This document shows positions 1-64,000 of a stretch of DNA of 64,000 nucleotides, piece after piece (within the stretch, counting starts at the first letter, position 1; each line of letters starts with the position of its first letter). The translations under genes and the position numbers were made by a program. Below the pieces are notes generated by a model that saw only the letters and a program-made list of their open reading frames with translations, was not told where the DNA came from and made no database searches. Origin of the DNA: Thermoproteota archaeon (GTDB taxonomy: Archaea; Thermoproteota; Thermoprotei_A; EX4484-217-1); the NCBI GenBank assembly GCA_029258915.1, contig JAPDJU010000002.1:1-64000 (forward strand), in the 5' to 3' direction.

Positions 1-2
1 CA

Positions 3-215
3 ATGAATAATGCCAAGAATGTAGGCGACCTCTTGATATTAAAGGAATTAGCAGACATTCATTATGATATATACATGATGTTTCAAGTATTGTTAGCCAT
101 GAACCCAAACTATTGTAATCTTGACGTAATCAAGCGAATGGAATTGGCGCTTTCAGACAAGGCAAAGGAATACCTTAAACTCAGTAAAATCCTTGAAAAA
201 GCCTTGTCGAGGTGA
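3..215 (+). CDS. Small helical hypothetical protein
   Basis: A 70-residue, charged and probably all-helical protein that I do not recognise. The ATG lies at the very edge of the window, so the true start could be further upstream. It is followed after seven bases by another tiny ORF, and the two may be co-transcribed. No signal peptide or membrane segment is visible. Confidence 0.5.
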   Translation: MNNAKNVGDLLILKELADIHYDIYMMFQVLLAMNPNYCNLDVIKRMELALSDKAKEYLKLSKILEKALSR

Positions 216-222
216 TCGGAAC

Positions 223-321
223 ATGGCAGTTAAACTTATTGACTATGAGGAAGTAAAAGAATACTTTAAGCGTAGAATAATCAAGCGGAAAGATATCTTA
301 GAGAGTTTAGAGACTACATAA
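223..321 (+). CDS. 32-residue small protein
   Basis: A short ORF with an ATG start and a purine-rich GGTGATCGG sequence just upstream that also spans the stop of the preceding gene. The product is strongly basic and helical (motif EEVKEYFKRR). It resembles in size and composition the 33-residue ORF at 1850-1951 (EDVKVVKEYISK), which precedes a protease-like gene. Function unknown; the case rests on the ribosome site and tight spacing. Confidence 0.4.
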   Translation: MAVKLIDYEEVKEYFKRRIIKRKDILESLETT

Positions 322-351
322 GTGTCTCTTTATTAACTTTATGGTGATATG

Positions 352-812
352 ATGAGTAATTTCAGAGAACTTGCTGATGACATCGCAAGAAAATATAGCA
401 TAATAGGAAGAAGAAAGGAGTTAGAAGCTATATTATTAGCTAAAGAAGCAGGGAAACCTGTTCTTATTGAGGGACCTGTAGGGGTAGGGAAAACTACACT
501 GGCTCGGGCTGTTGCTGAATATTTCCAACAAAATTTTATTAGAATTGATGGTGATGAAAGATTTACTGAAACGAAACTTGTAGGTCATTGGGAACCTCCT
601 CTGGTTATAGAGTTTGGTTATGATGCTGAGAAAAGTTTTGTGCCAGGACCCTTAGTTAGAGCTATGTTAGAGGGAGGGATCCTATTTATTAATGAATTGA
701 ATAGATTGCCTGAATCTACTCAGAATGTTCTACTTCCTGCCATGGATGAAGGTCAGATTATTGTTCCTAAACTTGGTATTATTAAAGCTAAGCCCCAATT
801 TTATATTATTGC
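352..812 (+). pseudogene. Truncated MoxR-type AAA+ ATPase (N-terminal part)
   Basis: About 153 residues of a MoxR-family AAA+ ATPase, the chaperone-like class that usually works with von Willebrand factor A proteins. Walker A (GPVGVGKTT) and the Walker B region (ILFINELNR, a form seen in some MoxR subfamilies) are intact. Homology stops abruptly at about base 812, after the FYIIA strand where family members continue with a T-x-NP sensor motif. The frame then runs for about 24 unrelated residues to a stop at 885. The sensor and lid domains are missing, so this is very unlikely to be active. The ATG at 352 is preferred to 349 because of its distance from GGTGAT. Confidence 0.8.
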
Positions 813-1015
813 TTATAGGATATGGTATGCCAATATCCACTACGCATGCAAGTGTATCTTCAATTCTGGGTATAGGCTTGGCTAAAGTTAAAGGCGTTAG
901 AGGTATTAATTGGAGAATTGTAGGCTACATCCTAACATCATGGGTTTTAACAGTACCTGTAGCTGCAGCTTTAAGTTTCACATTATATCTCCTACTTTCA
1001 CACTTAATACCTTGA
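813..1015 (+). pseudogene. C-terminal remnant of a PiT-family phosphate permease
   Basis: In the +2 frame relative to the MoxR fragment, the sequence encodes the last 60 or so residues of an inorganic phosphate transporter. It shows the second signature (GMPISTTHA) followed by a GxGLAK loop, INWR and a final hydrophobic helix. Everything N-terminal of the signature, normally over 250 residues, is absent. The permease's usual partner, a DUF47/PhoU-like protein, follows directly, which supports this being a once-complete pit operon cut by a deletion. Confidence 0.8.
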
Positions 1016-1051
1016 ATGTCTTAAAAATATTGTGTGAGAGGTTTCGAGAAC

Positions 1052-1717
1052 ATGGTAACTATGTGGGCTTGGATTGGAAGGAGAAAGCAAAGAGCTATTA
1101 TAGCTATGTGTATGGAGCATGTAAATAAGGTTATTGAAACTGTAGACTCTCTAAGGGCTATGCTTGAACATTACGATAAAGGAGAGTTTAAGGAAGCCAT
1201 GAAAAGCTATGAAGATGTTTTTAACAAGGAGAGGGAAGCTGATAATATTAAGAGGAAAATTATTGCTGAACTTTCTAAAGGAATGTTTCATCCTATAGAT
1301 CGTGAAGACTTAATCAGATTAACTTTAACGTTAGATGATGTTGCAGCTTACGTTAAAGCTGCGGGGAGAAGACTGCTAATAACTGAGCCTATGAATATAC
1401 CTAAAGACATATTTAACGTTATGAAAACTATGGCGGCTAAGGCCAAGGATGCCACTGAGCTAATAAAAAATGCGATAATGGAGCTATATGAGAATCCTAG
1501 GAAAGCCTTGGAGATAGCTAACGATATTGAGAGAATAGAGGAGGAAGTTGACGACATAAGAATTATGGGCCTTGAAGAAACCCTTAAATGGTGTCAAACA
1601 GTAGACATAGTTTCATGCATGACTGTTAAAGAAACCATAGATTCTCTTGAAAACGCAGCTGATAAATGTGAGGATGTAGCTGATGTAATAAGAAGTATTG
1701 CCTTACTGACTTTATAA
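1052..1717 (+). CDS. DUF47 / PhoU-like phosphate transport accessory protein
   Basis: A four-helix-bundle DUF47 protein (TIGR00153 type) of 221 residues. These proteins are usually encoded next to PiT phosphate permeases and are thought to control them. Typical features are the paired E-x-x-x-D metal-binding repeats (EREADNIKRKI near residue 60, IERIEEEVDDIR near 160). The ATG at 1052 is chosen because GAGAGG lies about nine bases upstream; an in-frame GTG exists at 1034. Its permease survives only as a fragment, so it may now be orphaned. Confidence 0.85.
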   Translation: MVTMWAWIGRRKQRAIIAMCMEHVNKVIETVDSLRAMLEHYDKGEFKEAMKSYEDVFNKEREADNIKRKIIAELSKGMFHPIDREDLIRLTLTLDDVAAYVKAAGRRLLITEPMNIPKDIFNVMKTMAAKAKDATELIKNAIMELYENPRKALEIANDIERIEEEVDDIRIMGLEETLKWCQTVDIVSCMTVKETIDSLENAADKCEDVADVIRSIALLTL

Positions 1718-1849
1718 CCATAACTTTAGTTAAGGCTGGTGCTTAGACTGCCCCAAACGTAAAACATATAAAACCTAGCAACGCGAGGCATTCTTTAAAT
1801 ACGTGTACATCTTAGGTCTAATTTAGAGATTGCTTTGAGGAACGTATGA

Positions 1850-1951
1850 ATGAAGTCTTATGAAGATGTTAAGGTGGTTAAAGAATATATTTCCAAGAAT
1901 ATTCCACGCAGAAAACTTGGATATATGAAGAAGATTATGGTTATTAAGTGA
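1850..1951 (+). CDS. 33-residue small protein coupled to the next gene
   Basis: A short basic ORF starting ATG-AAG-TCT and ending in TGA within a GTGA overlap with the next gene's GTG start. Such an overlap implies translational coupling and argues that both ORFs are real. The product has no recognisable domain. A toxin-antitoxin or accessory role with the protease-like neighbour is possible but unsupported. Confidence 0.45.
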   Translation: MKSYEDVKVVKEYISKNIPRRKLGYMKKIMVIK

Positions 1952-2358
1952 TACATATGGTTTGTCGTGTTAAAGTTAAGATCAATGTTAAAGACAAGAT
2001 AGTTAAAATTAAAGCATTAGTTAACAGTGGCTTTGAATCCGACGCACCAGATATAGCAATACCCGTAGGCTTAGCTAGGAAGTTAAATCTTTGGCCACCA
2101 CAAACTAGGTCAACAGCAGTTCTAGATACTGGCGGTGGAGAAGTAGTAAGTCCATACTATGAAAACTGCGGCGAATTAGAACTTATTTTAGAGGATAGAG
2201 AAAATAAAAGGATTAAAGTAAACATCATAGTAAACCCGCATATAGATGAAGTAGCTTTAAGTGACTACGTAGCAAGTGAATTCGGAATAATACTTTTAGA
2301 TCTCAAGAAAGGCTTATGGAGGCTAAAAGATGATCCACCCGACAAGGTTAGAACATAA
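1948..2358 (+). CDS. Retropepsin-like aspartyl protease fold protein
   Basis: A 136-residue single-domain protein resembling the small archaeal retroviral-type aspartyl protease family. These have a beta strand leading to a [LV]-V-[DN]-[ST]-G motif, here ALVNSGF near residue 27, then a conserved IP-x-x-LA-x-x-L segment (IPVGLARKLNL). The usual catalytic Asp is Asn here, so catalysis is doubtful. The GTG start overlaps the preceding small ORF by four bases; an in-frame ATG lies three codons later. Confidence 0.6.
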   Translation: MIHMVCRVKVKINVKDKIVKIKALVNSGFESDAPDIAIPVGLARKLNLWPPQTRSTAVLDTGGGEVVSPYYENCGELELILEDRENKRIKVNIIVNPHIDEVALSDYVASEFGIILLDLKKGLWRLKDDPPDKVRT

Positions 2359-2501
2359 GCTACAAAGCTCAAATGATTTATAATTTATCGTTACCAACAT
2401 TTACGTAACCATCATTAATACGTTGTAGCAATATTTATTCTTCTATGTGAAATTAGTTTACATAAGAAAAGCTATTAAGTTTTAATCTTAATGTTGAAAA
2501 C

Positions 2502-4304
2502 TTGGAACTGCATATTGAGGTGTTTACCTCGAGCTTTACTGTTAAATACTCAGACATAGTAGTTTCAAAGATTTACTCTAAAATCTTACAAGACTATAAG
2601 GATCATTTAAAAGACATGGTGAATCCTAATATTGTCTACGTTACAGACCTTGTTTCATGTTCACAGAAAAGGATTTTTAGGCAAAAATATCCTGAACTAA
2701 TATTTAGATTTGATCCAATAGCATTACTTGGCATATTAGTTCATAGAGGTCTAGAGGAATTACTTAAAGAATATGGTTTTGAAAATGAAGTTGAAATTTT
2801 AAGAGAAATTGAAATTAACGGTAAGAAATATGTTCTTAAAGGTAGAGTCGATTCTTTAAACGAAACAAGTGTCGTCGAAATTAAGACAGCTAGAAGCGAC
2901 CTAGGTCTACCTCACGAACACCACATAGGTCAGCTACAAATATACCTTAACCTCTTAAACAAGGATAAAGGGGTTCTAATATACATAACACCTGATAGGA
3001 TAGCAGAGTTCTCAATAGAAAAAGAGGAAATCAACATAAATGAACTGCTTAAGGAAACACTTGAAAACAGTAAACATCCAAGATGGAGTTGGGAATGTTT
3101 ACACCCAGATACACTAATCTTTACACCAAATGGTTATAAACCAGTAAAACTTGTTAAAGAAGGCGGCAAAGTTATCGGTATGGATAAAGTAACAAAAAAG
3201 TACAGAGTTGCAATAGTGACAAAGATTATTAAAAGACGGATGAAACTCGGTGAACAGTGTTTCCTAATAGAGCCTGCCGGACTTAATCATATTATAATCA
3301 CCGAAAACCACCCGATTTTTGTTAGGTTCAGTAAGTGGGGTAGTGTGAGGAATGTTGGCTCATATAAACAGCGGGGCTATGATATTCAGATAACATCAAG
3401 AACAAGGTGCCGCATTTTCACTGAACCGCAATGGCTGACTGTTAAGGAAGTTTATGAAATTGTTGAAGAAGATAAGCATAGGAACATTAGTAAAGAGTAT
3501 AGAGTACAACCATGGATGTATATACCTTATCCGACAGAGGTTAAGTATAAAGCATCCGATTTAGGTCTTACAGATGAACTTTTATGGCTTCTCGGTCTTA
3601 CAATTGCAGATGGAACTCTCAAAGGCGATTTCTCAGTAAGGCTAACGATAGGTGCTCATGAGAAGGAAGTTAAGGAAAAGGTTAAGGACATAGCATCACA
3701 TTACAGTATTTCATGTTCGCCACGTCTACACACACTTCCCTCACCTCATGGAGAAGTCTTCTTCATAGAGCTTGGTATGAAGTGGCGTAAATTAGCTAAT
3801 AAACTAATTATTTGGGAGAAAGATAAGGAAACAGGTAGATATGCTCCTAGAAAACATTTCACTGATGAAATACTGTACCTGAGTCCTAATGATCAGAAAT
3901 TAATAATAGAGGGTATGGTGACTGGAGGCGGTCATATATATGCTGATGGGAGTTTAGACTATGCTACGACAAGTCCAAAACTTGCCTATCAGCTTGTCAC
4001 TATGTTATTAAGGCAAAAGATACTACCATCGCTTAAAAGCTCGCATAAACAATACGGTTGGGGTAAGCATCCAGTATTTCATGTGAGATGGTCAATGCAC
4101 AAAAAGAGAAGACCTCAGGCATGGTTTGTTAATAATGGGGTTTGGGTGAGGATTAAGAAAATAATACCATATCCGTATAAGGGGGAGGTTTACAATTTTG
4201 AGGTCAAGGATGTTGAAAACTATCTAACACCAGCGGGTATAGTGCATAATTGTAGGTACTGTGCATTTGCTAAAATATGTCCATATAAGGTTATAGAACA
4301 ATAA
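2502..4304 (+). CDS. Cas4/RecB-family Fe-S nuclease precursor with intein
   Basis: A 600-residue precursor. The extein (residues 1-198 plus 584-600, 215 residues) is a Cas4-type PD-(D/E)XK exonuclease. It has an N-terminal cluster Cys (VSC at 53), His in LVHRGLE at about 81, Asp in GRVDSL, the VVEIKTA Glu/Lys pair, a GQLQIYL QxxxY motif, and three C-terminal cysteines in CRYCAFAKIC. Together with Cys53 these should bind one [4Fe-4S]. Residues 199-583 are an intein, so activity requires protein splicing. There are no cas genes or CRISPR repeats nearby, so this is a solo Cas4-like DNA repair nuclease. The start is TTG; an upstream ATG is out of frame. Confidence 0.88.
   Translation: MELHIEVFTSSFTVKYSDIVVSKIYSKILQDYKDHLKDMVNPNIVYVTDLVSCSQKRIFRQKYPELIFRFDPIALLGILVHRGLEELLKEYGFENEVEILREIEINGKKYVLKGRVDSLNETSVVEIKTARSDLGLPHEHHIGQLQIYLNLLNKDKGVLIYITPDRIAEFSIEKEEININELLKETLENSKHPRWSWECLHPDTLIFTPNGYKPVKLVKEGGKVIGMDKVTKKYRVAIVTKIIKRRMKLGEQCFLIEPAGLNHIIITENHPIFVRFSKWGSVRNVGSYKQRGYDIQITSRTRCRIFTEPQWLTVKEVYEIVEEDKHRNISKEYRVQPWMYIPYPTEVKYKASDLGLTDELLWLLGLTIADGTLKGDFSVRLTIGAHEKEVKEKVKDIASHYSISCSPRLHTLPSPHGEVFFIELGMKWRKLANKLIIWEKDKETGRYAPRKHFTDEILYLSPNDQKLIIEGMVTGGGHIYADGSLDYATTSPKLAYQLVTMLLRQKILPSLKSSHKQYGWGKHPVFHVRWSMHKKRRPQAWFVNNGVWVRIKKIIPYPYKGEVYNFEVKDVENYLTPAGIVHNCRYCAFAKICPYKVIEQ
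3096..4250 (+). other. Intein with LAGLIDADG homing endonuclease
   Basis: 385 residues. Splicing block A begins with Cys (CLHPDTLIFTPNGYKPV). Block B is TENHPIF, block F is VYNFEVKDVENYL, and block G ends in VHN followed by Cys as the +1 nucleophile. The central endonuclease has a good first LAGLIDADG motif (LLGLTIADGTL). The second (IEGMVTGGGHI) has Gly where the catalytic acid normally sits. Splicing residues look complete, whereas the endonuclease may be degenerate. The insertion point is directly before the first Cys of the C-terminal Fe-S triad. Confidence 0.9.
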
Positions 4305-4326
4305 TTTTAAACTAAGATGTTAAAAC

Positions 4327-5274
4327 ATGGCATTATGTTCTAAATGTAAAAAGGAAAAAGCAGTAATATATCTAAGACATGAAGGAATATACCTTTGTAA
4401 AGAATGTTTTAGACAGTATTTTGAAGAAAGAGCTGAAAAAACCCTTAAAGAAGTAAATGTTCTAGACAGGATAAGTGGTAAATTGGTAACTGTAGCTGTA
4501 TCGGGGGGTAAAGATAGCTTAAACACATTATATTTAATTAAGAGGTTTTCTGAAAAGTATGATTTTGAAGTTAATGCCTTACTTATAAATGAAGGAATTA
4601 AGGGATATAGAGAACATACGGTGAAAGCGTTTTTAAAACATGTTAAGAACATAAATATCAACTATGTAATGGTCAATGTTAAAGATGAACTTGGATTTAC
4701 TGTAGATGAAGCAGCTAAATTATTTTTTGAAGGTAAAATAGAATGGAGACCATGCACGGTATGCGGCGTTATCAGAAGGTACTTATTGAACAAGGTTTCT
4801 AGAAAGCTTGGAGCAGAATATTTAGCTACAGGCCATAATCTTGACGATGAAGTCCAAACAGTCTTAATGAATATCTTACGTGGAGATATCCAAGCACTTA
4901 TACGTGGAGGAGCACTAGTTAAGGCTGAACATGCAAAACTAGTTTCAAGAATAAAACCACTACATTACATATATGAGAAAGAATCTTTAATTCACTCATT
5001 AATTATAGGTCTTAAAACACCGTTTGTAGAATGCCCTTATGCTCCTCTTTCCCTAAGATGGAGCATTAGAGAATTCTTAAATAGAATAGAAGCTGGAAAT
5101 CCAGGATTTAAACTTAAATTTCTAAGTAAAATGGACGAGGTAAGAAATAAAGTATACAATGCATTGAGAATAGTGAAGTTTACTGAATGCAAAATATGTG
5201 GTGAACCTTCAGCTAAGGAGATTTGTAAGACTTGTGAGATGAAGCTTAAAATACAGAGTCTCTTGAAACCTTAA
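4327..5274 (+). CDS. TtuA/Ctu1-type tRNA 2-thiouridine synthetase
   Basis: A 315-residue PP-loop ATPase of the TtuA/Ctu1 family (TIGR00269), which activates uridine in tRNA for 2-thiolation, a modification important for thermostability. It has an N-terminal zinc finger (CSKC...CKEC), the P-loop SGGKDS near residue 59, a catalytic CTVC pair near 140, the GHNLDDE motif, and a C-terminal zinc finger (CKIC...CKTC). Length is typical. It stands alone on this strand, but a TusA-like sulfur carrier candidate lies convergently nearby. The ATG at 4327 has no strong ribosome site. Confidence 0.9.
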   Translation: MALCSKCKKEKAVIYLRHEGIYLCKECFRQYFEERAEKTLKEVNVLDRISGKLVTVAVSGGKDSLNTLYLIKRFSEKYDFEVNALLINEGIKGYREHTVKAFLKHVKNININYVMVNVKDELGFTVDEAAKLFFEGKIEWRPCTVCGVIRRYLLNKVSRKLGAEYLATGHNLDDEVQTVLMNILRGDIQALIRGGALVKAEHAKLVSRIKPLHYIYEKESLIHSLIIGLKTPFVECPYAPLSLRWSIREFLNRIEAGNPGFKLKFLSKMDEVRNKVYNALRIVKFTECKICGEPSAKEICKTCEMKLKIQSLLKP

Positions 5275-5282
5275 TCTAAAAT

Positions 5283-5726
5283 CTAATTAAACATTTTATG
5301 TGAAGGATATATTAGTGAAATAATTATTTGTATCTTTAAGAAAACAAGTTCTAATGGAACTCTAAGATCAAACTCAAAGATGAGCTTAAATACTCCCCGA
5401 GGTATGCTTAGATACATAACTTTAGAGTTTGGGTCCAAAATAATAGCATATGTTTTCTGTGATTCTTCCTTCTTAAATATCCTTACTAAAGAGCTAGCAG
5501 TACCCTTATTCTGCACGCTTAGAGGCCATGAATATATTACTTCCTCGTTTTCAATCACATACATGGACTTTACGACTACACCGTCAACTAAGGGTTTTAG
5601 CAAAATCCCCCTAAATCGATATGCTAGGTTAGAAGCTAAGGAGATAGAGTATCTAGTCTGCGGCAAGACTAAATTATGCGTAAAATAGTTCTTCAACAAG
5701 TAGAAAACACTACATCTTCTCGGCAA
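5283..5726 (-). CDS. Hypothetical protein
   Basis: A 147-residue protein, last gene of a minus-strand set. It has alternating beta-like strands, a charged middle (FKKEESQKT) and a hydrophobic C-terminal segment (LELVFLKIQIIISLIY) that could be a membrane tail. I do not recognise it. The TTG start at 5726 overlaps the upstream gene by 17 bases; TTG codons near 5696-5699 would avoid the overlap. The opposite-strand ORF here is less convincing. Confidence 0.5.
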   Translation of the reverse strand: MPRRCSVFYLLKNYFTHNLVLPQTRYSISLASNLAYRFRGILLKPLVDGVVVKSMYVIENEEVIYSWPLSVQNKGTASSLVRIFKKEESQKTYAIILDPNSKVMYLSIPRGVFKLIFEFDLRVPLELVFLKIQIIISLIYPSHKMFN

Positions 5727-5940
5727 GCACCACTATTACATTTCCCTTTCTCTCTAAGATAGCTACTTTAACGTTTCTTATTCTTGCTAAAGCGTTCACG
5801 ACCTCCAACGGTATATCGTTAGCATTAAAAACTATCTTAATTTTATCTTTAGACTTTAATTTACCCAAAGCTTTAGTTAAATCCATAACTGGGTGTTCTC
5901 TACAGCCTTTCTCTTTTCTCAATAGATTCAATTCTTCCAT
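5710..5940 (-). CDS. TusA/SirA-like small sulfur-carrier-fold protein
   Basis: 76 residues with the beta-alpha-beta layout of TusA-like proteins: a Cys early (GCREHPVMDLTKAL), a helix, then KIKIVFNAND and a final VIVVLAE strand. The usual CPxP motif reads C-R-E-H-P, so the cysteine is kept but the motif is altered. It follows a PfkB kinase gene by 27 bases on the same strand. A link to the nearby tRNA thiolase is plausible but only inferred. Confidence 0.55.
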   Translation of the reverse strand: MEELNLLRKEKGCREHPVMDLTKALGKLKSKDKIKIVFNANDIPLEVVNALARIRNVKVAILERKGNVIVVLAEKM

Positions 5941-5967
5941 ACTGTATTCCTCAACATTTATTCTAAA

Positions 5968-6924
5968 TTATTTAGCTACTTTAAGTATAACTGATTCTAG
6001 CTCTTGGCTTGAAGGGAAAGATCCCAAAACCCCCGGTTTACCGCATGTTATCTTAAAAGCAGTGTTCGCGATTTTAATAGAGTCTTCGAGATTTACGCCC
6101 TTAATAAAATGGCACGTTATGAAACTTGAAATCCATGCATCATTTGAACCCCTTAAATCAACATACCTTACTTCACCAAAAAGCCTATCAACCGTTGTTT
6201 TTCTAGTTCTAACAAAAACACCTTTTCCATGTTCCACTATAACATATTTTAAATTACTGAATTTTTCTAACAGTTTATACGTGATAAACTTATAATTTTT
6301 GCTCTTGAAAAGATATTCTACTTCTCTAAGCTTCATAAATAATACTGTGCTATATTTGATGAACTTACTATACAGCTCTAACAGCTTCTTAAATGATATC
6401 TTAAGGTAATTTGTTAGGTTCAACGAAAAGACAGTTTCTACATTTTCTTTTAACGCATTTTTCATGATGTAAAAAACAGTATCCCTTAATGGAGCTTTAT
6501 ATGTAGAAAACCCGGAAACATATAATACGTTTATTGAGCCCAATATTTCATATATGGGTAGATCTTTAATTGTTAGTTCAGTATCAGCTGTTTTAACGTA
6601 GGGTTTTCTATAGAAAAGTAATTTTTCACCATACTTATCTTTAACAGCAAAAGCTACAGTTGTTCTAAGCTTTTTAATTTTAAGCCAATATGTTAAAACA
6701 TTTTCCTTTCTTAAAGCGTTTACAATAAAACAACCTAGAAAATCGTCTCCAATAGCTCCAATTACTCCTGAAAAACAGTCTAGTCTTCTTATAGCACTAG
6801 CCACGTTTAACGGCGAGCAATTTATTAGAAGGTTAAAGTTCATTTCTTCATTATATGGGCCTAAAGCTTTAGGGTAAACTATAACGTAAACTTCACCTAA
6901 AGTTGCAACATGCACTTTAACCAT
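5968..6924 (-). CDS. PfkB-family (ribokinase-like) carbohydrate kinase
   Basis: 318 residues of the ribokinase/PfkB fold. The N-terminal region has the usual substrate-side NVASAIRRL and GAIGDDFLG motifs. The C-terminal signature is divergent: DLRGSNDAWISSF replaces the usual D-[TS]-x-G-A-G-D-A-F, but the catalytic Asp is kept. The substrate cannot be told from sequence; sugars such as 2-keto-3-deoxygluconate or nucleosides are possible. It follows a luciferase-like gene by 37 bases and leads into the TusA-like gene. Confidence 0.8.
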   Translation of the reverse strand: MVKVHVATLGEVYVIVYPKALGPYNEEMNFNLLINCSPLNVASAIRRLDCFSGVIGAIGDDFLGCFIVNALRKENVLTYWLKIKKLRTTVAFAVKDKYGEKLLFYRKPYVKTADTELTIKDLPIYEILGSINVLYVSGFSTYKAPLRDTVFYIMKNALKENVETVFSLNLTNYLKISFKKLLELYSKFIKYSTVLFMKLREVEYLFKSKNYKFITYKLLEKFSNLKYVIVEHGKGVFVRTRKTTVDRLFGEVRYVDLRGSNDAWISSFITCHFIKGVNLEDSIKIANTAFKITCGKPGVLGSFPSSQELESVILKVAK

Positions 6925-6961
6925 GATCTACACTTCAAATTAATATAGAGTTAAGCCTATG

Positions 6962-7855
6962 TTAATATTTTAGGTTTAAAACTCCACTTAGAATTTTTAT
7001 TTGGTTAATGTTTCTATATAATGGTGTTCCGAAAATTAAATGCTTAATATTAAGTTTCTCTAATTCTCTTACTCTTTCTAACACTTGCTCTATGGTGCCA
7101 TATATTGCAAATTTTTCTAATAGCAATTCCCTATACTTTTCCAGTTTCGTATAGTTCTTGTTTTCTAATGCTATGTCAATTTCTTTAGCTAGCTCTGTGA
7201 GTTTAAATGCTTTAAGAAAATGTTTATTCATTCCCCTCAGAACTATTCCTGCTGCTACCTTTACAGCCTTAAAATTCTTTACATCACCTTCCAGTAAACA
7301 GGGGCCTATAGAATATATGTCGCATTTTATATCTTTCAGTATTTTCAAGACCCATCTGATGTAATCCGGGTAAATAGTGTTTAAAAGTATTGAACCATAA
7401 GTTTTACATGAGTATTTTACAATCGTAGGTCCCATTGACCCTATGATTATTGGTATTTTTAGGTTATAGTTATTTAACATCATTTCAAGTTTTCTAACAT
7501 AGTTATCCAGGTCTTTTAGTGGCTGTTTTACCGTTACTTTCTTTAACTTTAGAAGCTTCTTATCTCCAATACCTAGACCTATAATGAATCTTTGGCCATA
7601 AATATTAACGAGATCAGCAAAGTACTCTGCAACATTTTTTACAGAGTTAGTATATATTGACAATACACTTGTTCCAATAACTATTTTTCTTGTAGAACTA
7701 GCTATATTATGTAAGTATTTGAAAGGATGTTTTAAACCTAAAGTTTCCCCAATCCATACTGTTTTAAAGCCTAGATTCTCAGCTAATTTAGCTACCTTTA
7801 CAGCGTAATCTACTGAAATATCAGTTACTATATTTAATCCGAAATCCATAATCAT
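6962..7855 (-). CDS. Luciferase-like (LLM) F420/flavin-dependent oxidoreductase
   Basis: A 297-residue TIM-barrel protein of the bacterial-luciferase/methylenetetrahydromethanopterin-reductase superfamily. Visible family features are the N-terminal AKLAENLGFKTVWIGE helix-strand, the IGTSVLSIYT strand and the FIIGLGIGD segment. In archaea such enzymes usually use F420. The substrate is unknown. It heads a minus-strand set with a PfkB kinase. Confidence 0.8.
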   Translation of the reverse strand: MIMDFGLNIVTDISVDYAVKVAKLAENLGFKTVWIGETLGLKHPFKYLHNIASSTRKIVIGTSVLSIYTNSVKNVAEYFADLVNIYGQRFIIGLGIGDKKLLKLKKVTVKQPLKDLDNYVRKLEMMLNNYNLKIPIIIGSMGPTIVKYSCKTYGSILLNTIYPDYIRWVLKILKDIKCDIYSIGPCLLEGDVKNFKAVKVAAGIVLRGMNKHFLKAFKLTELAKEIDIALENKNYTKLEKYRELLLEKFAIYGTIEQVLERVRELEKLNIKHLIFGTPLYRNINQIKILSGVLNLKY

Positions 7856-7920
7856 ATTTTCGTAAGAGAAATACAGCTATATTAATTAAATCTTTATAGT
7901 TATCTTTAAACAAGGATATT

Positions 7921-8019
7921 GTGAAAGACCTAGTTCATGACTTATTGGCCATGAAGTTGCATAAAATTATATTAGTGTCTTATAGTAAGTCTCTCATGGA
8001 GAGTGTAGGTCATGGGTGA
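7921..8019 (+). CDS. Possible 32-residue ORF
   Basis: GTG start preceded by AAGGA at about six bases. The frame ends eight bases inside the next gene, giving a coupled overlap. The sequence (MKDLVHDLLAMKLHK...) shows no recognisable domain and could be chance. Confidence 0.25.
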   Translation: MKDLVHDLLAMKLHKIILVSYSKSLMESVGHG

Positions 8020-8299
8020 AATTGGAGAAAAACCCTATAGAATTATATTTAACAAGGAGAAAGAAGAAATAGAGATAGAGTTTAAGCCTTGGGAATTATC
8101 TTCATCTACCATAGGTGAAACATATTATGAAAAAGTTATTGATAAACTTAAGAAACTAGGTTTTCAAGGGAAAGTTAAAGGAAAGACCATAATTTTAAAA
8201 GCCAATATAATCAAGGATTACGATAAAATACTCAACAAAGTTAAGGATATTCTTGAAGAATATGAAACAACAATAATGCTTAAAAAGACTTTATGTTAA
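8012..8299 (+). CDS. Hypothetical 95-residue protein
   Basis: A highly charged protein rich in Lys and Glu with a predicted beta-alpha-beta pattern (RIIFNKEKEEIEIEF, then helix YYEKVIDKLKKLG, then VKGKTIILKAN). I do not recognise it. The composition fits a cytoplasmic protein of a thermophile. It lies 68 bases upstream of the XdhC-like gene, so co-transcription is possible. Confidence 0.6.
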   Translation: MGEIGEKPYRIIFNKEKEEIEIEFKPWELSSSTIGETYYEKVIDKLKKLGFQGKVKGKTIILKANIIKDYDKILNKVKDILEEYETTIMLKKTLC

Positions 8300-8367
8300 C
8301 TTTACGTTCTACAGCAAAACATCTTTACAATAAATTTCCATTTACTTTAAATAGGTGATGGTGCTTC

Positions 8368-9198
8368 ATGGTTAAAGATGAAAATTTGAAAATTATTTCA
8401 GCATTAAGAGATGCTTTAAGTAAGAATGAAAATGTTGCCTTATGCATAATTGTTGAAAAGGAAGGCTCAGGACCTAGAGGGCCTGGAACTAAGATGTTAG
8501 TTTACCCTGATGGAAGAACCGTAGGCACTGTTGGCGGTGGCCCTTTCGAAAAAATGGTTATTGAGAAGGCAATTAAAGCAATTAAAGAAGGAAAGTCTAA
8601 AGTTGTTAAGTATGCATTCAGGGAAGACAATGTACCTTTAGGAGCTTATAGAACAGGATTAATTTGCGGAGGAATACTAACTGTTTTCATCGACGTCTTT
8701 AATCCTAAGCCCAGAGCTATAATTTTTGGCGTTGGCCATGTAGGAAAACCGCTAGCAAAAATATTAGCTTCCTTAGGTTTTAGAGTTTGCATTGTAAGTG
8801 ATAATCCTAAAAGAGCAAACAGAGAAGAATTCCCTGAAGTCGACGAGATAATAGTCGATAAATGGGATAATGCTATAGAGAAAGCTAATATAAGTGAAAA
8901 AGACTACGTTTTAGCTGTTCATGGAGCAATAGAGTATGACTATAAAGTTTTGAAAAGAGCGATTGAAAGAAAGGCTAAATATGTAGGTTTACTTGGTTCG
9001 AGAACTAAGGTATCTAAGTTACTAGAAAGATTAGAGAGGGAAGGTCTATCTAAGGATAGTTACATTGGTAGGCTTTACGCTCCCGTCGGCTTAGATATTG
9101 GAGCTAAAACACCGGAAGAAATAGCTGTAAGTATTGCTGCTGAAATGCTAATGATAGATAGAAAAGCATCAGGAAAGCATTTATCAATAGTTAAGTGA
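8368..9198 (+). CDS. XdhC/CoxI-family molybdenum enzyme maturation factor
   Basis: A 276-residue XdhC-family protein, which loads or sulfurates the molybdenum cofactor for xanthine dehydrogenase or aerobic CO dehydrogenase type enzymes. The N-terminal XdhC domain shows GSGPRGPGTKM and TVGGGPFE; the middle has a Rossmann segment (IIFGVGHVGKPLAKIL). The C-terminus has YVGLLGSR and IGAKTPEEIAVSIAAEM, both family hallmarks. The next gene, seven bases on, is a MocA-like nucleotidyltransferase, the usual partner. No molybdenum hydroxylase is in this window. Confidence 0.88.
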   Translation: MVKDENLKIISALRDALSKNENVALCIIVEKEGSGPRGPGTKMLVYPDGRTVGTVGGGPFEKMVIEKAIKAIKEGKSKVVKYAFREDNVPLGAYRTGLICGGILTVFIDVFNPKPRAIIFGVGHVGKPLAKILASLGFRVCIVSDNPKRANREEFPEVDEIIVDKWDNAIEKANISEKDYVLAVHGAIEYDYKVLKRAIERKAKYVGLLGSRTKVSKLLERLEREGLSKDSYIGRLYAPVGLDIGAKTPEEIAVSIAAEMLMIDRKASGKHLSIVK

Positions 9199-9204
9199 TA
9201 GTGC

Positions 9205-9804
9205 ATGCTAGTTTTGATAGTTTTGGCTGCAGGAATGTCGGAAAGATTTGGGAGAAATAAGCTTCTAGAAAGAGTAGACAATAAGACAATTATTAGAAAG
9301 GTTGTTGAAGAATCCATCAAGTCAAAAGCAGACAAAGTAGTAGTCGTAACAGGTTTTGAAGCGGAAAAAATAGCTAATGAAATAAAAGATCTACCAGTAA
9401 TAATAGTCTATAATGAAAACTACAAGGAAGGTATGAGTTCATCAGTTAAAGTTGGTGTGAAAAAGGCAAGAGAATTGGGTGCAACCGCTTTTATGATACT
9501 TCCAGCAGATAATTTTCTAATAACTTCTAAAACTATAAACAAGGTCATAGATAAGTATTTAGAAACCAAAGGACCTATAGTAGTACCTAAATTTAAAGGT
9601 AAAAGAGGACATCCAATACTTTTTGACGATAAATTGTATGACGATATAATGTTAATTGGTGAAGAAACTCAAGGGTTAAAATATGTTGTTAAAAAATATT
9701 ATAATAAAATAGTTGATGTAGAGGTCAGGTCGCCTGAAATATACATAGATATAGATACACCTGAAGACTTAGAAAATTTAAGAAAACTAGGTTTCATAAA
9801 GTAA
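9205..9804 (+). CDS. MocA-like molybdenum cofactor nucleotidyltransferase
   Basis: 199 residues of the MobA/MocA NTP-transferase family, which attach CMP or GMP to molybdopterin. It has the N-terminal LAAGMSERFGRNKL nucleotide loop, a GMSSSVKVGV helix, the LPADNF metal-binding motif (normally PAD/GD-[MQ]P), and the GKRGHPILF strand. It directly follows the XdhC-like gene, as in Mo-hydroxylase operons. Cytidylyl versus guanylyl specificity cannot be decided here. Confidence 0.87.
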   Translation: MLVLIVLAAGMSERFGRNKLLERVDNKTIIRKVVEESIKSKADKVVVVTGFEAEKIANEIKDLPVIIVYNENYKEGMSSSVKVGVKKARELGATAFMILPADNFLITSKTINKVIDKYLETKGPIVVPKFKGKRGHPILFDDKLYDDIMLIGEETQGLKYVVKKYYNKIVDVEVRSPEIYIDIDTPEDLENLRKLGFIK

Positions 9805-9831
9805 AATCAAGTTGGCGAGGATATAGATAAT

Positions 9832-10260
9832 TTGCTGGGTAAAGTGTTATTAAGTAATAAAATAGATTTAGACCTTGTATGTTTAGGTTTCTTAGCCATT
9901 ATCATACGATCAATTGATATATATTTTACTTACACAAACATTAAAGTCCATGGTCATGAAGAATTAACTTTAGGATTAAAAAAGCTTTTCGAAGTTCCGG
10001 GTCTGGAAAGAGGTACAATTGTTTCTCAAATAATTTCAGCCATAATTGTATTCGTGATTGTTTACTTTTCCCAGATAGCTAGAGGAAGGCATTTAAAAAT
10101 ACAGTTTACATTACATATTCTATTAATAAACCACATTATAGGTTTAATTCTCACAATAAATGGTCTTATGAACTCTACGATACACTTCTGTATTACAGCT
10201 TTAACATTTATAGCAATATTTACAATTACTAGTTTAGATTTGAAAATACTCCTTAAATAA
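9832..10260 (+). CDS. Small integral membrane protein, unknown
   Basis: 142 residues with about four hydrophobic segments (near residues 15-33, 60-80, 95-115 and 118-136). It has a conserved-looking charged loop around residues 40-58. No family is recognised. TTG start with GAGG about 12 bases upstream. It sits between the MocA-like gene and a ROK kinase, all on one strand. Confidence 0.6.
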   Translation: MLGKVLLSNKIDLDLVCLGFLAIIIRSIDIYFTYTNIKVHGHEELTLGLKKLFEVPGLERGTIVSQIISAIIVFVIVYFSQIARGRHLKIQFTLHILLINHIIGLILTINGLMNSTIHFCITALTFIAIFTITSLDLKILLK

Positions 10261-10278
10261 TTGTAGTTGGTGTCATTT

Positions 10279-11250
10279 ATGAGTTACGTTTTAGCTGTAG
10301 ACCTGGGTGCTACGAACATTAGAGTAGCTTTAGGTACACGTGAAGGTAAGCTGCTTGTTAAAGTTAAAGAAAAGACGGTTAGAGAAGGCGACGAGTACTC
10401 TGTAGCAAACCAGATAGTGAATATTATTAATAAACATTTTTCAAATGCTATTAGAAAAGTAGCTGGTATAGGTATAGGTTCTATAGGTCCTTTAGATTTG
10501 AAAAAAGGCAGGATAATTAAACCGGTGAACTTGCCCTTTAAAACTATAGAGTTAAAAACGCCTATTGAAGAGAAGTTAGGGTTAAAAGTAAGAATACTAA
10601 ATGATGCAGTTGCTGCTGTTTGGGGAGAAAAAATATTTGGACTAGGTGTGAACGTAGCAAACATTGTCTATATTACTTTAAGTACAGGTATTGGCGCAGG
10701 GGTAATTGTTGATAATCATTTACTCTTGGGAAAGGACGGTAATGCGCATGAAGTAGGACATATTATTGTAGATTTTAACGGTACTATGCGTTGCGGCTGC
10801 GGCAAACTAGGTCACTGGGAAGCATATGCTTCAGGAAGAAACATACCAGAGTACGCTATGTACCTTATAGAAACAAAGTTTTCCCAACTTCTAGGTAAAA
10901 GTTCGCTTAAAAAGTATGTTGAAAATAGGAAATTATCATCAGAAACACTATTTAAGGAAGCAAGAAACGGAGATGCCTTAGCTTTAAAAATTGTTGAAGA
11001 AATAGGTAAAATAAATGCTGCAGGTTTTGCGAGCGTTATTAATGCTTATGACCCTGAATTAATAACTATAGGTGGTGCTATAGCGTTAAATAATAGAGAA
11101 CTCATTTTAAAGTATTTAGCAAAGTACTTGGATTTCTACGTTATTAACAGAAAACCCAAGATAACCATTACACCTTTAGGTGAGGATATAGTGCTCTACG
11201 GTGCTTTAGCCATGATAATTCAAGAACCAGAATGCAGTACGGCTTTGTAA
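10279..11250 (+). CDS. ROK-family sugar kinase (glucokinase-like)
   Basis: 323 residues of the ROK family, ATP-dependent kinases of glucose or N-acetylated hexosamines. It shows the phosphate-1 loop DLGATNIRVA, the DAVAAVWGE motif, STGIGAGVI, and the ROK zinc site beginning at the His of GNAHEVGHI followed by RCGCGKLGHWEAYASG. The ATG at 10279 is preferred over TTG/GTG at 10267-10270 because it leads straight into the first beta strand. Length is typical. Confidence 0.88.
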   Translation: MSYVLAVDLGATNIRVALGTREGKLLVKVKEKTVREGDEYSVANQIVNIINKHFSNAIRKVAGIGIGSIGPLDLKKGRIIKPVNLPFKTIELKTPIEEKLGLKVRILNDAVAAVWGEKIFGLGVNVANIVYITLSTGIGAGVIVDNHLLLGKDGNAHEVGHIIVDFNGTMRCGCGKLGHWEAYASGRNIPEYAMYLIETKFSQLLGKSSLKKYVENRKLSSETLFKEARNGDALALKIVEEIGKINAAGFASVINAYDPELITIGGAIALNNRELILKYLAKYLDFYVINRKPKITITPLGEDIVLYGALAMIIQEPECSTAL

Positions 11251-11283
11251 TCAAGCTTTTATTCTTATTCTCAAATATATTCT

Positions 11284-11946
11284 ATGGGGTATTTTGTTGT
11301 GCTATTTTCCTGGAAAAGTCCTGGTAAGGCAAAGGAATTAACAGATAAAATAGTTGAATATCTTAAAAATAATTTTAGCGATATTATTGAATCCATGGTT
11401 CTCTATGAGTTAAGAGAAGGTGTACTCTATAACGCCGTATCTGTTAAAGCCAGCATAAAGCTTCTTAGCGGGGAACATTTAAGCTATTTCGTATTAAAGG
11501 TAAGAAATAACATAAACTCCTTTATTAGCTTAGATGGATACTTTAAACATAGGAAATTAGGTGCACAAACAGTTGAACTAACATTCGTAGATACATTAAT
11601 TTGGACAAAGTGGAAGCTTAAAGTTCAACCTAGAAATGTTCAAAAACATCCATTAGTGGACTTTTACAAAAAATACGAACACCCATTAAAATCAGTATAT
11701 GAGAGAGCAGCAAAAATACATGGTGAAGGAAAAATAGTTTATTTCAAAGTAAAGTTTAGGGAAGAAGTTAGAAAAAATTCAGTAACATTAAATTCTAATG
11801 TTTGGCTTAAAGGAGGATTTATAAATAGAGAATCAATACTGCTACTCAATAAGTGCGTAGAACTTGCTGAAACATTTTTCTCCAAAAAACTTAGTCAAGA
11901 ACCGTTACCTGAACCGTTAAAGATAATCAATATTGGAGGCTTATAG
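11284..11946 (+). CDS. Hypothetical protein
   Basis: A 220-residue soluble protein without a recognisable domain, with alternating strands and helices. Two acidic-basic segments (KFREEVRKNS, AAKIHGEGK) suggest a cytoplasmic protein. It is followed within three bases by a membrane protein gene that starts at TTG, so the pair probably forms one transcription unit with a shared function. Confidence 0.6.
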   Translation: MGYFVVLFSWKSPGKAKELTDKIVEYLKNNFSDIIESMVLYELREGVLYNAVSVKASIKLLSGEHLSYFVLKVRNNINSFISLDGYFKHRKLGAQTVELTFVDTLIWTKWKLKVQPRNVQKHPLVDFYKKYEHPLKSVYERAAKIHGEGKIVYFKVKFREEVRKNSVTLNSNVWLKGGFINRESILLLNKCVELAETFFSKKLSQEPLPEPLKIINIGGL

Positions 11947-11949
11947 TAC

Positions 11950-12594
11950 TTGTCCATATTAAGACCTGTAAAAACTGTTCCCTTGAAACCTAGAATACAG
12001 CCATCATATACTTACAGTACAGCACCTATCCTAGGTTTTCTTATATTAGCATTTGTTCTATCAGTCATTATAGCGGCTCGCTTTTACGGAATGTTTGTAA
12101 TACCAGCCTTATTAGTTATAGTTATTGCTGTTATTTTCAGCATATTACAGGAAAAACTGGGCATAGGCTTATTTTCATGGGATACCGCAGTAACGTTAGT
12201 TAATGGAGACACTGAGGTAAAATCATGGGCTATTGCAGGAGCATATTTAGTTTTAGAAAGAAAGGGGCATATAGTAATTTTTAGAACTCCTAAAAAACTT
12301 TACATAATTAGGCCTTTATTCAAGCAGGAGGTTAAAGGAGGTATTTTACCTAGAATCCGTTTCAAATATGCAAAATTATATGAAGTTAAGGACATGATCA
12401 AAGGCGATGATCCATGGCTTTATAAAAGAGTAACTAAAATGACGTTATGGAGAGGGGAATATAGTATTCCATCGTTTAGAGAGAAGAAATACTTGGTAAA
12501 AGGTTTTGGACACATATTAACGGTGAATTTAAAGTACGAGATAACATTAGAGACTTACTCTAGAATAATGACGACTGCAGAGAGGTTTATTTAA
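11950..12594 (+). CDS. Membrane-anchored hypothetical protein
   Basis: 214 residues. Two adjacent transmembrane helices near residues 25-70 are followed by a soluble beta-rich domain of about 130 residues. No signature recognised. The TTG start follows the upstream stop at once. The 3' end overlaps the decayed endonuclease III gene on the other strand by eight bases. Confidence 0.6.
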   Translation: MSILRPVKTVPLKPRIQPSYTYSTAPILGFLILAFVLSVIIAARFYGMFVIPALLVIVIAVIFSILQEKLGIGLFSWDTAVTLVNGDTEVKSWAIAGAYLVLERKGHIVIFRTPKKLYIIRPLFKQEVKGGILPRIRFKYAKLYEVKDMIKGDDPWLYKRVTKMTLWRGEYSIPSFREKKYLVKGFGHILTVNLKYEITLETYSRIMTTAERFI

Positions 12595-13446
12595 CCATCT
12601 TAGAGCAAAAAACGTTTACAGGGCATGTAGAGCACTTAGGATTTCTTGCTAGGCAGAATCTCCTTCCTAAAAGTATTAGAAGCAAATGAACTTTTAAGTA
12701 GTATTTAGGGTTCGGTAGCTGTTTCTTGTTTGTAGGTTTTTTAGTGTTCTTTTTGCATGATGTATGGAATATTTATAAGCTTTATTGGGATAATAAGTGC
12801 TTGGTGGCCTCCGCTGAGGGCTTAACGCCTCTGGCGGGGAGAAACCGTAATGAACCGCCCTACAGAGACTCACAATGACCTAGGGCGGAAACGGTTAATA
12901 CTATCCATTAGAACTTTACGTACTGTCTCATAGTCTTTCCTATTCACTAGTCCTAATCTATAAGTAACTCTTATTATGTGAGCGTCTACAGGGATAGTAG
13001 GTTTATCTGCAACCATAAGTAATAAAATATCAGCTGTTTTAGGTCCAACGCCAGGTATTTTCATAAGCTCGCTTCTAGCCTTAACTCCAAGCTTTAAGAC
13101 ATTCCATAAGTTTCCACGATATTTTTCTAAAATGTATTTAGCAGCATTAACTATTCTTTTTGCCTTAATAGTTCCCAATTCGCCAGCAGATATAAGTTTA
13201 CTTAGCTTCTCAACTTCAGCTCTGGAAATACTCATGGGTTCAAGCTTAATGTAATGTCTCTTTAAATTATAATAAGCTCTAAATGCGTTCTTCTCATTAG
13301 TATTTTTGGGTTAAAATGGTTGCAACAAGAGTTTCAAAAGGATTTTTAGTTTCAATAGCTACTTTGTAAGCTAAAAACTCCTCTAGGTTTACTTCAAATA
13401 CCTTGTTTAGAATACTTATTATTTCACGGAGTTTAATGGTCTTCAC
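12587..13446 (-). pseudogene. nth: Endonuclease III (Nth), frameshifted and interrupted
   Basis: The minus strand encodes all the parts of an archaeal endonuclease III. First comes an N-terminal segment ending NPFETLVATILTQ, then the helix-hairpin-helix LMKIPGVGPKTADILL and catalytic region VDAHIIRV. The C-terminal [4Fe-4S] loop is GRRFCLARNPKCSTCPVNVFC. Two lesions break it: one extra A in a run near 13308-13312, after which NTNEKNAF resumes one frame off, and an insert of roughly 170 bases between MDSI and YLKVHLLL. The only long ORF, 12870-13235, is just the middle piece. A probable GTG start lies at 13446. This base-excision repair enzyme is presumably lost unless a second copy exists. 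Confidence 0.88.
12720..12897 (-). mobile_element. Solo TnpB-end-like insert within nth
   Basis: A GC-rich island in AT-rich surroundings that splits the endonuclease III gene. It carries a perfect 8-base inverted repeat CCGCCCTA/TAGGGCGG (12855-12862 and 12881-12888) nested within AACCGT/ACGGTT. On the minus strand one frame encodes a tail (FLPARGVKPSAEATKHLLS then stop) resembling C-terminal tails of archaeal TnpB proteins, by memory only. No transposase gene is inside. It is best read as a non-autonomous IS605/IS607-type end or guide-RNA remnant. Boundaries are approximate, set by where nth homology stops and resumes. Confidence 0.6.
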
Positions 13447-13537
13447 TTCAATAACCTTTAAGCAACTATGTTAAGCTAATTCGTTTTTAACATAGTTACA
13501 GAAAGCTAATAAAATGTAACTAACCATACTTTAGCAC

Positions 13538-14164
13538 ATGACATATAGTATTGTAGCATTAAGCCCCGATAGTAAAATGTTAGGAGCTGCTGTTGCTTCA
13601 GGGAGTATTGCCGTAGGGTCTAGGGTTCCATGGGTTAGAGTAGGTGTAGGAGCTGTCGCAACTCAAGCATATACGAATCCTGCTTTAGGACCAATAATCC
13701 TTGAACTTATCGAGAAAGGATATGATGCTGAAAGAGCCTTAAAAGAAGCTTTAAAGAAAGATAGTAACCCTGAGAAAAGACAAGTGGCTGTAATAGATTA
13801 TAAAGGGAGAAAAGCGTTTCATTGTGGGGCATCTATTCCTAGAGAACATGGTGCATATGTTGGAAAAAACTGTGTATGTGTAGGTAATTTAATAGTTAAC
13901 CCAAATATCCCTCAAATTATGTGTGAGGCATTTGAAAGAAAATGTAATGAAGACTTTACATATGCACTTCTATTAGCTTTAATAACAGCTCATAGAATAG
14001 GAGGAGATAAAAGAGGAGATAGAAGTGCAGCAATAATTGTAGCGGGAGAGACTATTCATGGTAAAATATATGACCGCATAGTTGATTTAAGAATAGACTT
14101 TTCACTGAATCCTGTTTATGAACTTGTAGAACTCTATAGGTCTTACAGAGAGTTAAACGTGTAG
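13538..14164 (+). CDS. DUF1028 family protein
   Basis: A 208-residue DUF1028 protein with an Ntn-hydrolase-like fold. It begins MTYSIVALSPDSKMLGAAVAS and has the family's VRVGVGAVATQAYTNP and GAYVGKNCVCVGNLI blocks and a GGDKRGDRSAAI motif. The family is widespread but of uncertain function; some members are fused to peptidoglycan-binding domains, and a hydrolase role is assumed. It is monocistronic here. Confidence 0.85.
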   Translation: MTYSIVALSPDSKMLGAAVASGSIAVGSRVPWVRVGVGAVATQAYTNPALGPIILELIEKGYDAERALKEALKKDSNPEKRQVAVIDYKGRKAFHCGASIPREHGAYVGKNCVCVGNLIVNPNIPQIMCEAFERKCNEDFTYALLLALITAHRIGGDKRGDRSAAIIVAGETIHGKIYDRIVDLRIDFSLNPVYELVELYRSYRELNV

Positions 14165-14282
14165 ACAGCGTTATTTTACTTAGAAATTATTGCTTCAATG
14201 TTTTATAATGCTCTTCTCTACAAATTTTTAAGCTAAGCTTAACAGTTTTATTACTTTAAATACCTCATCAAAAATAAACATG

Positions 14283-14543
14283 TTAACTTCTACTTCGATG
14301 TTCTTCTCTTCTCCTCATATAAACGCTCCAGTTTATGAAAATAGACCTTGAAATTTCAAGTATAAAAGCATAATAAAAGGACTTATCTACTTGATCTAAA
14401 TCATCCATACCTGCTTCCATTAAGAAAGTGTCAAAATAGTCCTTAACCTTAAGCGCTATTTCCCTAAATATTTTCATTTGTTCTCTAATAAACTCGTCAA
14501 GTTCATCGCGTTCACTAGAAAGCTGTTTTTCAACCGTAACCAT
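14283..14543 (-). CDS. Hypothetical helical protein
   Basis: An 86-residue, highly charged, helix-rich protein (ERDELDEFIREQMKIF...) with no recognised family. No membrane segment. It is flanked by about 120 and 210 bases without genes, in which I see only AT-rich promoter-like sequence. Confidence 0.5.
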   Translation of the reverse strand: MVTVEKQLSSERDELDEFIREQMKIFREIALKVKDYFDTFLMEAGMDDLDQVDKSFYYAFILEISRSIFINWSVYMRRREEHRSRS

Positions 14544-14755
14544 AAAAACGCCTAGTTCATAGACGCTAATCTAACTCTTAAAGATTTCCCGTAAACCGTA
14601 CAATAACTGAAATTTAAAGGGCTACATCGAGACTCAGTATTTAAAACTATAAAATACAATAGTGTACTAAATAATTTTTCATAAGTTCATGTAAAAAGTT
14701 CTGATATAGTGTACCATATTAAATACTAAACAATTTAAGGCTGTTTTAAGCGCTA

Positions 14756-15490
14756 TTAAACCCCATATTTATAGACTTCTAACTCCCATACTTCAAGGTA
14801 AGCAGCTATAAAGAGTACAAGTACTGCAATGAATATTGATATTAACATATACTTCCATTTTCTAGCTCTAATATACAATGAACCGGTTAGGAAGAAACCG
14901 TAGGATAGTAATTCTAAAAACCCGTATGGATGAAATGGAACTAAAGACATTATTATAAAGTCCTTATAATACTCTAGGTCTAGCAGTTTTCTTAATGCAA
15001 TACCCATAATGAAGCCTGAGTTACCGAGTGCGATGCCCATAATAAACGGGCCGATATACGGTATTATAGCTAAAATACCTCTGCTAAGATTAAATAGGAA
15101 TATCCTTTCAGGATTTTTGAGCTTTATTATTTCCTTACCTATTTCTTCTAAAACTCCCATAGACTCGCTATGATAGAAAACTGTGTATAGAAGACCGAAA
15201 AATATGCCAACATACATTAATATCACTAAGGGAACCCAAATTCTAATAGCTAGTTGTAATGGGCTATACTTATTCATGTTTTTCTTGACTAGAAGCTTAT
15301 ATGACATAAGCAAAAGTAAACCATAAACCACAGAGTTTATGAGCAGATTATATCCTAAATGATAAACAGTTAATGCTAGCGTGAACAGTAATATTATGAG
15401 AAGCAACATTTTAACTCTAATTTCTAGAAAAACAGAGCATAGTGTTTTAATATCCATGTTTTTCTCCACGATAACATTATGATGTAGCAT
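14756..15490 (-). CDS. SpoIIM-like (DUF95) membrane protein
   Basis: A 244-residue polytopic membrane protein of the SpoIIM/DUF95 family. The visible pattern is typical: a helix with FNLSRGILAIIPYIGP, another with NSGFIMGIAL, then VPFHPYGFLELLSYG and a final AAYLEV helix. Archaeal members often sit beside transporter genes. It lies 19 bases downstream of the EcfT gene and is probably part of the same operon. Its role is unknown. Confidence 0.72.
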   Translation of the reverse strand: MLHHNVIVEKNMDIKTLCSVFLEIRVKMLLLIILLFTLALTVYHLGYNLLINSVVYGLLLLMSYKLLVKKNMNKYSPLQLAIRIWVPLVILMYVGIFFGLLYTVFYHSESMGVLEEIGKEIIKLKNPERIFLFNLSRGILAIIPYIGPFIMGIALGNSGFIMGIALRKLLDLEYYKDFIIMSLVPFHPYGFLELLSYGFFLTGSLYIRARKWKYMLISIFIAVLVLFIAAYLEVWELEVYKYGV

Positions 15491-15509
15491 TTTAATTAAT
15501 TTACGTTTA

Positions 15510-16226
15510 TTATAGGATAAATAAAGTTAAAGAAATAAGCATAACAAGTCCTAACATTATTAAACCATCTTTTACATTACCTAAAGGAGTAACGTAGGTT
15601 CTCTTTTTTGACCATCCAAATCCTTTAATGTACAATGTTTCTGAAGTCCTCAAGGCCTTCTCCATGGAGACTACGGTTAGCGGTATAAGAGTTTTCCATG
15701 TAGGATACTTTCTTAGCTTAAGAGAAGCTAATGCTTCTAGAAAATCTTTCAATACTAAAGGTATAAGCCGCCAAGTGAGTATTATTGACTGAGTTAATGT
15801 TAAGGGTAATCTACATTTTTCAAGAAAAGCAGATAAAGATACTGGATTAGTGAAAGAGAATATTATTAGGAGAGTTAATGCTAATGCTGAAATCCTTAAG
15901 CTTATGGTGGCAGCTCTAATAGCAGCATACATGCTTAACGGTCCTTCAGGAGAAAGTAGCCAAGTGAAGAAGAATAAGAGGGAAATAGGCAGAATTATAG
16001 CTTGCAATGATTCAAAAAGGACCCTGGCTTTTCTAGTAAGACATGTTAAAATTATTGGGTAACTAAGTAAAATAAGTGCATCGGTGAGGTCTCTAACAGT
16101 AATCGCAATTGCAAAGAAAATTATTGTAGAGACTATTTTGAAAACTATATGGGCATTGCTTATGATATTTTTCTCTTTACTAAAGGTTAATGCTATTCTT
16201 ATTTTATCTATTATCCACAATATCAC
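15510..16226 (-). CDS. ECF transporter transmembrane component EcfT
   Basis: 238 residues. Several membrane helices are followed by the EcfT coupling-helix region (LEALASLKLRKYP and SETLYIKGFGWSKKRTY), which contacts the ATPases. EcfT joins the ATPase pair to the substrate-binding S protein in energy-coupling-factor importers of vitamins or transition metals. It overlaps the ATPase gene by four bases, showing tight translational coupling. Confidence 0.87.
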   Translation of the reverse strand: MILWIIDKIRIALTFSKEKNIISNAHIVFKIVSTIIFFAIAITVRDLTDALILLSYPIILTCLTRKARVLFESLQAIILPISLLFFFTWLLSPEGPLSMYAAIRAATISLRISALALTLLIIFSFTNPVSLSAFLEKCRLPLTLTQSIILTWRLIPLVLKDFLEALASLKLRKYPTWKTLIPLTVVSMEKALRTSETLYIKGFGWSKKRTYVTPLGNVKDGLIMLGLVMLISLTLFIL

Positions 16227-17905
16227 TTTACCATCGCCTTTTCAAACTCCTCTATAGTTAAAGGCCCATATTTAATGTTCTTGAAGAATTTCTTTGAAAG
16301 CTTAATAACTAATGGTTCTTCGATACCTAAATCTTTAATATTTTCCGAATAAACCAGTTTCCTCGTTTCCCCGTATGCTACAATTGATCCGTTAGCTAGC
16401 AACGCTATTTTATTGCATAGTTTAACTATCAGGTCTAAATCTTGTGAAGCTATTATTAGCGTAGTATTTTTCTTAATTCTTTCCAATGTCTTTATTAGTT
16501 TTCTCTTAGACCTGTAATCCAGGTATGTGGTTGGTTCATCAAGTATTAGAAGCCTAGGTTTACCTACTATAGCTGTTGCTATTGAAAGTCTTCTTCTAAG
16601 CCCATAGCTTAACTTTAACACTTTATAATCACGGTACTCGGTTAAACCCATAGTTTTAAGCACTTTTTCAGCAGACCCAGCAGCGTTAGGCACATTTAAT
16701 CTCTTTGCTACATTGTATACTTCGCTGAAAACTGTAGGCGAAGTAAATGTGAGAGTTGGGTTTTGCGGAACATAGCCTATCTTACCTGCTACCTTGCTTC
16801 TACTCTTAAATGGTTTTACACCTAAAACTCTGATTGAGCCATGAGTAGGTTTTAATATACCTACCATCATTTTGATTAATGTTGATTTTCCGCTTCCATT
16901 AGGTCCAAGAATCCCTATAGAATCTCCTAGGCTTATTTTCAAATTAATGTTCTTAATAGCGTATGTGAGGGTTCTGGGATATTTAAACCAAACATTCTCC
17001 ATTTCTACAATGGTATCCCTAGGATTTTCATTATGTATTTCCGTTTCACAATGTTCCTTAAAAAACCTTAGATTCATTGTTTTAGGTGAAATGTATTCTA
17101 CAATCTCATGTAGTTTTACTATACTTTCTTTAAGAACATGTTCATTCATATTTCTTAACCGCTTTACTAGATCTATGAGTTCAAGCTGAGGCATAGGAAG
17201 CATTTGCATCATATCTACTGTTAAGTCCTCCGGTTTGCCTTGCCAGATTATTTCGCCTTCATCTAGAACTATGAGTTTATCAGCGTACTCTATGACCTTG
17301 TTTAAATCATGTTCAACAGCTAATATGGTAACGTGTTCATTTACAGCCAGGTCTTTCAATATTGTGTAAAGCTCACTTACAGTTTTAGCTTCAAGAAAAA
17401 CTGATGGTTCATCTAAAACCAATACTTTAGGTTTTAAGGAAAGTATTGAAGCTAAAACTACTTTCTGCATTTCACCTAAACTTAATTCGAAATTGCTTCG
17501 TTCTTCTAAAATCTTTCCTCTAACTACTTCTAATGCCCATTTAACTCTTTTCTCAATTTCATCTTTATTTAAGCCTAAATTGCTTGGCCCGAAGGATACT
17601 TCATCCCTTACAGTAGTAGTTACCAACTGTACTTCAGGGTCTTCAAACAAGAACCCAGCAACTTTAAATACTTCCTCCGGTTCCCTTAGAACATTAATAT
17701 TGCCCACAATAACGTTACCTTTAATTTCTCCATGGTAAAACTTAGGTACTAACCCTGCTAATATCCTAATAAGAGTTGATTTTCCGCTTCCATTAGGTCC
17801 AACAATTACTACAAATTCTCCTCTATTTACTCTAAAGTTTATGTTTTTAAGAATCCATTTTCTGCCTTCACTATATTTAAACCATAAATTTTCTATTCTT
17901 ATCAA
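16223..17905 (-). CDS. ECF transporter ATPase, fused two-domain EcfA-EcfA'
   Basis: A 560-residue protein with two complete ABC ATPase domains in one chain, each with a Walker A (GPNGSGKST near residues 37 and 336). Signature motifs (LSLGEMQ, LSYGLRRR) and Walker B sites (VLDEPS, ILDEPTT) are also present. Fusion replaces the usual EcfA/EcfA' heterodimer. It overlaps the S-component gene upstream and the EcfT gene downstream by four bases each. Confidence 0.92.
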   Translation of the reverse strand: MIRIENLWFKYSEGRKWILKNINFRVNRGEFVVIVGPNGSGKSTLIRILAGLVPKFYHGEIKGNVIVGNINVLREPEEVFKVAGFLFEDPEVQLVTTTVRDEVSFGPSNLGLNKDEIEKRVKWALEVVRGKILEERSNFELSLGEMQKVVLASILSLKPKVLVLDEPSVFLEAKTVSELYTILKDLAVNEHVTILAVEHDLNKVIEYADKLIVLDEGEIIWQGKPEDLTVDMMQMLPMPQLELIDLVKRLRNMNEHVLKESIVKLHEIVEYISPKTMNLRFFKEHCETEIHNENPRDTIVEMENVWFKYPRTLTYAIKNINLKISLGDSIGILGPNGSGKSTLIKMMVGILKPTHGSIRVLGVKPFKSRSKVAGKIGYVPQNPTLTFTSPTVFSEVYNVAKRLNVPNAAGSAEKVLKTMGLTEYRDYKVLKLSYGLRRRLSIATAIVGKPRLLILDEPTTYLDYRSKRKLIKTLERIKKNTTLIIASQDLDLIVKLCNKIALLANGSIVAYGETRKLVYSENIKDLGIEEPLVIKLSKKFFKNIKYGPLTIEEFEKAMVK

Positions 17906-18630
17906 GTTAAAGTTCTAGCCCCCATAGCTTTGACTGTTCTCGTTAACGGTAAAGCAACTAAAAGACCTATAGTTGCTTGCCCTAAGTTGACAGGTATTTC
18001 TAAAGCAGCAACTGAAGGTATATAACCCAATACCATAACCTGATATGTAAAATATCCTAGCACCATTTCCAAACCGCCGACAATAATAGCTATTACTTCT
18101 CCTCCAACCTTAGGATCTACTTTAAAGCCTAGATATATGACAGCTAATGCGAAAAGAAGTCCTAAAACTATCCATAATGTAGCCGGTATGCTAAGTGTAA
18201 ACTCCATGCTAGCAAAGTAAAGATGCGTTTCACCATGATAGTAGTTATATCCTAATCCCGTTATAAGCATTAGACCTAGCATAGCTGCAATTAACGTAAA
18301 CAGTCTCCATTGCTTTATATTCAGCTGTTTAAGTTTTAAGGCTAAAAAACCCACTATAAGTCCCTCTAGCCCCTTTATGATTAAGGTACCTGGTGCGTAG
18401 TGAGGATATCCTAAATACATATCTGCTAATGCGGATCCTAATCCTCCTGCGACCATGCCTACATAGTATCCTCCAAGTAAAGCAGCAGTATATACCATAG
18501 TTTCTCCTAGATTAAAGAAACCCTTAGTTGCTGGCGTTTCTACAACGATAGCTGAGGTTGCTACGAAAACCAATGCAGTAAATGTTGCTAAGAAACCTAC
18601 AGTTAATGAAAGCTTTGCTCTATCACTCAT
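17902..18630 (-). CDS. ECF transporter substrate-binding (S) component
   Basis: A 242-residue integral membrane protein, first gene of the ECF operon, with about six helices. The segment AGGLGSALADMYLGYPHYAPGTLIIKGLEG is typical of ECF S components and contains the small-residue surface that docks on EcfT. The ligand is not determinable from sequence. I see no riboswitch in the 120 bases upstream. Confidence 0.82.
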   Translation of the reverse strand: MSDRAKLSLTVGFLATFTALVFVATSAIVVETPATKGFFNLGETMVYTAALLGGYYVGMVAGGLGSALADMYLGYPHYAPGTLIIKGLEGLIVGFLALKLKQLNIKQWRLFTLIAAMLGLMLITGLGYNYYHGETHLYFASMEFTLSIPATLWIVLGLLFALAVIYLGFKVDPKVGGEVIAIIVGGLEMVLGYFTYQVMVLGYIPSVAALEIPVNLGQATIGLLVALPLTRTVKAMGARTLT

Positions 18631-18755
18631 AACACATCATCTAGGTTTTTAAAGAAACAACTTGTATTAAAGTTTTTCCTTTAAAAACCATTTAATTATA
18701 AACATTTATAGGCCATAGTGTGCTTATAGGGTTTTTGAAGAATAGGTGATATTAG

Positions 18756-19157
18756 TTGTTTATAATACTTCTTGCTCCTATAATTCTTTTAGGCTTAGTT
18801 CTAATATCTATTGTTCTATCTGGTTTACCTTTATGGTTTGCCTCCAAACTTCTTGGATTAAAGAAGTCAGGTCTTATACATGCTGTTGCTGCTACTCTTG
18901 TTGGAGGGTTATTGGCATCAATTGTTTCAGTAATTATTGTTGTCATATTTCCTATACCGTTTCTAGCGGTTACCTTGGGTTTCCTAAGCTACATATGGGT
19001 GATTAAAGAGATTTATAATGTAGGATGGGGTAGAGCCATTATGCTCTGGCTTGTCTCAGTTATTACAGCTATTATATTGATTTTAATACTAGGTTTCATT
19101 ATTGCCCTATTCTTCCCTGCCGCCTATATGCATGGTGTACCGCATCACTGGTTGTGA
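18756..19157 (+). CDS. Small polytopic membrane protein
   Basis: 133 residues, almost entirely hydrophobic, with about four helices and a His-containing C-terminus (YMHGVPHHWL). TTG start with GGTGAT about six bases upstream. It is divergent from the ECF operon and directly abuts the next small gene. Function unknown. Confidence 0.6.
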   Translation: MFIILLAPIILLGLVLISIVLSGLPLWFASKLLGLKKSGLIHAVAATLVGGLLASIVSVIIVVIFPIPFLAVTLGFLSYIWVIKEIYNVGWGRAIMLWLVSVITAIILILILGFIIALFFPAAYMHGVPHHWL

Positions 19158-19163
19158 GTGTTG

Positions 19164-19421
19164 ATGGTTAAAAAGTTTAATGTAAAAATTTATTCTCAAA
19201 GAGGAACATGGTATATTACTAATGTTACTGGTGAAACATATGAAGACGCTATTAGAGCAGTATTCTCTGTTTTAGGTTTAAAAGAAGCAGATGTAGAAGT
19301 TAAAATGGTTTTTGACGGTGAGAAGGCGGTGAATGGAGAAACTATTAGGCTACACTATGTTTTAGAGTGGCCTAAAGATGTTGTAGATTTCTATAAGAGA
19401 TTACTTAGCAGAGATAGGTAG
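19164..19421 (+). CDS. Hypothetical 85-residue protein
   Basis: A compact protein with strand-helix-strand pattern (FNVKIYSQRGTWYITNVTG, then EDAIRAVFSVLGL). It starts at ATG 19164, six bases after the membrane protein's stop, with in-frame GTG and TTG just before. Its last 21 bases overlap the convergent PhoU-like gene. Unknown family. Confidence 0.6.
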   Translation: MVKKFNVKIYSQRGTWYITNVTGETYEDAIRAVFSVLGLKEADVEVKMVFDGEKAVNGETIRLHYVLEWPKDVVDFYKRLLSRDR

Positions 19422-20462
19422 CTGTTTAGGTTTTGGAGATTTAATTGTAAGGCTTATCACAAGTTCTGAAATATCCATGCTATAATAGGCTATTCTCTTG
19501 AAGCTTTCAAGTATAGTTCTTAAAGCCAAAGCTTTTCTTGCAACAATGCTTTCAGTTGACAATATTAGCTTTAAGACTTCGTCTTCAAGGTTCTTTACTT
19601 CAACAGATTTATCAATAACGTCATGAGCTGTTATAGTGTCTTGCTTAAACAACGCTTTAATTGATGAAATAAATAATTCTAGTGCATTACTTCCAAAATC
19701 ATATATAGCATTTATAATTTCTTTGTTTATTACTACGTTTTCCTCAATAAGTCTGGCTAGAACTGTAGCTATTTGGGCTGCATGGTCTGCTACTCTTTCT
19801 ATAGCTTTTGAAAGCATAACGTATTCTACTGCTTCACCGACGCTGTTTATACCTACGTCTTGAGGTAAAATAATTCCGGAAGCTACAAGGTTCATTTGTC
19901 TCATAATATATAAGTAGAACTTATCAACTTCATCGTCTCTTCTAATGATATCATAGAGTGTTTCTAAATCAGGTTCTTTAATATTTTTTAGAACATCATT
20001 TATCATATAATAGGTTGTTGTAGCTTCTCTTCTTAAAGCTGTTTTTAAAGGTAATTCTGAATGACCTGCTAAACACTGAACTATCATAGAATTCTCTGTT
20101 TCTTCAACAACCTCGACACCTATAAGGGATCTAGCCATGTATTCTTTAATTGCATTTCTCTGCCTCCTTGTCCTCTCACCTAAATATACTTTGATTTTAT
20201 TAAACCCTAAGATATATCTTGAAACAAATTCTCTTACAGCTGCTGTTGAACTCATGTTTTCATACACTTTAAACGATGTTTCTGAAGGTCTTTCTGTTTC
20301 TCTAGCTAGGCTTATCTTTAATGAGTTATCAGGTTGGGATATAATTTCAACATAGTCTCCGGGTTTTAAGTTAACTGTTTTGACCCATTCTTTTGGAAGG
20401 GAAACTATTAGTGTAGCTCCTCCAGTTAACTGTACTTTTCTTAGTGTTTTTGAAGTTTTCAT
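19401..20462 (-). CDS. AbrB-PhoU fusion phosphate regulator
   Basis: 353 residues. An N-terminal AbrB/SpoVT DNA-binding domain (KVQLTGGATLIVSLPKEW...LKPGDYVEI, residues 8-45) is followed by PhoU-type helical bundles. These carry metal-site motifs (RRDDEVDKFY near 175, KAIERVADHAAQIA near 225). This architecture is the archaeal PhoU-like transcription regulator, thought to link phosphate status to gene expression. Start ATG, divergent from the next gene. Confidence 0.88.
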   Translation of the reverse strand: MKTSKTLRKVQLTGGATLIVSLPKEWVKTVNLKPGDYVEIISQPDNSLKISLARETERPSETSFKVYENMSSTAAVREFVSRYILGFNKIKVYLGERTRRQRNAIKEYMARSLIGVEVVEETENSMIVQCLAGHSELPLKTALRREATTTYYMINDVLKNIKEPDLETLYDIIRRDDEVDKFYLYIMRQMNLVASGIILPQDVGINSVGEAVEYVMLSKAIERVADHAAQIATVLARLIEENVVINKEIINAIYDFGSNALELFISSIKALFKQDTITAHDVIDKSVEVKNLEDEVLKLILSTESIVARKALALRTILESFKRIAYYSMDISELVISLTIKSPKPKQLPISAK

Positions 20463-20588
20463 ATCAACTCACTTTTCAGAGTCTGTCTTTCCCATCTATA
20501 TAGTTATTTTTAGATATTAGATAAGTATATTTAAACTCTATAGGTTATCACGCTTGGTTTTAGGAAAACATAGTATGTAGGCGGGAAC

Positions 20589-21563
20589 ATGAACACGCTT
20601 GATGAAATACCTGTAGTGCTTTATGGTTTTGGTTTTATCGGGAGAATGCTAGCTAGAGCTCTTTTAAAACTTAAACAATACGATATTGTCGGTGTAATAG
20701 ATATCAATCCTAAAATAGTTGGCCATGACATGGGGGATATTCTCAGAATAGGTAAGACAGGTGTTATTGTTTCTAATGAACCTGAAAAGGTTTTAAGAAA
20801 TAGTAAACCTAGAGTCGTTTTACATGCAACAACATCTTTCTTAAACCAAGTCTTCCCGCAAATAAAAACAGCTATAGAACATGGAGCTAACATAGTATCG
20901 TCATGTGAAACGTTAGCTTATCCATGGTATAGATATCCCAAGCTAGCTAAAGAACTTGATAAACTTGCTAAGAAACATGAAGTTACAGTTTTAAGCGCTG
21001 GTGTGAATCCTGGTTTTATATTTGACACATTACCCTTAATCATTTCAGGCTCATGCCTATTCGTAAAAAGGATAAAAGTTATAAGAAAAATAAACGCCTT
21101 AAAGAGAAGGCCTAGTTTTCAAAGAAAAATAGGATTAGGAATACCAGCATATATGTTTGATAAACTTTTAAACGAAGGTAAAATCACAGGCCATGTAGGC
21201 TACGCAGAGTCCGCAATGATTATAGCTAAAGTGTTAGGATTTAAACTAAGTAAAATAGTTGAAAAACAAGAGCCAATAATTTTCAATAATAAAGTAATTG
21301 GAATTAAAGGGTACGCAGCAGGATATAGTGGTAAGAGAAAGAAAATATATTTAGAATTTACAGCCTCCGCGAATCTTAAAGACCAAGACATTGTAGTTCT
21401 TGAGTGTGAAAATTACAAGGTAAGATGGGTTAGTAGCGGAACACCGGGAGATCAAGCGACAATATCTGTAATGCTTAGCTTTATTCCTGCCGTTTTAAGG
21501 TCCGAGCCGGGATTAAAAACAGTAGCTGATTTCATACCGTTCAGAACACCTGTCTATAGTTGA
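20589..21563 (+). CDS. 2,4-diaminopentanoate dehydrogenase-like / DapB-fold dehydrogenase
   Basis: 324 residues with an N-terminal Rossmann fold (LYGFGFIGRMLARAL) and the VVLHATTSF and NIVSSCETLAYPWY segments. The AGVNPGFIFDTLP motif is characteristic of the COG3804 dihydrodipicolinate-reductase-like family that includes 2,4-diaminopentanoate dehydrogenase of ornithine fermentation. The exact substrate is uncertain. A TATA-like TATATTTAAA lies near 20527. Confidence 0.8.
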   Translation: MNTLDEIPVVLYGFGFIGRMLARALLKLKQYDIVGVIDINPKIVGHDMGDILRIGKTGVIVSNEPEKVLRNSKPRVVLHATTSFLNQVFPQIKTAIEHGANIVSSCETLAYPWYRYPKLAKELDKLAKKHEVTVLSAGVNPGFIFDTLPLIISGSCLFVKRIKVIRKINALKRRPSFQRKIGLGIPAYMFDKLLNEGKITGHVGYAESAMIIAKVLGFKLSKIVEKQEPIIFNNKVIGIKGYAAGYSGKRKKIYLEFTASANLKDQDIVVLECENYKVRWVSSGTPGDQATISVMLSFIPAVLRSEPGLKTVADFIPFRTPVYS

Positions 21564-21569
21564 TGCTCT

Positions 21570-21797
21570 ATGAGAATGAGTATAGAGAAAATATTAAGAG
21601 AATTATTAACACGAAAAACACCTAATGGCTACTATTTAATACCATCATTTAAAAAGGCATTACGTTTTATAGACCTTAAAGATCTTGAAGTAGAGGAATA
21701 TAATGCAGAAATAGTCTTTCTAAAGACCAGATCTAGGAATAAGGCTAAACAATTAATTGAGTATTTGATAAAGCGCAAGCTAGTAGCTGAAATATAG
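21570..21797 (+). CDS. Hypothetical 75-residue protein
   Basis: A small basic protein with ATG six bases after the dehydrogenase stop (alternative ATG at 21576), so probably co-transcribed. It has helix, strand, then a charged C-terminal helix (RNKAKQLIEYLIKRKL). No domain recognised. Confidence 0.5.
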   Translation: MRMSIEKILRELLTRKTPNGYYLIPSFKKALRFIDLKDLEVEEYNAEIVFLKTRSRNKAKQLIEYLIKRKLVAEI

Positions 21798-21955
21798 GTT
21801 AGTTATGTGGTTGCCTGTGTCCGTTAGCTTAGCTGCTCTTAGTACTTGGGGTGCATGGATTGTTTTGGGCACGGGCTTCCCCTTCATCCCTTCTTGTTTT
21901 TGCATCTGGTCAGGGGCGTTTAGGGCCTCCACGAAACCCCACATCTCAAGTTAGA
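21798..21955 (-). mobile_element. Solo TnpB C-terminal/end remnant
   Basis: A GC-richer patch. On the minus strand a frame starting MWGFVEAL resembles the xMWG motif near the C-terminus of the intact TnpB in this window (LKMWGVTV). A second frame (DEGEARAQ) resembles GC-rich TnpB tails. No transposase body is present. It abuts a truncated gene at 21956, which it may have cut. It is interpreted as a leftover transposon end; the identity rests on short motifs, so it is uncertain. Confidence 0.45.
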
Positions 21956-22105
21956 TTATCTATCATTATCTATGAGGTTACGGAACAGCTTAAAAAGGTT
22001 TCGAAGGGAGAAGCGAAAATATTAGTAATCATAGAGCCAGACCAAAACCAAGCACTCCTAGTAGCCGAAGAAACCAAAACACCATCATCCATTAAACAGT
22101 CTTAG
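21956..22105 (+). pseudogene. Truncated TusA-like gene 3' end
   Basis: About 48 codons (EVTEQLKKVSKGEAKILVIIEPD...) that read like the helix and second strand of a TusA/SirA-like protein. The start and the cysteine motif are missing because the upstream sequence is the GC-rich transposon remnant. A longer ORF from 21851 reads through that remnant and is probably artefactual. It overlaps the end of the helicase gene by 14 bases. Confidence 0.35.
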
Positions 22106-25100
22106 AAATATGAGTTATTATTAAATATAAGAAGTATGTTGTTTTTGCGTTAGCAATAACATATTCTTTTAACGCATTTTCTAGGCTTACGCTATAGCCT
22201 CTTCTTAATGTTCTACTATATTCTTCTCTTAGTTTTTTGAAACCTACTATTCTATTAACATTAATTCCTAATTCTTCTTCAGCTCTTTCTAATGGAGCAT
22301 ATTCTACTCCTATTTTCTTCTTAAATTCCTCATAAACGTCTACAATGTTGTTTTCTTCTGCGAATTTTTCTAGAACAAGTTTAATAAGAGTAGATAAGCT
22401 TCTTAAATCTAAAAGCTCTCTATCTCTCCCATAATGTATAAGTGTGAAATTATCTTTCAGATATTCTGAAAGCTTATCTGCTAAAATAGCTAATTCTGAA
22501 GGTTTTCTTAAAAGTTCTCTCGACAAAAAGAACGAATATGCGTCTACGTTTTCTCCATCATACAGCGCTATAGCGTATATGTTTTTATCGCCTAATTCTG
22601 CTTTAGCTATGTCTACTGATAGTATTTTATGTTCTCTGCTTGGTTTAGGTACTTTAACTTCTCCAATACCTTTAATTTTAATTTTAACCTTCTCTTCAAT
22701 ATACTCTAAAGCTTTTTCAGCATAGTATTTCACTTCTTCCCATGACATATCTCTTAGAATCATTGTTTGAACAGCTGTGTAGTCTACTGCCCACATTAGG
22801 ACTTCAGTTAAGTTATCTGGTTCATATGTTTCCATAAATTCTTCAACATATTTCCAGTCTATTGACTTAATGATTCCTGCCGGCTCTGGTTCCCAAAGCG
22901 CCATAACCTTTACCGGGTACTCTATAGGTGAAACATAGTACAATATGCTTCTAAGAGGCAATCTATACTTTGACAGCCTTAAGATTATCATTAAGAATGC
23001 TAGTCCCACTTTTAAAGACTCAGTATCCTCTTTAGGGTCTAGTTCGTAAAGATACCCATAAGTGTAATCCACATATTTTCCATAAGGCTTAGTTTCAAGA
23101 CGTATTTTTTCAACATCGTATATTAGCCTATATTCTCCACGAGACCTTACCACTTTAGGATTGCGTGACTCAATAACCCAGTATATGGTTTCAGGTATTT
23201 CGATTAACCTGCCAAAACCTTTAGACGGTGTTATTACGTTTAATTCTACTTGTGATGAAAGTTTACCTGAAATATAGTCGCTTTTTAAATCCGGTTTTTC
23301 CATCCATTTAGCAGATTTAATATAATAGTATTCTTCATAAGCATCTCTTATAACCTTATCCTCCTCTAAGGCTACGGATAAATCTTTTTCAAGAATTATT
23401 CTCCTACCTTTTATGCTCATGACAACACTATCGCTTGTAGGATCTATGCACCCTGGTTGAAATTTCTCAATAAAGTCTCTACGTGAAACTTCTTCTAGTA
23501 ATCTTTGTTGACCTGATTTTTCGATGAGAACTCTCTTAATACCGTATGGTGGTCCATATTCGTAAAAACCTAAATTATTCCACACTTTAAGGCCTTCACT
23601 GCTTAGAACATAGCGTTCTCCAAAAAGTGTTTTCTCCTTCTCTATGAGCCTTAATTTTCTTAAAAGCTTAAGTTCTCTATCTGACGGTGTTATGTTTAGT
23701 TTAACCTTAAATAGACCTTTAAACATTAAAACATAGTTGTTTTTGGGATTAAAGAATACGTTTTCTAAAGGCAGATCTAACCATTTTCTAAACGTATGAA
23801 TTCCTGCCTCTATAAGTTTTCTATCCCATGTAGACACAGGTATTATTATTGTTTCGGTGAAAGGAAGGTATATTCTTCTTCCTTTTCTTCCTTCTCTCTG
23901 TCTAAACTCTCTAACATCGGCAGGTAATCCATAATGAACTATTCGTATGACTGTTCCTATATCTATTCCTTGAGTTAATGTTCTAGGTGAAACAACAATC
24001 CTTATAAGGCCTTCTCTAGCAAGTTTTTCTATTTCTTTTCTTTCCTCCTTAGATATTAGATGGTGATGGGTTTTTACGAGGTCCTGCTTAACTATAGGCA
24101 GTTTTGTTTTCAAGGTTTTGGCTAGTTTTTCAGCAGATCTGATGCTTCTAGTAAAAACTAATGTTACCCCGCCAGTTTCGTTTTCAATATATTTGATGAG
24201 TATTTCAGAAATGTCAGGTGTAGGCAATGGAACATATATTCCGATTGTTCTTAAGGCTTCGATAACTTTGAATGCGTATCTTCTAAATACGCTATAATCC
24301 TCTATGAACTGTAGTAATTCAGGATTCTTTTCCTCTATTTCACGTTTAAATCTAAGTATATAATTCCATATTTTTTCAAGGTTCTTACCTAGGATTAAGA
24401 AAACCCTGTTTTCAACTTTAAACGGTTTCCCTTTAATTATTATGGTTTCTTTACCGTTAATCTTAGTTAGATAGTTCGCTAATTCCTTAGGGTTTCCTAA
24501 GGTTGCTGTTAAGACAACTATTTGAGGAGCTTTTTTAGAAACATGGTTTACTATAAGCTCAAGGATCCCTATAATTAATGACGCTCCTTTAGAACCGTAA
24601 AAATCTAGCTCATCAATAACTATTAGCCCTAAATTTTTAAGGTGCCCTACAAGGTATGTTTTAGAACTCCTAGAAGCTATTCTTTTAAGTTCCTGCATTA
24701 GAAATGCTGGGTTAGATATTATTAAAACGCTTTCCCCAGCTAATTGTCTAACCTTCCTCTCACCTAACTTTGAAATCATTATGTTAAGAGCCAATCTATC
24801 TATTTCTAAAACCTTTCTTCTTAAACCAGTAACATCAAAGTAGTTTTCAAGCCTGCCTATTTGGTCAGCTGAAAGGGCTAATGTAGGGTATAGTACTAGG
24901 GCTTTAATTTTCCTTTTTAGAACATATAACGCCCATGCTTCAGTTTTACCACTACCAGTACCTGAAATAAGAATTACGTTTTTCCCTTCCAGCAAAGCTT
25001 TGTATGCTTCTTCCTGATGCTTATAGAGTTTGCACTTAGAAAGCTCTTTAGCTTTACCGTAGCCTTTACTGAATTCCGGTATTATATCTGAAAATGTTAG

Positions 25101-25196
25101 TTGAGAGAATTTAGGCATAGACTTTTCTTCAACATAAACTTCATAATCGTAACCTAAAACTTCAAGTACGGTTTTTGAATCAGATACCTTAATCAT
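22092..25196 (-). CDS. Large SF2 DEAD/DEAH-type helicase with C-terminal RNase H-like domain
   Basis: A protein of 1034 residues. The helicase core has GTGSGKTEA (motif I), PTLALSADQ (Ia), VIDELDFYG (II, DELD), TATLGN (III), LVFTRS (IV), and TLTQGIDIG with QREGRKGRR (V-VI). It belongs to the COG1205/Lhr-like range of archaeal helicases. The last 200 residues start with ILSVDIAKAEL, continue with FTLIHYGRDRELLDL, and end with KEYVIANAKTTYFLY. This matches the acidic pattern of YprB-type RNase H exonucleases, suggesting helicase plus nuclease in one chain. Start 25196 is chosen for GGAAGAG six bases upstream. Confidence 0.82.
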   Translation of the reverse strand: MIKVSDSKTVLEVLGYDYEVYVEEKSMPKFSQLTFSDIIPEFSKGYGKAKELSKCKLYKHQEEAYKALLEGKNVILISGTGSGKTEAWALYVLKRKIKALVLYPTLALSADQIGRLENYFDVTGLRRKVLEIDRLALNIMISKLGERKVRQLAGESVLIISNPAFLMQELKRIASRSSKTYLVGHLKNLGLIVIDELDFYGSKGASLIIGILELIVNHVSKKAPQIVVLTATLGNPKELANYLTKINGKETIIIKGKPFKVENRVFLILGKNLEKIWNYILRFKREIEEKNPELLQFIEDYSVFRRYAFKVIEALRTIGIYVPLPTPDISEILIKYIENETGGVTLVFTRSIRSAEKLAKTLKTKLPIVKQDLVKTHHHLISKEERKEIEKLAREGLIRIVVSPRTLTQGIDIGTVIRIVHYGLPADVREFRQREGRKGRRIYLPFTETIIIPVSTWDRKLIEAGIHTFRKWLDLPLENVFFNPKNNYVLMFKGLFKVKLNITPSDRELKLLRKLRLIEKEKTLFGERYVLSSEGLKVWNNLGFYEYGPPYGIKRVLIEKSGQQRLLEEVSRRDFIEKFQPGCIDPTSDSVVMSIKGRRIILEKDLSVALEEDKVIRDAYEEYYYIKSAKWMEKPDLKSDYISGKLSSQVELNVITPSKGFGRLIEIPETIYWVIESRNPKVVRSRGEYRLIYDVEKIRLETKPYGKYVDYTYGYLYELDPKEDTESLKVGLAFLMIILRLSKYRLPLRSILYYVSPIEYPVKVMALWEPEPAGIIKSIDWKYVEEFMETYEPDNLTEVLMWAVDYTAVQTMILRDMSWEEVKYYAEKALEYIEEKVKIKIKGIGEVKVPKPSREHKILSVDIAKAELGDKNIYAIALYDGENVDAYSFFLSRELLRKPSELAILADKLSEYLKDNFTLIHYGRDRELLDLRSLSTLIKLVLEKFAEENNIVDVYEEFKKKIGVEYAPLERAEEELGINVNRIVGFKKLREEYSRTLRRGYSVSLENALKEYVIANAKTTYFLYLIITHISKTV

Positions 25197-25226
25197 AAAC
25201 ATCTCTTCCAAGATAAACTTATACAC

Positions 25227-25759
25227 TAAAGCTTACTAGATAAAGTTCCCCTCCTTTGATTCAACATTAAGCTACTCAGCACTTTTTCTAGCCTATTTTT
25301 GAAACTTTTACATTCTTCTAAAGGCCTCTACTGAAATTTATAACTTACATGCCTCACCAAACTGTTTTGGTTTTTATGATTTTATGGCAATTGTTTTGGT
25401 TTCTTTGGTTAAAACCTATAAACTTATCTGACCTATAATATTGAATATCAGATGAACTCGATGAGCGGCGAGAGGGATTTTAATGAACCTATCCTTCAAC
25501 AGTGGGAGATATGCACCCGAAGGCTAGGGGTTAAGGGGATAAAATAGGGGAATGAAGGACAACAAACATTATGAACCACTATAGATGACTAACCCCTAAT
25601 GAATCTACGATTAAGTTAAACCTAAAAGACCTTATTTATCGCTAATAATTCTTTAGAAGCTTGTAAATCATCATGTCATTTAACATTGAGACTTTGATCT
25701 AGCTGCTAATATTACATTAGAAATCATTATATATTTCTAGGTTCTTACATGTAAAGACC
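25227..25759. other. Long intergenic region with a structured GC-rich core
   Basis: No convincing gene in 533 bases. Most is AT-rich. The core 25445-25610 is GC-richer and has a long-range inverted repeat AGGGGTTA (25527-25534) and TAACCCCT (25591-25598), plus a small GGG...CCC hairpin near 25507-25522. It could be a non-coding RNA, a leader of the decayed transporter gene, or another transposon end. I found no tRNA, RNase P or SRP RNA hallmarks. Confidence 0.4.
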
Positions 25760-27100
25760 ATGTTTTTAAGAAATATCTTAGATTCACGTTTAATCAGGAA
25801 GATCTATGGTTTAGCATGGCCTGTTATTATAGAGTACTTCATGACAAGCCTTTATACCTTAATCGATACCTTCTTGTTGCTAAATTAGGTGTTGCTGATG
25901 TCGTCGGTTTAGGTGGTGGAGGATATATTGCTTAGATGTTTTGGGTTCCGGGTTTTATGCTTACAACAGGTGTTATGGTTCTTATAGCTCAAAGTTTAGG
26001 CGCAGGTAGGAGAGAGCTTGCTAGAAGGGTTTATGGTGAATCTGTTATCTTAGCGTTAGCAATAAGCTTGCCTGTAGTGTTTTTGGGTGTACATGTTGCT
26101 GAAGATGTTGTGAGAATTGTTGCTGATCCTGAAGTTACAGTTAAAGGTACACAGTATCTTGTAGCTAGACTTTTAGGATTACCTGCAATGTACATTTTCT
26201 TTACTGTAGGTGCTGCTTTAAGAGGAGCTAAGGATACAAAAACGCCTATGGCTGTTAGTATTTTAGGCAATATTTTCAACATAATATTAGATCCTATTTT
26301 GATCTTTGGTCTTCTAGGACTGCCAAAGCTAGGTGTTTTCGGTGCTGGTCTAGCATCAAGCCTGTCGTTCTACTTTATGCTTATGTTTTATATGGTACTG
26401 GGTGTTAAAGGGCGATTGGTTATTGTGCCAAGGGTAAAAACATTAACTGTAGAAACGTTGAGAAAAATATTATACTTAGGGTTACCCATTTCTGTAGAGC
26501 GTATTTTAATGAGCAGTTTAATGCTAATTTACGTTTCTATGATAGCTAGGTTTGGTAGTGTTTCATTAGCGGCGCATCAGATAGGGTTAAGAATAGAAAG
26601 CTTAGTCTTTATGCCGGGCATAGGTTTTAGGATAGCTACAGCTACCCTTGTAGGCCATGAATTGGAGGTAAAAATGTAGATAAAGCTAAAGAGATAATCA
26701 ATATGGCCACTAAGCTTTCACTAATGTCCATGTCTATTACAGGTTTCAGCTTAGTTATTCTTTCATGGTACATACCGGCGCTTTTCATAGACAATGTTGA
26801 AGTACATAGACTTTCAACAATATATCTCATTCTAGCAGGTTCAAGCGAACCGGGACTTGGGCAGCATTCGCAATGATCGGCGCTTTTCATGGAGCAGGAA
26901 ACACTTTAATCCCCGTTATTGTAAGTGTAATTTCAAACGCTACAGTTAGATTAGGACTAGGATGGACTTTAGGAAAATATTATGGTTTAGGCGCTATAGG
27001 ACTATGGACAGGTATGTTCTTAGATGTTTACGTTAGAGGAATCGTACTCTATGTTTTGTACAGAAAAAGATTTGAAAGATTTATTAAAATATTGGTTTAG
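25760..27100 (+). pseudogene. MATE-family efflux pump, multiply disrupted
   Basis: A 12-helix MATE (multidrug and toxin extrusion) transporter gene that cannot be read through. Lesions are a frameshift near 25874-25881 (stop at 25886), a TAG at 25933 where the family has Trp (IAWMFW), a frameshift near 26664 (stop at 26677), and a frameshift near 26857. Joining the frames gives a full-length protein from MFLRNILDSRLIRK to the end. Multiple independent lesions argue for true decay rather than sequencing error. Confidence 0.88.
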
Positions 27101-27732
27101 CCTATATCGTCGATTATTTTCTTAAACCATACCTTTCCTTTATCGGTAACGCAAATTAATCCATTTTTCCTTATTTCATAATGTATAATATTCATTTTAC
27201 TTAACTTAACCATTAGGTCGCGGATGCTTTCAAACGATATATTCATTAGAAGAAGGTTTTCTGGAACATGAATTTTACCAGCAAATGCCAAGCTTTTAAT
27301 GATGGGCTTCAGTTTTTTGCTGTTTCTTAGTAAATGTGAAATAGCTTTTTCCTCGTTTGAATTACGATAAACATAGCGTTTATTTAAGAGCTTTATTGTT
27401 GAAACGAAACCTGCTCTTTCCAATATAAAAAGATGCCATTCAAGAGTTGCTCTAGGCATTTTAAGTATTCTTCTAAGATCATTTAAGCTTATAGCAGACC
27501 TCAGCTCTGTTGTATCATATATCTTCCTTCTTGTTTCATTTTCAAATACGTTTTCACTAGATATTTTAGAGAATAAAGGAATAGTAAAAATAATACATAG
27601 CGATGTAAAGAATATGTCTAGATTCAGATTAAATATTAAGAGCAAATATAAAGCAAACATTAATATGTAAACATATTTTAATATATGTTCTAGGTTTAGT
27701 TTTTTATTAAACTGCATTTTTCTCCCATACAC
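27097..27732 (-). CDS. Membrane-anchored winged-helix regulator
   Basis: 211 residues. Two N-terminal transmembrane helices (about residues 15-60) precede an ArsR/MarR-like winged helix (SLNDLRRILKMPRATLEWHLFILERAGFV) and a second winged-helix-like segment to the C-terminus. Such anchored regulators are common in archaea. It is divergent from the ABC-2 exporter genes across 234 bases and may regulate them. Four bases overlap the MATE pseudogene end. Confidence 0.72.
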   Translation of the reverse strand: MYGRKMQFNKKLNLEHILKYVYILMFALYLLLIFNLNLDIFFTSLCIIFTIPLFSKISSENVFENETRRKIYDTTELRSAISLNDLRRILKMPRATLEWHLFILERAGFVSTIKLLNKRYVYRNSNEEKAISHLLRNSKKLKPIIKSLAFAGKIHVPENLLLMNISFESIRDLMVKLSKMNIIHYEIRKNGLICVTDKGKVWFKKIIDDIG

Positions 27733-27966
27733 TAACGTAGCTAACTGTTAATAGAATACTTTAAATCTTTTGGTTCCAAATAATCAGCGCTAATAATAAA
27801 TGAGTGCTAAGTAATTAATGTGTTATTAAGGTTTATCAGAAAAACAGTTTTAACATAACACGTGATCTAAGGTAAAAAATATTATATAGTTACTGCTTCT
27901 AGCGTAAACAAAAGGTATAGTTTAACCTTGGTATTAATCGGCATGTTGGCTTAAGGTGTTAAAGCT

Positions 27967-28689
27967 TTGGCTATAGCTGTAGAAATCTACGATTTAATAA
28001 AGTTCTATGGTAAAGTTAAAGCCTTAGATAGATTAACATTTAAGGTTAATGAAGGAGAAATTTTTGGCCTCGTAGGACCTAATGGTGCAGGTAAGACGAC
28101 AACTTTAAGAATTATAGCTACCCTGCTAAAGCCATCCTCAGGTATTGTAAGAGTTTTTGGCTACAATGTTATTGAAAAACCAGGCGAAGTTAGAAAACTC
28201 ATAAGTTATCTGCCCGAGGAAGCGGGAGCATACCGTTTCCTAACCGGTAAAGAATACCTTGAGTTTATGGGTAAAATATATCATATACCTAGAGACTTTA
28301 TTGAAGAAGGTATTGAAATCGCTAGTTTAGGTGGCGCCATAGATAGGCAAATTAGAACCTATAGCAAAGGTATGAAGAGAAGACTTCTCGTAGCAAGAGC
28401 TTTAATGGTTAAACCTAGACTAGCTATCCTAGATGAGCCAACTTCAGGTCTTGATGTTGCACATGCATTATATGTTAGAAATGCTATTAGAAAATATGCT
28501 AAAGAATACAATGTAACAGTTATTTTATCAAGCCATAATATGTTAGAAGTAGAATATTTGTGCGATAGAGTAGCCCTAGTAAACGAAGGTAGAATAGTCA
28601 ACATAGGGACAACTGAAGAACTCATAAAAAGATATGGTGTTAGAAACTTAGAAGAAGTTTTCATTAAGGCTATAGGAGGCGTAGTCTAA
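27967..28689 (+). CDS. ABC-2 type exporter ATPase
   Basis: 240 residues with Walker A GPNGAGKTT, signature YSKGMKRRLLVARAL, Walker B LAILDEPTSG and the switch His in SSHNMLE. It belongs to the drug/Na+ exporter class (CcmA/NatA-like). TTG start with AAGGTG upstream. The permease gene follows after three bases; together they form a minimal exporter. Confidence 0.9.
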   Translation: MAIAVEIYDLIKFYGKVKALDRLTFKVNEGEIFGLVGPNGAGKTTTLRIIATLLKPSSGIVRVFGYNVIEKPGEVRKLISYLPEEAGAYRFLTGKEYLEFMGKIYHIPRDFIEEGIEIASLGGAIDRQIRTYSKGMKRRLLVARALMVKPRLAILDEPTSGLDVAHALYVRNAIRKYAKEYNVTVILSSHNMLEVEYLCDRVALVNEGRIVNIGTTEELIKRYGVRNLEEVFIKAIGGVV

Positions 28690-28692
28690 ACC

Positions 28693-29997
28693 ATGATTAA
28701 AGAGCTTGTAATCAAAGAGCTGAAGAATACTTTAAGAGATAAAAGAATGCTCTTATCGCTAATTATAGTTCCATTATTAATGTTTATAATCATGGGAGGC
28801 ATTATGAGATTTGCTATGACAACAACTTTTAAAGAAGCTTTAGAAAAACGCACAATATATGTCGTAAACAATGACTTAAATAAATACTCCGAGATAGCTA
28901 TAAATTACATTAAGGAAAAAGGGTTTGAAGTTAAAGTTTTCGAAAATGCTGATGCTAAAGAAGTACTATCCGAGGTAGAGGAAGCCGATGTTATTATAGA
29001 ATTTCCTGAAGGATTTTCATACAATTTAAGTAACGGATTAAAAGCGAGAATTCTAGCTTATGCTTCAATTAAAGGGTTAAGTATAGGCGGATATGCTGTT
29101 TTAGGTAAAGTTTCAGGTTTAATTAGTGAAATAAGCGCCTACCTAAGTAAAGTTCTTGTAAAGGAAGTAGCTGGTAATGTTAATCCAGAGTTCATATTAG
29201 ACCCCATAGCTTCAGAGTCTCACATGTTTATTAGTGGCAAAGAAGTTCCAGAAACATTCATAAGCATGCTTGGTTTCTTTAGCGCAGGTATCATTGTAGC
29301 TCCTTTAGTATTAGTTGCGACAACTATTGGTGTTTCTTCATCTATGATTGCTGTAGAAAATGAGGAGAGAACATTAGAGGTTTTACTTACATTTCCAATA
29401 TCAAGGTTTAAAATATTACTAAGTAAGCTAATTGGAGTCATTATCTTAGTGCTCATAGCTACACTAAGCTTTATAGTAGGTTTCACGTTTTACATAACAG
29501 CACCCATGGCGGCTTTTGAAGAATTGCCAGGAGGCGAAGGAGGACCATCATTTGAGCCATCGCCCATACTAACACTTTTTGACATTCAAACAATAGTATT
29601 AACAGGTGTAGCTGTGTTCTTTACCCTGATTGCTGTTGGTGCTTTAGGTCTGCTACTGGGTTCTATAGCACCTGATGTTAGAACAGCGCAAACATACATA
29701 GGTCCATTATCATTTATAGTTTTCATACCTGGAATGATGCTTATGTTCTTAGATTTAAGTAAGTTTACTACTACAGCTCAAATAGTGTTGATGGCAATAT
29801 CACCTTTCATATCACCAATTCTCGTCTTTAAATCTTTATTTGAGGGGATGCCATGGATAGCGTATGCTTCTCTAACCTGGACTATAGCATTTACTCTCAT
29901 AACGGTGGCTATAGCTGCTAAATTCATGGAAACAGAGAAAATACTAACCTTACAGTTTGCATTAAGAATGAGAGGTCTAAGAAAAAAGGCTAAATAA
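28693..29997 (+). CDS. ABC-2 type exporter permease
   Basis: 434 residues with the NatB/ABC-2 layout. One N-terminal helix precedes an extracytoplasmic domain of about 180 residues, then five or six C-terminal helices with an ENEERTLEVLLTFPISRFKILLSKLIG coupling segment. It pairs with the ATPase immediately upstream. The substrate is unknown; drug, peptide or sodium export are options. Confidence 0.87.
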   Translation: MIKELVIKELKNTLRDKRMLLSLIIVPLLMFIIMGGIMRFAMTTTFKEALEKRTIYVVNNDLNKYSEIAINYIKEKGFEVKVFENADAKEVLSEVEEADVIIEFPEGFSYNLSNGLKARILAYASIKGLSIGGYAVLGKVSGLISEISAYLSKVLVKEVAGNVNPEFILDPIASESHMFISGKEVPETFISMLGFFSAGIIVAPLVLVATTIGVSSSMIAVENEERTLEVLLTFPISRFKILLSKLIGVIILVLIATLSFIVGFTFYITAPMAAFEELPGGEGGPSFEPSPILTLFDIQTIVLTGVAVFFTLIAVGALGLLLGSIAPDVRTAQTYIGPLSFIVFIPGMMLMFLDLSKFTTTAQIVLMAISPFISPILVFKSLFEGMPWIAYASLTWTIAFTLITVAIAAKFMETEKILTLQFALRMRGLRKKAK

Positions 29998-30069
29998 AAA
30001 TACCTATAATAGCCATCGTAGAAGCTTTAAAAATGTGCAAAGCTTAAACTTTAGTGGTGAGAAGTTCTT

Positions 30070-30642
30070 TTGGCAAGAATAGTCAAAACTGCTGACCCTT
30101 ATAAAGCAATTAAGTATTGGAGAAGCATAGCTTTACGTGAGAAAAATAACAATATTAAAAGAGCGAAAAAGCTTAGCAAACCGCAAATGTATATTATGGT
30201 GAACATTACTAGACCATTTTTTTCTAGAGTAGATAAGAATGATTCTAAATATATTAGGACATATAGAATGATAATCTACGGTATGCTAAATTATAGTAAG
30301 TCTTTAAAAACAATAACGCTGAGAGCCTCAGGCTATAACTTAGGTAAACGCTTAGCCGAAAGAGGCCTTATAAGAAGCATAGATGATTTACCTCAAGTAT
30401 TCATTAATCAGCGAATAGGCTTACTAGATATTGTTGATGAATCTTTTAATAACATGAAAATACACATTTATGAATGCATGAGCTGCTATGGTATCCCAAA
30501 CATTGGAATGCCTATGTGTGATTTTGAAGCAGGAGTAATTCAGGGAGCTTTAGAGTCTCTTATAGGCAAGAATATTACGAAAGAAAAATATTGTTGGGGA
30601 CTTGGATATTCTTTCTGTGGTTTTGAAGTGTATTTCGAATAA
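30070..30642 (+). CDS. V4R-domain protein
   Basis: 190 residues. The C-terminal two-thirds is a 4-vinyl reductase (V4R) domain: a helix with GYNLGKRLAERG, then the cysteine-rich core IYECMSCYGIPNIGMPMCDFEAG, and a YCWGLGYSFCGFEV ending. V4R domains bind small molecules or metal and often act as sensors. TTG start with GGTGAG nine bases upstream. It is followed after eight bases by the radical SAM/ModE fusion, then by the CO dehydrogenase operon. A sensor role for that operon is my inference. Confidence 0.8.
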   Translation: MARIVKTADPYKAIKYWRSIALREKNNNIKRAKKLSKPQMYIMVNITRPFFSRVDKNDSKYIRTYRMIIYGMLNYSKSLKTITLRASGYNLGKRLAERGLIRSIDDLPQVFINQRIGLLDIVDESFNNMKIHIYECMSCYGIPNIGMPMCDFEAGVIQGALESLIGKNITKEKYCWGLGYSFCGFEVYFE

Positions 30643-30650
30643 TCTTAGAG

Positions 30651-31802
30651 ATGAAAAGCATGGTTTGGAAAACACTAATAGTGAGAGTAACCGATTCTTG
30701 TGATGGAAATTGTTACGGGTGCTTATGGAGAAAGAGTAAAGCAAGCGGCTTCATGTTACCTATAACCGTTGTTAACAATGTTGTTCTATGTTTAAAAGAT
30801 TTCACATTTGATGAAACAGTAATTTTATGTCCTGATCCTCTAAATAACCCTAAGATATTGGATATTATTTTGCTCCTTAAGAAAGTTACGAAGAAAATGT
30901 ACCTGTTTATACCAATGCATTCCATAAGCAAAATACGTAATAAAAGAATACTAGAAAACATCGATGAGCTCGTATTGGTAACTACAACACCTGAAGATTT
31001 TAAAGTAAATGAGGAAAAATTAAAAATTATTCTAAGCCAGGGCTTCTCTAATACTGTACTATATGTTGCTATAGGTTCTCATATCATAAACATGAATAAT
31101 ATATTATCACTTGTAAATATGGGTAAGGAGTACGGTTTAAAAATTAGGATAGGTGAAATTCCGTACTCAACGACTTTAACCTTAGACCTTAAACCTATGT
31201 TCGCAAAGAAAGGATATACTGTTGGATTTAGTTATGGAATACTTTATGGATATATAGCTTCTACAGCATTTATAGGAAACTATCCTGCAGTAATATTAGC
31301 TAAACCTCTTAGTGGCGAATGTAGAAAACTTTTCATAGACCCTTACGGTAAAGTTAGTAAATGTCCTTTACAGGATTTTCAAATCAAAGTAGAGGATATT
31401 AACCCTAGTACATTGCGCAGCCTTATATTTTCAGAATGCCCTATTAGATGTAGAAGGTTTGAGCTCATTCCTAAAATTGAAATATCGCTAGTTACTCCTG
31501 ACGGTAAAGAAATACCATCTGAAATTCTTAGCCTTTTAGAAGTCATTTCTCATGTAAATTCGCTTAGAGCCGCATGTTCAATAATGGGGTTCCCGCCATC
31601 AACATACCTTGAGAAGGTAAGAAAAATTGAAAAAGATCTTGGCATAAAACTTTTAGTCTCTAAGAAGGGAGGTAGAGAGAAGGGCATTACTGTTCTTACG
31701 GATGAAGCTAGAAGAATACTTAGAATGTATAGGGAAATAAGAGATATGATTTCAGAAAGTTTATACAGCGAAAAAGGTATTATGAGATTTAAACTAGGAT
31801 AA
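30651..31802 (+). CDS. Radical SAM protein fused to a ModE-like DNA-binding domain
   Basis: 383 residues. The N-terminal part is a radical SAM domain with the CDGNCYGC (CX3CX2C) cluster motif at about residues 17-24. It is followed by further cysteines (GECRKLFIDPYGKVSKCPLQ, FSECPIRC) suggestive of an auxiliary cluster of the SPASM/twitch type. The last 110 residues form a ModE/LysR-type winged helix (AACSIMGFPPSTYLEKVRKIEKDLG) ending in KKGGREKGITVLTDEARRIL. That tail pattern is diagnostic of ModE N-domains. Combining both in one protein directly before a CO dehydrogenase operon suggests regulation tied to redox or metal state; this is inference. Confidence 0.8.
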   Translation: MKSMVWKTLIVRVTDSCDGNCYGCLWRKSKASGFMLPITVVNNVVLCLKDFTFDETVILCPDPLNNPKILDIILLLKKVTKKMYLFIPMHSISKIRNKRILENIDELVLVTTTPEDFKVNEEKLKIILSQGFSNTVLYVAIGSHIINMNNILSLVNMGKEYGLKIRIGEIPYSTTLTLDLKPMFAKKGYTVGFSYGILYGYIASTAFIGNYPAVILAKPLSGECRKLFIDPYGKVSKCPLQDFQIKVEDINPSTLRSLIFSECPIRCRRFELIPKIEISLVTPDGKEIPSEILSLLEVISHVNSLRAACSIMGFPPSTYLEKVRKIEKDLGIKLLVSKKGGREKGITVLTDEARRILRMYREIRDMISESLYSEKGIMRFKLG

Positions 31803-31821
31803 ATACAATAATACAGAGGAT

Positions 31822-31867
31822 TCGAATGTAGAACACGACATTTAACTCTGAATTCTATATTTCGAAC
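31822..31867. promoter_or_regulatory. Dyad upstream of the CO dehydrogenase operon
   Basis: Two imperfect inverted arms, TTCGAATGTAGAA (31822-31834) and TTCTATATTTCGAA (31854-31867), separated by 19 bases. They lie just upstream of a TATA-like element. Both arms contain the TTCGAA core. The position suits a regulator site for the coo/hyf operon, possibly for the ModE-domain protein, but a transcript-end hairpin of the upstream gene is an alternative. Confidence 0.45.
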
Positions 31868-31876
31868 CCGGTCACT

Positions 31877-31889
31877 TTATTATAAATAA
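31877..31889 (+). promoter_or_regulatory. TATA-like promoter element for the coo operon
   Basis: TTTATTATAAATA about 45 bases upstream of the first ATG, leaving room for a transcription start near 31910-31915. The leader would be short, with a GAGGTG ribosome site at 31921-31926. A second candidate, CTTAAATTATT at 31896, is also possible. Confidence 0.4.
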
Positions 31890-31931
31890 GAAGCTTAAAT
31901 TATTATTGTAAGCAAAGTGTAGAGGTGTTCT

Positions 31932-32588
31932 ATGATAGCTACCGAAGCCGTAAAAGTAAAAATACCTCCAGAGGAGCTTGAGAAAACCGTTATCTTCATA
32001 GACCCTGAAAAATGCATGGGATGTAGAAGCTGCGAAATAGCTTGTGCAGTAGAGCATTCACTTAGTAAAGAAGTCTACAGAGCACCTATGGAAAAACCGC
32101 TACCTAAGCCTAGGATTAGAATTTTAGTTGCAGACCTGTTTAATGTTCCTATGAGATGCCAGCACTGCAAAGATGCACCATGTATTAATGTTTGTCCAAC
32201 TAAGGCCTTAAGTAAAACGGATGAAGGATTTGTTATTTTGACCCCTGAAAAATGTATAGGATGTATTATGTGTGCTTTAGCATGTCCTTTCGGACATCCA
32301 AGGTACAATATTGAAACTAAAACCATAGTGAAATGCGATTTCTGCATTGACAGGGTTAGAGCTGGGAAACTTCCTGCTTGTGTTGAAGCATGCCCTACTG
32401 GAGCGTTGAAATATGGTAGACTTGAAGAACTTCTAGAGGAAGTTGCTGTGGAAAAAGCAAAGCAAATGATTAGTGGAATGGCTGTTCCAGGAATAGTATA
32501 TGTGAAACCCGTTATCCCAGCTAAGGCAGTTCCCGTACCTAAACCCTTAGATATCTATGCTAAATACTCCCCAGTTTCCTGGAGGTGA
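31932..32588 (+). CDS. cooF: CooF-type four-cluster ferredoxin
   Basis: 218 residues with 16 cysteines arranged for four [4Fe-4S] clusters: C28-31-34-38, C76-79-84-88, C108-111-114-118 and C135-138-150-154. This is the HycB/CooF electron-transfer subunit layout. CooF passes electrons from CO dehydrogenase to the membrane hydrogenase. It is first in the operon, and its stop codon lies inside the ribosome site of cooS. Confidence 0.9.
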   Translation: MIATEAVKVKIPPEELEKTVIFIDPEKCMGCRSCEIACAVEHSLSKEVYRAPMEKPLPKPRIRILVADLFNVPMRCQHCKDAPCINVCPTKALSKTDEGFVILTPEKCIGCIMCALACPFGHPRYNIETKTIVKCDFCIDRVRAGKLPACVEACPTGALKYGRLEELLEEVAVEKAKQMISGMAVPGIVYVKPVIPAKAVPVPKPLDIYAKYSPVSWR

Positions 32589-32595
32589 AATTTTT

Positions 32596-34506
32596 ATGTC
32601 CAAAAGATATGAGTATTTAAGGTTAAAACTACCTGCAAAACAGGTTTCAATAACACCTGGAGTAAGCGAGTTAATAGAGAAAGCTGAAGAGGAAGGTATT
32701 AAGCTGGTATGGCATAGGTGGCTTGAACAGCAGCCACAATGTGGTTTCGGATTACTAGGTGTTTGCTGTAGAAACTGCAATATGGGACCATGCCGCATAG
32801 ATCCATTTGGATACGGTCCAACTAGAGGTACATGTGGTGCAACTGCAGATACTATTGTTGCCAGAAACATTTTAAGAATGATAGCTGCAGGTGCTGCAGC
32901 CCACAGTGACCATGCTAGAGATATTAATAGGGTCTTAAGGCTTGTTGTTGAGGGTAAAGCACCAGCATACAAAATTACTGACTCTGAAAAACTGAGAACA
33001 GTAGCGCAGGCTTTAGGCATACCTGTTAAGGAGAGATCGGATTTAGAAATAGCTAAAGACCTTGTAGAAGTACTTGAAAGAGAGTTTGGCAAACAAGATG
33101 AGGAACCATTAAGCCTTGTTAAAGCGCTGGCACCTAAGAAGAGAATGAAAGTTTGGGAGAAAGCAGGGGTAATGCCCAGAAACATAGACAGAGAGATCTG
33201 TGAGTGTATGCATAGAACCCACGTAGGTGTTGATGCAGACCCCGTGAGCCTACTTCTACACGGCGTAAGAACGGCTCTTGCTGATGGGTGGAGCGGCTCA
33301 ATGATGGCAACTTTACTGAGTGACATCTTGTTCGGAACACCTAAACCGTTAAAGGCTGTAGCTAATCTCGGGGTTTTGAAAGAAAATATGGTAAACATTA
33401 TTGTTCACGGACATAACCCAGTATTATCGATGAAAATAGTTGAAGCGGCTTTATCCGATGAAATGCAGGAATATGCAAAGAAGTTCGGTGCTGAAGGAGT
33501 TAATGTTGCTGGAATGTGCTGTACAGGGAACGAGGTTCTAATGAGGCTTGGAGTCCCGATAGCTGGAAATATGTTAATGCAGGAGTTAGCAATAACAACA
33601 GGTGCTGTTGAAGCAATGATAGTAGATTATCAGTGCGTAATGCCTGCTCTAGCCGATGTTGCAGGCTGTTATCATACGAAACTAATAACGACTGAACCTA
33701 AAATGCACATACCCGGAGCACTACATATAGAGTTTGAACCTGAAAAAGCAGATGAAATAGCTAAGAAAATAGTTAAAGTAGCAATAGAGAATTATCCGAA
33801 TAGATCTAAAGAAAGAGTACATATACCTAAATATAAGATGGAATTAATGGCAGGCTTTAGCGTAGAAGCTATTTTAGAAGCTTTAGGTGGAACATTAGAT
33901 CCTCTAATAAATGCTTTGAAGGATGGAACAATTAAGGGCATTGCTGGAGTTGTTGGATGCGTTAATCCTAAGGTTAAACATAACTTCAGCCATGTAACAA
34001 TATCTAAGAAATTAATAGAAAACGACATATTAGTTGTAGGTACCGGATGCTGGGCAATAGCTGCTGGAATGCATGGACTATTATCGCCTGAAGCAGCTAA
34101 ATATGCAGGACCTGGATTAAGAAAGATTTGTGAAGCACTAAAGATACCTCCATGTCTCCACATGGGCAGCTGTGTTGACTGTTCAAGAATATTATTAGCA
34201 TTAAAAGCAATCTCAGAAGCACTAAACGTAGACATACCAGACCTACCTGTAGCAGGTTCAGCACCTGAATGGATGAGCGAGAAAGCTGTAAGCATAGGAA
34301 CATACTTTGTAGCTTCAGGAGTATTTACACATCTAGGTACAATACCACCTGTTTTAGGAAGCTTAAAAGTAACTAAGCTATTAACAGAAGACGTTGAAGA
34401 CGTTTTAGGAGGAAAGTTCTATGTAGAACCAGACCCAGAGAAAGCAGCGGAAACAATAATTTCAGTAATAATGGAGAAGAGAAAGAAACTACACTGGCCA
34501 ACGTAG
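32596..34506 (+). CDS. cooS: Anaerobic Ni-Fe-S carbon monoxide dehydrogenase, catalytic subunit
   Basis: 636 residues. It oxidises CO with water to CO2, two electrons and two protons. D- and B-cluster cysteines are at 49, 57 and 58, 61, 66, 80 with the exact spacing of known CooS proteins. All six C-cluster ligands are identifiable: the His in VHGHNP and cysteines in GMCCTG, DYQCVM, VVGCVN, GTGCWA and MGSCVD. The enzyme should be active. ATG 32596 is chosen for the perfect GGAGGTGA at 32581-32588; a frame extends upstream to 32557. Confidence 0.95.
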   Translation: MSKRYEYLRLKLPAKQVSITPGVSELIEKAEEEGIKLVWHRWLEQQPQCGFGLLGVCCRNCNMGPCRIDPFGYGPTRGTCGATADTIVARNILRMIAAGAAAHSDHARDINRVLRLVVEGKAPAYKITDSEKLRTVAQALGIPVKERSDLEIAKDLVEVLEREFGKQDEEPLSLVKALAPKKRMKVWEKAGVMPRNIDREICECMHRTHVGVDADPVSLLLHGVRTALADGWSGSMMATLLSDILFGTPKPLKAVANLGVLKENMVNIIVHGHNPVLSMKIVEAALSDEMQEYAKKFGAEGVNVAGMCCTGNEVLMRLGVPIAGNMLMQELAITTGAVEAMIVDYQCVMPALADVAGCYHTKLITTEPKMHIPGALHIEFEPEKADEIAKKIVKVAIENYPNRSKERVHIPKYKMELMAGFSVEAILEALGGTLDPLINALKDGTIKGIAGVVGCVNPKVKHNFSHVTISKKLIENDILVVGTGCWAIAAGMHGLLSPEAAKYAGPGLRKICEALKIPPCLHMGSCVDCSRILLALKAISEALNVDIPDLPVAGSAPEWMSEKAVSIGTYFVASGVFTHLGTIPPVLGSLKVTKLLTEDVEDVLGGKFYVEPDPEKAAETIISVIMEKRKKLHWPT

Positions 34507-34540
34507 CGACGGTGGAAAATAGGGTTGAGGCTATTTTTAA

Positions 34541-35335
34541 ATGAAAATTTTAGTGGCCGGAAAGGGAGGTGTAGGTAAAACAACAATAGCAGCCCTACTT
34601 TCACACATTTTTTCTAATCACGAATACAAGGTATTAGCTTTAGATACAGATTCTGTACCAAATCTTGCCCAAAGTCTTGGAATACCATTAGATAAAGCTT
34701 TTAAAATAGTTCCATTAACGAAAAACATGAAGCTTATTGAGGAGAAAACTGGAGCTAGACCTGGGGAAGGATGGGGGGTTCTTTTCTCGTTAACACCTAA
34801 AGTCGATGATATTGTTGAAAGATATGGTATAAAAGTAAAAGATAATTTAAATTTAGTCGTTGTAGGAAGTATAGATGTTAGTAAGGAAGGATGCTTATGT
34901 CCAGCAATAGCTTTAGCAAAAGCGTTTTTAAGGCATGTGTTTTTGAAAAGAAAAGAGATAATTATAGTTGATACAGAAGCTGGAGCTGAAGTTTTCGGTA
35001 GAGGATTAGCAGAAAAATTTGATCTATTCCTATGCATAACAGAACCCACAATAAAGTCGTTAATAATATCTAAAAAATTGGTAAAAATGGCTAAAGAATT
35101 GGGAATTAAAAAAACAATTTTAGTAATAAATAAGGTTAGAGATTCTTTAGAAGCAGCTAAAAGCTATTCAAGAATTTTTCCTGAAAAAAACATACCTTAC
35201 CATATAGTTCACTATGATAATAATCTTCAAGAAGTAGAAATGAAAGGATTAGGAGTAACAAACCTTCCTGAGAATAGTATTATAGTTCATGATGTTTTAT
35301 TACTTTACAGTAAAATATCTAAGTTTATAAAATAA
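34541..35335 (+). CDS. cooC: CooC-type nickel insertion ATPase
   Basis: 264 residues, MinD/ParA-type P-loop ATPase with a deviant Walker A (GKGGVGKTT at residues 7-15). It also has a CLCP metal-binding motif near residue 112 that in CooC dimers holds Ni or Zn. It matures the CODH C-cluster. It lies 34 bases after cooS. Confidence 0.92.
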   Translation: MKILVAGKGGVGKTTIAALLSHIFSNHEYKVLALDTDSVPNLAQSLGIPLDKAFKIVPLTKNMKLIEEKTGARPGEGWGVLFSLTPKVDDIVERYGIKVKDNLNLVVVGSIDVSKEGCLCPAIALAKAFLRHVFLKRKEIIIVDTEAGAEVFGRGLAEKFDLFLCITEPTIKSLIISKKLVKMAKELGIKKTILVINKVRDSLEAAKSYSRIFPEKNIPYHIVHYDNNLQEVEMKGLGVTNLPENSIIVHDVLLLYSKISKFIK

Positions 35336-35356
35336 TTTTAAACACGGTGTGTGGTA

Positions 35357-35545
35357 ATGTGTGAATCTAAAGCAGTATTAATTGTAAATGGTCGTGAAGA
35401 AAAAATAATGGACGATGTAGCATTATTGGAAATAGGGGATGGAAAAATAACATTAAAGAATATTATGGGAGATGTTTTAGAGGTAAATTATGCACTTTTA
35501 AAAATAGATTTTTTAAACCATAAAATAGTGTTCGTGAAAAGATAG
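35357..35545 (+). CDS. cooT: CooT-type nickel-binding protein
   Basis: 62 residues beginning MCESKAV, matching the CooT family: a small beta barrel whose conserved Cys2 binds nickel in the dimer. The family pattern of a central MDDVALLEI strand and a VNYALLKIDFLNHKIVFV ending is present. ATG 35357 is preferred over GTG 35351 so that Cys falls at position 2. Its position right after cooC supports a role in CODH nickel supply. Confidence 0.8.
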   Translation: MCESKAVLIVNGREEKIMDDVALLEIGDGKITLKNIMGDVLEVNYALLKIDFLNHKIVFVKR

Positions 35546-35565
35546 TATGTTGAAAGGCGTAAATT

Positions 35566-37521
35566 ATGGCAGAATATGCTATACTAGCGCCTATAGTATT
35601 GTTTGTTTTAGGTGCAGTAATCTCCAGTGTGTTTAAAGATAAGCTTGGAAACTATATTTCATCATTTTTCTCTCTTATTTCATCGCTCATAATATGTTAC
35701 TTGTCCTTAAGTGTTCTATTTTACAATAAAGTTTTAGAGTTACAGTTAAGACTTATTCCCGAAATAACTAAACTACCTTTACCAATAAACTTGAATGTAA
35801 TATATATTAAGATTGATTTTCTCTCAGCATTTTTTGCTCTTATTTTAGGTATTGTTGGCTTTGCTTCATCTATTTACGGAATAAGTTACATTAATAGATA
35901 TTTACATAAGCAGCATTTAGGATTTTACGGGTTAAATTATGCTTCATTCTTATGTCTCATGTACTTAGTGTTTATAATTCACGATATTTTCTGGTTTATC
36001 GTGTTTTGGGAGCTTATGACAGTTACATCACAATTCCTAGTATCATATGAGAAAGAGAAAATAGTCGCTAGGAAAGCTGCTTACAAATATTTCTGTATGA
36101 CAAAAGCGGGATCCGAAGTTATAATAGTTTCCGCCTTAATAATCCTAATTATCCTTTCTGGAATGCAGACCTCATTTGATACCGTAAAGAACTATACTGA
36201 AAAGCTAATTGTTGAAAACACTATTTTAGCTAATGTACTATTGGCTATGCTCTTTATAGGGTTTAGTGTTAAGGCAAGCCTTGTGCCCTTCCATACATGG
36301 CTTCCAGATGCCCACCCTGAAGCTCCAAGTAATGTTTCTGCATTACTTAGTGGTGTTATGATAAAGACTGCGGTTTACATGTTCTTCAGAGTTTTCTACT
36401 TTTTCTTTAAACCGACAATATATTGGGGGTACATAGTTGCAACCGTAGGAACAATTACTCTCTTTGTAGGTACAATGTATGCTATACTGCAAACGGACTC
36501 TAAGAGGCTTTTAGCATTCCATAGTATTGGGCAAATGGGATACATAGTTCTTGCATTAGGAGCCTCAATGGTTCTTTATTCTATGGGAGGAGAGAGCTAC
36601 GCTATCTTAGCTTCGGCTGCTTTCGCAGCATCACTATACCATGCTTTAAACCACGCTATGTTTAAGTCTCTTCTCTTCTTAACCGCAGGATCCGTAATTT
36701 ACAGAACAGGTTCAAGAAATCTTAATGTTTTAGGGGGCTTAGCGAAATTTATGCCAGTAACAGCTATTTCGGCTCTAATTGCTTCTCTTTCAATATCTGG
36801 TATTCCCCCGTTCAATGGTTTTGTAAGTAAATGGCTAATATATTCTTCAACAATACCTTCCTTTACTCCATTAACAATATATGGGGTTGTAGCTTTGTTT
36901 ATAAGTGCTGTAACTGCTGCTTCATTTGTAAAATATTTTACCACATTATTTACAAAGCCTTCAGCTTTAGAGTTTAAAGATATAAAAGAAGTTCCTACAG
37001 TAATGTTGTTTTCTCAAGTTTTCTTAGCTGTAATATGTACTATCTTAGGTATATATCCAGTTTTGCCATTAACAATAATATCCCCCATATCTAAACTCCT
37101 TTTTCCACTAGGAGATATTTTGTCCTATGTTAAAATATTACCAGGTATTGCTTTACTGAAGGTAGGGTTTGTTTCAATAAATTCTCCATTGATAATTGCT
37201 GTTTCTTTAACACTAATTTCCTCGGTAACTGCTGCTCTCTTACCACATAGAGTTAAAAAATTCAGTGTGTGGAGTTGTGGCGTTTCATTTAGAAAATATT
37301 TAATGAACATGCCCGCTGACTCCTATTTTAAACCGTTTGAGGAAAGCTTTGGTGAAATTTACTCTACAGGAAAGTTCTTACATAAGGTACTTGTTGAAGA
37401 TTTTATTAGAAACTACCTGTTTTCATCAAGAGTTCTAGCTAAAATTACTGAGAACTTCGCAGCTATGCTAACCTTATTTGTATTAATAATTATATTAATG
37501 CTACTACTGCATCTTGGGTGA
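35566..37521 (+). CDS. Group 4 hydrogenase membrane subunit HyfB/CooM-like (NuoL/antiporter fold)
   Basis: 651 residues, about 16 transmembrane helices of the proton-translocating NADH-quinone oxidoreductase/Mrp family. Motifs include the FWELMTVTSQFLVSYE helix with its Glu, the HTWLPDAHPEAPSNVSALLSG core and a Lys in VMIKTAVYM. The C-terminal extension (PADSYFKPFEESF) is typical of HyfB/HycC-like subunits. It should carry one ion channel of the complex. Confidence 0.9.
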   Translation: MAEYAILAPIVLFVLGAVISSVFKDKLGNYISSFFSLISSLIICYLSLSVLFYNKVLELQLRLIPEITKLPLPINLNVIYIKIDFLSAFFALILGIVGFASSIYGISYINRYLHKQHLGFYGLNYASFLCLMYLVFIIHDIFWFIVFWELMTVTSQFLVSYEKEKIVARKAAYKYFCMTKAGSEVIIVSALIILIILSGMQTSFDTVKNYTEKLIVENTILANVLLAMLFIGFSVKASLVPFHTWLPDAHPEAPSNVSALLSGVMIKTAVYMFFRVFYFFFKPTIYWGYIVATVGTITLFVGTMYAILQTDSKRLLAFHSIGQMGYIVLALGASMVLYSMGGESYAILASAAFAASLYHALNHAMFKSLLFLTAGSVIYRTGSRNLNVLGGLAKFMPVTAISALIASLSISGIPPFNGFVSKWLIYSSTIPSFTPLTIYGVVALFISAVTAASFVKYFTTLFTKPSALEFKDIKEVPTVMLFSQVFLAVICTILGIYPVLPLTIISPISKLLFPLGDILSYVKILPGIALLKVGFVSINSPLIIAVSLTLISSVTAALLPHRVKKFSVWSCGVSFRKYLMNMPADSYFKPFEESFGEIYSTGKFLHKVLVEDFIRNYLFSSRVLAKITENFAAMLTLFVLIIILMLLLHLG

Positions 37522-37527
37522 TCAAAT

Positions 37528-38421
37528 ATGGAATACATAGCAATTGTTCTCGCTAATATTGTAGCAATACTCATTATAGCGCCCATCATAGACGGTATAG
37601 AAAGAAAGATTAAAGCTAAGCTTCAATGTAGAAAAGGACCCCCAATATTGCAGACATGGTATGATTTAGTTAAGCTTTTTAGAAGGCCAAGTATAGTTAC
37701 TGAAGAATATTCTCTAGCATATGTTATTTCACCGTACATAATATTTGCTAATATGACATTGGCCTTAGCCCTAGTGCCTTCATTTACCCGTATTTCGCTA
37801 AGCTTTTTCGGAGACATCATAGTTTTAGTCTATCTTATAGCTTCTTCATCAATATTTTTAGCCATAGGTAGTATTTCTTCAGGTAATGTTTTCGCAACAA
37901 TAGGTGCTAATAGGGAAATTAGCTTAGCAACGCTATCTAAGCTTCTAATGGCTCTTGTTCTTGCTACATTTGCAACTTTAAAAAGAGCCCTCACGTTAGG
38001 GTCAATATTTCCAATAATACCTCCCTACACCCTATCAGCTATTATATCTATAATCTTGTTTGCAATTATAGCATATATTGACTGCTATAAACTACCTTTC
38101 GACATTCCTGAAGCAGAACCCGAGATAATTGATGGAATACTTGTAGAATATAGCGGTAAAAGTTTAGGTGTATTAAAGTATTCTACATATCTTAAGAGAA
38201 TACTTTTATTCACAATAATAGTAGATCTCATATTACCTAGGAACATACCTACCTTACTCTTGCCGATATCTTATTTTACTTTCCTTTTAGCTCTTTCAAT
38301 AACCTATGTTTGCGTTGAAACATATTTTGGAAGATTACGTATAGACCAGGCATTAAAGTTCATGAAAACAATGGTACCTATATTATTGGTGGTGTGGTTT
38401 ATTGCTTACCTCCATTACTGA
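37528..38421 (+). CDS. Group 4 hydrogenase membrane subunit HyfC/EchB-like (NuoH)
   Basis: 297 residues with about eight helices. It has the NuoH-family motifs DGIERKIKAKLQCRKGPPILQTWYDLVKLF near the N-terminus and the PFDIPEAEPEIIDGILVEYSG loop. This subunit anchors the hydrogenase arm to the membrane and sits next to the [NiFe] site. The last 20 bases overlap the following gene. Confidence 0.92.
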   Translation: MEYIAIVLANIVAILIIAPIIDGIERKIKAKLQCRKGPPILQTWYDLVKLFRRPSIVTEEYSLAYVISPYIIFANMTLALALVPSFTRISLSFFGDIIVLVYLIASSSIFLAIGSISSGNVFATIGANREISLATLSKLLMALVLATFATLKRALTLGSIFPIIPPYTLSAIISIILFAIIAYIDCYKLPFDIPEAEPEIIDGILVEYSGKSLGVLKYSTYLKRILLFTIIVDLILPRNIPTLLLPISYFTFLLALSITYVCVETYFGRLRIDQALKFMKTMVPILLVVWFIAYLHY

Positions 38422-40054
38422 AATATTAAACCTACTGAAGAAGTATGGTAAAGTAGAGAAAATACATAAAGATACATATGTCGTTGAGATAAGCCCGGGT
38501 AAGGTTAGAGAACTATGTGAAATACTTCACTGGAAATTAAATGGACACTTTTCGGTAACCGTGGGATCTGATGAAAGACCTGTAAATGGATATTTCGGAG
38601 TGTATCATGTGTTTTTACTAGATAAACAAAAGTTATCAGTAATAGTTCATGTTAAAGTAAACCCTGTAACGCTTAAAATACCATCAATAACCCCTATAAT
38701 ACCTGGAGCTAATTGGCATGAAAGAGAAGCCCACGACTTTTTCGGCATATTTTTTGAAGAACATCCTAACTTAGAAAGGCTTATATTACCATATGATTGG
38801 CCTGAAGGAATACATCCTTTAAGAAAAGATGTTAATGTAAGAGAGTTAAGATATAAGTTACTAAAGAAAGAAACCGGATTAGTTGTAGAAAAGAAAGCTG
38901 AGGAAGAATACATAGTACCTATTGGTCCTTATCACCCTGCGCTACATGAACCTGAATACTTTGAACTCTATGTTGAAGGAGAAAAAATAGTAGATGCTAG
39001 GTATAAGGGATTTCATGTTCATAGAGGTATAGAGAAGGTTGCTGAAGAACGGTTAACAATAAACCAAGTGCCTTTCATTGCAGAAAGGATATGTGGTATT
39101 TGCGGATACACTCATAATGTAGCCTATTGTCAGGCAGTAGAAAATGCTGCTAGGATAGATGTACCCTTAAGGGCAAAGTATATTAGAAGTATTCTTTTGG
39201 AAATAGAAAGAGTACATAGTCATCTTCTATGGTTTGGTGTACTTTTCCATCTACTTGGATTCGATACTGGTTTTATGATGACATGGCTTGTTAGAGAGAA
39301 AATAATGGATCTTGCGGAAATACTTACAGGGAATAGGAAAAACTATGGAATGAACCTGGTGGGTGGTGTTAGGAGGGATATAAATGAGGAAAAGATAAAG
39401 TTATCTTTGGAAACCCTAGACTATGTTGAGTATAAGTTAAGGAAAATTCTGGATAAAATGCTGAAGCTTAAGGAAATAACGTCTAGAACTAAGGAAATAG
39501 GTCTACTGAGCCGTGAAGAAGCTAGAAAGCTATCTGTTGTAGGACCTGTGGCTAGAGCTTCAGGTATAAGTACTGATGTTAGAAGGTACCACCCATACGC
39601 TGCCTACAGTGAGTTAGAATTTAAAGTTCCAGTATATGATGCCGGCGACGTCTACTCTAGAGCTTTAGTGAGGTATGATGAAATATTTGAATCAATAAGC
39701 ATGTTAAAGCAGTTGCTAAAAAATATTCCCAAAGGAGACTTAACGGCAGAAAACGTTAAAGTCCCAGAATACAGGAAGGGCCTAGGACTTACAGAAGCCC
39801 CTAGAGGCGAAAACGTACACTTAGTAATAACTGGTAGAGAAAATAAGGTTTACAGATGGCGTCCTCGAGCACCATCATACAATAATGTTCCCTCAACTTT
39901 AGTCATGCTTAAAGGAGAAAAACTAGCTGACGCCCCAGCAATAATAGCTAGTATCGATCCTTGCTTCTCATGCACAGACCACGTAGTTGTAATAGACGTT
40001 AGAACTAATGTAAAACAAGTCTTAAGGCTAAAAGAAATTGCTAGAGGGAAGTAG
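38402..40054 (+). CDS. Group 4 [NiFe] hydrogenase large subunit, NuoC-NuoD fusion (HyfG/HycE-like)
   Basis: 550 residues. Residues 1-170 form a NuoC-like domain (HEREAHDFFGIFF, LPYDWPEG.HPLRKD). The rest is the catalytic large subunit with both nickel-binding CxxC motifs: RICGICGYTHN near residue 230 and DPCFSCTDH near 520. All four ligands are present, so it is a genuine H2-evolving enzyme rather than a complex I relative. It starts at TTG 38402 with GGTGGTG six bases upstream, inside the previous gene. Confidence 0.93.
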   Translation: MLTSITEILNLLKKYGKVEKIHKDTYVVEISPGKVRELCEILHWKLNGHFSVTVGSDERPVNGYFGVYHVFLLDKQKLSVIVHVKVNPVTLKIPSITPIIPGANWHEREAHDFFGIFFEEHPNLERLILPYDWPEGIHPLRKDVNVRELRYKLLKKETGLVVEKKAEEEYIVPIGPYHPALHEPEYFELYVEGEKIVDARYKGFHVHRGIEKVAEERLTINQVPFIAERICGICGYTHNVAYCQAVENAARIDVPLRAKYIRSILLEIERVHSHLLWFGVLFHLLGFDTGFMMTWLVREKIMDLAEILTGNRKNYGMNLVGGVRRDINEEKIKLSLETLDYVEYKLRKILDKMLKLKEITSRTKEIGLLSREEARKLSVVGPVARASGISTDVRRYHPYAAYSELEFKVPVYDAGDVYSRALVRYDEIFESISMLKQLLKNIPKGDLTAENVKVPEYRKGLGLTEAPRGENVHLVITGRENKVYRWRPRAPSYNNVPSTLVMLKGEKLADAPAIIASIDPCFSCTDHVVVIDVRTNVKQVLRLKEIARGK

Positions 40055-40055
40055 C

Positions 40056-40565
40056 GTGAAAACCCCAAGAATAGACATATTTAAAGAAGCATTGAAAACA
40101 GGTGTCGTAACTAAAAAGTATCCGTTTGAACCTGTAGAAGCGCCTGAAGGATTTAGAGGTAAGCCAAGTATAGATTTTGAGAAATGTATTGGTTGTGAAG
40201 CATGTGTAAACATATGTCCACCTAATGCGTTAAGCGTCGAAATAGACACTAAGAGAGGTATAAAGAGGGTAATGTTATTTCTTGGTAGATGTATTTTCTG
40301 CGGAAGATGTCAGGATGTTTGCCCTACGGAGGCAATAAAGCTTTCCAGAGAATTTGAATTATCTTCTCTTAACTCTAAAGATTTGTATCAGATAGTGGAG
40401 TTAAAAATGGCTAAGTGTAAAATATGTGGTAGATATTATGCTACTGTAAGGCAGATATTGTTTACAGCTAAAAACGTACCTAAGGATCAAAGACCATTAC
40501 TTTTACTTTGTGATGAATGTAGGAGTAAAGTTTCAGCTAAACATATTTCTTACGCAAGGTGGTAG
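40056..40565 (+). CDS. Hydrogenase ferredoxin-like subunit (HyfH/CooX/NuoI-like)
   Basis: About 169 residues with two [4Fe-4S] motifs (CIGCEACVNICP and CIFCGRCQDVCP) that link CooF to the small subunit. A C-terminal CxxC...CxxC pair (CKIC...CDEC) probably binds zinc, as in some archaeal homologues. GTG start at 40056, two bases after the upstream stop, with GAGGGA before it. Confidence 0.9.
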   Translation: MKTPRIDIFKEALKTGVVTKKYPFEPVEAPEGFRGKPSIDFEKCIGCEACVNICPPNALSVEIDTKRGIKRVMLFLGRCIFCGRCQDVCPTEAIKLSREFELSSLNSKDLYQIVELKMAKCKICGRYYATVRQILFTAKNVPKDQRPLLLLCDECRSKVSAKHISYARW

Positions 40566-40567
40566 GG

Positions 40568-41128
40568 TTGAGTCTCAAACTGTTTAGAAGAAGCCTGTGG
40601 GTTTATCATTTAAATAGCGGTAGCTGTAATGGCTGCGATATTGAGGTTCTTAACATATTTACACCATATCATGATGTTGAAAGGCTAGGTATTAAGTTGG
40701 TTGCATCGCCTCGACATGCTGATGTTATCGTGTTTACTGGACCTATAACTAGGGAAACATTACCTAAAGCTATAAGAGCGTTTTTTGCGGTGCCTGAACC
40801 TAAAGCTGTAGTAGCTGTTGGCTCATGTGCCTGCGGGGGTGGAATATGGTATGATTCATACGCGGTTATAGGTGGAATAGAAGCTTTCTACAGAATTCTA
40901 GAAAACTACTATAAAATAAGACTGCCTCTAACAGTATATGTTCCTGGCTGTCCACCTAAACCTGAAGCAATAATATATGGGATTGCTGTCTTAAGAGGTG
41001 TTTTAAAGCAAAAACAGAGGAAAACATATTTCTTAGAGAAAGAAGTACCGGCTCTTACAAGAGATTTTATTGTGAATTTAGAGAAATACATGAAACAAGA
41101 AGGGGGAATTAATATTGGGAAAAAATAG
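40568..41128 (+). CDS. Hydrogenase small subunit (HyfI/CooL/NuoB-like)
   Basis: About 186 residues of the NuoB/small hydrogenase family carrying the proximal [4Fe-4S] cluster: cysteines in SCNGCDIEV, VGSCACGG and VPGCPPKPE. This cluster delivers electrons directly to the [NiFe] centre. The TTG at 40568 is chosen for AAGGTGG at 40556-40562; a GTG at 40559 would lie inside that ribosome site. Confidence 0.92.
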   Translation: MSLKLFRRSLWVYHLNSGSCNGCDIEVLNIFTPYHDVERLGIKLVASPRHADVIVFTGPITRETLPKAIRAFFAVPEPKAVVAVGSCACGGGIWYDSYAVIGGIEAFYRILENYYKIRLPLTVYVPGCPPKPEAIIYGIAVLRGVLKQKQRKTYFLEKEVPALTRDFIVNLEKYMKQEGGINIGKK

Positions 41129-41243
41129 CACAGACAATAAGGTAAAAGAGTTGATAAAAGCCTATAGGCATTTCCTAGCACCAATAGTCGTAATCAAAGT
41201 AGATAAGAAGTCTAAGAACCAGGAAAAGGCGGCGCATACTTGA
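41115..41243 (+). CDS. 42-residue small protein in the hydrogenase operon
   Basis: TTG start with a strong AGGGGGAA upstream, overlapping the end of the small-subunit gene. The product is basic and hydrophilic with one hydrophobic stretch (HFLAPIVVIKV). It could be a small hydrogenase accessory protein; otherwise unrecognised. Confidence 0.45.
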   Translation: MGKNSTDNKVKELIKAYRHFLAPIVVIKVDKKSKNQEKAAHT

Positions 41244-41338
41244 TGCTAATACTAACTAACCTACAATACATAAAAAATATTAAAGAAGTAATTCTTAATT
41301 GCAAAACAGAATATTCATGGTTATTGAGGTATTAGCGA

Positions 41339-42226
41339 ATGCTACCACAGCAGTTTATTATCGCTCCTATAGCACTTTTAATTACAGCATTTATCTTATC
41401 CGTTGTACTTAAAGGTAGAAAGTGTAACATTGTTGTTTCTCTTCTCTCAGCTACAGCGTCATTTCTAATGATATGGGCAGGTTTAAATGTCCTCCTAACC
41501 AATAAGCCTCTATCATACACTATTGTTCTATATAGGGTTAAAGGATTAACACTAGGATTGAATAGGCTGATTTTCGTTGTTGACCATTTATCAGCATTGT
41601 TTAGTGTAGCTCTTGGAATACTTGGATTCACTGTTTCAATTTATGCTATAAAATACATGGACCTTTATGTAGGGCATGAAAGTTTAAGGTTCTTCGGAGT
41701 AAACTACTCTAGCTTTCTGCTTATGATGTACCTTGTCATCACAGCTTACGATATTGTGTGGTTTATCGTGTTTTGGGAGTTGATGACTGTAACCTCTCAA
41801 TTTCTAGTTTCGTTCGAAAAAGAAAGGCCTGTAGCTAGAGCTGCGGGTTATAAGTATTTCTTCATGGCCAAAGCTGGTTCAGAACTCATAGTAGTGTTTA
41901 TTCTTATGGTGATCATATATCTTACACGGTTTAACACCAGCTTTGACGCAATAAGATATACGCTTTCATTGCTTGCACGAGCATATCCTGGTGTTACAGC
42001 TCTTCTTTTCGTGATCTTATTTATTGGATTAGGGGTTAAGGCTGCAATATATCCTCTACACTCATGGCTTCCGGACGCTCATTCTGAAGCTCCAAGTAAT
42101 ATTTCAGCTCTGCTTAGCGGTATAATGGTTAAAATGGCAGTATACATGATGGCACGTAGCTTTTACTGGTTTGCTCCTTCCTTAATTTACGTAGCACTTA
42201 CTAGACCTATATTAGAGGTGTTGTAA
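41339..42226 (+). CDS. Half-length HyfB/MrpA-type antiporter paralogue
   Basis: 295 residues, clearly paralogous to the 651-residue HyfB-like subunit upstream. It shares the SIYAIKYMD, FWELMTVTSQFLVSFEKE, HSWLPDAHSEAPSNISALLSG and MVKMAVYM blocks. It ends after about nine helices, just beyond the MVKMAVYM block that holds the conserved lysine, and lacks the C-terminal half. It starts the Mrp-like gene set. It may be a functional short subunit or a truncated duplicate; an intact ribosome context and coding frame favour expression. Confidence 0.75.
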   Translation: MLPQQFIIAPIALLITAFILSVVLKGRKCNIVVSLLSATASFLMIWAGLNVLLTNKPLSYTIVLYRVKGLTLGLNRLIFVVDHLSALFSVALGILGFTVSIYAIKYMDLYVGHESLRFFGVNYSSFLLMMYLVITAYDIVWFIVFWELMTVTSQFLVSFEKERPVARAAGYKYFFMAKAGSELIVVFILMVIIYLTRFNTSFDAIRYTLSLLARAYPGVTALLFVILFIGLGVKAAIYPLHSWLPDAHSEAPSNISALLSGIMVKMAVYMMARSFYWFAPSLIYVALTRPILEVL

Positions 42227-42229
42227 GCA

Positions 42230-42514
42230 GTGGATACAACTTACGTGCTCGACATTTACTTACCAGTAGTATTTGCTGTGTTTTTAGCAGCTTTCACACT
42301 TTACATTATTAGAATAGTTAAGGGGCCATCGGTAGTAGATATGGCTTTAGCTGTTGATTGCTTAGCCTTCGACTTAGCTGTTTTCATAGGATTACTTACA
42401 CTTTACTTTAGAACACCATTCCTAATTATTGGAGCTATTGCCTTAGCCCTATGGGCTTACATCTTGGACATATATATTGCAAAGTATTTTGTCAGAAGGG
42501 AGGTTGGTGAGTAG
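42230..42514 (+). CDS. MrpF/MbhB-like antiporter subunit
   Basis: 94 residues, three helices, with the MrpF motif RIVKGPSVVDMALAVD. Part of the Mrp-type cation/proton antiporter module found in membrane-bound hydrogenases (MbhB). GTG start four bases after the previous stop; its own stop overlaps the start of the next gene. Confidence 0.85.
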   Translation: MDTTYVLDIYLPVVFAVFLAAFTLYIIRIVKGPSVVDMALAVDCLAFDLAVFIGLLTLYFRTPFLIIGAIALALWAYILDIYIAKYFVRREVGE

Positions 42515-42912
42515 TGTTCGAAGTTATTGAATGGTTTGTTTTCATCATAGGACTCATATTGATAACAATAGGTGCAATATGTGATTTAGCTGGAGCTTTA
42601 GGTTTAGTTAGGTTTCCTAATTTCTTTGTTAGGCTTCATGCTGCAACAGTAGGAACAATAGGAGGAGCTGTAATTCCACTATTCGGTATAGCTTTAGTTT
42701 CAGCAGTTTCATCTCAGCTGGGACCCTTTAGATGGACTGTTGCAGGAGGAGCGGTTATAGCAGCATTTCTAATAATGATTGTTGCCCCCGCTGGCTCACA
42801 TGCACTAGCTTATGCGGCTCATAAAGCTAAAGTTGTTCCTGTTGAACCTAAGGTTTGCGATTTACTTGAAGAACATGAGAAAAGAAAAGCGAAGGAGGCT
42901 GAGAAGAAATGA
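42514..42912 (+). CDS. MrpG/MbhC-like antiporter subunit
   Basis: 132 residues, three helices with the MrpG pattern GAICDLAGALGLVRFPNFFVRLHAATVGTIGG and a charged tail. GTG start overlapping the previous stop by one base. A standard neighbour of MrpF. Confidence 0.87.
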   Translation: MFEVIEWFVFIIGLILITIGAICDLAGALGLVRFPNFFVRLHAATVGTIGGAVIPLFGIALVSAVSSQLGPFRWTVAGGAVIAAFLIMIVAPAGSHALAYAAHKAKVVPVEPKVCDLLEEHEKRKAKEAEKK

Positions 42913-43163
42913 TAACCTTAGGACTAGTTCTATTAGCTTACCTGTTTTCAATAGCTATGCTGTTCACATATAAAGCCATTACTGAGAAGGATTTAATCAA
43001 GGCAGTAATATTCTCTGCAAGCCAATCCGTAGCTTATGCTATTGCCTACGCTGTTCTTTTAGCTCCAGACATTATGCTAGCATATATAGCTATAGGCATA
43101 GGTGTTTACTCAATAATTCTACTCTATGTTATTTCAAAAACAGAGAGGTATGAGAGAGGGTAA
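42909..43163 (+). CDS. MbhD-like hydrogenase/antiporter subunit (DUF4040)
   Basis: 84 residues, three helices, matching the small MbhD/DUF4040 subunit that corresponds to a central part of MrpA. Motif TEKDLIKAVIFSASQSVAYAIAY. Four-base ATGA overlap with the mrpG gene. Confidence 0.8.
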   Translation: MITLGLVLLAYLFSIAMLFTYKAITEKDLIKAVIFSASQSVAYAIAYAVLLAPDIMLAYIAIGIGVYSIILLYVISKTERYERG

Positions 43164-43165
43164 AT

Positions 43166-43978
43166 ATGAAAGGGGTAAAAATACTATTCATACCTCTAAT
43201 GGGTTTAGTTGTAATACTGATAATGCTTATCCTAAGCTATGGTACGCTAGGATATTCACCAGCAGAGTACATTAGGAGTTTGGGGGAGTTTCTTTTAAGA
43301 CAAAGCTTTAATGTTTTTGAAAAAGAATGGTGGGTTGGAAGTCCAGAGGTAATTACTGCGACTCTCTGGGATTATAGAGGACTAGACACAGTATATGAGA
43401 CAACAGTTTTCTACTTGGCGGTAATAGGCTGTGTTTCTGTTTTCAGACTTCTACAACCCAAACTTGCGGAAATAACCAAAGAAAAAGAAGAATATGCGTT
43501 AACTGTTATAGTTAGAGTAGCTACGAAAATAGTTTTAGCAGTAATAATACTTATATCGATAAACATAGCTCTCCATGGTCACATAACTCCTGGTGGAGGA
43601 TTCCAAGCAGGCTCAGCTTTTGCGATAGCACCACTATTGGCTATAGCTGCTTTTTCAAGGTATTTCGTTGAAAAAATGGGTTTAAAAATAAACTTATCCC
43701 ATGCACTAAGATCTCTAGGTTTAATCATAATAGCTTTAGTGGCTTTGCTGCCTCTATTCTACTTCGGATATCTCCTACAAAACCAGGCTAAACCATGGTC
43801 TCCATTCCCGGGATACCCTATAGAAGTAAGTTTCCTTGAGTTAAGCGGCTCATTATTCCACTTTGACATAGGCGAATACCTCAACGTAGCTATGGGATTT
43901 TTAGCTATATTCCTTCTCCTATCATTACCTGAACGTGTCTTTAAAAAAGATATGGAGGTTGTGAAAAGTGAATCCTGA
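43166..43978 (+). CDS. MbhE-MrpB(MbhF) fusion subunit
   Basis: 270 residues. The first 100 correspond to MbhE (one helix, then an external loop with LWDYRGLDTVYETTVFYLAVIG). The rest is MrpB/MbhF with the diagnostic NIALHGHITPGGGFQAGSAFAIAPLLAIAA. In Thermococcales these are separate genes. The stop overlaps the next gene by eleven bases. Confidence 0.87.
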   Translation: MKGVKILFIPLMGLVVILIMLILSYGTLGYSPAEYIRSLGEFLLRQSFNVFEKEWWVGSPEVITATLWDYRGLDTVYETTVFYLAVIGCVSVFRLLQPKLAEITKEKEEYALTVIVRVATKIVLAVIILISINIALHGHITPGGGFQAGSAFAIAPLLAIAAFSRYFVEKMGLKINLSHALRSLGLIIIALVALLPLFYFGYLLQNQAKPWSPFPGYPIEVSFLELSGSLFHFDIGEYLNVAMGFLAIFLLLSLPERVFKKDMEVVKSES

Positions 43979-44363
43979 ACATGTAGTAGTCCTATACTTA
44001 TATGCTGCATTATTTGTAGTATTTGGTATTTCAGTTTACGGTATTGTTATTAAACCTCATATAGTTAAGAAGCTGATTGCATTATCAATACTTGGAGACA
44101 CGGCTAACACCTTAATAATACTTTTAGGCTATAGAACACTACCTAAACCTTGGCCACCAGTTTTCCCCGAGCTGGAACCCAGTTTAGAGCTAATTGAAGA
44201 ATTCACTAAACTATCTGTAGACCCTCTACCACAAGTGCTAGTTATAACGGCGATAGTCATTAACATGGCAGTTACAGCGCTTCTAGCGTTCCTGGCAATT
44301 CAAGTTTACAGGCTTTATGGCACTTTAGACTTTAGAAAAGTATTAAAGCTGAGGGGATGGTAG
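43968..44363 (+). CDS. MrpC/MbhG-like (NuoK-fold) subunit
   Basis: 131 residues, three helices, NuoK/MrpC fold with the LVITAIVINMAVTALLAFLAI helix near the C-terminus. A longer central loop rich in Pro (RTLPKPWPPVFPELEP) is typical of MbhG. GTG start inside the preceding gene. Confidence 0.87.
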   Translation: MNPEHVVVLYLYAALFVVFGISVYGIVIKPHIVKKLIALSILGDTANTLIILLGYRTLPKPWPPVFPELEPSLELIEEFTKLSVDPLPQVLVITAIVINMAVTALLAFLAIQVYRLYGTLDFRKVLKLRGW

Positions 44364-44365
44364 CT

Positions 44366-44872
44366 ATGGGGAAGCTTGTTAAAATAATATTACTTTCAAT
44401 ACCGTTATACATACTATACTTAGTGTTTGCAGGTGTAGTTACACTTACGGATATTGTTCTAGGATATATTGCCGCATTAATTACCGCAGCTATAACCTCC
44501 GAGCTTCTCATTAAAGAAAAAGAAAAGCTTACACAGTTAAGAAGATTAGTTCACTTGATTAAGTATTTCCTACTGTACATAACAATAATAGAATATAGAG
44601 CTCATTCCGATGTAATTAGAAGAATCTTTCACCCTAAAATGCCTATTAACCCCGGCATTATTAGAATACCTTACCATGTTAAATCAGACTATGCCCTAGT
44701 TACAATTGCAAATTCAATAACAAACACTCCTGGAACTGTAACTGTTGATATAGATAAAGAGGAAAAGAAGCTTTTCGTACACTGGATTGATGTTAAAGGT
44801 GTTGAAGAAGAATTCTGTTACAAAACAATATCTAAAAAATTTGAAGAACATGCTAAGAAAATTTTTGATTAA
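44366..44872 (+). CDS. MrpE/MbhA-like subunit
   Basis: 168 residues. Two N-terminal helices and a soluble ferredoxin-like C-terminal domain with the family's NPGIIRIPYHVKSDYALVTIANSITNTPGTVTVDI block. The ATG at 44366 is chosen for GAGGGG about ten bases upstream; an earlier ATG at 44357 would overlap the mrpC stop. Confidence 0.88.
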   Translation: MGKLVKIILLSIPLYILYLVFAGVVTLTDIVLGYIAALITAAITSELLIKEKEKLTQLRRLVHLIKYFLLYITIIEYRAHSDVIRRIFHPKMPINPGIIRIPYHVKSDYALVTIANSITNTPGTVTVDIDKEEKKLFVHWIDVKGVEEEFCYKTISKKFEEHAKKIFD

Positions 44873-44883
44873 GGTGATATGTG

Positions 44884-46485
44884 ATGGTTGAATACATTAT
44901 TCAAAACTACGACATAGTAACCGCATCCCTACCCGGGCTTGCAGTTTTAATTTCAGCTACAGGAGCATTTACACTACCACTATTACAGCTTATAACGAAA
45001 AATAGAAGAGCATGGGAAATTTATACAGCGTTATTCACATTCCTAGTAATGTGTCTAACATATAAGCTAATGTTTAAAGTATTTGAAGTAGGTAAGCCGC
45101 TGGTTTATACCTTCGGTGGATGGCCGCCGCCTGTTGGAATAGTCTACGAAGTCGATAGATTTAATGGATTACTTGGAGTCGTGGTTTCATCTATAATGTT
45201 CCTAGTAGCAATATACAGTATTAAATATTTAGAATTTGACGACGGTGTACAATGGTACTATACATTGTTTTTAGGATTAGAAGCCGGTATGCTTGGATGC
45301 ATGTATACTGGCGACTTCTTCAACTTATTCGTTATGATAGAAGTTACTGCTGTTTCAGCATATGCTCTTGTAGCTTTTAGAAGATACGATAGAATAGCTA
45401 TTGAAGCTGCTATGAAATACGCTATCTTTGGAGCTTTAGCTACAACAATGTACTTTACAGCAATAATTTTCGCATATGGTAGCTTGGGAACTTTAAACAT
45501 GGCTGATATGGCTTTAAAGTTTAGAAACATAGAAGTTCCTGTTACAGGTTTACCATTTGGAATAATACATTACGGTATGGCATTATTCATAGTTTTTGCT
45601 CTATGGTCCTTTGCATTTAAGGCAGCACTTTTTCCAAACCACTTCTGGCTTCCAGATGCACATGCTGCTGCACCATCATCTATATCTGCTCTACTTTCAG
45701 GCTTAGTTGTTAAGGTCGGTATTTACGCTATAGCTAGATTCCTATATACAATATTTACAGCTTCAGAAGCCATAGCATCCGTGCATAGGTTAGCTTTACT
45801 AGCAATATTTGTTATGGGTGTTTCCTCGGCTTTCCTTGGAGCAATACTTATGTTCATACAAAAAGATATTAAGAGGCTTATAGCATACAGCACAATACTT
45901 AACATAGGATATATAGCTATTGGTTTAGGATTAGGCTCAGCATTTGGAGCATTAGCAGCAACATACCATATAGTAAACCATGCAGTAGCTAAGGCACTGC
46001 TCTTCATGGCTGCAGGAGCATATATTCACTACGCTGGAACAAGAGATATTGAGAAACTTTCAGGAATAGGCAGAGCAATGCCAATAACAACCTTAGCATT
46101 CATTATAGGGGCATTTTCGCTGGCGGGAATACCGCCACTAAACGCCTTCATGAGCAAATTCCTACTCTACGGTGCGTTAATAGCCACAGGAGTGCTACCA
46201 TTGGTAGCTATAGTAATTATCCCAAGCGTAATAGCGTTCTTAGCATATCTAAAACTAGTGTATACGATTTTCGTTAAACCCATGCCTGAAGAATACGCTA
46301 AAAAGAAAATTAAAGACCACCCGCTACTTACAGGCCCTGTAGTGATCCTAGCAATAGCGTGCATACTTTTAGGAATAGGAGCACCGTACATAATAAACAA
46401 TTACATATGGCCAGCAACACAATCACTCCTAGACTGGTCAAGCTACACGGAAGCAATGATGCAAATAGCTCAGAAACTACCATAA
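44884..46485 (+). CDS. MrpD/MbhH-like antiporter subunit
   Basis: 533 residues, about 14 helices of the NuoL/M/N-MrpD family. Key features are MYTGDFFNLFVMIEVTAVSAYALVAF (Glu in helix 5), the FKAALFPNHFWLPDAHAAAPSSISALLSGLVVKVG core and KDIKRLIAYST. It should form a full ion channel. It is the last gene of the operon, followed convergently by a VapC gene two bases later. Confidence 0.92.
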   Translation: MVEYIIQNYDIVTASLPGLAVLISATGAFTLPLLQLITKNRRAWEIYTALFTFLVMCLTYKLMFKVFEVGKPLVYTFGGWPPPVGIVYEVDRFNGLLGVVVSSIMFLVAIYSIKYLEFDDGVQWYYTLFLGLEAGMLGCMYTGDFFNLFVMIEVTAVSAYALVAFRRYDRIAIEAAMKYAIFGALATTMYFTAIIFAYGSLGTLNMADMALKFRNIEVPVTGLPFGIIHYGMALFIVFALWSFAFKAALFPNHFWLPDAHAAAPSSISALLSGLVVKVGIYAIARFLYTIFTASEAIASVHRLALLAIFVMGVSSAFLGAILMFIQKDIKRLIAYSTILNIGYIAIGLGLGSAFGALAATYHIVNHAVAKALLFMAAGAYIHYAGTRDIEKLSGIGRAMPITTLAFIIGAFSLAGIPPLNAFMSKFLLYGALIATGVLPLVAIVIIPSVIAFLAYLKLVYTIFVKPMPEEYAKKKIKDHPLLTGPVVILAIACILLGIGAPYIINNYIWPATQSLLDWSSYTEAMMQIAQKLP

Positions 46486-46487
46486 AA

Positions 46488-46937
46488 CTACATCTTACCA
46501 GCCATAGCCTTCAGCTCTCTAGGAGAAATAATTATATTATTTACAGGGTATCTCATGTTTTTAAGGAAGGAAATAAGTTTCTCGTCGACCGTTAAAAACT
46601 TCATATTTAAAACGTAAGCTGTTGAATAAAGTAAATTATCTATCATATCTTTATGACCATTTATCCACATTTTATATGCTAAAGCATATGCTTTAGTAGG
46701 AATCTCAACTTTAAAATACGTTTCTTTAACAGCCCTAATACCCCTCAATATGATCTCTATCTCTTCAAACAAACCAAGTCTGACTATTTTCCATGAAGCT
46801 TCGAGAAGACTTAATTCTGAATAGAAAATTTCGAAAAACCTAAAATATTTTATGGCCTCAATAATTTCCTGTTCAACAGCAAAACCTAGAGAAGGCAAGA
46901 TAAAACTAGTGTCTATTAGTATTTTAGGCTTCAACAT
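46488..46937 (-). CDS. VapC-type PIN-domain toxin (module 1)
   Basis: 149 residues, PIN-domain ribonuclease. Acidic residues sit at ILIDTSFILP near the N-terminus, in LSLLEA, and in GHKDMIDNLLYSTA and TVDEKLI near the C-terminus. It is closely related to the second PIN protein at 48851-49321 (shared NGH-[KR]-D and FLT-x-[DL] segments). The AbrB-type antitoxin gene lies 36 bases upstream on the same strand. Confidence 0.85.
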   Translation of the reverse strand: MLKPKILIDTSFILPSLGFAVEQEIIEAIKYFRFFEIFYSELSLLEASWKIVRLGLFEEIEIILRGIRAVKETYFKVEIPTKAYALAYKMWINGHKDMIDNLLYSTAYVLNMKFLTVDEKLISFLKNMRYPVNNIIISPRELKAMAGKM

Positions 46938-46973
46938 ATTTTCTTCATCCCCTTTAGATGGTCTTCTTGACTT

Positions 46974-47231
46974 TTACTCTTTAATACGCCAGTGCATCTT
47001 TTCTTGCTCTCTAATACTAGCTTCCTCTACCTCTCTCCAGCTTATTTTAGCAATTTTTTCACCATGTAAAGCTAACCATATAGCGTTAGGAATAGGCTCA
47101 ATGACCAACTTATCTTTCTCAACCCTTAAAATAACCTTACCACCCTCAACAATGCCTAAAGACTCAGCAATAGCCTTAGGAATAACAATAGTACGTTTTT
47201 TACCGACCTTAACCTCAACGGTCAGACCCAT
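46974..47231 (-). CDS. AbrB-family antitoxin (module 1)
   Basis: 85 residues. An N-terminal AbrB/SpoVT swapped-hairpin domain (VKVGKKRTIVIPKAIAESLGIVEGGKVILRVEKDKLVIEP) precedes a helical tail that would neutralise the PIN toxin. ATG 47231 is chosen because GGTG lies about nine bases upstream; the frame runs open to 47300. Confidence 0.85.
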   Translation of the reverse strand: MGLTVEVKVGKKRTIVIPKAIAESLGIVEGGKVILRVEKDKLVIEPIPNAIWLALHGEKIAKISWREVEEASIREQEKMHWRIKE

Positions 47232-47440
47232 AAATATACACCAAACCAATATATTAGAGTCAGACATATAAAAAGACTCCGACAGCAATAGTTTAAACAC
47301 GGAAGAAATAGATAATTATTGGATATGATGAAACCGCTAGTGACTAAGCATCAATATGCTGAATGAACCTCGGACTGAAAAAGAAACACTTTAATAAAAT
47401 TTAAAATTTTTTAACCAAAATATGTTATAATGAGGTAAAC

Positions 47441-47593
47441 GTGTTAGGTAAGGAAAAGTGTAGGCATAGTTATGCAGTAGGAGGATGCTTCAAAGTTGAA
47501 ACGCAAAATGAGGTAATATATCGAGTACCTACAGGCATTCTGCCTGTTCCACAATATATTTCAGTTAAAAAATCTAACAATACAACCCACTAA
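47441..47593 (+). CDS. Possible 50-residue protein
   Basis: GTG start with GAGGT five bases upstream. The product (MLGKEKCRHSYAVGGC...) has two cysteines and a proline-rich C-terminus. No relatives recognised. It lies in a stretch of decayed-looking sequence between two toxin-antitoxin modules. Confidence 0.3.
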   Translation: MLGKEKCRHSYAVGGCFKVETQNEVIYRVPTGILPVPQYISVKKSNNTTH

Positions 47594-47677
47594 GTCTTCT
47601 GAAGAAAATATTTTTCGAAATATTAAAAGGTAAAATAATAAATCTTATTAAAAAGATTATGGGCAAATAAAATAGTA

Positions 47678-48151
47678 TTGTCAAAGAAGATTAAGTTTTT
47701 TATTCTTTCTTTAATCATACTTACTATACTTATGCTCTCCATTTATACTATGGGATTAAGTAAAAAGTCTTCCCAGAAATGTCTTATAGAAGCCTATAAA
47801 TATAAGAATAATATTAATTTACTCCTTCATAACATATGATGGTTTAGTATTTTAAAAAGAATAAATCCATTTTCGCCTATACTTAATGAAAGTGAGGTTA
47901 CCGGCATTTTAGTAAGAAATGGGAAAATAATTATTGCTACTCTAAATATGAGCAATAATTACTTGTACATTAACTTCACAGTTATGTTTAAGTATTTTGT
48001 AACCGAAAACATTTTAGCACATTCCGAAATATTAAAAATTGATATTAATACAAACTACGTTTATGATAAGGAAAACAACTTCATTGGAAAGTGGATTTAC
48101 ATACTAGATAGTAATATTTCTGAACATTTAGAGTTAAATAAACCTAGTTAG
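47678..48151 (+). pseudogene. Membrane-anchored ORF interrupted by an in-frame TGA
   Basis: A TTG-initiated frame encodes an N-terminal hydrophobic anchor (FFILSLIILTILMLSIYTM) and continues to a TGA at 47837-47839. The same frame goes on without further stops for 104 codons to 48151, ending in a charged, Asn-rich domain. It is best explained as a single nonsense mutation in a 157-codon gene. The downstream ORF from 47948 alone would lack the anchor. Function unknown. Confidence 0.5.
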
Positions 48152-48196
48152 AAATTGTACCCTAACGTTAGCTAAGTATTATGGTAAAAAAATTCT

Positions 48197-48454
48197 ATGA
48201 TTCATGTATTGAAAATTTTAAGAGAAAATAAGGAGCTAGTAGTTACATGTCCTAATATTGAGAATATCATCGTACTTGATGAACTAAGAAATATTGTTCT
48301 AGATGAAATTCCCTACTACCTTTACGATAGCAAAAGTAGAATTTTAGTCAGAATGGAGTACATTATATTAGATGACATTTTATATAATGTTTTTGGAATA
48401 TATTATGTTGATAATGCATACTTAGCACTTACGGAAATAGAAGAGGCTGGTTAA
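48197..48454 (+). CDS. Hypothetical protein
   Basis: 85 residues, acidic, beta-rich (ELVVTCPNIENIIVLDELRNIVLDEIPYYLYD), of unknown family. It lies between the interrupted gene and the second AbrB/PIN module. No clear ribosome site is visible and the surroundings look decayed. Confidence 0.4.
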   Translation: MIHVLKILRENKELVVTCPNIENIIVLDELRNIVLDEIPYYLYDSKSRILVRMEYIILDDILYNVFGIYYVDNAYLALTEIEEAG

Positions 48455-48612
48455 GAAAGAATACTTGGAAAATGTAATATAGTAAAACAGTTTGTTTAAT
48501 ACCCTTATTTTATCTGAAGGTTAAGTGTTAACTAGCTTATTAAGCATAGTATGCATAGATTTTCTCCTAAAAGAAAAATCTTATATTTCAGCTTATACAT
48601 GATTATATCTGG

Positions 48613-48864
48613 TTGGTTCAGTTGTTTACTGGTAGAGTTGGTAAGAGATATGTTCTTTATCCACCTAAAGAGCTGCTTGAAGCGATAGGGGTTAAAGAAG
48701 GGGATTTAATTCTTTACCGTATCGAAGATGGTAGGCTAGTAGTTGAGCCTGTAATAAATCCCTTCGAATATGCTTTAAAAGTTAAGAAGTGGGCTAAGAC
48801 AAGCCTTAAGGAGATTGAAGAATTTTCTTCTAAAATGCAGGCTGAGATTATTGAGAAAGGTTAA
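48613..48864 (+). CDS. AbrB-family antitoxin (module 2)
   Basis: 83 residues. AbrB domain (GRVGKRYVLYPPKELLEAIGVKEGDLILYRIEDGRLVVEP) with a helical tail like that of module 1 (EYALKVKKWAKTSLKEIEEF). The start is TTG at 48613 or possibly 48622. It is followed by an overlapping PIN gene. Confidence 0.8.
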   Translation: MVQLFTGRVGKRYVLYPPKELLEAIGVKEGDLILYRIEDGRLVVEPVINPFEYALKVKKWAKTSLKEIEEFSSKMQAEIIEKG

Positions 48865-49321
48865 AGTAGTTTTGGATACATCGTTTCTACTTCCCATATT
48901 AGGGATTGAGGTTAAAGAAGTTAGCAGAGATGATTTAGCTTTTCTCAAAGAGATATCTAGCAAAGTATCGCTCCTATATCCTTCTCCAATGCTTATTGAA
49001 CTTATGGGTAAAGTTCTGAAGAAAGCTAGAGAACAGGGATTAAATAGCCTACCTGTTGAAGCTATTAAAGGCCTAGGGGCAATTCTTTCAGGAACTTTTA
49101 TTGAAATCATAAATCCCGATGTTCAGGCTTTTACATTAGCATCTCAGATGTGGTTAAACGGGCATAGAGATTTTTTAGATAACATTGCATATGCTTGCTC
49201 TATAACCCTTAATGCTTACTTTTTAACACTTGATAGCGAATTAGTTAGCTTTCTTAGAAAGAGAAAATATAGAGTAGATAATGTTGTAGATATGGCTAAG
49301 CTTAGGAAAATATTGTCGTAG
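48851..49321 (+). CDS. VapC-type PIN-domain toxin (module 2)
   Basis: 156 residues if begun at TTG 48851, inside the antitoxin's last codons. PIN motifs are VVLDTSFLLP, SPMLIELMG, NGHRDFLDNIAYACS and LTLDSELVSF. The frame extends upstream to 48815, but those residues precede the usual first strand. Predicted RNA-cleaving toxin, paralogous to module 1. Confidence 0.82.
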   Translation: MRKVKVVLDTSFLLPILGIEVKEVSRDDLAFLKEISSKVSLLYPSPMLIELMGKVLKKAREQGLNSLPVEAIKGLGAILSGTFIEIINPDVQAFTLASQMWLNGHRDFLDNIAYACSITLNAYFLTLDSELVSFLRKRKYRVDNVVDMAKLRKILS

Positions 49322-49339
49322 CTTATTTCTCTGTAAGCT

Positions 49340-49828
49340 TTAATAGAGATAGTATTTCGCATTCGGTATTATTTGTTTAAGCTTGCTGATTACTTCTTCA
49401 GAGTCTTCATGTACCTCTACTATTTCATAGCCTTTAAATATTAGCCATTGAATAATTGATGCTTTTAATTCATAGTCTTTACGTTTATCTTTTCTTCTTC
49501 TAAAATATATTTCATCATATGGTACACTGTACTTTTCTAGTTGCTTCCTTGTTTCTTCGCCTTGGGTTTCTAAAACCCTACCAGTAACTATAACTATTTT
49601 ATATCCTTTCTTTTTAAGCTCATGCATATAATTTATAACATCAAATCTAGGTTTATCCAAGTACATGTATTTGGGAGATAAAAATATTTTCCAAAATTTG
49701 TTTCTAAGTTTGATATTGTACTTAATTTTATCTAAACTTTCAACACCTAGTTCTTCTAGAACAGCTCTAATCCTATCTGAAATATCGAAAATAACACCGT
49801 CAACATCAAATATCGCACATTTAACCAT
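49340..49828 (-). CDS. HAD-superfamily phosphatase
   Basis: 162 residues with the HAD nucleophile motif IFDVDGVIFD at the N-terminus and motif II IVIVTGR near residue 80. There is a basic region (YFRRRKDKRKDYELK) around motif III, and a VEVHEDSEEV motif IV. This compact form is seen in polynucleotide-phosphatase and acid-phosphatase-like HADs. The substrate is unknown. Confidence 0.8.
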   Translation of the reverse strand: MVKCAIFDVDGVIFDISDRIRAVLEELGVESLDKIKYNIKLRNKFWKIFLSPKYMYLDKPRFDVINYMHELKKKGYKIVIVTGRVLETQGEETRKQLEKYSVPYDEIYFRRRKDKRKDYELKASIIQWLIFKGYEIVEVHEDSEEVISKLKQIIPNAKYYLY

Positions 49829-49959
49829 ATGCTACTACCTTGAAATAGTTTCAAAGAGCACTCTTTAAAATATGTTTTTCATAAATTTGTTTGACATAAA
49901 TTACGTATACTTTAGCTAAGTAACGTTTTTTAGCATCTTTACATATACAGTAGCATGTA

Positions 49960-51354
49960 ATGTTTTCAGAGGAGAGAGGAACCTACTCAGGATTAGTATT
50001 GGACATTTTCATGTATATTACTATTATAGCCTTAATAATTTATGCTATGGCACTTATCATACCGGAGTTCCCAAGAGTTTGGCTTCAAGGTATTTGCTCT
50101 AAAGATTGTAATTTTATTGCATTTATCGTTTCAGAACCCTATTATTCTAATGTAGTTGCTAATGTTTTCTCGTATGCTATCTTCTTAATCTTAATATTAG
50201 TTGCTTCTTTAACGCTGAAGAATAAAAGGTTACTAGTGGTTCCATTTCTTTTAGGAGCGTATAAGGTAGTACAGTCTTTAGCGTTATACTACGTTTCCTC
50301 AAAAACATATAGTATAGAGTCTTTAGGGTTACTTTTAAGTGAATTACGTTACTCGATAAACTTACTACATACTGTTGTGTTTTCAACTTCCATGGCTGAG
50401 CTTGTTACGTTACTCTTACTTACACTATGCCTTATAATAATTAACGATAGGTTCAGGAAACGGCTACTACTTGCTCCATTAGCCTTAATAATGTTGTCCA
50501 TGCTGTTTGTTGCTTCCTCCATGGCAAACATCTATTACATAGCTTACATAGCAGCACTATTTACATTAGCAGTATTCTTGCTTTATCTATTAAGCAAAAG
50601 AAAAGCTGTAGTTATTGATGTTTTCAAAGGAAAGGCTACGGCATTAGGTATAATTGTAATCCTATTACTTTCCATGTTAAACTTGACCCTCATAAAAGCA
50701 GCACCTTCAACGCTTACTACAAACTATGAGAAACTCCTTGAAGAGAAACCATACACTATATCGTTAAGCGAACTAGGGGATTGTTTTTGGGGAGGTGAAA
50801 CAAACAGAATTTGTTGGACAGACAGTTCTAACCCGCATACTCCTTTACCATGTTTTAATGCGTCTTACAGAATATGTAAGCTCTACTTAACTACTATCAA
50901 ACTTACTTTACCTGTTACTCTACTGATAAGTAATTCATCGGAAAGAGCTTTAGTTATCCCTAGAAGTGATTCTTCACACCGTTACATTTTAACCTCAATA
51001 CTTGACGCCAAAAACGTTGAAGCGTACGAGTTCGTAGGTTATGGAGATAACACATTATACTACCTACCATACTTTTTACCTACAGGTGACATTCATACAG
51101 CATGGTATGAAATAATATCCTATATGCGTAGTAAGTTTGGACCTCTAAGTTCAAACTATGTAGCTGTAGGTTTCCGCAGCATGATAAGTAAGTTATTCAA
51201 TAGTTTTATGAAATCATGGTCTAATGGTAAAGGACCTTCACTTTTTAACCCTAAGCCACTTATCATATTCATGTTCAGCAAGAAATCCTCCATAACCCTA
51301 GTATACTCTAACGGAATAAATGGAGACAAGTTTTTGCTAAAAATAACATATTAA
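49960..51354 (+). CDS. Polytopic membrane protein with C-terminal extracellular domain
   Basis: 464 residues: about seven helices in the first 250 residues, then a soluble domain of about 210 residues. The soluble part contains four cysteines (LGDCFWGGETNRICWT, PCFNASYRICK), consistent with disulfides outside the cell, and N-x-S/T sites. No family recognised. It is monocistronic and convergent with the E1-like gene. Confidence 0.6.
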   Translation: MFSEERGTYSGLVLDIFMYITIIALIIYAMALIIPEFPRVWLQGICSKDCNFIAFIVSEPYYSNVVANVFSYAIFLILILVASLTLKNKRLLVVPFLLGAYKVVQSLALYYVSSKTYSIESLGLLLSELRYSINLLHTVVFSTSMAELVTLLLLTLCLIIINDRFRKRLLLAPLALIMLSMLFVASSMANIYYIAYIAALFTLAVFLLYLLSKRKAVVIDVFKGKATALGIIVILLLSMLNLTLIKAAPSTLTTNYEKLLEEKPYTISLSELGDCFWGGETNRICWTDSSNPHTPLPCFNASYRICKLYLTTIKLTLPVTLLISNSSERALVIPRSDSSHRYILTSILDAKNVEAYEFVGYGDNTLYYLPYFLPTGDIHTAWYEIISYMRSKFGPLSSNYVAVGFRSMISKLFNSFMKSWSNGKGPSLFNPKPLIIFMFSKKSSITLVYSNGINGDKFLLKITY

Positions 51355-51357
51355 ACG

Positions 51358-52098
51358 CTATATAACCCCACATACTGGGCAGTTTTCTCTTCTCGAAACA
51401 GGTATTTCATGGAAGCTCATCGAGTAGCCATCGTATAGTATTAGTTTCCCTATTGCTGGCTTACCGTAGCCTGTAATTATTTTTACTGCTTCTGTTACTT
51501 GTAGGGAAGCTAATACTGCTGGTGTTGTTGGAAGTATAGGTATTTTTTCTCTTTGAGATGGTGTTTGCGGCATAATGCATCTTAAACAAGGTCCCCTACC
51601 TGGCATAACTACGAGTACTTGGCCATGGGCTCCATGAACCCCTGCATGAATAAATGGCTTATTTAGTTCTACGCATGCTTTATTTACTATAAACCTTGCT
51701 TTCCAATTATCTAAACCATCAATAACTACATTTGCTTCTTTAATGAAATCATAAATGTTTTCACTGGTTATTTCTTCGGTAAAATACTCTATATCAACAT
51801 TGGGATTTAGCTCTTTAAGTCTTTGAGCAGCTAGTTTAGCTTTAAGTTCTCCAATATCTTTTGTTCTATAAAGTATTTGCCTATTTAGATTGCTTAACTC
51901 TAATCTGCCATGGTCTACAATAACTAATTTACCTATACCCATAGCTGTAAGATATAGTGAAGAAATAGAACCTAAACCGCCAACACCAATAACTGTTACT
52001 TTAGCTTTCTTAAGCTTTATTTGCCCTTCAACACCAAAAACCCTTATCTGCCTATCGTACCTTTCAATTTCTTTACTGCATAACGTTTTTCCAGACAT
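51358..52098 (-). CDS. ThiF/MoeB/HesA-family E1-like adenylyltransferase
   Basis: 246 residues. It activates the C-terminal glycine of a ubiquitin-fold sulfur carrier by adenylation. It has the ERYDRQIRVFG start, the nucleotide loop VIGVGGLGS, DNWKARFIVN, and two zinc-binding CxxC pairs (CLRCIMP and CPVCGVI). Archaeal homologues serve molybdopterin synthesis, tRNA thiolation and protein SAMPylation. The XdhC/MocA and TtuA genes in this window fit any of these. Confidence 0.9.
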   Translation of the reverse strand: MSGKTLCSKEIERYDRQIRVFGVEGQIKLKKAKVTVIGVGGLGSISSLYLTAMGIGKLVIVDHGRLELSNLNRQILYRTKDIGELKAKLAAQRLKELNPNVDIEYFTEEITSENIYDFIKEANVVIDGLDNWKARFIVNKACVELNKPFIHAGVHGAHGQVLVVMPGRGPCLRCIMPQTPSQREKIPILPTTPAVLASLQVTEAVKIITGYGKPAIGKLILYDGYSMSFHEIPVSRRENCPVCGVI

Positions 52099-52253
52099 TT
52101 TAGCCTCATCTTTCCTATAGAATTGTTTTTATAGAGAACTTTTTCATCAGCGTCTAAAATGTTATGTTTAATATAGATATTTAGAGATATTTAGTTTACG
52201 AACCATGCTTGCATCATTAACTTATTTAACAAGAATGTAGAGAATCATAAATT

Positions 52254-52967
52254 TCAAGAAAAGCGCATTAGTTTTTCAATAATATGTTTTATTTCTTCTA
52301 ATTTCATAATAACAGCGTCAGCTAAATCAGATTTTGGAGTATGTTCTGAGATTTTTTGAATAACTGTTAACCCAGCATTCTTAGCCCCTAGAACATCGGC
52401 TATAGGATCATTACCTACATGAACACTTTCACCAGGTTTCACATTTAACGTTGAGCAAGCATAAAGGAAAATTCTTCTATCGGGTTTTCTCCAGGAAACC
52501 ATTTGCGAAGTAACTAGAGAATCTACATATTTAAGTAGGCCGTCTTTTTCAAGAATACGGTAAATTAAATAGTGGGATCCGGTATTGGATACTATACCTA
52601 TTTTTAATCCTTTACTTTTTAACCATTCCATAATTTCATGAACTCCCTTGTAAGGCTCCATTATTTCCATAAGGCTTTCAGTAAACAGTTTATAGGCTTC
52701 CATAACTAAGCGGGGATTAGGTATTATGTTCAATCTAGAAAGAGTTAATGTTAGAATAGATAAATGCCATATCTCAATACTATCAATAGCACCCTTGATT
52801 AGCTCGTCCCTAACGTTAACATAGGTTGAATAGATCTTATCCGGAGCTATGGAAAGACACTGTTTCTTGAGAAAAGAGGATAATTTAGAAGCCCATGGAG
52901 GTATTTCAAATCTCTTCTCTTTATACAATGTTCCCCCAATATCGAAAAATACAGCTTTAATATTCAA
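52254..52967 (-). CDS. HAD-superfamily hydrolase (haloacid dehalogenase-like)
   Basis: 237 residues with nucleophile motif AVFFDIGGTLYKE, where the second Asp is Gly. An alpha-helical cap and motif II IGIVSNTG follow. Lys is in SWRKPDRRIF, and motif IV is VHVGNDPIADVLGAKNAGL. A DxGGT form is common in this subfamily. Probably a small-molecule phosphatase. Confidence 0.85.
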   Translation of the reverse strand: MNIKAVFFDIGGTLYKEKRFEIPPWASKLSSFLKKQCLSIAPDKIYSTYVNVRDELIKGAIDSIEIWHLSILTLTLSRLNIIPNPRLVMEAYKLFTESLMEIMEPYKGVHEIMEWLKSKGLKIGIVSNTGSHYLIYRILEKDGLLKYVDSLVTSQMVSWRKPDRRIFLYACSTLNVKPGESVHVGNDPIADVLGAKNAGLTVIQKISEHTPKSDLADAVIMKLEEIKHIIEKLMRFS

Positions 52968-53068
52968 CTACATCACCTTGAAACGAAACACTGTTTTGTA
53001 TTTACTATTATACGTACTGGTTAAAAACTAGCTTGAATAAAGTAGGAAAGGCAAAGTAGAGATGTGTT

Positions 53069-53381
53069 TTAAGTTAAAAACCTATATACTTTAGGTCTAC
53101 TCCTCGCAGTAATGTATTCCTCTATTATTCTTGCTATCCTGTATTCTAACACGTACTTATCTATTATAATGTATTTCTTTCTAACAGTAACACTGCATTT
53201 TAAAACGGATTTAAGCTTGTTTCCTAGGTCCTTAATGTTTCTTGGAGGGTTGTTAAATACAATTACTGTTTTCCATTTGCCATCATCGTCGACTTTATAT
53301 AGACAATAATATTCCGTCGTTAACCACCTTGAACAAGGATTTTCCGGGAATACTTGTCCCTTATTTTTGCTAAACTAACAT
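53069..53381 (-). pseudogene. Frameshifted small hypothetical gene
   Basis: On the minus strand an open frame of about 95 codons has convincing protein character (KGQVFPENPCSRW, VDDDGKWKTVIVF, RKKYIIIDKYVLEYRIARIIEEYI) but no start codon. An ATG at 53381 lies one frame off and connects if a T is removed from the AGTTTAGC stretch near 53372. It is a one-base frameshift or a sequencing error. The plus-strand ORF over the same bases looks like a shadow. Family unknown. Confidence 0.5.
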
Positions 53382-53426
53382 ATTTGAATTTCCTCTAAGA
53401 ATACCTAAATATCTTTATAAAGATGT

Positions 53427-53537
53427 CTACAAAGTAATGCTTCGACAGTAATCTAAAATGTTTAGGGTAATACCATCTGGTGTATTTATAAACTCTTCGC
53501 CTTGCACAATAATTTTACCTCCTACTAATAATACCAT
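53427..53537 (-). CDS. Possible 36-residue ORF
   Basis: ATG start and a sequence (MVLLVGGKIIVQGEEFINTPDG) resembling the beta-sandwich N-terminus of amidohydrolases, ending early at TAG. It may be a truncated relic or a chance ORF. It is divergent from the metallo-hydrolase gene. Confidence 0.25.
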   Translation of the reverse strand: MVLLVGGKIIVQGEEFINTPDGITLNILDYCRSITL

Positions 53538-53585
53538 TATATAAATTTTTATTGCTCAAAATAATTTACAATAACCGGTGCTATT

Positions 53586-54458
53586 ATGAAAGATGGTGTA
53601 GACTCTGTTAAAATAACTATACTTGCTGATGACTATGCCGGTTACGGATCTAACCTTATAGGACAGCATGGTTTTTCAGCATTTATCGAAGTTGCTGTCA
53701 AAGATTCCGTAAAAAATATATTATTCGATACTGGACAGTATGGAAAACCTATAATCTTCAATTCTAAGAAGTTAGGCATAAATTTAGCCAATATAGACTA
53801 CATTGTCTTATCCCATAGACATTATGATCATACAGGAGGATTACTTAGAATACTCAAACACATTAGAAAGAAGGTTTATATTGTAGCTCATTCATTGCTT
53901 TTCAAACCTAACCTTATTAAAAAACCTTACTTAAGAGATGCAGGAATGCCTTTCAAAAAGGATGTTCTAGAGAAGTATGGAGCGAAATTTGTTCTTACTA
54001 AAGACCCATTGGAGCTTGTTGAGGGAGTTTTAATTACCGGAGAAGTACCTAGGAGAGCAGAGTTTGAAAAACCTATTGAAACGTTTACCTTAGATGACTC
54101 AGGTAAACTTGTTCCTGATATGTTAATGGACGATATATCTCTTATTATAAACGTTAAAAATGAAGGGCTTGTTTTAGTTACTGGATGCAGCCATGCAGGT
54201 ATAGTTAACATAGTAAAGTACGCTAAAGAATTAACAAAAGAAACAAGCATTAACGCTATTATTGGCGGCTTACATTTAGTAGATGCTTCAGAAGAAAGAA
54301 TAGAGAAGACAATAAGAGGACTCTACGAGGAAAATGTGAAAACAGTGCATGCAGGCCACTGTACAGGATTTAAAGCGCATATAATGTTCTCTAGGAACTA
54401 TAAGGGTACGTACAATATAATATATACAGGATATACTACTGTTTTTACAAGAAAGTAG
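53586..54458 (+). CDS. MBL-fold metallohydrolase, COG1237 (dihydropterin synthase-like)
   Basis: 290 residues of the metallo-beta-lactamase family that includes archaeal beta-RFA-P synthase-associated proteins. The metal motif is SHRHYDHTGG, with downstream ligands in TGCSHAGIVN and the final VHAGHCTG. The NILFDTGQYG segment is typical of this COG. The biochemical role is debated; pterin-related is the annotation for some relatives. Confidence 0.83.
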   Translation: MKDGVDSVKITILADDYAGYGSNLIGQHGFSAFIEVAVKDSVKNILFDTGQYGKPIIFNSKKLGINLANIDYIVLSHRHYDHTGGLLRILKHIRKKVYIVAHSLLFKPNLIKKPYLRDAGMPFKKDVLEKYGAKFVLTKDPLELVEGVLITGEVPRRAEFEKPIETFTLDDSGKLVPDMLMDDISLIINVKNEGLVLVTGCSHAGIVNIVKYAKELTKETSINAIIGGLHLVDASEERIEKTIRGLYEENVKTVHAGHCTGFKAHIMFSRNYKGTYNIIYTGYTTVFTRK

Positions 54459-54484
54459 CCTATAACTTACTTAAACCTGGTGAG

Positions 54485-55405
54485 GTGATTTCTACGGACG
54501 TATATGAAATTGAATTAAACGGCAAAGTTATTGAGATAAGAAGACCGAGAAATGTCGATGAATATAGGAAGCTTATGAATGTACAAATCGAAATATGGGG
54601 TATGCCAGATTATAGTGAAGCAGTAACTTACCATATGCTTATTTCAGCTGATCGCCATGGAGGCTTAGTTTTAGGAGCTTTTGAGAAAAATACAGGCAAA
54701 CCTGTAGGACTAGTTTTCGGCATACCAGGATATCTTGGTAATAAAGTATTTCACTACAGCCACATAGCTGGAGTTATTAGAGAATATAGGTATAAGGGGT
54801 TAGGATATATTCTTAAGCTTAAACAGAGAGAGTACGTCCTCAAACAAGGATTAGACCTAATCATATGGACCTACGATCCTTTACAAGGACCTAACGCCAA
54901 ATTCAATATTGGGAAGCTGGGCGTGATTGTTAGGAAATTTCATAGAGACTATTATGGCGAATTAAGGGATAAAATAAACATCGGTATGCCTACAGATAGG
55001 TTTGAAGCTGAATGGTGGATTAAAAGTAAGAGAGTAGAGTTGAAATTACAAAGGAAATTGAAAACACCAACAGTAAGACAGGTATTAAATTCTGGAGGAG
55101 TTATGGTAACGGAAACTGAGGATAAGGGAGAATATAGAAGACTAAAGAAATATGATTTAGATACTGATGAAAAAGTAGTTGTTGTTGAAATACCGAGCGA
55201 TGTAAACAAGCTAAAACTGCATAGGAACATTCTTTTAGAATGGAGATACGGGTTAAGAGAAGTTTTTGAAAAATATTTTTCAAAAGGATACGTAGTTACA
55301 GAGTTTATTTCAGAGATTGAAAAAGGTAAAAGAAGAAACTTTTACGTGGTTTGGAAAGAGAGTTTAAACAACATTCTTGAAGGCAATGTTCCATGGAAAG
55401 TATAA
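54485..55405 (+). CDS. GNAT-superfamily N-acyltransferase (COG3375)
   Basis: 306 residues. An N-terminal GNAT fold has QIEIWGMPD, an acetyl-CoA-side GVIREYRYKGLGYILKLKQREY helix and IIWTYDPLQGPNAKFNIGKLG, both diagnostic of COG3375. In bacteria this family includes N-succinyltransferases encoded beside N-succinylamino acid racemases. The next gene here is such an enolase-superfamily enzyme. GTG start. Confidence 0.85.
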   Translation: MISTDVYEIELNGKVIEIRRPRNVDEYRKLMNVQIEIWGMPDYSEAVTYHMLISADRHGGLVLGAFEKNTGKPVGLVFGIPGYLGNKVFHYSHIAGVIREYRYKGLGYILKLKQREYVLKQGLDLIIWTYDPLQGPNAKFNIGKLGVIVRKFHRDYYGELRDKINIGMPTDRFEAEWWIKSKRVELKLQRKLKTPTVRQVLNSGGVMVTETEDKGEYRRLKKYDLDTDEKVVVVEIPSDVNKLKLHRNILLEWRYGLREVFEKYFSKGYVVTEFISEIEKGKRRNFYVVWKESLNNILEGNVPWKV

Positions 55406-55421
55406 GCATAGGTGATGGACA

Positions 55422-56543
55422 ATTAAGGTAAAGAAGATAAAATTACATCATGTAGTTATGAAACTTAAGACACCATTTGAAACAAGTTTCGCAAAAACCG
55501 TTGACAGGCATTGCGTATTAGTCGAAGTTGAGGAGGAAGGCGGTGAAATAGGTTGGGGAGAAATACCAGTAGATGATAACCCATATTATCACTATGAAAC
55601 AGTAGAAACATCGTTATACATTGTAAAAGAATTTTTAGCACCCAAGCTTTTAGAAGTAGACTTTAGTAAACCCGCGGATTTTCTAAATGCTGTCTCTAAA
55701 GTTAGAGGCTACATGATGGCTAAAGCAGGGTTAGAAATGGCTCTATGGGATCTCGTAGCTAAGATTAAAAATAAACCCTTATATGCTCTCTTAGGAGGAG
55801 TTAGGACAAAAATAGTAAGTGGTGTGAGTATAGGAATAATAGGTAACATGAACTCTCTTCTCAAATCAGTATCTAAGTTTCTAGACGAAGGATATAGAAG
55901 GATTAAAATAAAAATAAAGCATGGATGGGATATAGAACCTGTGAAAATAATAAGAAAAGTTTTTGGCGATATTCCCTTACATGTAGACGCTAATGCAGCA
56001 TATACACTGGAAAACATAGATATTTTCCAAGAACTAGATAAATACCACTTACTAATGGTTGAACAGCCATTACACTACGAAGACTTAGCTGAACATGCTG
56101 AATTACAACTCAAAATAAAAACACCAATATGCCTTGATGAAAGTATTAAAGGCATTTATGATGCTAAAGCAGCGATAAAGCTTGGAAGCTGTAGAATAAT
56201 AAACATTAAACCTGCAAGAGTTGGAGGAATAGAAGAATCTATGGCAGTACATGATTATGCGTTAAAACACGGCATCCCTGTGTGGATAGGTGGAATGCTT
56301 GAAACAGGTATTGGTAGAGGATTCCAAGTAGCATTAGCAACTTTACCTAACATAAAATATCCTAACGACATTTCGGCATCAAATAGATACTATGAGGAAG
56401 ACGTTGTAGAACCACCATGGACGCTGAATAATGATGGAACAATAACGGTACCTCAAAAACCCGGTATAGGTGTAGAAGTTTTGGAAGAAAAAATAGAAAA
56501 GTATAGTAAAAGAACATTGGAGATAAAAGTGAGTAGTGTTTAG
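55422..56543 (+). CDS. Enolase-superfamily N-acylamino acid racemase / o-succinylbenzoate synthase-like
   Basis: About 373 residues of the muconate-lactonising subgroup. Catalytic lysines lie in RRIKIKIKHG; metal ligands are in DANAAYT, EQPL and CLDES; the second base Lys is in INIKPARVGG. With the adjacent acyltransferase it probably racemises N-succinyl amino acids, allowing use of D-amino acids. The first ATG, 55458, cuts off the usual N-terminal strand. The missing codons run back to an ATT at 55422 with GGTGAT six bases upstream, suggesting a rare ATT start. Confidence 0.85.
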   Translation: MKVKKIKLHHVVMKLKTPFETSFAKTVDRHCVLVEVEEEGGEIGWGEIPVDDNPYYHYETVETSLYIVKEFLAPKLLEVDFSKPADFLNAVSKVRGYMMAKAGLEMALWDLVAKIKNKPLYALLGGVRTKIVSGVSIGIIGNMNSLLKSVSKFLDEGYRRIKIKIKHGWDIEPVKIIRKVFGDIPLHVDANAAYTLENIDIFQELDKYHLLMVEQPLHYEDLAEHAELQLKIKTPICLDESIKGIYDAKAAIKLGSCRIINIKPARVGGIEESMAVHDYALKHGIPVWIGGMLETGIGRGFQVALATLPNIKYPNDISASNRYYEEDVVEPPWTLNNDGTITVPQKPGIGVEVLEEKIEKYSKRTLEIKVSSV

Positions 56544-56546
56544 GTA

Positions 56547-57188
56547 ATGGTGGAATACAAGTATTCTTTAGACTTAAAAAATTATGTATGGGATATTACA
56601 TCAATATCGGTGATATTGCTTGTAGCGTCTTTGACAATCATTTTTAACACTGCAGTGTCAGAAATAACCTTCTATACAACATTAGATTTCACCTTAAAAA
56701 TTATAGTTCCATTAGTTTTAACCGTAATTATTCATGAGTTAATACATATAGCGACAGCAATAATGTTAGGTTATAAGGCTAAAATAGGGTACGGTAGGGT
56801 AAAATTTACTCCGGTATTCTATGTTAGGATTAAGGACGGAATAATGAGAAAACATTATATAGCAATAACCCTAACTCCGCTAATAGCTTTTTCAACAATA
56901 ACATTAATCTTAGCGCTAATAACACCAAATATACTGGCTAAAGAAATACTATCAACAATGTTTATAATGAATACGGCGGGTTCAAGCGGAGACATAGTAT
57001 TAACGTTGTCGGCGATTAAAATCGATAAAAAAGCACTAATAGAAGACTATGGAACCTCAATAGTTTCAAACAAACCAATACCAAAACCGTACAGCAGAAC
57101 CGTAGGGCTAATATTGAAAATAATAACAATAATGTTGCTAATATTAATAGCAGTACAGCTTAAAATAGAGATAGGGAAGATACCGTAA
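56547..57188 (+). CDS. DUF3267-like membrane zinc metalloprotease
   Basis: 213 residues, about five helices. A zinc-binding VIIHELIHIATA (HExxH) sits in the second membrane region, and a later NTAGSSGDIVL motif may supply the third ligand. This pattern is found in DUF3267 proteins related to site-2-type intramembrane proteases. It starts three bases after the racemase gene, so it is probably co-expressed. Confidence 0.7.
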   Translation: MVEYKYSLDLKNYVWDITSISVILLVASLTIIFNTAVSEITFYTTLDFTLKIIVPLVLTVIIHELIHIATAIMLGYKAKIGYGRVKFTPVFYVRIKDGIMRKHYIAITLTPLIAFSTITLILALITPNILAKEILSTMFIMNTAGSSGDIVLTLSAIKIDKKALIEDYGTSIVSNKPIPKPYSRTVGLILKIITIMLLILIAVQLKIEIGKIP

Positions 57189-57194
57189 AGAGAG

Positions 57195-57380
57195 CGTTTC
57201 TCCCTCCACAGTACTTTTGGACAATTTTTAATACTTTTAATTTTGTGAGGGGGTTAGCCCTTGGTGTGGGTTCACTAGCTTCACCCGCACCTCATGGGTT
57301 CTGTCGAGCCCAACGCCATAGGGCTCCCATCTGAAGGGTTTTTATCTCCCCTCCCACCGCAGAGCGTGTCATCGACCATT
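57195..57380 (-). mobile_element. Solo TnpB C-terminal/end remnant (orphan omega-RNA-like)
   Basis: A GC-rich patch in AT-rich DNA. On the minus strand a short frame (CGGRGDKNPSDGSPMALGST) closes in a stop, and an overlapping frame (GEASEPTPRANPLT) continues. This pair resembles the C-terminal tails and overlapping right ends of archaeal TnpB transposons, from memory. There is no transposase body. It probably holds a folded RNA, as several GC-rich inverted segments are present. The adjoining 57381-57577 is AT-rich leader for the next gene, with a perfect palindrome ATAGTATATACTAT at 57504-57517. Confidence 0.5.
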
Positions 57381-57577
57381 TCCAATAAAAGTTATTAGAA
57401 GTATTTGAATGTAACGTTTAACCCGAAACAGCCTATGAAATTTATTGCTTAACTTGTTCATTAATACTTAAAATCCCATCTATTGTATTTCATTTGAGAT
57501 CTGATAGTATATACTATTATAAGGAAGAATAATGCTTTTTAGGTTGAAGAGATAAATCATTAGGGAGGAGATAATCT

Positions 57578-58048
57578 ATGAGAAGCAATGTTAATACCAT
57601 TGAAGAGTTTATTAAGAGTGAAAATATCAATGCTGAAATTCTTCGTTTTAAAGGCAAAGTTATTTCTGTTGATATGGCCTCTAAGGTCTCAGGTTTTCCT
57701 AAAGACAAAATTATTAAAACGTTAATTGTTATTGCTGACGGTAAACCTTATGCCATATTGCTTAGTGGCGATAAAATGCTTGATTATGGTAAGCTTCGTA
57801 AGCTGTTAAAGTGTAAAAAAGTGAGATTGGCTAGAAGAGAAGAAGTCATGAAAGTAACAGGGTTTGATGTTGGTGAAGTATCTCCTCTATCTCCAAGTCT
57901 TGAACATATTCCTAAAGTAGCTGATTCTAATATTTTATCTAAAGACATTGTTTTAATTGGTGGGGGCTCACACTATGCTTTAATTAAGATTAGAACTGAG
58001 GAGCTTATTAGAGCAATTAGCCCCGTAATAGCTGATGTTTCAAAGTAA
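57578..58048 (+). CDS. YbaK/ProXp-type aminoacyl-tRNA deacylase
   Basis: 156 residues of the YbaK/EbsC family, which hydrolyse mischarged aminoacyl-tRNA. It has the KTLIVIADGKPYAILLSGD strand with its conserved Lys, VTGFDVGEVSPLSP, and the closing LIGGGSHYALIKI. A strong GGGAGGAG ribosome site precedes the ATG. Confidence 0.88.
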   Translation: MRSNVNTIEEFIKSENINAEILRFKGKVISVDMASKVSGFPKDKIIKTLIVIADGKPYAILLSGDKMLDYGKLRKLLKCKKVRLARREEVMKVTGFDVGEVSPLSPSLEHIPKVADSNILSKDIVLIGGGSHYALIKIRTEELIRAISPVIADVSK

Positions 58049-58172
58049 TGGGTTAGAGTTATCTTCCTTTATTGTAAATAAGTAGCAAGTTAACATTACT
58101 GTATGCTATGTTTTTATGTTCGAAGCTCTAATTTTATATAATAAGGTTTCTTAACAAGAAGCAGGTGCGTTT

Positions 58173-59636
58173 ATGCAATTTAAGAAAGTATTCATTATAG
58201 TAATTGCACTTGTCTTCACCTTGTCTATATTTGCCGTTAAACCTGTTACTTGCGATAAAGGTGTTGTTCCTTTCGGCGAATACATTACCATTTTTGAACC
58301 CGGGCAGAAAGCTATAATCGGATGGAATGGTAGTGTTGAAGTTCTTATTCTATCCAACGACTTAATGGGGGAAATAGTAAGCCCTAGTGAATTTAAAGGT
58401 GAAGTCCAAGTTTTAGAAATCCTGCCTTTGCCTTCACTGCCTAAGATCGAGAAGGGATCTGAAGAATCATTTAGAACCCTGGTTAACTACATTAATTCTA
58501 GAATTTCGAGAAAAGCCATCATTAGACCTGCTTTCGAATATGCTGGTTTAGGAGAGAAAGTTATTATAGAATTCCAAATAACCATCGGACCACACTTCAT
58601 AACTGTTGTGAGAGCCGATAGTGGAGAAGATCTTGAAAAATGGATTATAAGTTATGCACATGAACATGGTTTAGAAAAACCTGAAGTAACTAAGGATGTT
58701 TTCGAAGACTATATCAGAAGGGGATACAAATATTTTGTAATAGATATTGTAACCATTAAGGAACCCACTAGGATCAAGACTATAGCACCCTTAGTGTACA
58801 TTTTTAAATCTGACAGGATATATTATCCGCTCAAAATTTCAAGTTTAAGCCAAGGACATACGAAGATAAAGCTGTTTATAGTGTCTAAGGAGAGAATACG
58901 TAGTGAACCTGTGCTTAAGGCTAAATTCGAATTCATAGTAGAGGATGTAATTAGCTTAAGTAAGCTTGAAGAAGTAGATAGTAGATTAGCAAACCTGTTT
59001 AAAGAAAATGAGCTTTGGGTAACTGTTTTAGAGTATGGTGGTTCAACACTAGATTTAACATCAGACTTAGAATTAACAACTACAATAATTGTTTTAAGAG
59101 GTTTAGATTCGATCATAATTTTTGCAACACCTATAATCCTAACTATAATTTCGCTTGCCATACTATTACACTACTATTTTGGGAAATCACCTTTCATAGA
59201 ATATAGTAAGCCAGGATATGTTATTACCTCCGCATCGCTGCTAATATTGCTTGGAGTATTATTAACAATACCATACATAGTATTGGCTTTAAGAATTATT
59301 GAACTGCCAATACTACCTTATATAAAGCCTGGAATAGGTAAAATGCTTGCTTCACTTATTATAGGGATTTACATAGGTTTAGGTATTTTAGCGTTAACAT
59401 CCGTGGTTTTAATGGTTAAAAAGAAAATGTTAGGGTTAAAACTAGGTTTGGCTTCAGCATTAAGCGTACTAATAATATCGGTAATATACGCTTCTATAAT
59501 AATGATTTCAGGCTTCTTTAAAATATACTATGCAGCTATGGGGATAATAATGGGTTTGGGAGCATTGTCGTCGATTATTGCATTACTTTCACTGATATTC
59601 ATAGGTTTAAGCTGGAACTATATTGTAAGAAAATAA
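58173..59636 (+). CDS. Exported membrane protein, unknown
   Basis: 487 residues. A signal peptide (VFIIVIALVFTLSIFAV) is followed by an extracytoplasmic domain of about 280 residues and four C-terminal helices. The layout suggests a surface protein anchored by a helical bundle. No family is recognised. It is the first gene after YbaK and appears monocistronic. Confidence 0.6.
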   Translation: MQFKKVFIIVIALVFTLSIFAVKPVTCDKGVVPFGEYITIFEPGQKAIIGWNGSVEVLILSNDLMGEIVSPSEFKGEVQVLEILPLPSLPKIEKGSEESFRTLVNYINSRISRKAIIRPAFEYAGLGEKVIIEFQITIGPHFITVVRADSGEDLEKWIISYAHEHGLEKPEVTKDVFEDYIRRGYKYFVIDIVTIKEPTRIKTIAPLVYIFKSDRIYYPLKISSLSQGHTKIKLFIVSKERIRSEPVLKAKFEFIVEDVISLSKLEEVDSRLANLFKENELWVTVLEYGGSTLDLTSDLELTTTIIVLRGLDSIIIFATPIILTIISLAILLHYYFGKSPFIEYSKPGYVITSASLLILLGVLLTIPYIVLALRIIELPILPYIKPGIGKMLASLIIGIYIGLGILALTSVVLMVKKKMLGLKLGLASALSVLIISVIYASIIMISGFFKIYYAAMGIIMGLGALSSIIALLSLIFIGLSWNYIVRK

Positions 59637-59708
59637 AAATTTCTAACGCCAATATTAGAAACATTTTACTAAAACTTATATCATGAATATTTAGAGAAGT
59701 GGGACGTT

Positions 59709-59966
59709 ATGTCTAGTATTAAAGCGCATGTAGAACATTCAAGCAAAGTTAACGACACCTATACTGCTATTATAAAAATTATTTACAGAGATAAAAACAT
59801 ATCATATAACAGTGTCTAAGCTTGTTAAAAACCTGAAGACGTATCTGTGAAGAAAATTAAAGATTACATACTATTAGAACTTAAGGACACTGAAGGTAAA
59901 GGCTTTAGCACATGCTGTATTCGCATGGAGCATTTTGAAAAAGAATGTTTAGAATGCCTTCACTAA
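59709..59966 (+). pseudogene. Frameshifted small gene beside the IS607 element
   Basis: ATG at 59709 opens a frame (IKAHVEHSSKVNDTYTAIIKIIYRDK) that stops at about 59819. A second frame resumes from PEDVSVKKIKDYILLEL and ends at TAA 59964-59966. Two small indels near 59817-59840 would join them into a protein of about 85 residues. The overall pattern is faintly like KEOPS Pcc1 subunits but not convincing. The stop lies only about two bases from the transposon's outer RNA stem. Confidence 0.5.
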
Positions 59967-59967
59967 T

Positions 59968-60070
59968 AACCGTTCTGCCTACCCGTTAATTGTGTGTAGA
60001 GTGTTAATTTCGTATCGGGTAGGCTTCCCTCCTCCCGTCTTCATTGGAGGGCTTTTGGGGGGAACGGTTA
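59968..60070 (-). ncRNA. Probable omega RNA (TnpB guide) overlapping the tnpB 3' end
   Basis: Nested perfect stems at the tnpB 3' end. The outer stem is TAACCGTT (59968-59975) with AACGGTTA (60063-60070). Inside are GCCTACCCG (59977-59985) with CGGGTAGGC (60016-60024), and CCCTCC (60027-60032) with GGAGGG (60046-60051). TnpB guide RNAs derive from exactly this region, running out past the right end. The guide segment would then read into the flank below 59967. Confidence 0.6.
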
Positions 60071-61160
60071 CTCCCCACATCTTCAGGGCTCTCAAACGAA
60101 TATTCCAGGAGCCGATCACATCACGGCCGGCTTCAAAACCACAGTTTTCGCATTTCAAAGCCCTGTGCCCATTCGAGCTTAGTTTACCCCCACACATCGG
60201 GCACAGGGAGGAAGTATGAGCGGGATTAACGAAAACAACCCTAACACCCTTCAGTTTAGCCTTATACTCAATGATTGATTGAAGTTTGCGAAAACTCCAG
60301 CGGTGAAGTCTCCCATTCATTTCAGCAGAGTATCTGATCGAATCTCTAATTTCACTCAAATCCTCCAAAGCAATACCACCGTATTTCTCTGCCAACTCCA
60401 CGATTTTATTCGTAAGTTTATGATACAGGTCGTTAAGCCTATTCCTCTCCCTCCTCCCGTACTTTTCAAGGAGTTCTCTCCTCCTTTTGCCAGCCTTAAG
60501 TTTTTTCTGGATCTTCTTCCTCTTTACAAAATAACCCGTCCTAATTTCCCTCTCGTGAGTTATGATTTGGACAAACTCACCATTAGGGAGTGCTAAGGTT
60601 ACATTATTCTCATTCAAGTCCACTCCAATGAAAGCGAATGGCTCTCCGATTTCAACCTCTTTTGAAAAAACTACGTTAATGAAAACTCCCTTAGGCGTTT
60701 TAATAAGCCAAGCCTGTCCAACCTTCCAGTCCCTGAACTTCTCGTGATACTTGGCTGGATAAAATTCAAAGGAAGTCCTCCCTTTTAGAGTAGAGAGTTT
60801 GATTATTACCTTCTCCAAATCGAGTTTGAACAAGTGGTCATCAAGCATTATGACTTCCTTCTTAAAAACAGGTTCTCCATTGGCTTTCTCTTTCCTTTTT
60901 CTCTTTCTGTAACTCTTGTAAATTGATGTAGCCATTTGACAAGCTGTGTAAATATAGTGGCTCGGTAATTGTGGGTATTTCTCCCTTAACTCTTTGTAAG
61001 TCTCTTTTTTGAGCCTTTTGAAACTCGTGATGTTACTCTTATAAGCGTAAGTTATGAGAAAGTTCACAATCTCACGGTAAGCGGAGAAAAGGTCATCTAA
61101 CCCTTCAGGGATCTCCTTAAGTTTGAATTTTGCGGTTAGTTTAATAGTCTCTGAGTGCAT
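59979..61160 (-). CDS. tnpB: TnpB RNA-guided nuclease (IS607-associated)
   Basis: 393 residues. RuvC catalytic acids are intact: D181 (GVDLNENN), E266 (ALEDLSE) and D347 (GRDVIGSW). The zinc finger cysteines are 320, 323, 337 and 340 (CPMCG...CENCG). The C-terminal tail (MKTGGGKPTRYE) overlaps the RNA-encoding end. TnpB uses an omega RNA to cut DNA at a transposon-adjacent motif and favours element retention. The TAG stop sits inside an RNA stem. Confidence 0.93.
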   Translation of the reverse strand: MHSETIKLTAKFKLKEIPEGLDDLFSAYREIVNFLITYAYKSNITSFKRLKKETYKELREKYPQLPSHYIYTACQMATSIYKSYRKRKRKEKANGEPVFKKEVIMLDDHLFKLDLEKVIIKLSTLKGRTSFEFYPAKYHEKFRDWKVGQAWLIKTPKGVFINVVFSKEVEIGEPFAFIGVDLNENNVTLALPNGEFVQIITHEREIRTGYFVKRKKIQKKLKAGKRRRELLEKYGRRERNRLNDLYHKLTNKIVELAEKYGGIALEDLSEIRDSIRYSAEMNGRLHRWSFRKLQSIIEYKAKLKGVRVVFVNPAHTSSLCPMCGGKLSSNGHRALKCENCGFEAGRDVIGSWNIRLRALKMWGVTVPPKSPPMKTGGGKPTRYEINTLHTING

Positions 61161-61728
61161 TCTTTACCACCTCTACAAGGCGTTTTTTCTTGTGAGACTG
61201 CATTCCATAAAGTTTTCCAGCAAATGAAGTTACGATGGCTAACAAATCTCCTACGAGTTCCTTTTCTGGTGCTTTCTCCTCATCGTCGAAGATTACTTCA
61301 ATTTCAACGCCATGAGAGTTAAAGTATTGTTCGAGGTATTTGAATCCAAAGCGAGTGAGCCTGTCCCTGTATGTTATGGCGACTTTCCCAACTTCTCCAC
61401 CCTCAACCAATTTAAAGAGTTGTTTTAATCCCCTTCTGTTCCCATTCAAGCCTGATAAAATGTCAGTAAGAATTTTTACAACTTGATAACCCAGATATTT
61501 AACCTGTCTCTCCAAGTCCTCTTTCTGGTCTCGGCTTGAAACTCTGGCATAAATGACGACTTTATCAAGAGTTTTGCCTTCAAATAGTCTTTTGATTTCA
61601 CTTTCGGGGATACGGTATTCTCTTCCAACACGATACGCTTTAATCTCACCAGATTTAATCTTTCTAATTAGTGTTGGTTTGCTGATATCCAAGAGTTGTG
61701 ATGCCTTACCTGTTCGATAGTGCCTCAT
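61141..61728 (-). CDS. tnpA: IS607 TnpA serine recombinase
   Basis: 195 residues. An N-terminal MerR-like helix-turn-helix (TGKASQLLDISKPTLIRKIKSG) precedes the serine recombinase domain with YARVSSRDQ, in which the first Ser is the nucleophile. The order HTH then catalytic domain is specific to IS607. ATG 61728 is preferred because GGAGGAG lies six bases upstream; the frame extends to a TTG at 61743 inside that site. Confidence 0.92.
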   Translation of the reverse strand: MRHYRTGKASQLLDISKPTLIRKIKSGEIKAYRVGREYRIPESEIKRLFEGKTLDKVVIYARVSSRDQKEDLERQVKYLGYQVVKILTDILSGLNGNRRGLKQLFKLVEGGEVGKVAITYRDRLTRFGFKYLEQYFNSHGVEIEVIFDDEEKAPEKELVGDLLAIVTSFAGKLYGMQSHKKKRLVEVVKNALRDY

Positions 61729-61795
61729 ACAGCACTCCTCCAAAAATTATGAAATGAAAATATTTACGCTTTTAACTATTTATGAAACAGCCCTC

Positions 61796-62575
61796 CTAAG
61801 AAGTAAAAGATATAATGATCCAAGGTGCAACATTTTCAGGAAGCCAATCTTTAGGATATGCTATCTCAATAAGAATCCTATCTACTGTTGGCGGCTGTTT
61901 TTCTATAGGAACTGTAATGAATGCCGTGTAGTGATCCCCATAAACAGCTAATGCTCTTTCAGGTCCTGCTATAAGTTTCTTAACAGTTTCATTACCGTAA
62001 ACCTCTATTGTCTTATTTAAATTACTGTATAATACTAGTTTCTCATTAAACTCTAAGTTAACAACCTCAACTTTACTTCTATTACCAATGAAGGTCATGT
62101 TAAGCCAATGTACATGAGGTTTTTCAGCGGGAATTCTAATAGATTTATTGATCATGTTAGCTACTTGAATATTATACCAGCTTCTAGCACAATATCCACC
62201 GGTTTCAGGATCTACAATAAGCCTAGATGAGTATAAGGTAATGCTAAACATGCCAACATTAGAACTAATATTTAACGTTATTTTCTCGTTACCCTTAAGT
62301 GGAGGGTTAATGTTAAAAACCATTTTTAAGTAGTAACTATTGCCTTCGATGGAAGCTTTAGCGTAATATGTGTTCTCTAATAGCTGTTTAACTTCTAATG
62401 CATGAACTTCGTCTTTTAACAGTTCAAAAACATGTAAAGGTTTCGCTTTTTGTGTTAAGGTTTGTTGAAGAGTACTTTCAGTTTTCTTTGAACCATAGGA
62501 TAACAATACAATAACTGAAGCCGCAACTAATGTTGCAAGCAGTATTATAGCAAACATCCTTTGCTTAATCATCAT
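61796..62575 (-). CDS. Membrane-anchored extracytoplasmic protein
   Basis: 259 residues. An N-terminal helix (MFAIILLATLVAASVIVLLS) precedes a beta-rich outer domain with several N-x-S/T sites. No family recognised. Its stop lies near the left end of the IS607 element, so the insertion occurred just downstream and left it intact. Confidence 0.6.
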   Translation of the reverse strand: MMIKQRMFAIILLATLVAASVIVLLSYGSKKTESTLQQTLTQKAKPLHVFELLKDEVHALEVKQLLENTYYAKASIEGNSYYLKMVFNINPPLKGNEKITLNISSNVGMFSITLYSSRLIVDPETGGYCARSWYNIQVANMINKSIRIPAEKPHVHWLNMTFIGNRSKVEVVNLEFNEKLVLYSNLNKTIEVYGNETVKKLIAGPERALAVYGDHYTAFITVPIEKQPPTVDRILIEIAYPKDWLPENVAPWIIISFTS

Positions 62576-62725
62576 TTTCCTCCCTTAACGACATTTTACA
62601 ATTCTTAAAGTTTACACGTAATATACTTTATCCTTCATTCGTATAATAACGTTCTTTGCAACACCATACTAAACATACATTATTTAAAATCAAGTTAATC
62701 AAGGTCTCTTTGTTTAAAGATTCCA

Positions 62726-63403
62726 TTAGAATTTCTTGAGTTTAATAATCTCTCTAATAATTAGCCTTAATGCCCATGTAATGTTAGATCCTAAAAATCT
62801 ATGGTTTCTTTTAATCTCAATACTGAAAGCCTCAGTAGCAGGAGGGTTGCCGAAATGTCTTATGAAGGCTCCTCCTTTAAATGGCTTATCAATTTTCACA
62901 CTATAGCCTAGCTTCTTAAAGACCATGGCTACAGAATCTATTGTTTCTTTTGAAGCTGTAGTATAGTTAGCGCATGAAATACATATGTCCGGCCACTTAG
63001 TAATAGCTTTCATACCATGAATATCCACAATAACGTTAACTAGACCATTTTTAATTAGCTCTTCTACCCTACGCCATATTGGAGTTATCAGAGCATATTC
63101 TTTGTTTAAATTATAGTCAGGTATAGGAAGATTATTTACCATATCTACCTTACTTATTGTAGGTAAAATTACTCGACATTTTTCAGCTATTCCCACTTTA
63201 AATGCTATTTCACCTGTAAGAAAGTCAACAGCAGAATTTGATGTAACAATATCCTTGAACTTATCGTAGAGGCCATATTCCTTAATTCTCGCAATTACAT
63301 CTTTAAACCTATCAGAACCAAAACCATGTAAAGCAATTACTAATATAGGGTGTTTCCCCTTAACCTCTATAAACCCTTCAAGTATATCATATCTCAAAGC
63401 CAA
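62726..63403 (-). CDS. N-formylglutamate amidohydrolase-like protein
   Basis: 225 residues of the zinc-dependent N-formylglutamate amidohydrolase / carboxypeptidase-like fold. Motifs are LVIALHGFGSDR, VIVDIHGMK, and GGAFIRHFGNP with FSIEIKRNHRF near the end, where His and Arg bind substrate. Together with the GNAT and racemase genes at 54.5-56.5 kb it could act in N-acyl amino acid turnover, but it is not adjacent. Confidence 0.75.
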   Translation of the reverse strand: MALRYDILEGFIEVKGKHPILVIALHGFGSDRFKDVIARIKEYGLYDKFKDIVTSNSAVDFLTGEIAFKVGIAEKCRVILPTISKVDMVNNLPIPDYNLNKEYALITPIWRRVEELIKNGLVNVIVDIHGMKAITKWPDICISCANYTTASKETIDSVAMVFKKLGYSVKIDKPFKGGAFIRHFGNPPATEAFSIEIKRNHRFLGSNITWALRLIIREIIKLKKF

Positions 63404-63611
63404 ACAAGCCCTCTACTCTACATAATGTTTTTCACTAATTTACCGTTTAGCAATAAAAGCTTATCTACAGTGTCTATACTTAAAAGGAGAGAATAGGTAT
63501 AGATCAATAATAGATATAATTCCTACATTTGCTCAAGTAGGTATTTTAAGCAGAACACTCCTAGTAGTTACTAGCATAGTTTATTTCTAAAAGAAAAACA
63601 TAGCTTAAGAG

Positions 63612-63839
63612 ATGATATGTTTGCGAGAAGAAAAAGAGATTAAATGTCCCTATTGCGGTTTTAAAGGTAAGCCTAAAGATTTCTATTTATTATATGAAGC
63701 AGTTGTAAATGTTACGCTAACGTCTGCTGTTAAAGAAGGTAGAGAAAGACCTCCGTTACTAGTGTGTCCTAGTTGTGGTAAAGCTTTTCCCTCTTCTAAT
63801 TTCTATGATAAGTTGAGAAGGAAAATAGCAAAACGCTAA
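63612..63839 (+). CDS. Small zinc-ribbon protein
   Basis: 75 residues with two CxxC pairs (CPYCGF and CPSCGK), about 35 residues apart, forming one zinc ribbon. The remainder is basic. It probably binds nucleic acid or protein. GAGATGAT precedes the start. Confidence 0.65.
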   Translation: MICLREEKEIKCPYCGFKGKPKDFYLLYEAVVNVTLTSAVKEGRERPPLLVCPSCGKAFPSSNFYDKLRRKIAKR

Positions 63840-63896
63840 AGTACAATATCCCCTTACGTTTATAACTTTATTTTGTCACTAACCATACTTTCGGAA

Positions 63897-64000
63897 ATGA
63901 GAGTATCAGCATTAGTTAGCACACTTATTGTAGCTTTAATGTTTTTCCCTATCTTAGGGGCGATTACCTTTACACTGCATGGTATAAGCAATTCCACATA
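63897..64000 (+). CDS. Start of an exported protein, cut by the window edge
   Basis: ATG at 63897 begins a signal-peptide-like sequence (VSALVSTLIVALMFFPILG). The frame is open to the end of the window, so only about 34 residues are seen. Identity unknown. Confidence 0.5.
   Translation, partial: MRVSALVSTLIVALMFFPILGAITFTLHGISNST

Follow-up and report, generated by a model that had tools for sequence, protein, structure and literature searches.

Which regulator switches on the carbon monoxide (CO)-oxidising operon of a Thermoproteota archaeon, and how would such a regulator respond to CO without a heme protein? The window analysed here is a stretch of 64,000 nucleotides (positions 1 to 64,000, forward strand) of contig JAPDJU010000002.1 from assembly GCA_029258915.1. 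An earlier note on this DNA had described two genes in tandem about 130 bases before cooF, one for a V4R-domain protein and the other for a protein that joins a CX3CX2C radical SAM domain to a ModE-like winged helix. It had seen none of the regulators CooA, RcoM and CorQR in the window, and had suggested that the pair is a sensor-regulator in which the radical SAM cluster tunes DNA binding. Both reading frames were found at the positions given there (Table 1). The end of corR and the start of cooF are separated by 129 bp, and cooF, cooS, cooC and a hydrogenase/antiporter cluster follow.

Table 1. Features of the corQR-coo region; positions are those of the window.
Feature	Position	Strand	Basis or remark
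corQ homologue, V4R-domain protein, 190 aa, TTG start as listed	30070..30642	+	Pfam V4R; MJ1460 / PoxR / MopR fold
corR homologue, MoaA-like degenerate radical SAM/twitch with C-terminal ModE/LysR winged helix, 383 aa	30651..31802	+	
CorR CX3CX2C motif, codons of C17 / C21 / C24	30699..30722	+	
CorR C60-P-D-P, Cys replacing the first Gly of radical-SAM GGEP	30828..30839	+	MoaA profile alignment
CorR C224-x13-C238 and C263, vestige of the C-terminal (twitch) cluster motif of MoaA	31320..31439	+	
CorR ModE/LysR-type winged helix, residues 291-369	31521..31757	+	TIGR00637; ModE folds 1b9m, 2ijl
Distal predicted operator half-site GAACACG (exact)	31831..31837	+	partner TTC 31821-31823
Proximal predicted operator half-site GAACCCG	31864..31870	+	33 bp from distal; partner TTC 31853-31855
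TATA-like element TTTATTATAAAT of the cooF promoter	31876..31887	+	sequence; same place in homologous promoters
cooF, ferredoxin-like electron carrier	31932..32588	+	
cooS, Ni-CO dehydrogenase; true start probably ATG 32596	32557..34506	+	
cooC, CODH nickel-insertion ATPase	34541..35335	+	
Energy-converting hydrogenase genes: HyfB-, HyfC-like, fused NuoC/D-type large subunit, FeS, small subunit	35566..41128	+	
Mrp-type antiporter subunit genes, downstream of the hydrogenase	41339..46485	+	

Two further observations concern the surroundings of this cluster. Just after the antiporter genes lie small open reading frames for PIN-domain-like and AbrB-like proteins (46488-47300 and 48815-49321), possibly toxin-antitoxin pairs. 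A MATE-type transporter gene at 25936-27100 is split over three successive frames, with breaks near 26680 and 26873 that reflect either a pseudogene or sequencing errors.

CorQR of Thermococcus onnurineus NA1 is reportedly the subject of work by Kim et al. in 2015, and the original CorQR paper is said to name the two proteins the opposite way from the description cited below; in this analysis, corQ denotes the V4R gene. In T. onnurineus, CorQR consists of a V4R (4-vinyl reductase) protein and a LysR-type HTH protein that flank the CODH cluster, the HTH protein being called CorQ and the V4R protein CorR in that description (PMC6557876). The system is described as CO-responsive (PMC6557876, PMC4791640) and as an activator of the CODH cluster (PMC4791640). 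The window likewise encodes V4R and HTH proteins in tandem beside a CODH cluster. Over their full length, including the CX3CX2C region, the V4R protein is 56% and the HTH protein 36% identical to the T. onnurineus proteins, and the T. onnurineus locus has the same order of V4R gene, HTH gene, cooF and cooS. This locus is anchored by its cooF promoter, which contains the exact sequence of the 36-bp EnfR footprint known from that species (PMC10570040); the same 36 bp are also present in a sibling genome.

From the full-length homology and the shared gene order, the window pair is almost certainly a CorQR homologue of identical architecture. The earlier premise that the known regulators are absent was therefore wrong, because the pair itself is CorQR. 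The two systems share the same conserved cysteines and the same operator core; they differ in the low identity of the HTH protein, in the diverged proximal operator site of the window, and in the spacing of corQ and corR, which are 8 bp apart in the window and overlap in T. onnurineus. CooA and RcoM have with CorQR the role of CO-responsive control of CODH operons in common, but they are heme proteins of unrelated families, whereas no heme domain is reported in CorQR. This locus adds a copy to the known CorQR switches for CO-oxidising genes in heat-loving archaea, a type first described in T. onnurineus; its host here is a thermoproteote close to Desulfurococcales. By analogy with T. onnurineus, the window CorQR would activate its CODH operon in a CO-dependent manner.

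Homologues of the pair were found beside CODH genes rather than mostly away from CODH or hydrogenase genes. Full-length CorR was detected in 9 of 398 Thermoproteota genomes, in all nine directly before cooF-cooS. Ten of the 398 genomes carry a CooS at least 66% identical to that of the window, and nine of these ten have CorR; in the exception (G275), cooS-cooC lies beside apparent acetyl-CoA synthase genes, with no cooF or hydrogenase in the stretch read. CorR was also present in 16 of 94 Thermococcales genomes, with the order corQ-corR-cooF-cooS in all ten loci opened. A scan of GTDB contigs with CorQ returned 17 loci, from Desulfurococcales, Staphylothermus, Thermococci, one member of the Archaeoglobales and one contaminated Thermotogota bin, and the order corQ-corR-cooF was found wherever the contig continues (16/16). 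The apparently bacterial CorQR in the Thermotogota MAG was rejected as a misbinned Thermococcus contig, which shares 88% of its DNA letters with a Thermococcus genome. Given that the readable full-length homologues adjoin cooF-cooS except for one paralogue, and that a conserved predicted operator precedes cooF (see below), there is strong support for the proposal that the pair serves the CO operon as sensor and regulator.

The N-terminal part of CorR was then assigned from profiles and structure. In the single window protein, sequence support for a radical SAM domain is weak (TIGR04317, E 0.03), as is a match to SPASM; at the level of the family (17 members) it is better, with Radical_SAM matching 7 of the 17 (best E 0.0013) and TIGR04317 reaching 8.8e-6. 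Matches to tungsten-cofactor maturase models were weak. An AlphaFold model built from 17 family members (pLDDT 82) had MoaA as its best PDB match in Foldseek (E 9e-9), followed by other radical SAM/twitch/SPASM enzymes and ModE, and on this ground the domain assignment of the earlier note was right. CorR thus shows a partial TIM-barrel fold with the CX3CX2C motif at residues 17-24, although C21 or C17 is altered in some homologues. Its likeness to MoaA (GTP 3',8-cyclase) extends over residues ~7-265. In a profile-profile alignment with archaeal MoaA (probability 85%, E 7e-6), C60-P61-D62-P63 falls on GGEP, and C224 and C238 coincide with the second and third cysteines of CX2CX13C in MoaA. In contrast to MoaA, CorR has C-P-N/D-P in place of GGEP, lacks the first twitch cysteine, and has gained a conserved C263 and a winged helix.

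The pattern of conservation bears on what this fold does. Radical SAM enzymes contact SAM through the GGE motif; this motif is absent from CorR, and GGEP is replaced in all 22 homologues compared, which argues against SAM chemistry. C24 and C60 are kept in 22/22, C17 in 21/22 (Phe in one) and C21 in 19/22 (His in three, all of one clade). C224, C238 and C263 are kept in 20 of the 22 and missing in G177 and in a paralogue from G111, so a second cluster is not universal. The six or seven conserved cysteines of the family argue for Fe-S clusters. As judged from these residues, CorR probably carries an Fe-S cluster, and on balance we favour a cluster that works without SAM chemistry; the C60 position could supply the fourth ligand. 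That CorR is still an active radical SAM enzyme, which modifies a protein (CorQ or CooS) or a cofactor and whose winged helix merely couples this activity to the promoter, is in keeping with the MoaA fold, with the CX3CX2C motif intact in the window protein and most homologues, and with the weak maturase matches. We consider it improbable in view of the universal replacement of GGEP and the change of one of the three cluster cysteines in two separate lineages. The suggestion that a radical SAM cluster tunes DNA binding is plausible, but with GGEP lost in every homologue we rate a fold that bears a cluster and does no SAM chemistry above an active enzyme. A literature search on V4R with radical SAM and CODH, or on radical SAM-winged helix fusions, did not find this architecture described, the original CorQR paper being outside its reach. 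It seems not to have been pointed out before that CorR, one half of the switch, is a degenerate radical SAM/twitch enzyme fused to a DNA-binding domain.

The C-terminal winged helix of CorR matches TIGR00637 (ModE) with an E value of 2.1e-8, which is below the curated cut-off, and HTH_1 (LysR) with 0.004; in the family alignment, 17/17 members match both models (best 3e-11 and 2e-10, respectively), and the structure matches include ModE folds. The claimed fusion, including its ModE-like C-terminus, was thus borne out. The winged helix is of the same type as in ModE and LysR-type regulators, but in CorR it stands at the C-terminus, without MOP/TOBE and without a periplasmic-binding-like effector domain. 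CorR is not a LysR-type regulator, with its HTH at the C-terminus and a radical SAM fold in the remainder. The closeness to ModE (TIGR00637) might instead mark a molybdate/tungstate regulator that merely lies beside the CO operon. This is scarcely credible: Pfam gave no match to MOP/TOBE oxyanion-binding domains in CorR, the winged helix is C-terminal rather than N-terminal, and the neighbours are CODH genes, not Mo/W genes. In the window's genome, moreover, a different protein of 359 aa (L002, G000:C4) has a ModE-type winged helix at its N-terminus and is encoded beside an apparent tungstate/molybdate transporter binding-protein gene; this protein is the probable true ModE of the genome.

For CorQ, the V4R domain reported earlier was confirmed by Pfam (E 3.4e-13, above the gathering score), and the protein also matches the C-terminal V4R half of NCBIfam MsvR (E 1.9e-12). 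Its fold matches the V4R protein MJ1460 and the phenol-sensor domains of PoxR/MopR, and Cys136, Cys139, Cys150, Cys175 and Cys183 are invariant among 16 homologues. In MopR-type sensors, the positions equivalent to the CorQ cysteines presumably hold zinc. CorQ itself is not an MsvR, as it has the V4R part only, without the N-terminal HTH, and scores 47 bits against a cut-off of 220. The V4R fold and the cysteine spacing are common to CorQ, MsvR and the XylR/DmpR-type V4R sensors (PoxR, MopR); unlike these, CorQ has no DNA-binding or AAA domain, and the regulator is a separate protein. The spacing of C150/C175/C183 resembles that of C206/C232/C240 in the V4R domain of MaMsvR, whose DNA binding is redox-controlled and in which mutation of the three conserved V4R cysteines alters this redox-dependent binding (PMC3729527). 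Both this spacing and the match to the MsvR V4R region would suit a general redox or oxygen sensor for which CO is not the ligand, such that the oxygen-sensitive CODH is made only under reducing conditions. However, the pair was found only with cooFS operons in the sampled genomes, not with oxidative-stress genes, and the T. onnurineus CorQR is described as CO-responsive; we regard a purely redox-sensing pair as unlikely.

A candidate operator was identified in the corR-cooF intergenic regions of 26 CorQ-containing loci; G177 was left out of the count because no GAACACG-like site was seen there. The heptamer GAACACG lies directly upstream of the cooF TATA box, exactly in 21 of 26 promoters (0.1 expected, at most 2 in 200 dinucleotide shuffles) and within one mismatch in all 26 (1.8 expected, at most 5); as the promoters are related, the shuffles overstate their independence, though the intergenic DNA around the element has diverged. 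Additional half-sites are seen repeatedly at -15 (inverted; TTC-N8-GAA), at -32/-33 (direct) and at -47 (inverted), giving a pattern of two inverted repeats about three helical turns apart. The predicted operator of the window is imperfect, with one mismatch in the proximal half-site and inverted partners that keep little beyond TTC, and the nearest relative of the window (L056) also has two half-sites 33 bp apart. The dyad noted earlier at 31822-31867 overlaps this conserved element but is better described as the two half-sites upstream of the TATA box (Table 1). CorR probably binds the GAACACG element. A count of the strict pattern CGTGTTC-N7/8-GAA over the window's genome gave 3, and that of a reversed control 4, so no regulon is claimed beyond the cooF promoter.

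The position of this element also bears on the direction of control. In T. onnurineus, 3 bp separate the half-site from the EnfR repressor footprint that follows it; this places the half-site upstream of the core promoter, as suits an activator. CorR might conversely repress cooF until CO releases it, as could be argued from the repressor function of ModE and from a site near the TATA box. Such repression is very improbable, since the site lies upstream of the core promoter, activation by CorQR has been reported (PMC4791640), and it is over the TATA-like region that EnfR, the known repressor of CODH, binds (PMC10570040). A Tfx-family protein, which is a relative of EnfR, is encoded in the window's genome (L188, G000:C7:56041-56430) and scores above the family cut-off.

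Overall, we propose with a probability of about 0.7 that the pair is a CorQR CO-responsive activator, in which CorR combines a MoaA-like fold turned Fe-S sensor with a winged helix that acts on GAACACG. Its computed basis comprises family membership, architecture, loss of GGEP, gene association and operator conservation. The winged helix of CorR would bind the half-sites just upstream of the cooF BRE/TATA, sitting there either as a single dimer or as two dimers spaced by about three helical turns, and from the upstream site it could help to recruit TBP/TFB. The N-terminal fold would have become a sensor, probably without SAM catalysis, with the CX3CX2C cysteines and C60, plus C224/C238/C263, probably holding one or two Fe-S clusters. 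The state of the cluster (reduction, CO occupancy or loss), together with the cysteine-rich V4R partner CorQ as a co-sensor, would then decide whether CorR acts as an activator, making the system heme-free and responsive to CO or redox state. In this scheme we infer DNA binding, cluster content, CO as the signal or its binding, and activation. Direct sensing of CO by the CorR cluster is rather doubtful; CO would otherwise be sensed by CorQ or through the redox state. For the fully specified version, a radical SAM enzyme turned transcription factor with C60 in the SAM site, a SAM-independent Fe-S CO/redox sensor, a ModE-type winged helix and a two-dimer operator upstream of TATA, we put the chances slightly short of even.

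The predicted GAACACG operator and the radical SAM/twitch origin appear previously unrecognised, and they are properties of the whole CorR family, not of the window alone. If CorR is indeed a radical-SAM-derived Fe-S sensor, it would represent a new route from an enzyme fold to a transcription factor. Its degenerate radical SAM half offers a concrete way to test CO sensing in heat-loving archaea without a heme regulator, through the DNA element and through defined residues (C17, C21, C24, C60, C224, C238 and C263 of CorR; C136, C139, C150, C175 and C183 of CorQ). T. onnurineus, which attracts interest as a producer of hydrogen from CO, is a tractable host for such tests.

Variants of the system were found as well. 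Three CorR homologues (G005, G241 and G199; loci L034, L035 and L036) are encoded immediately before cooF-cooS; no CorQ was detected for these, which makes the V4R partner dispensable in some cases. In at least two of these three loci, a different inverted repeat (TGGAA-N8-TTCCA) lies ahead of the TATA box of cooF, and the recognition-helix sequence of these homologues is different; the joint change of helix and repeat is a weak observation from three related loci. G111 encodes a divergent CorR-like paralogue of 528 aa (L037, 8686-10272) that has CX3CX2C, C60 and a 150-aa C-terminal extension. It adjoins formate dehydrogenase, hydrogenase and formate-transporter-like genes, and might be a regulator of formate hydrogenlyase built on the same plan. 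In an Archaeoglobales MAG (L063), corQR-cooFSC adjoins genes for HdrB-like and iron-sulfur proteins, with no hydrogenase nearby; CO oxidation is perhaps coupled there to a heterodisulfide-reductase-type partner.
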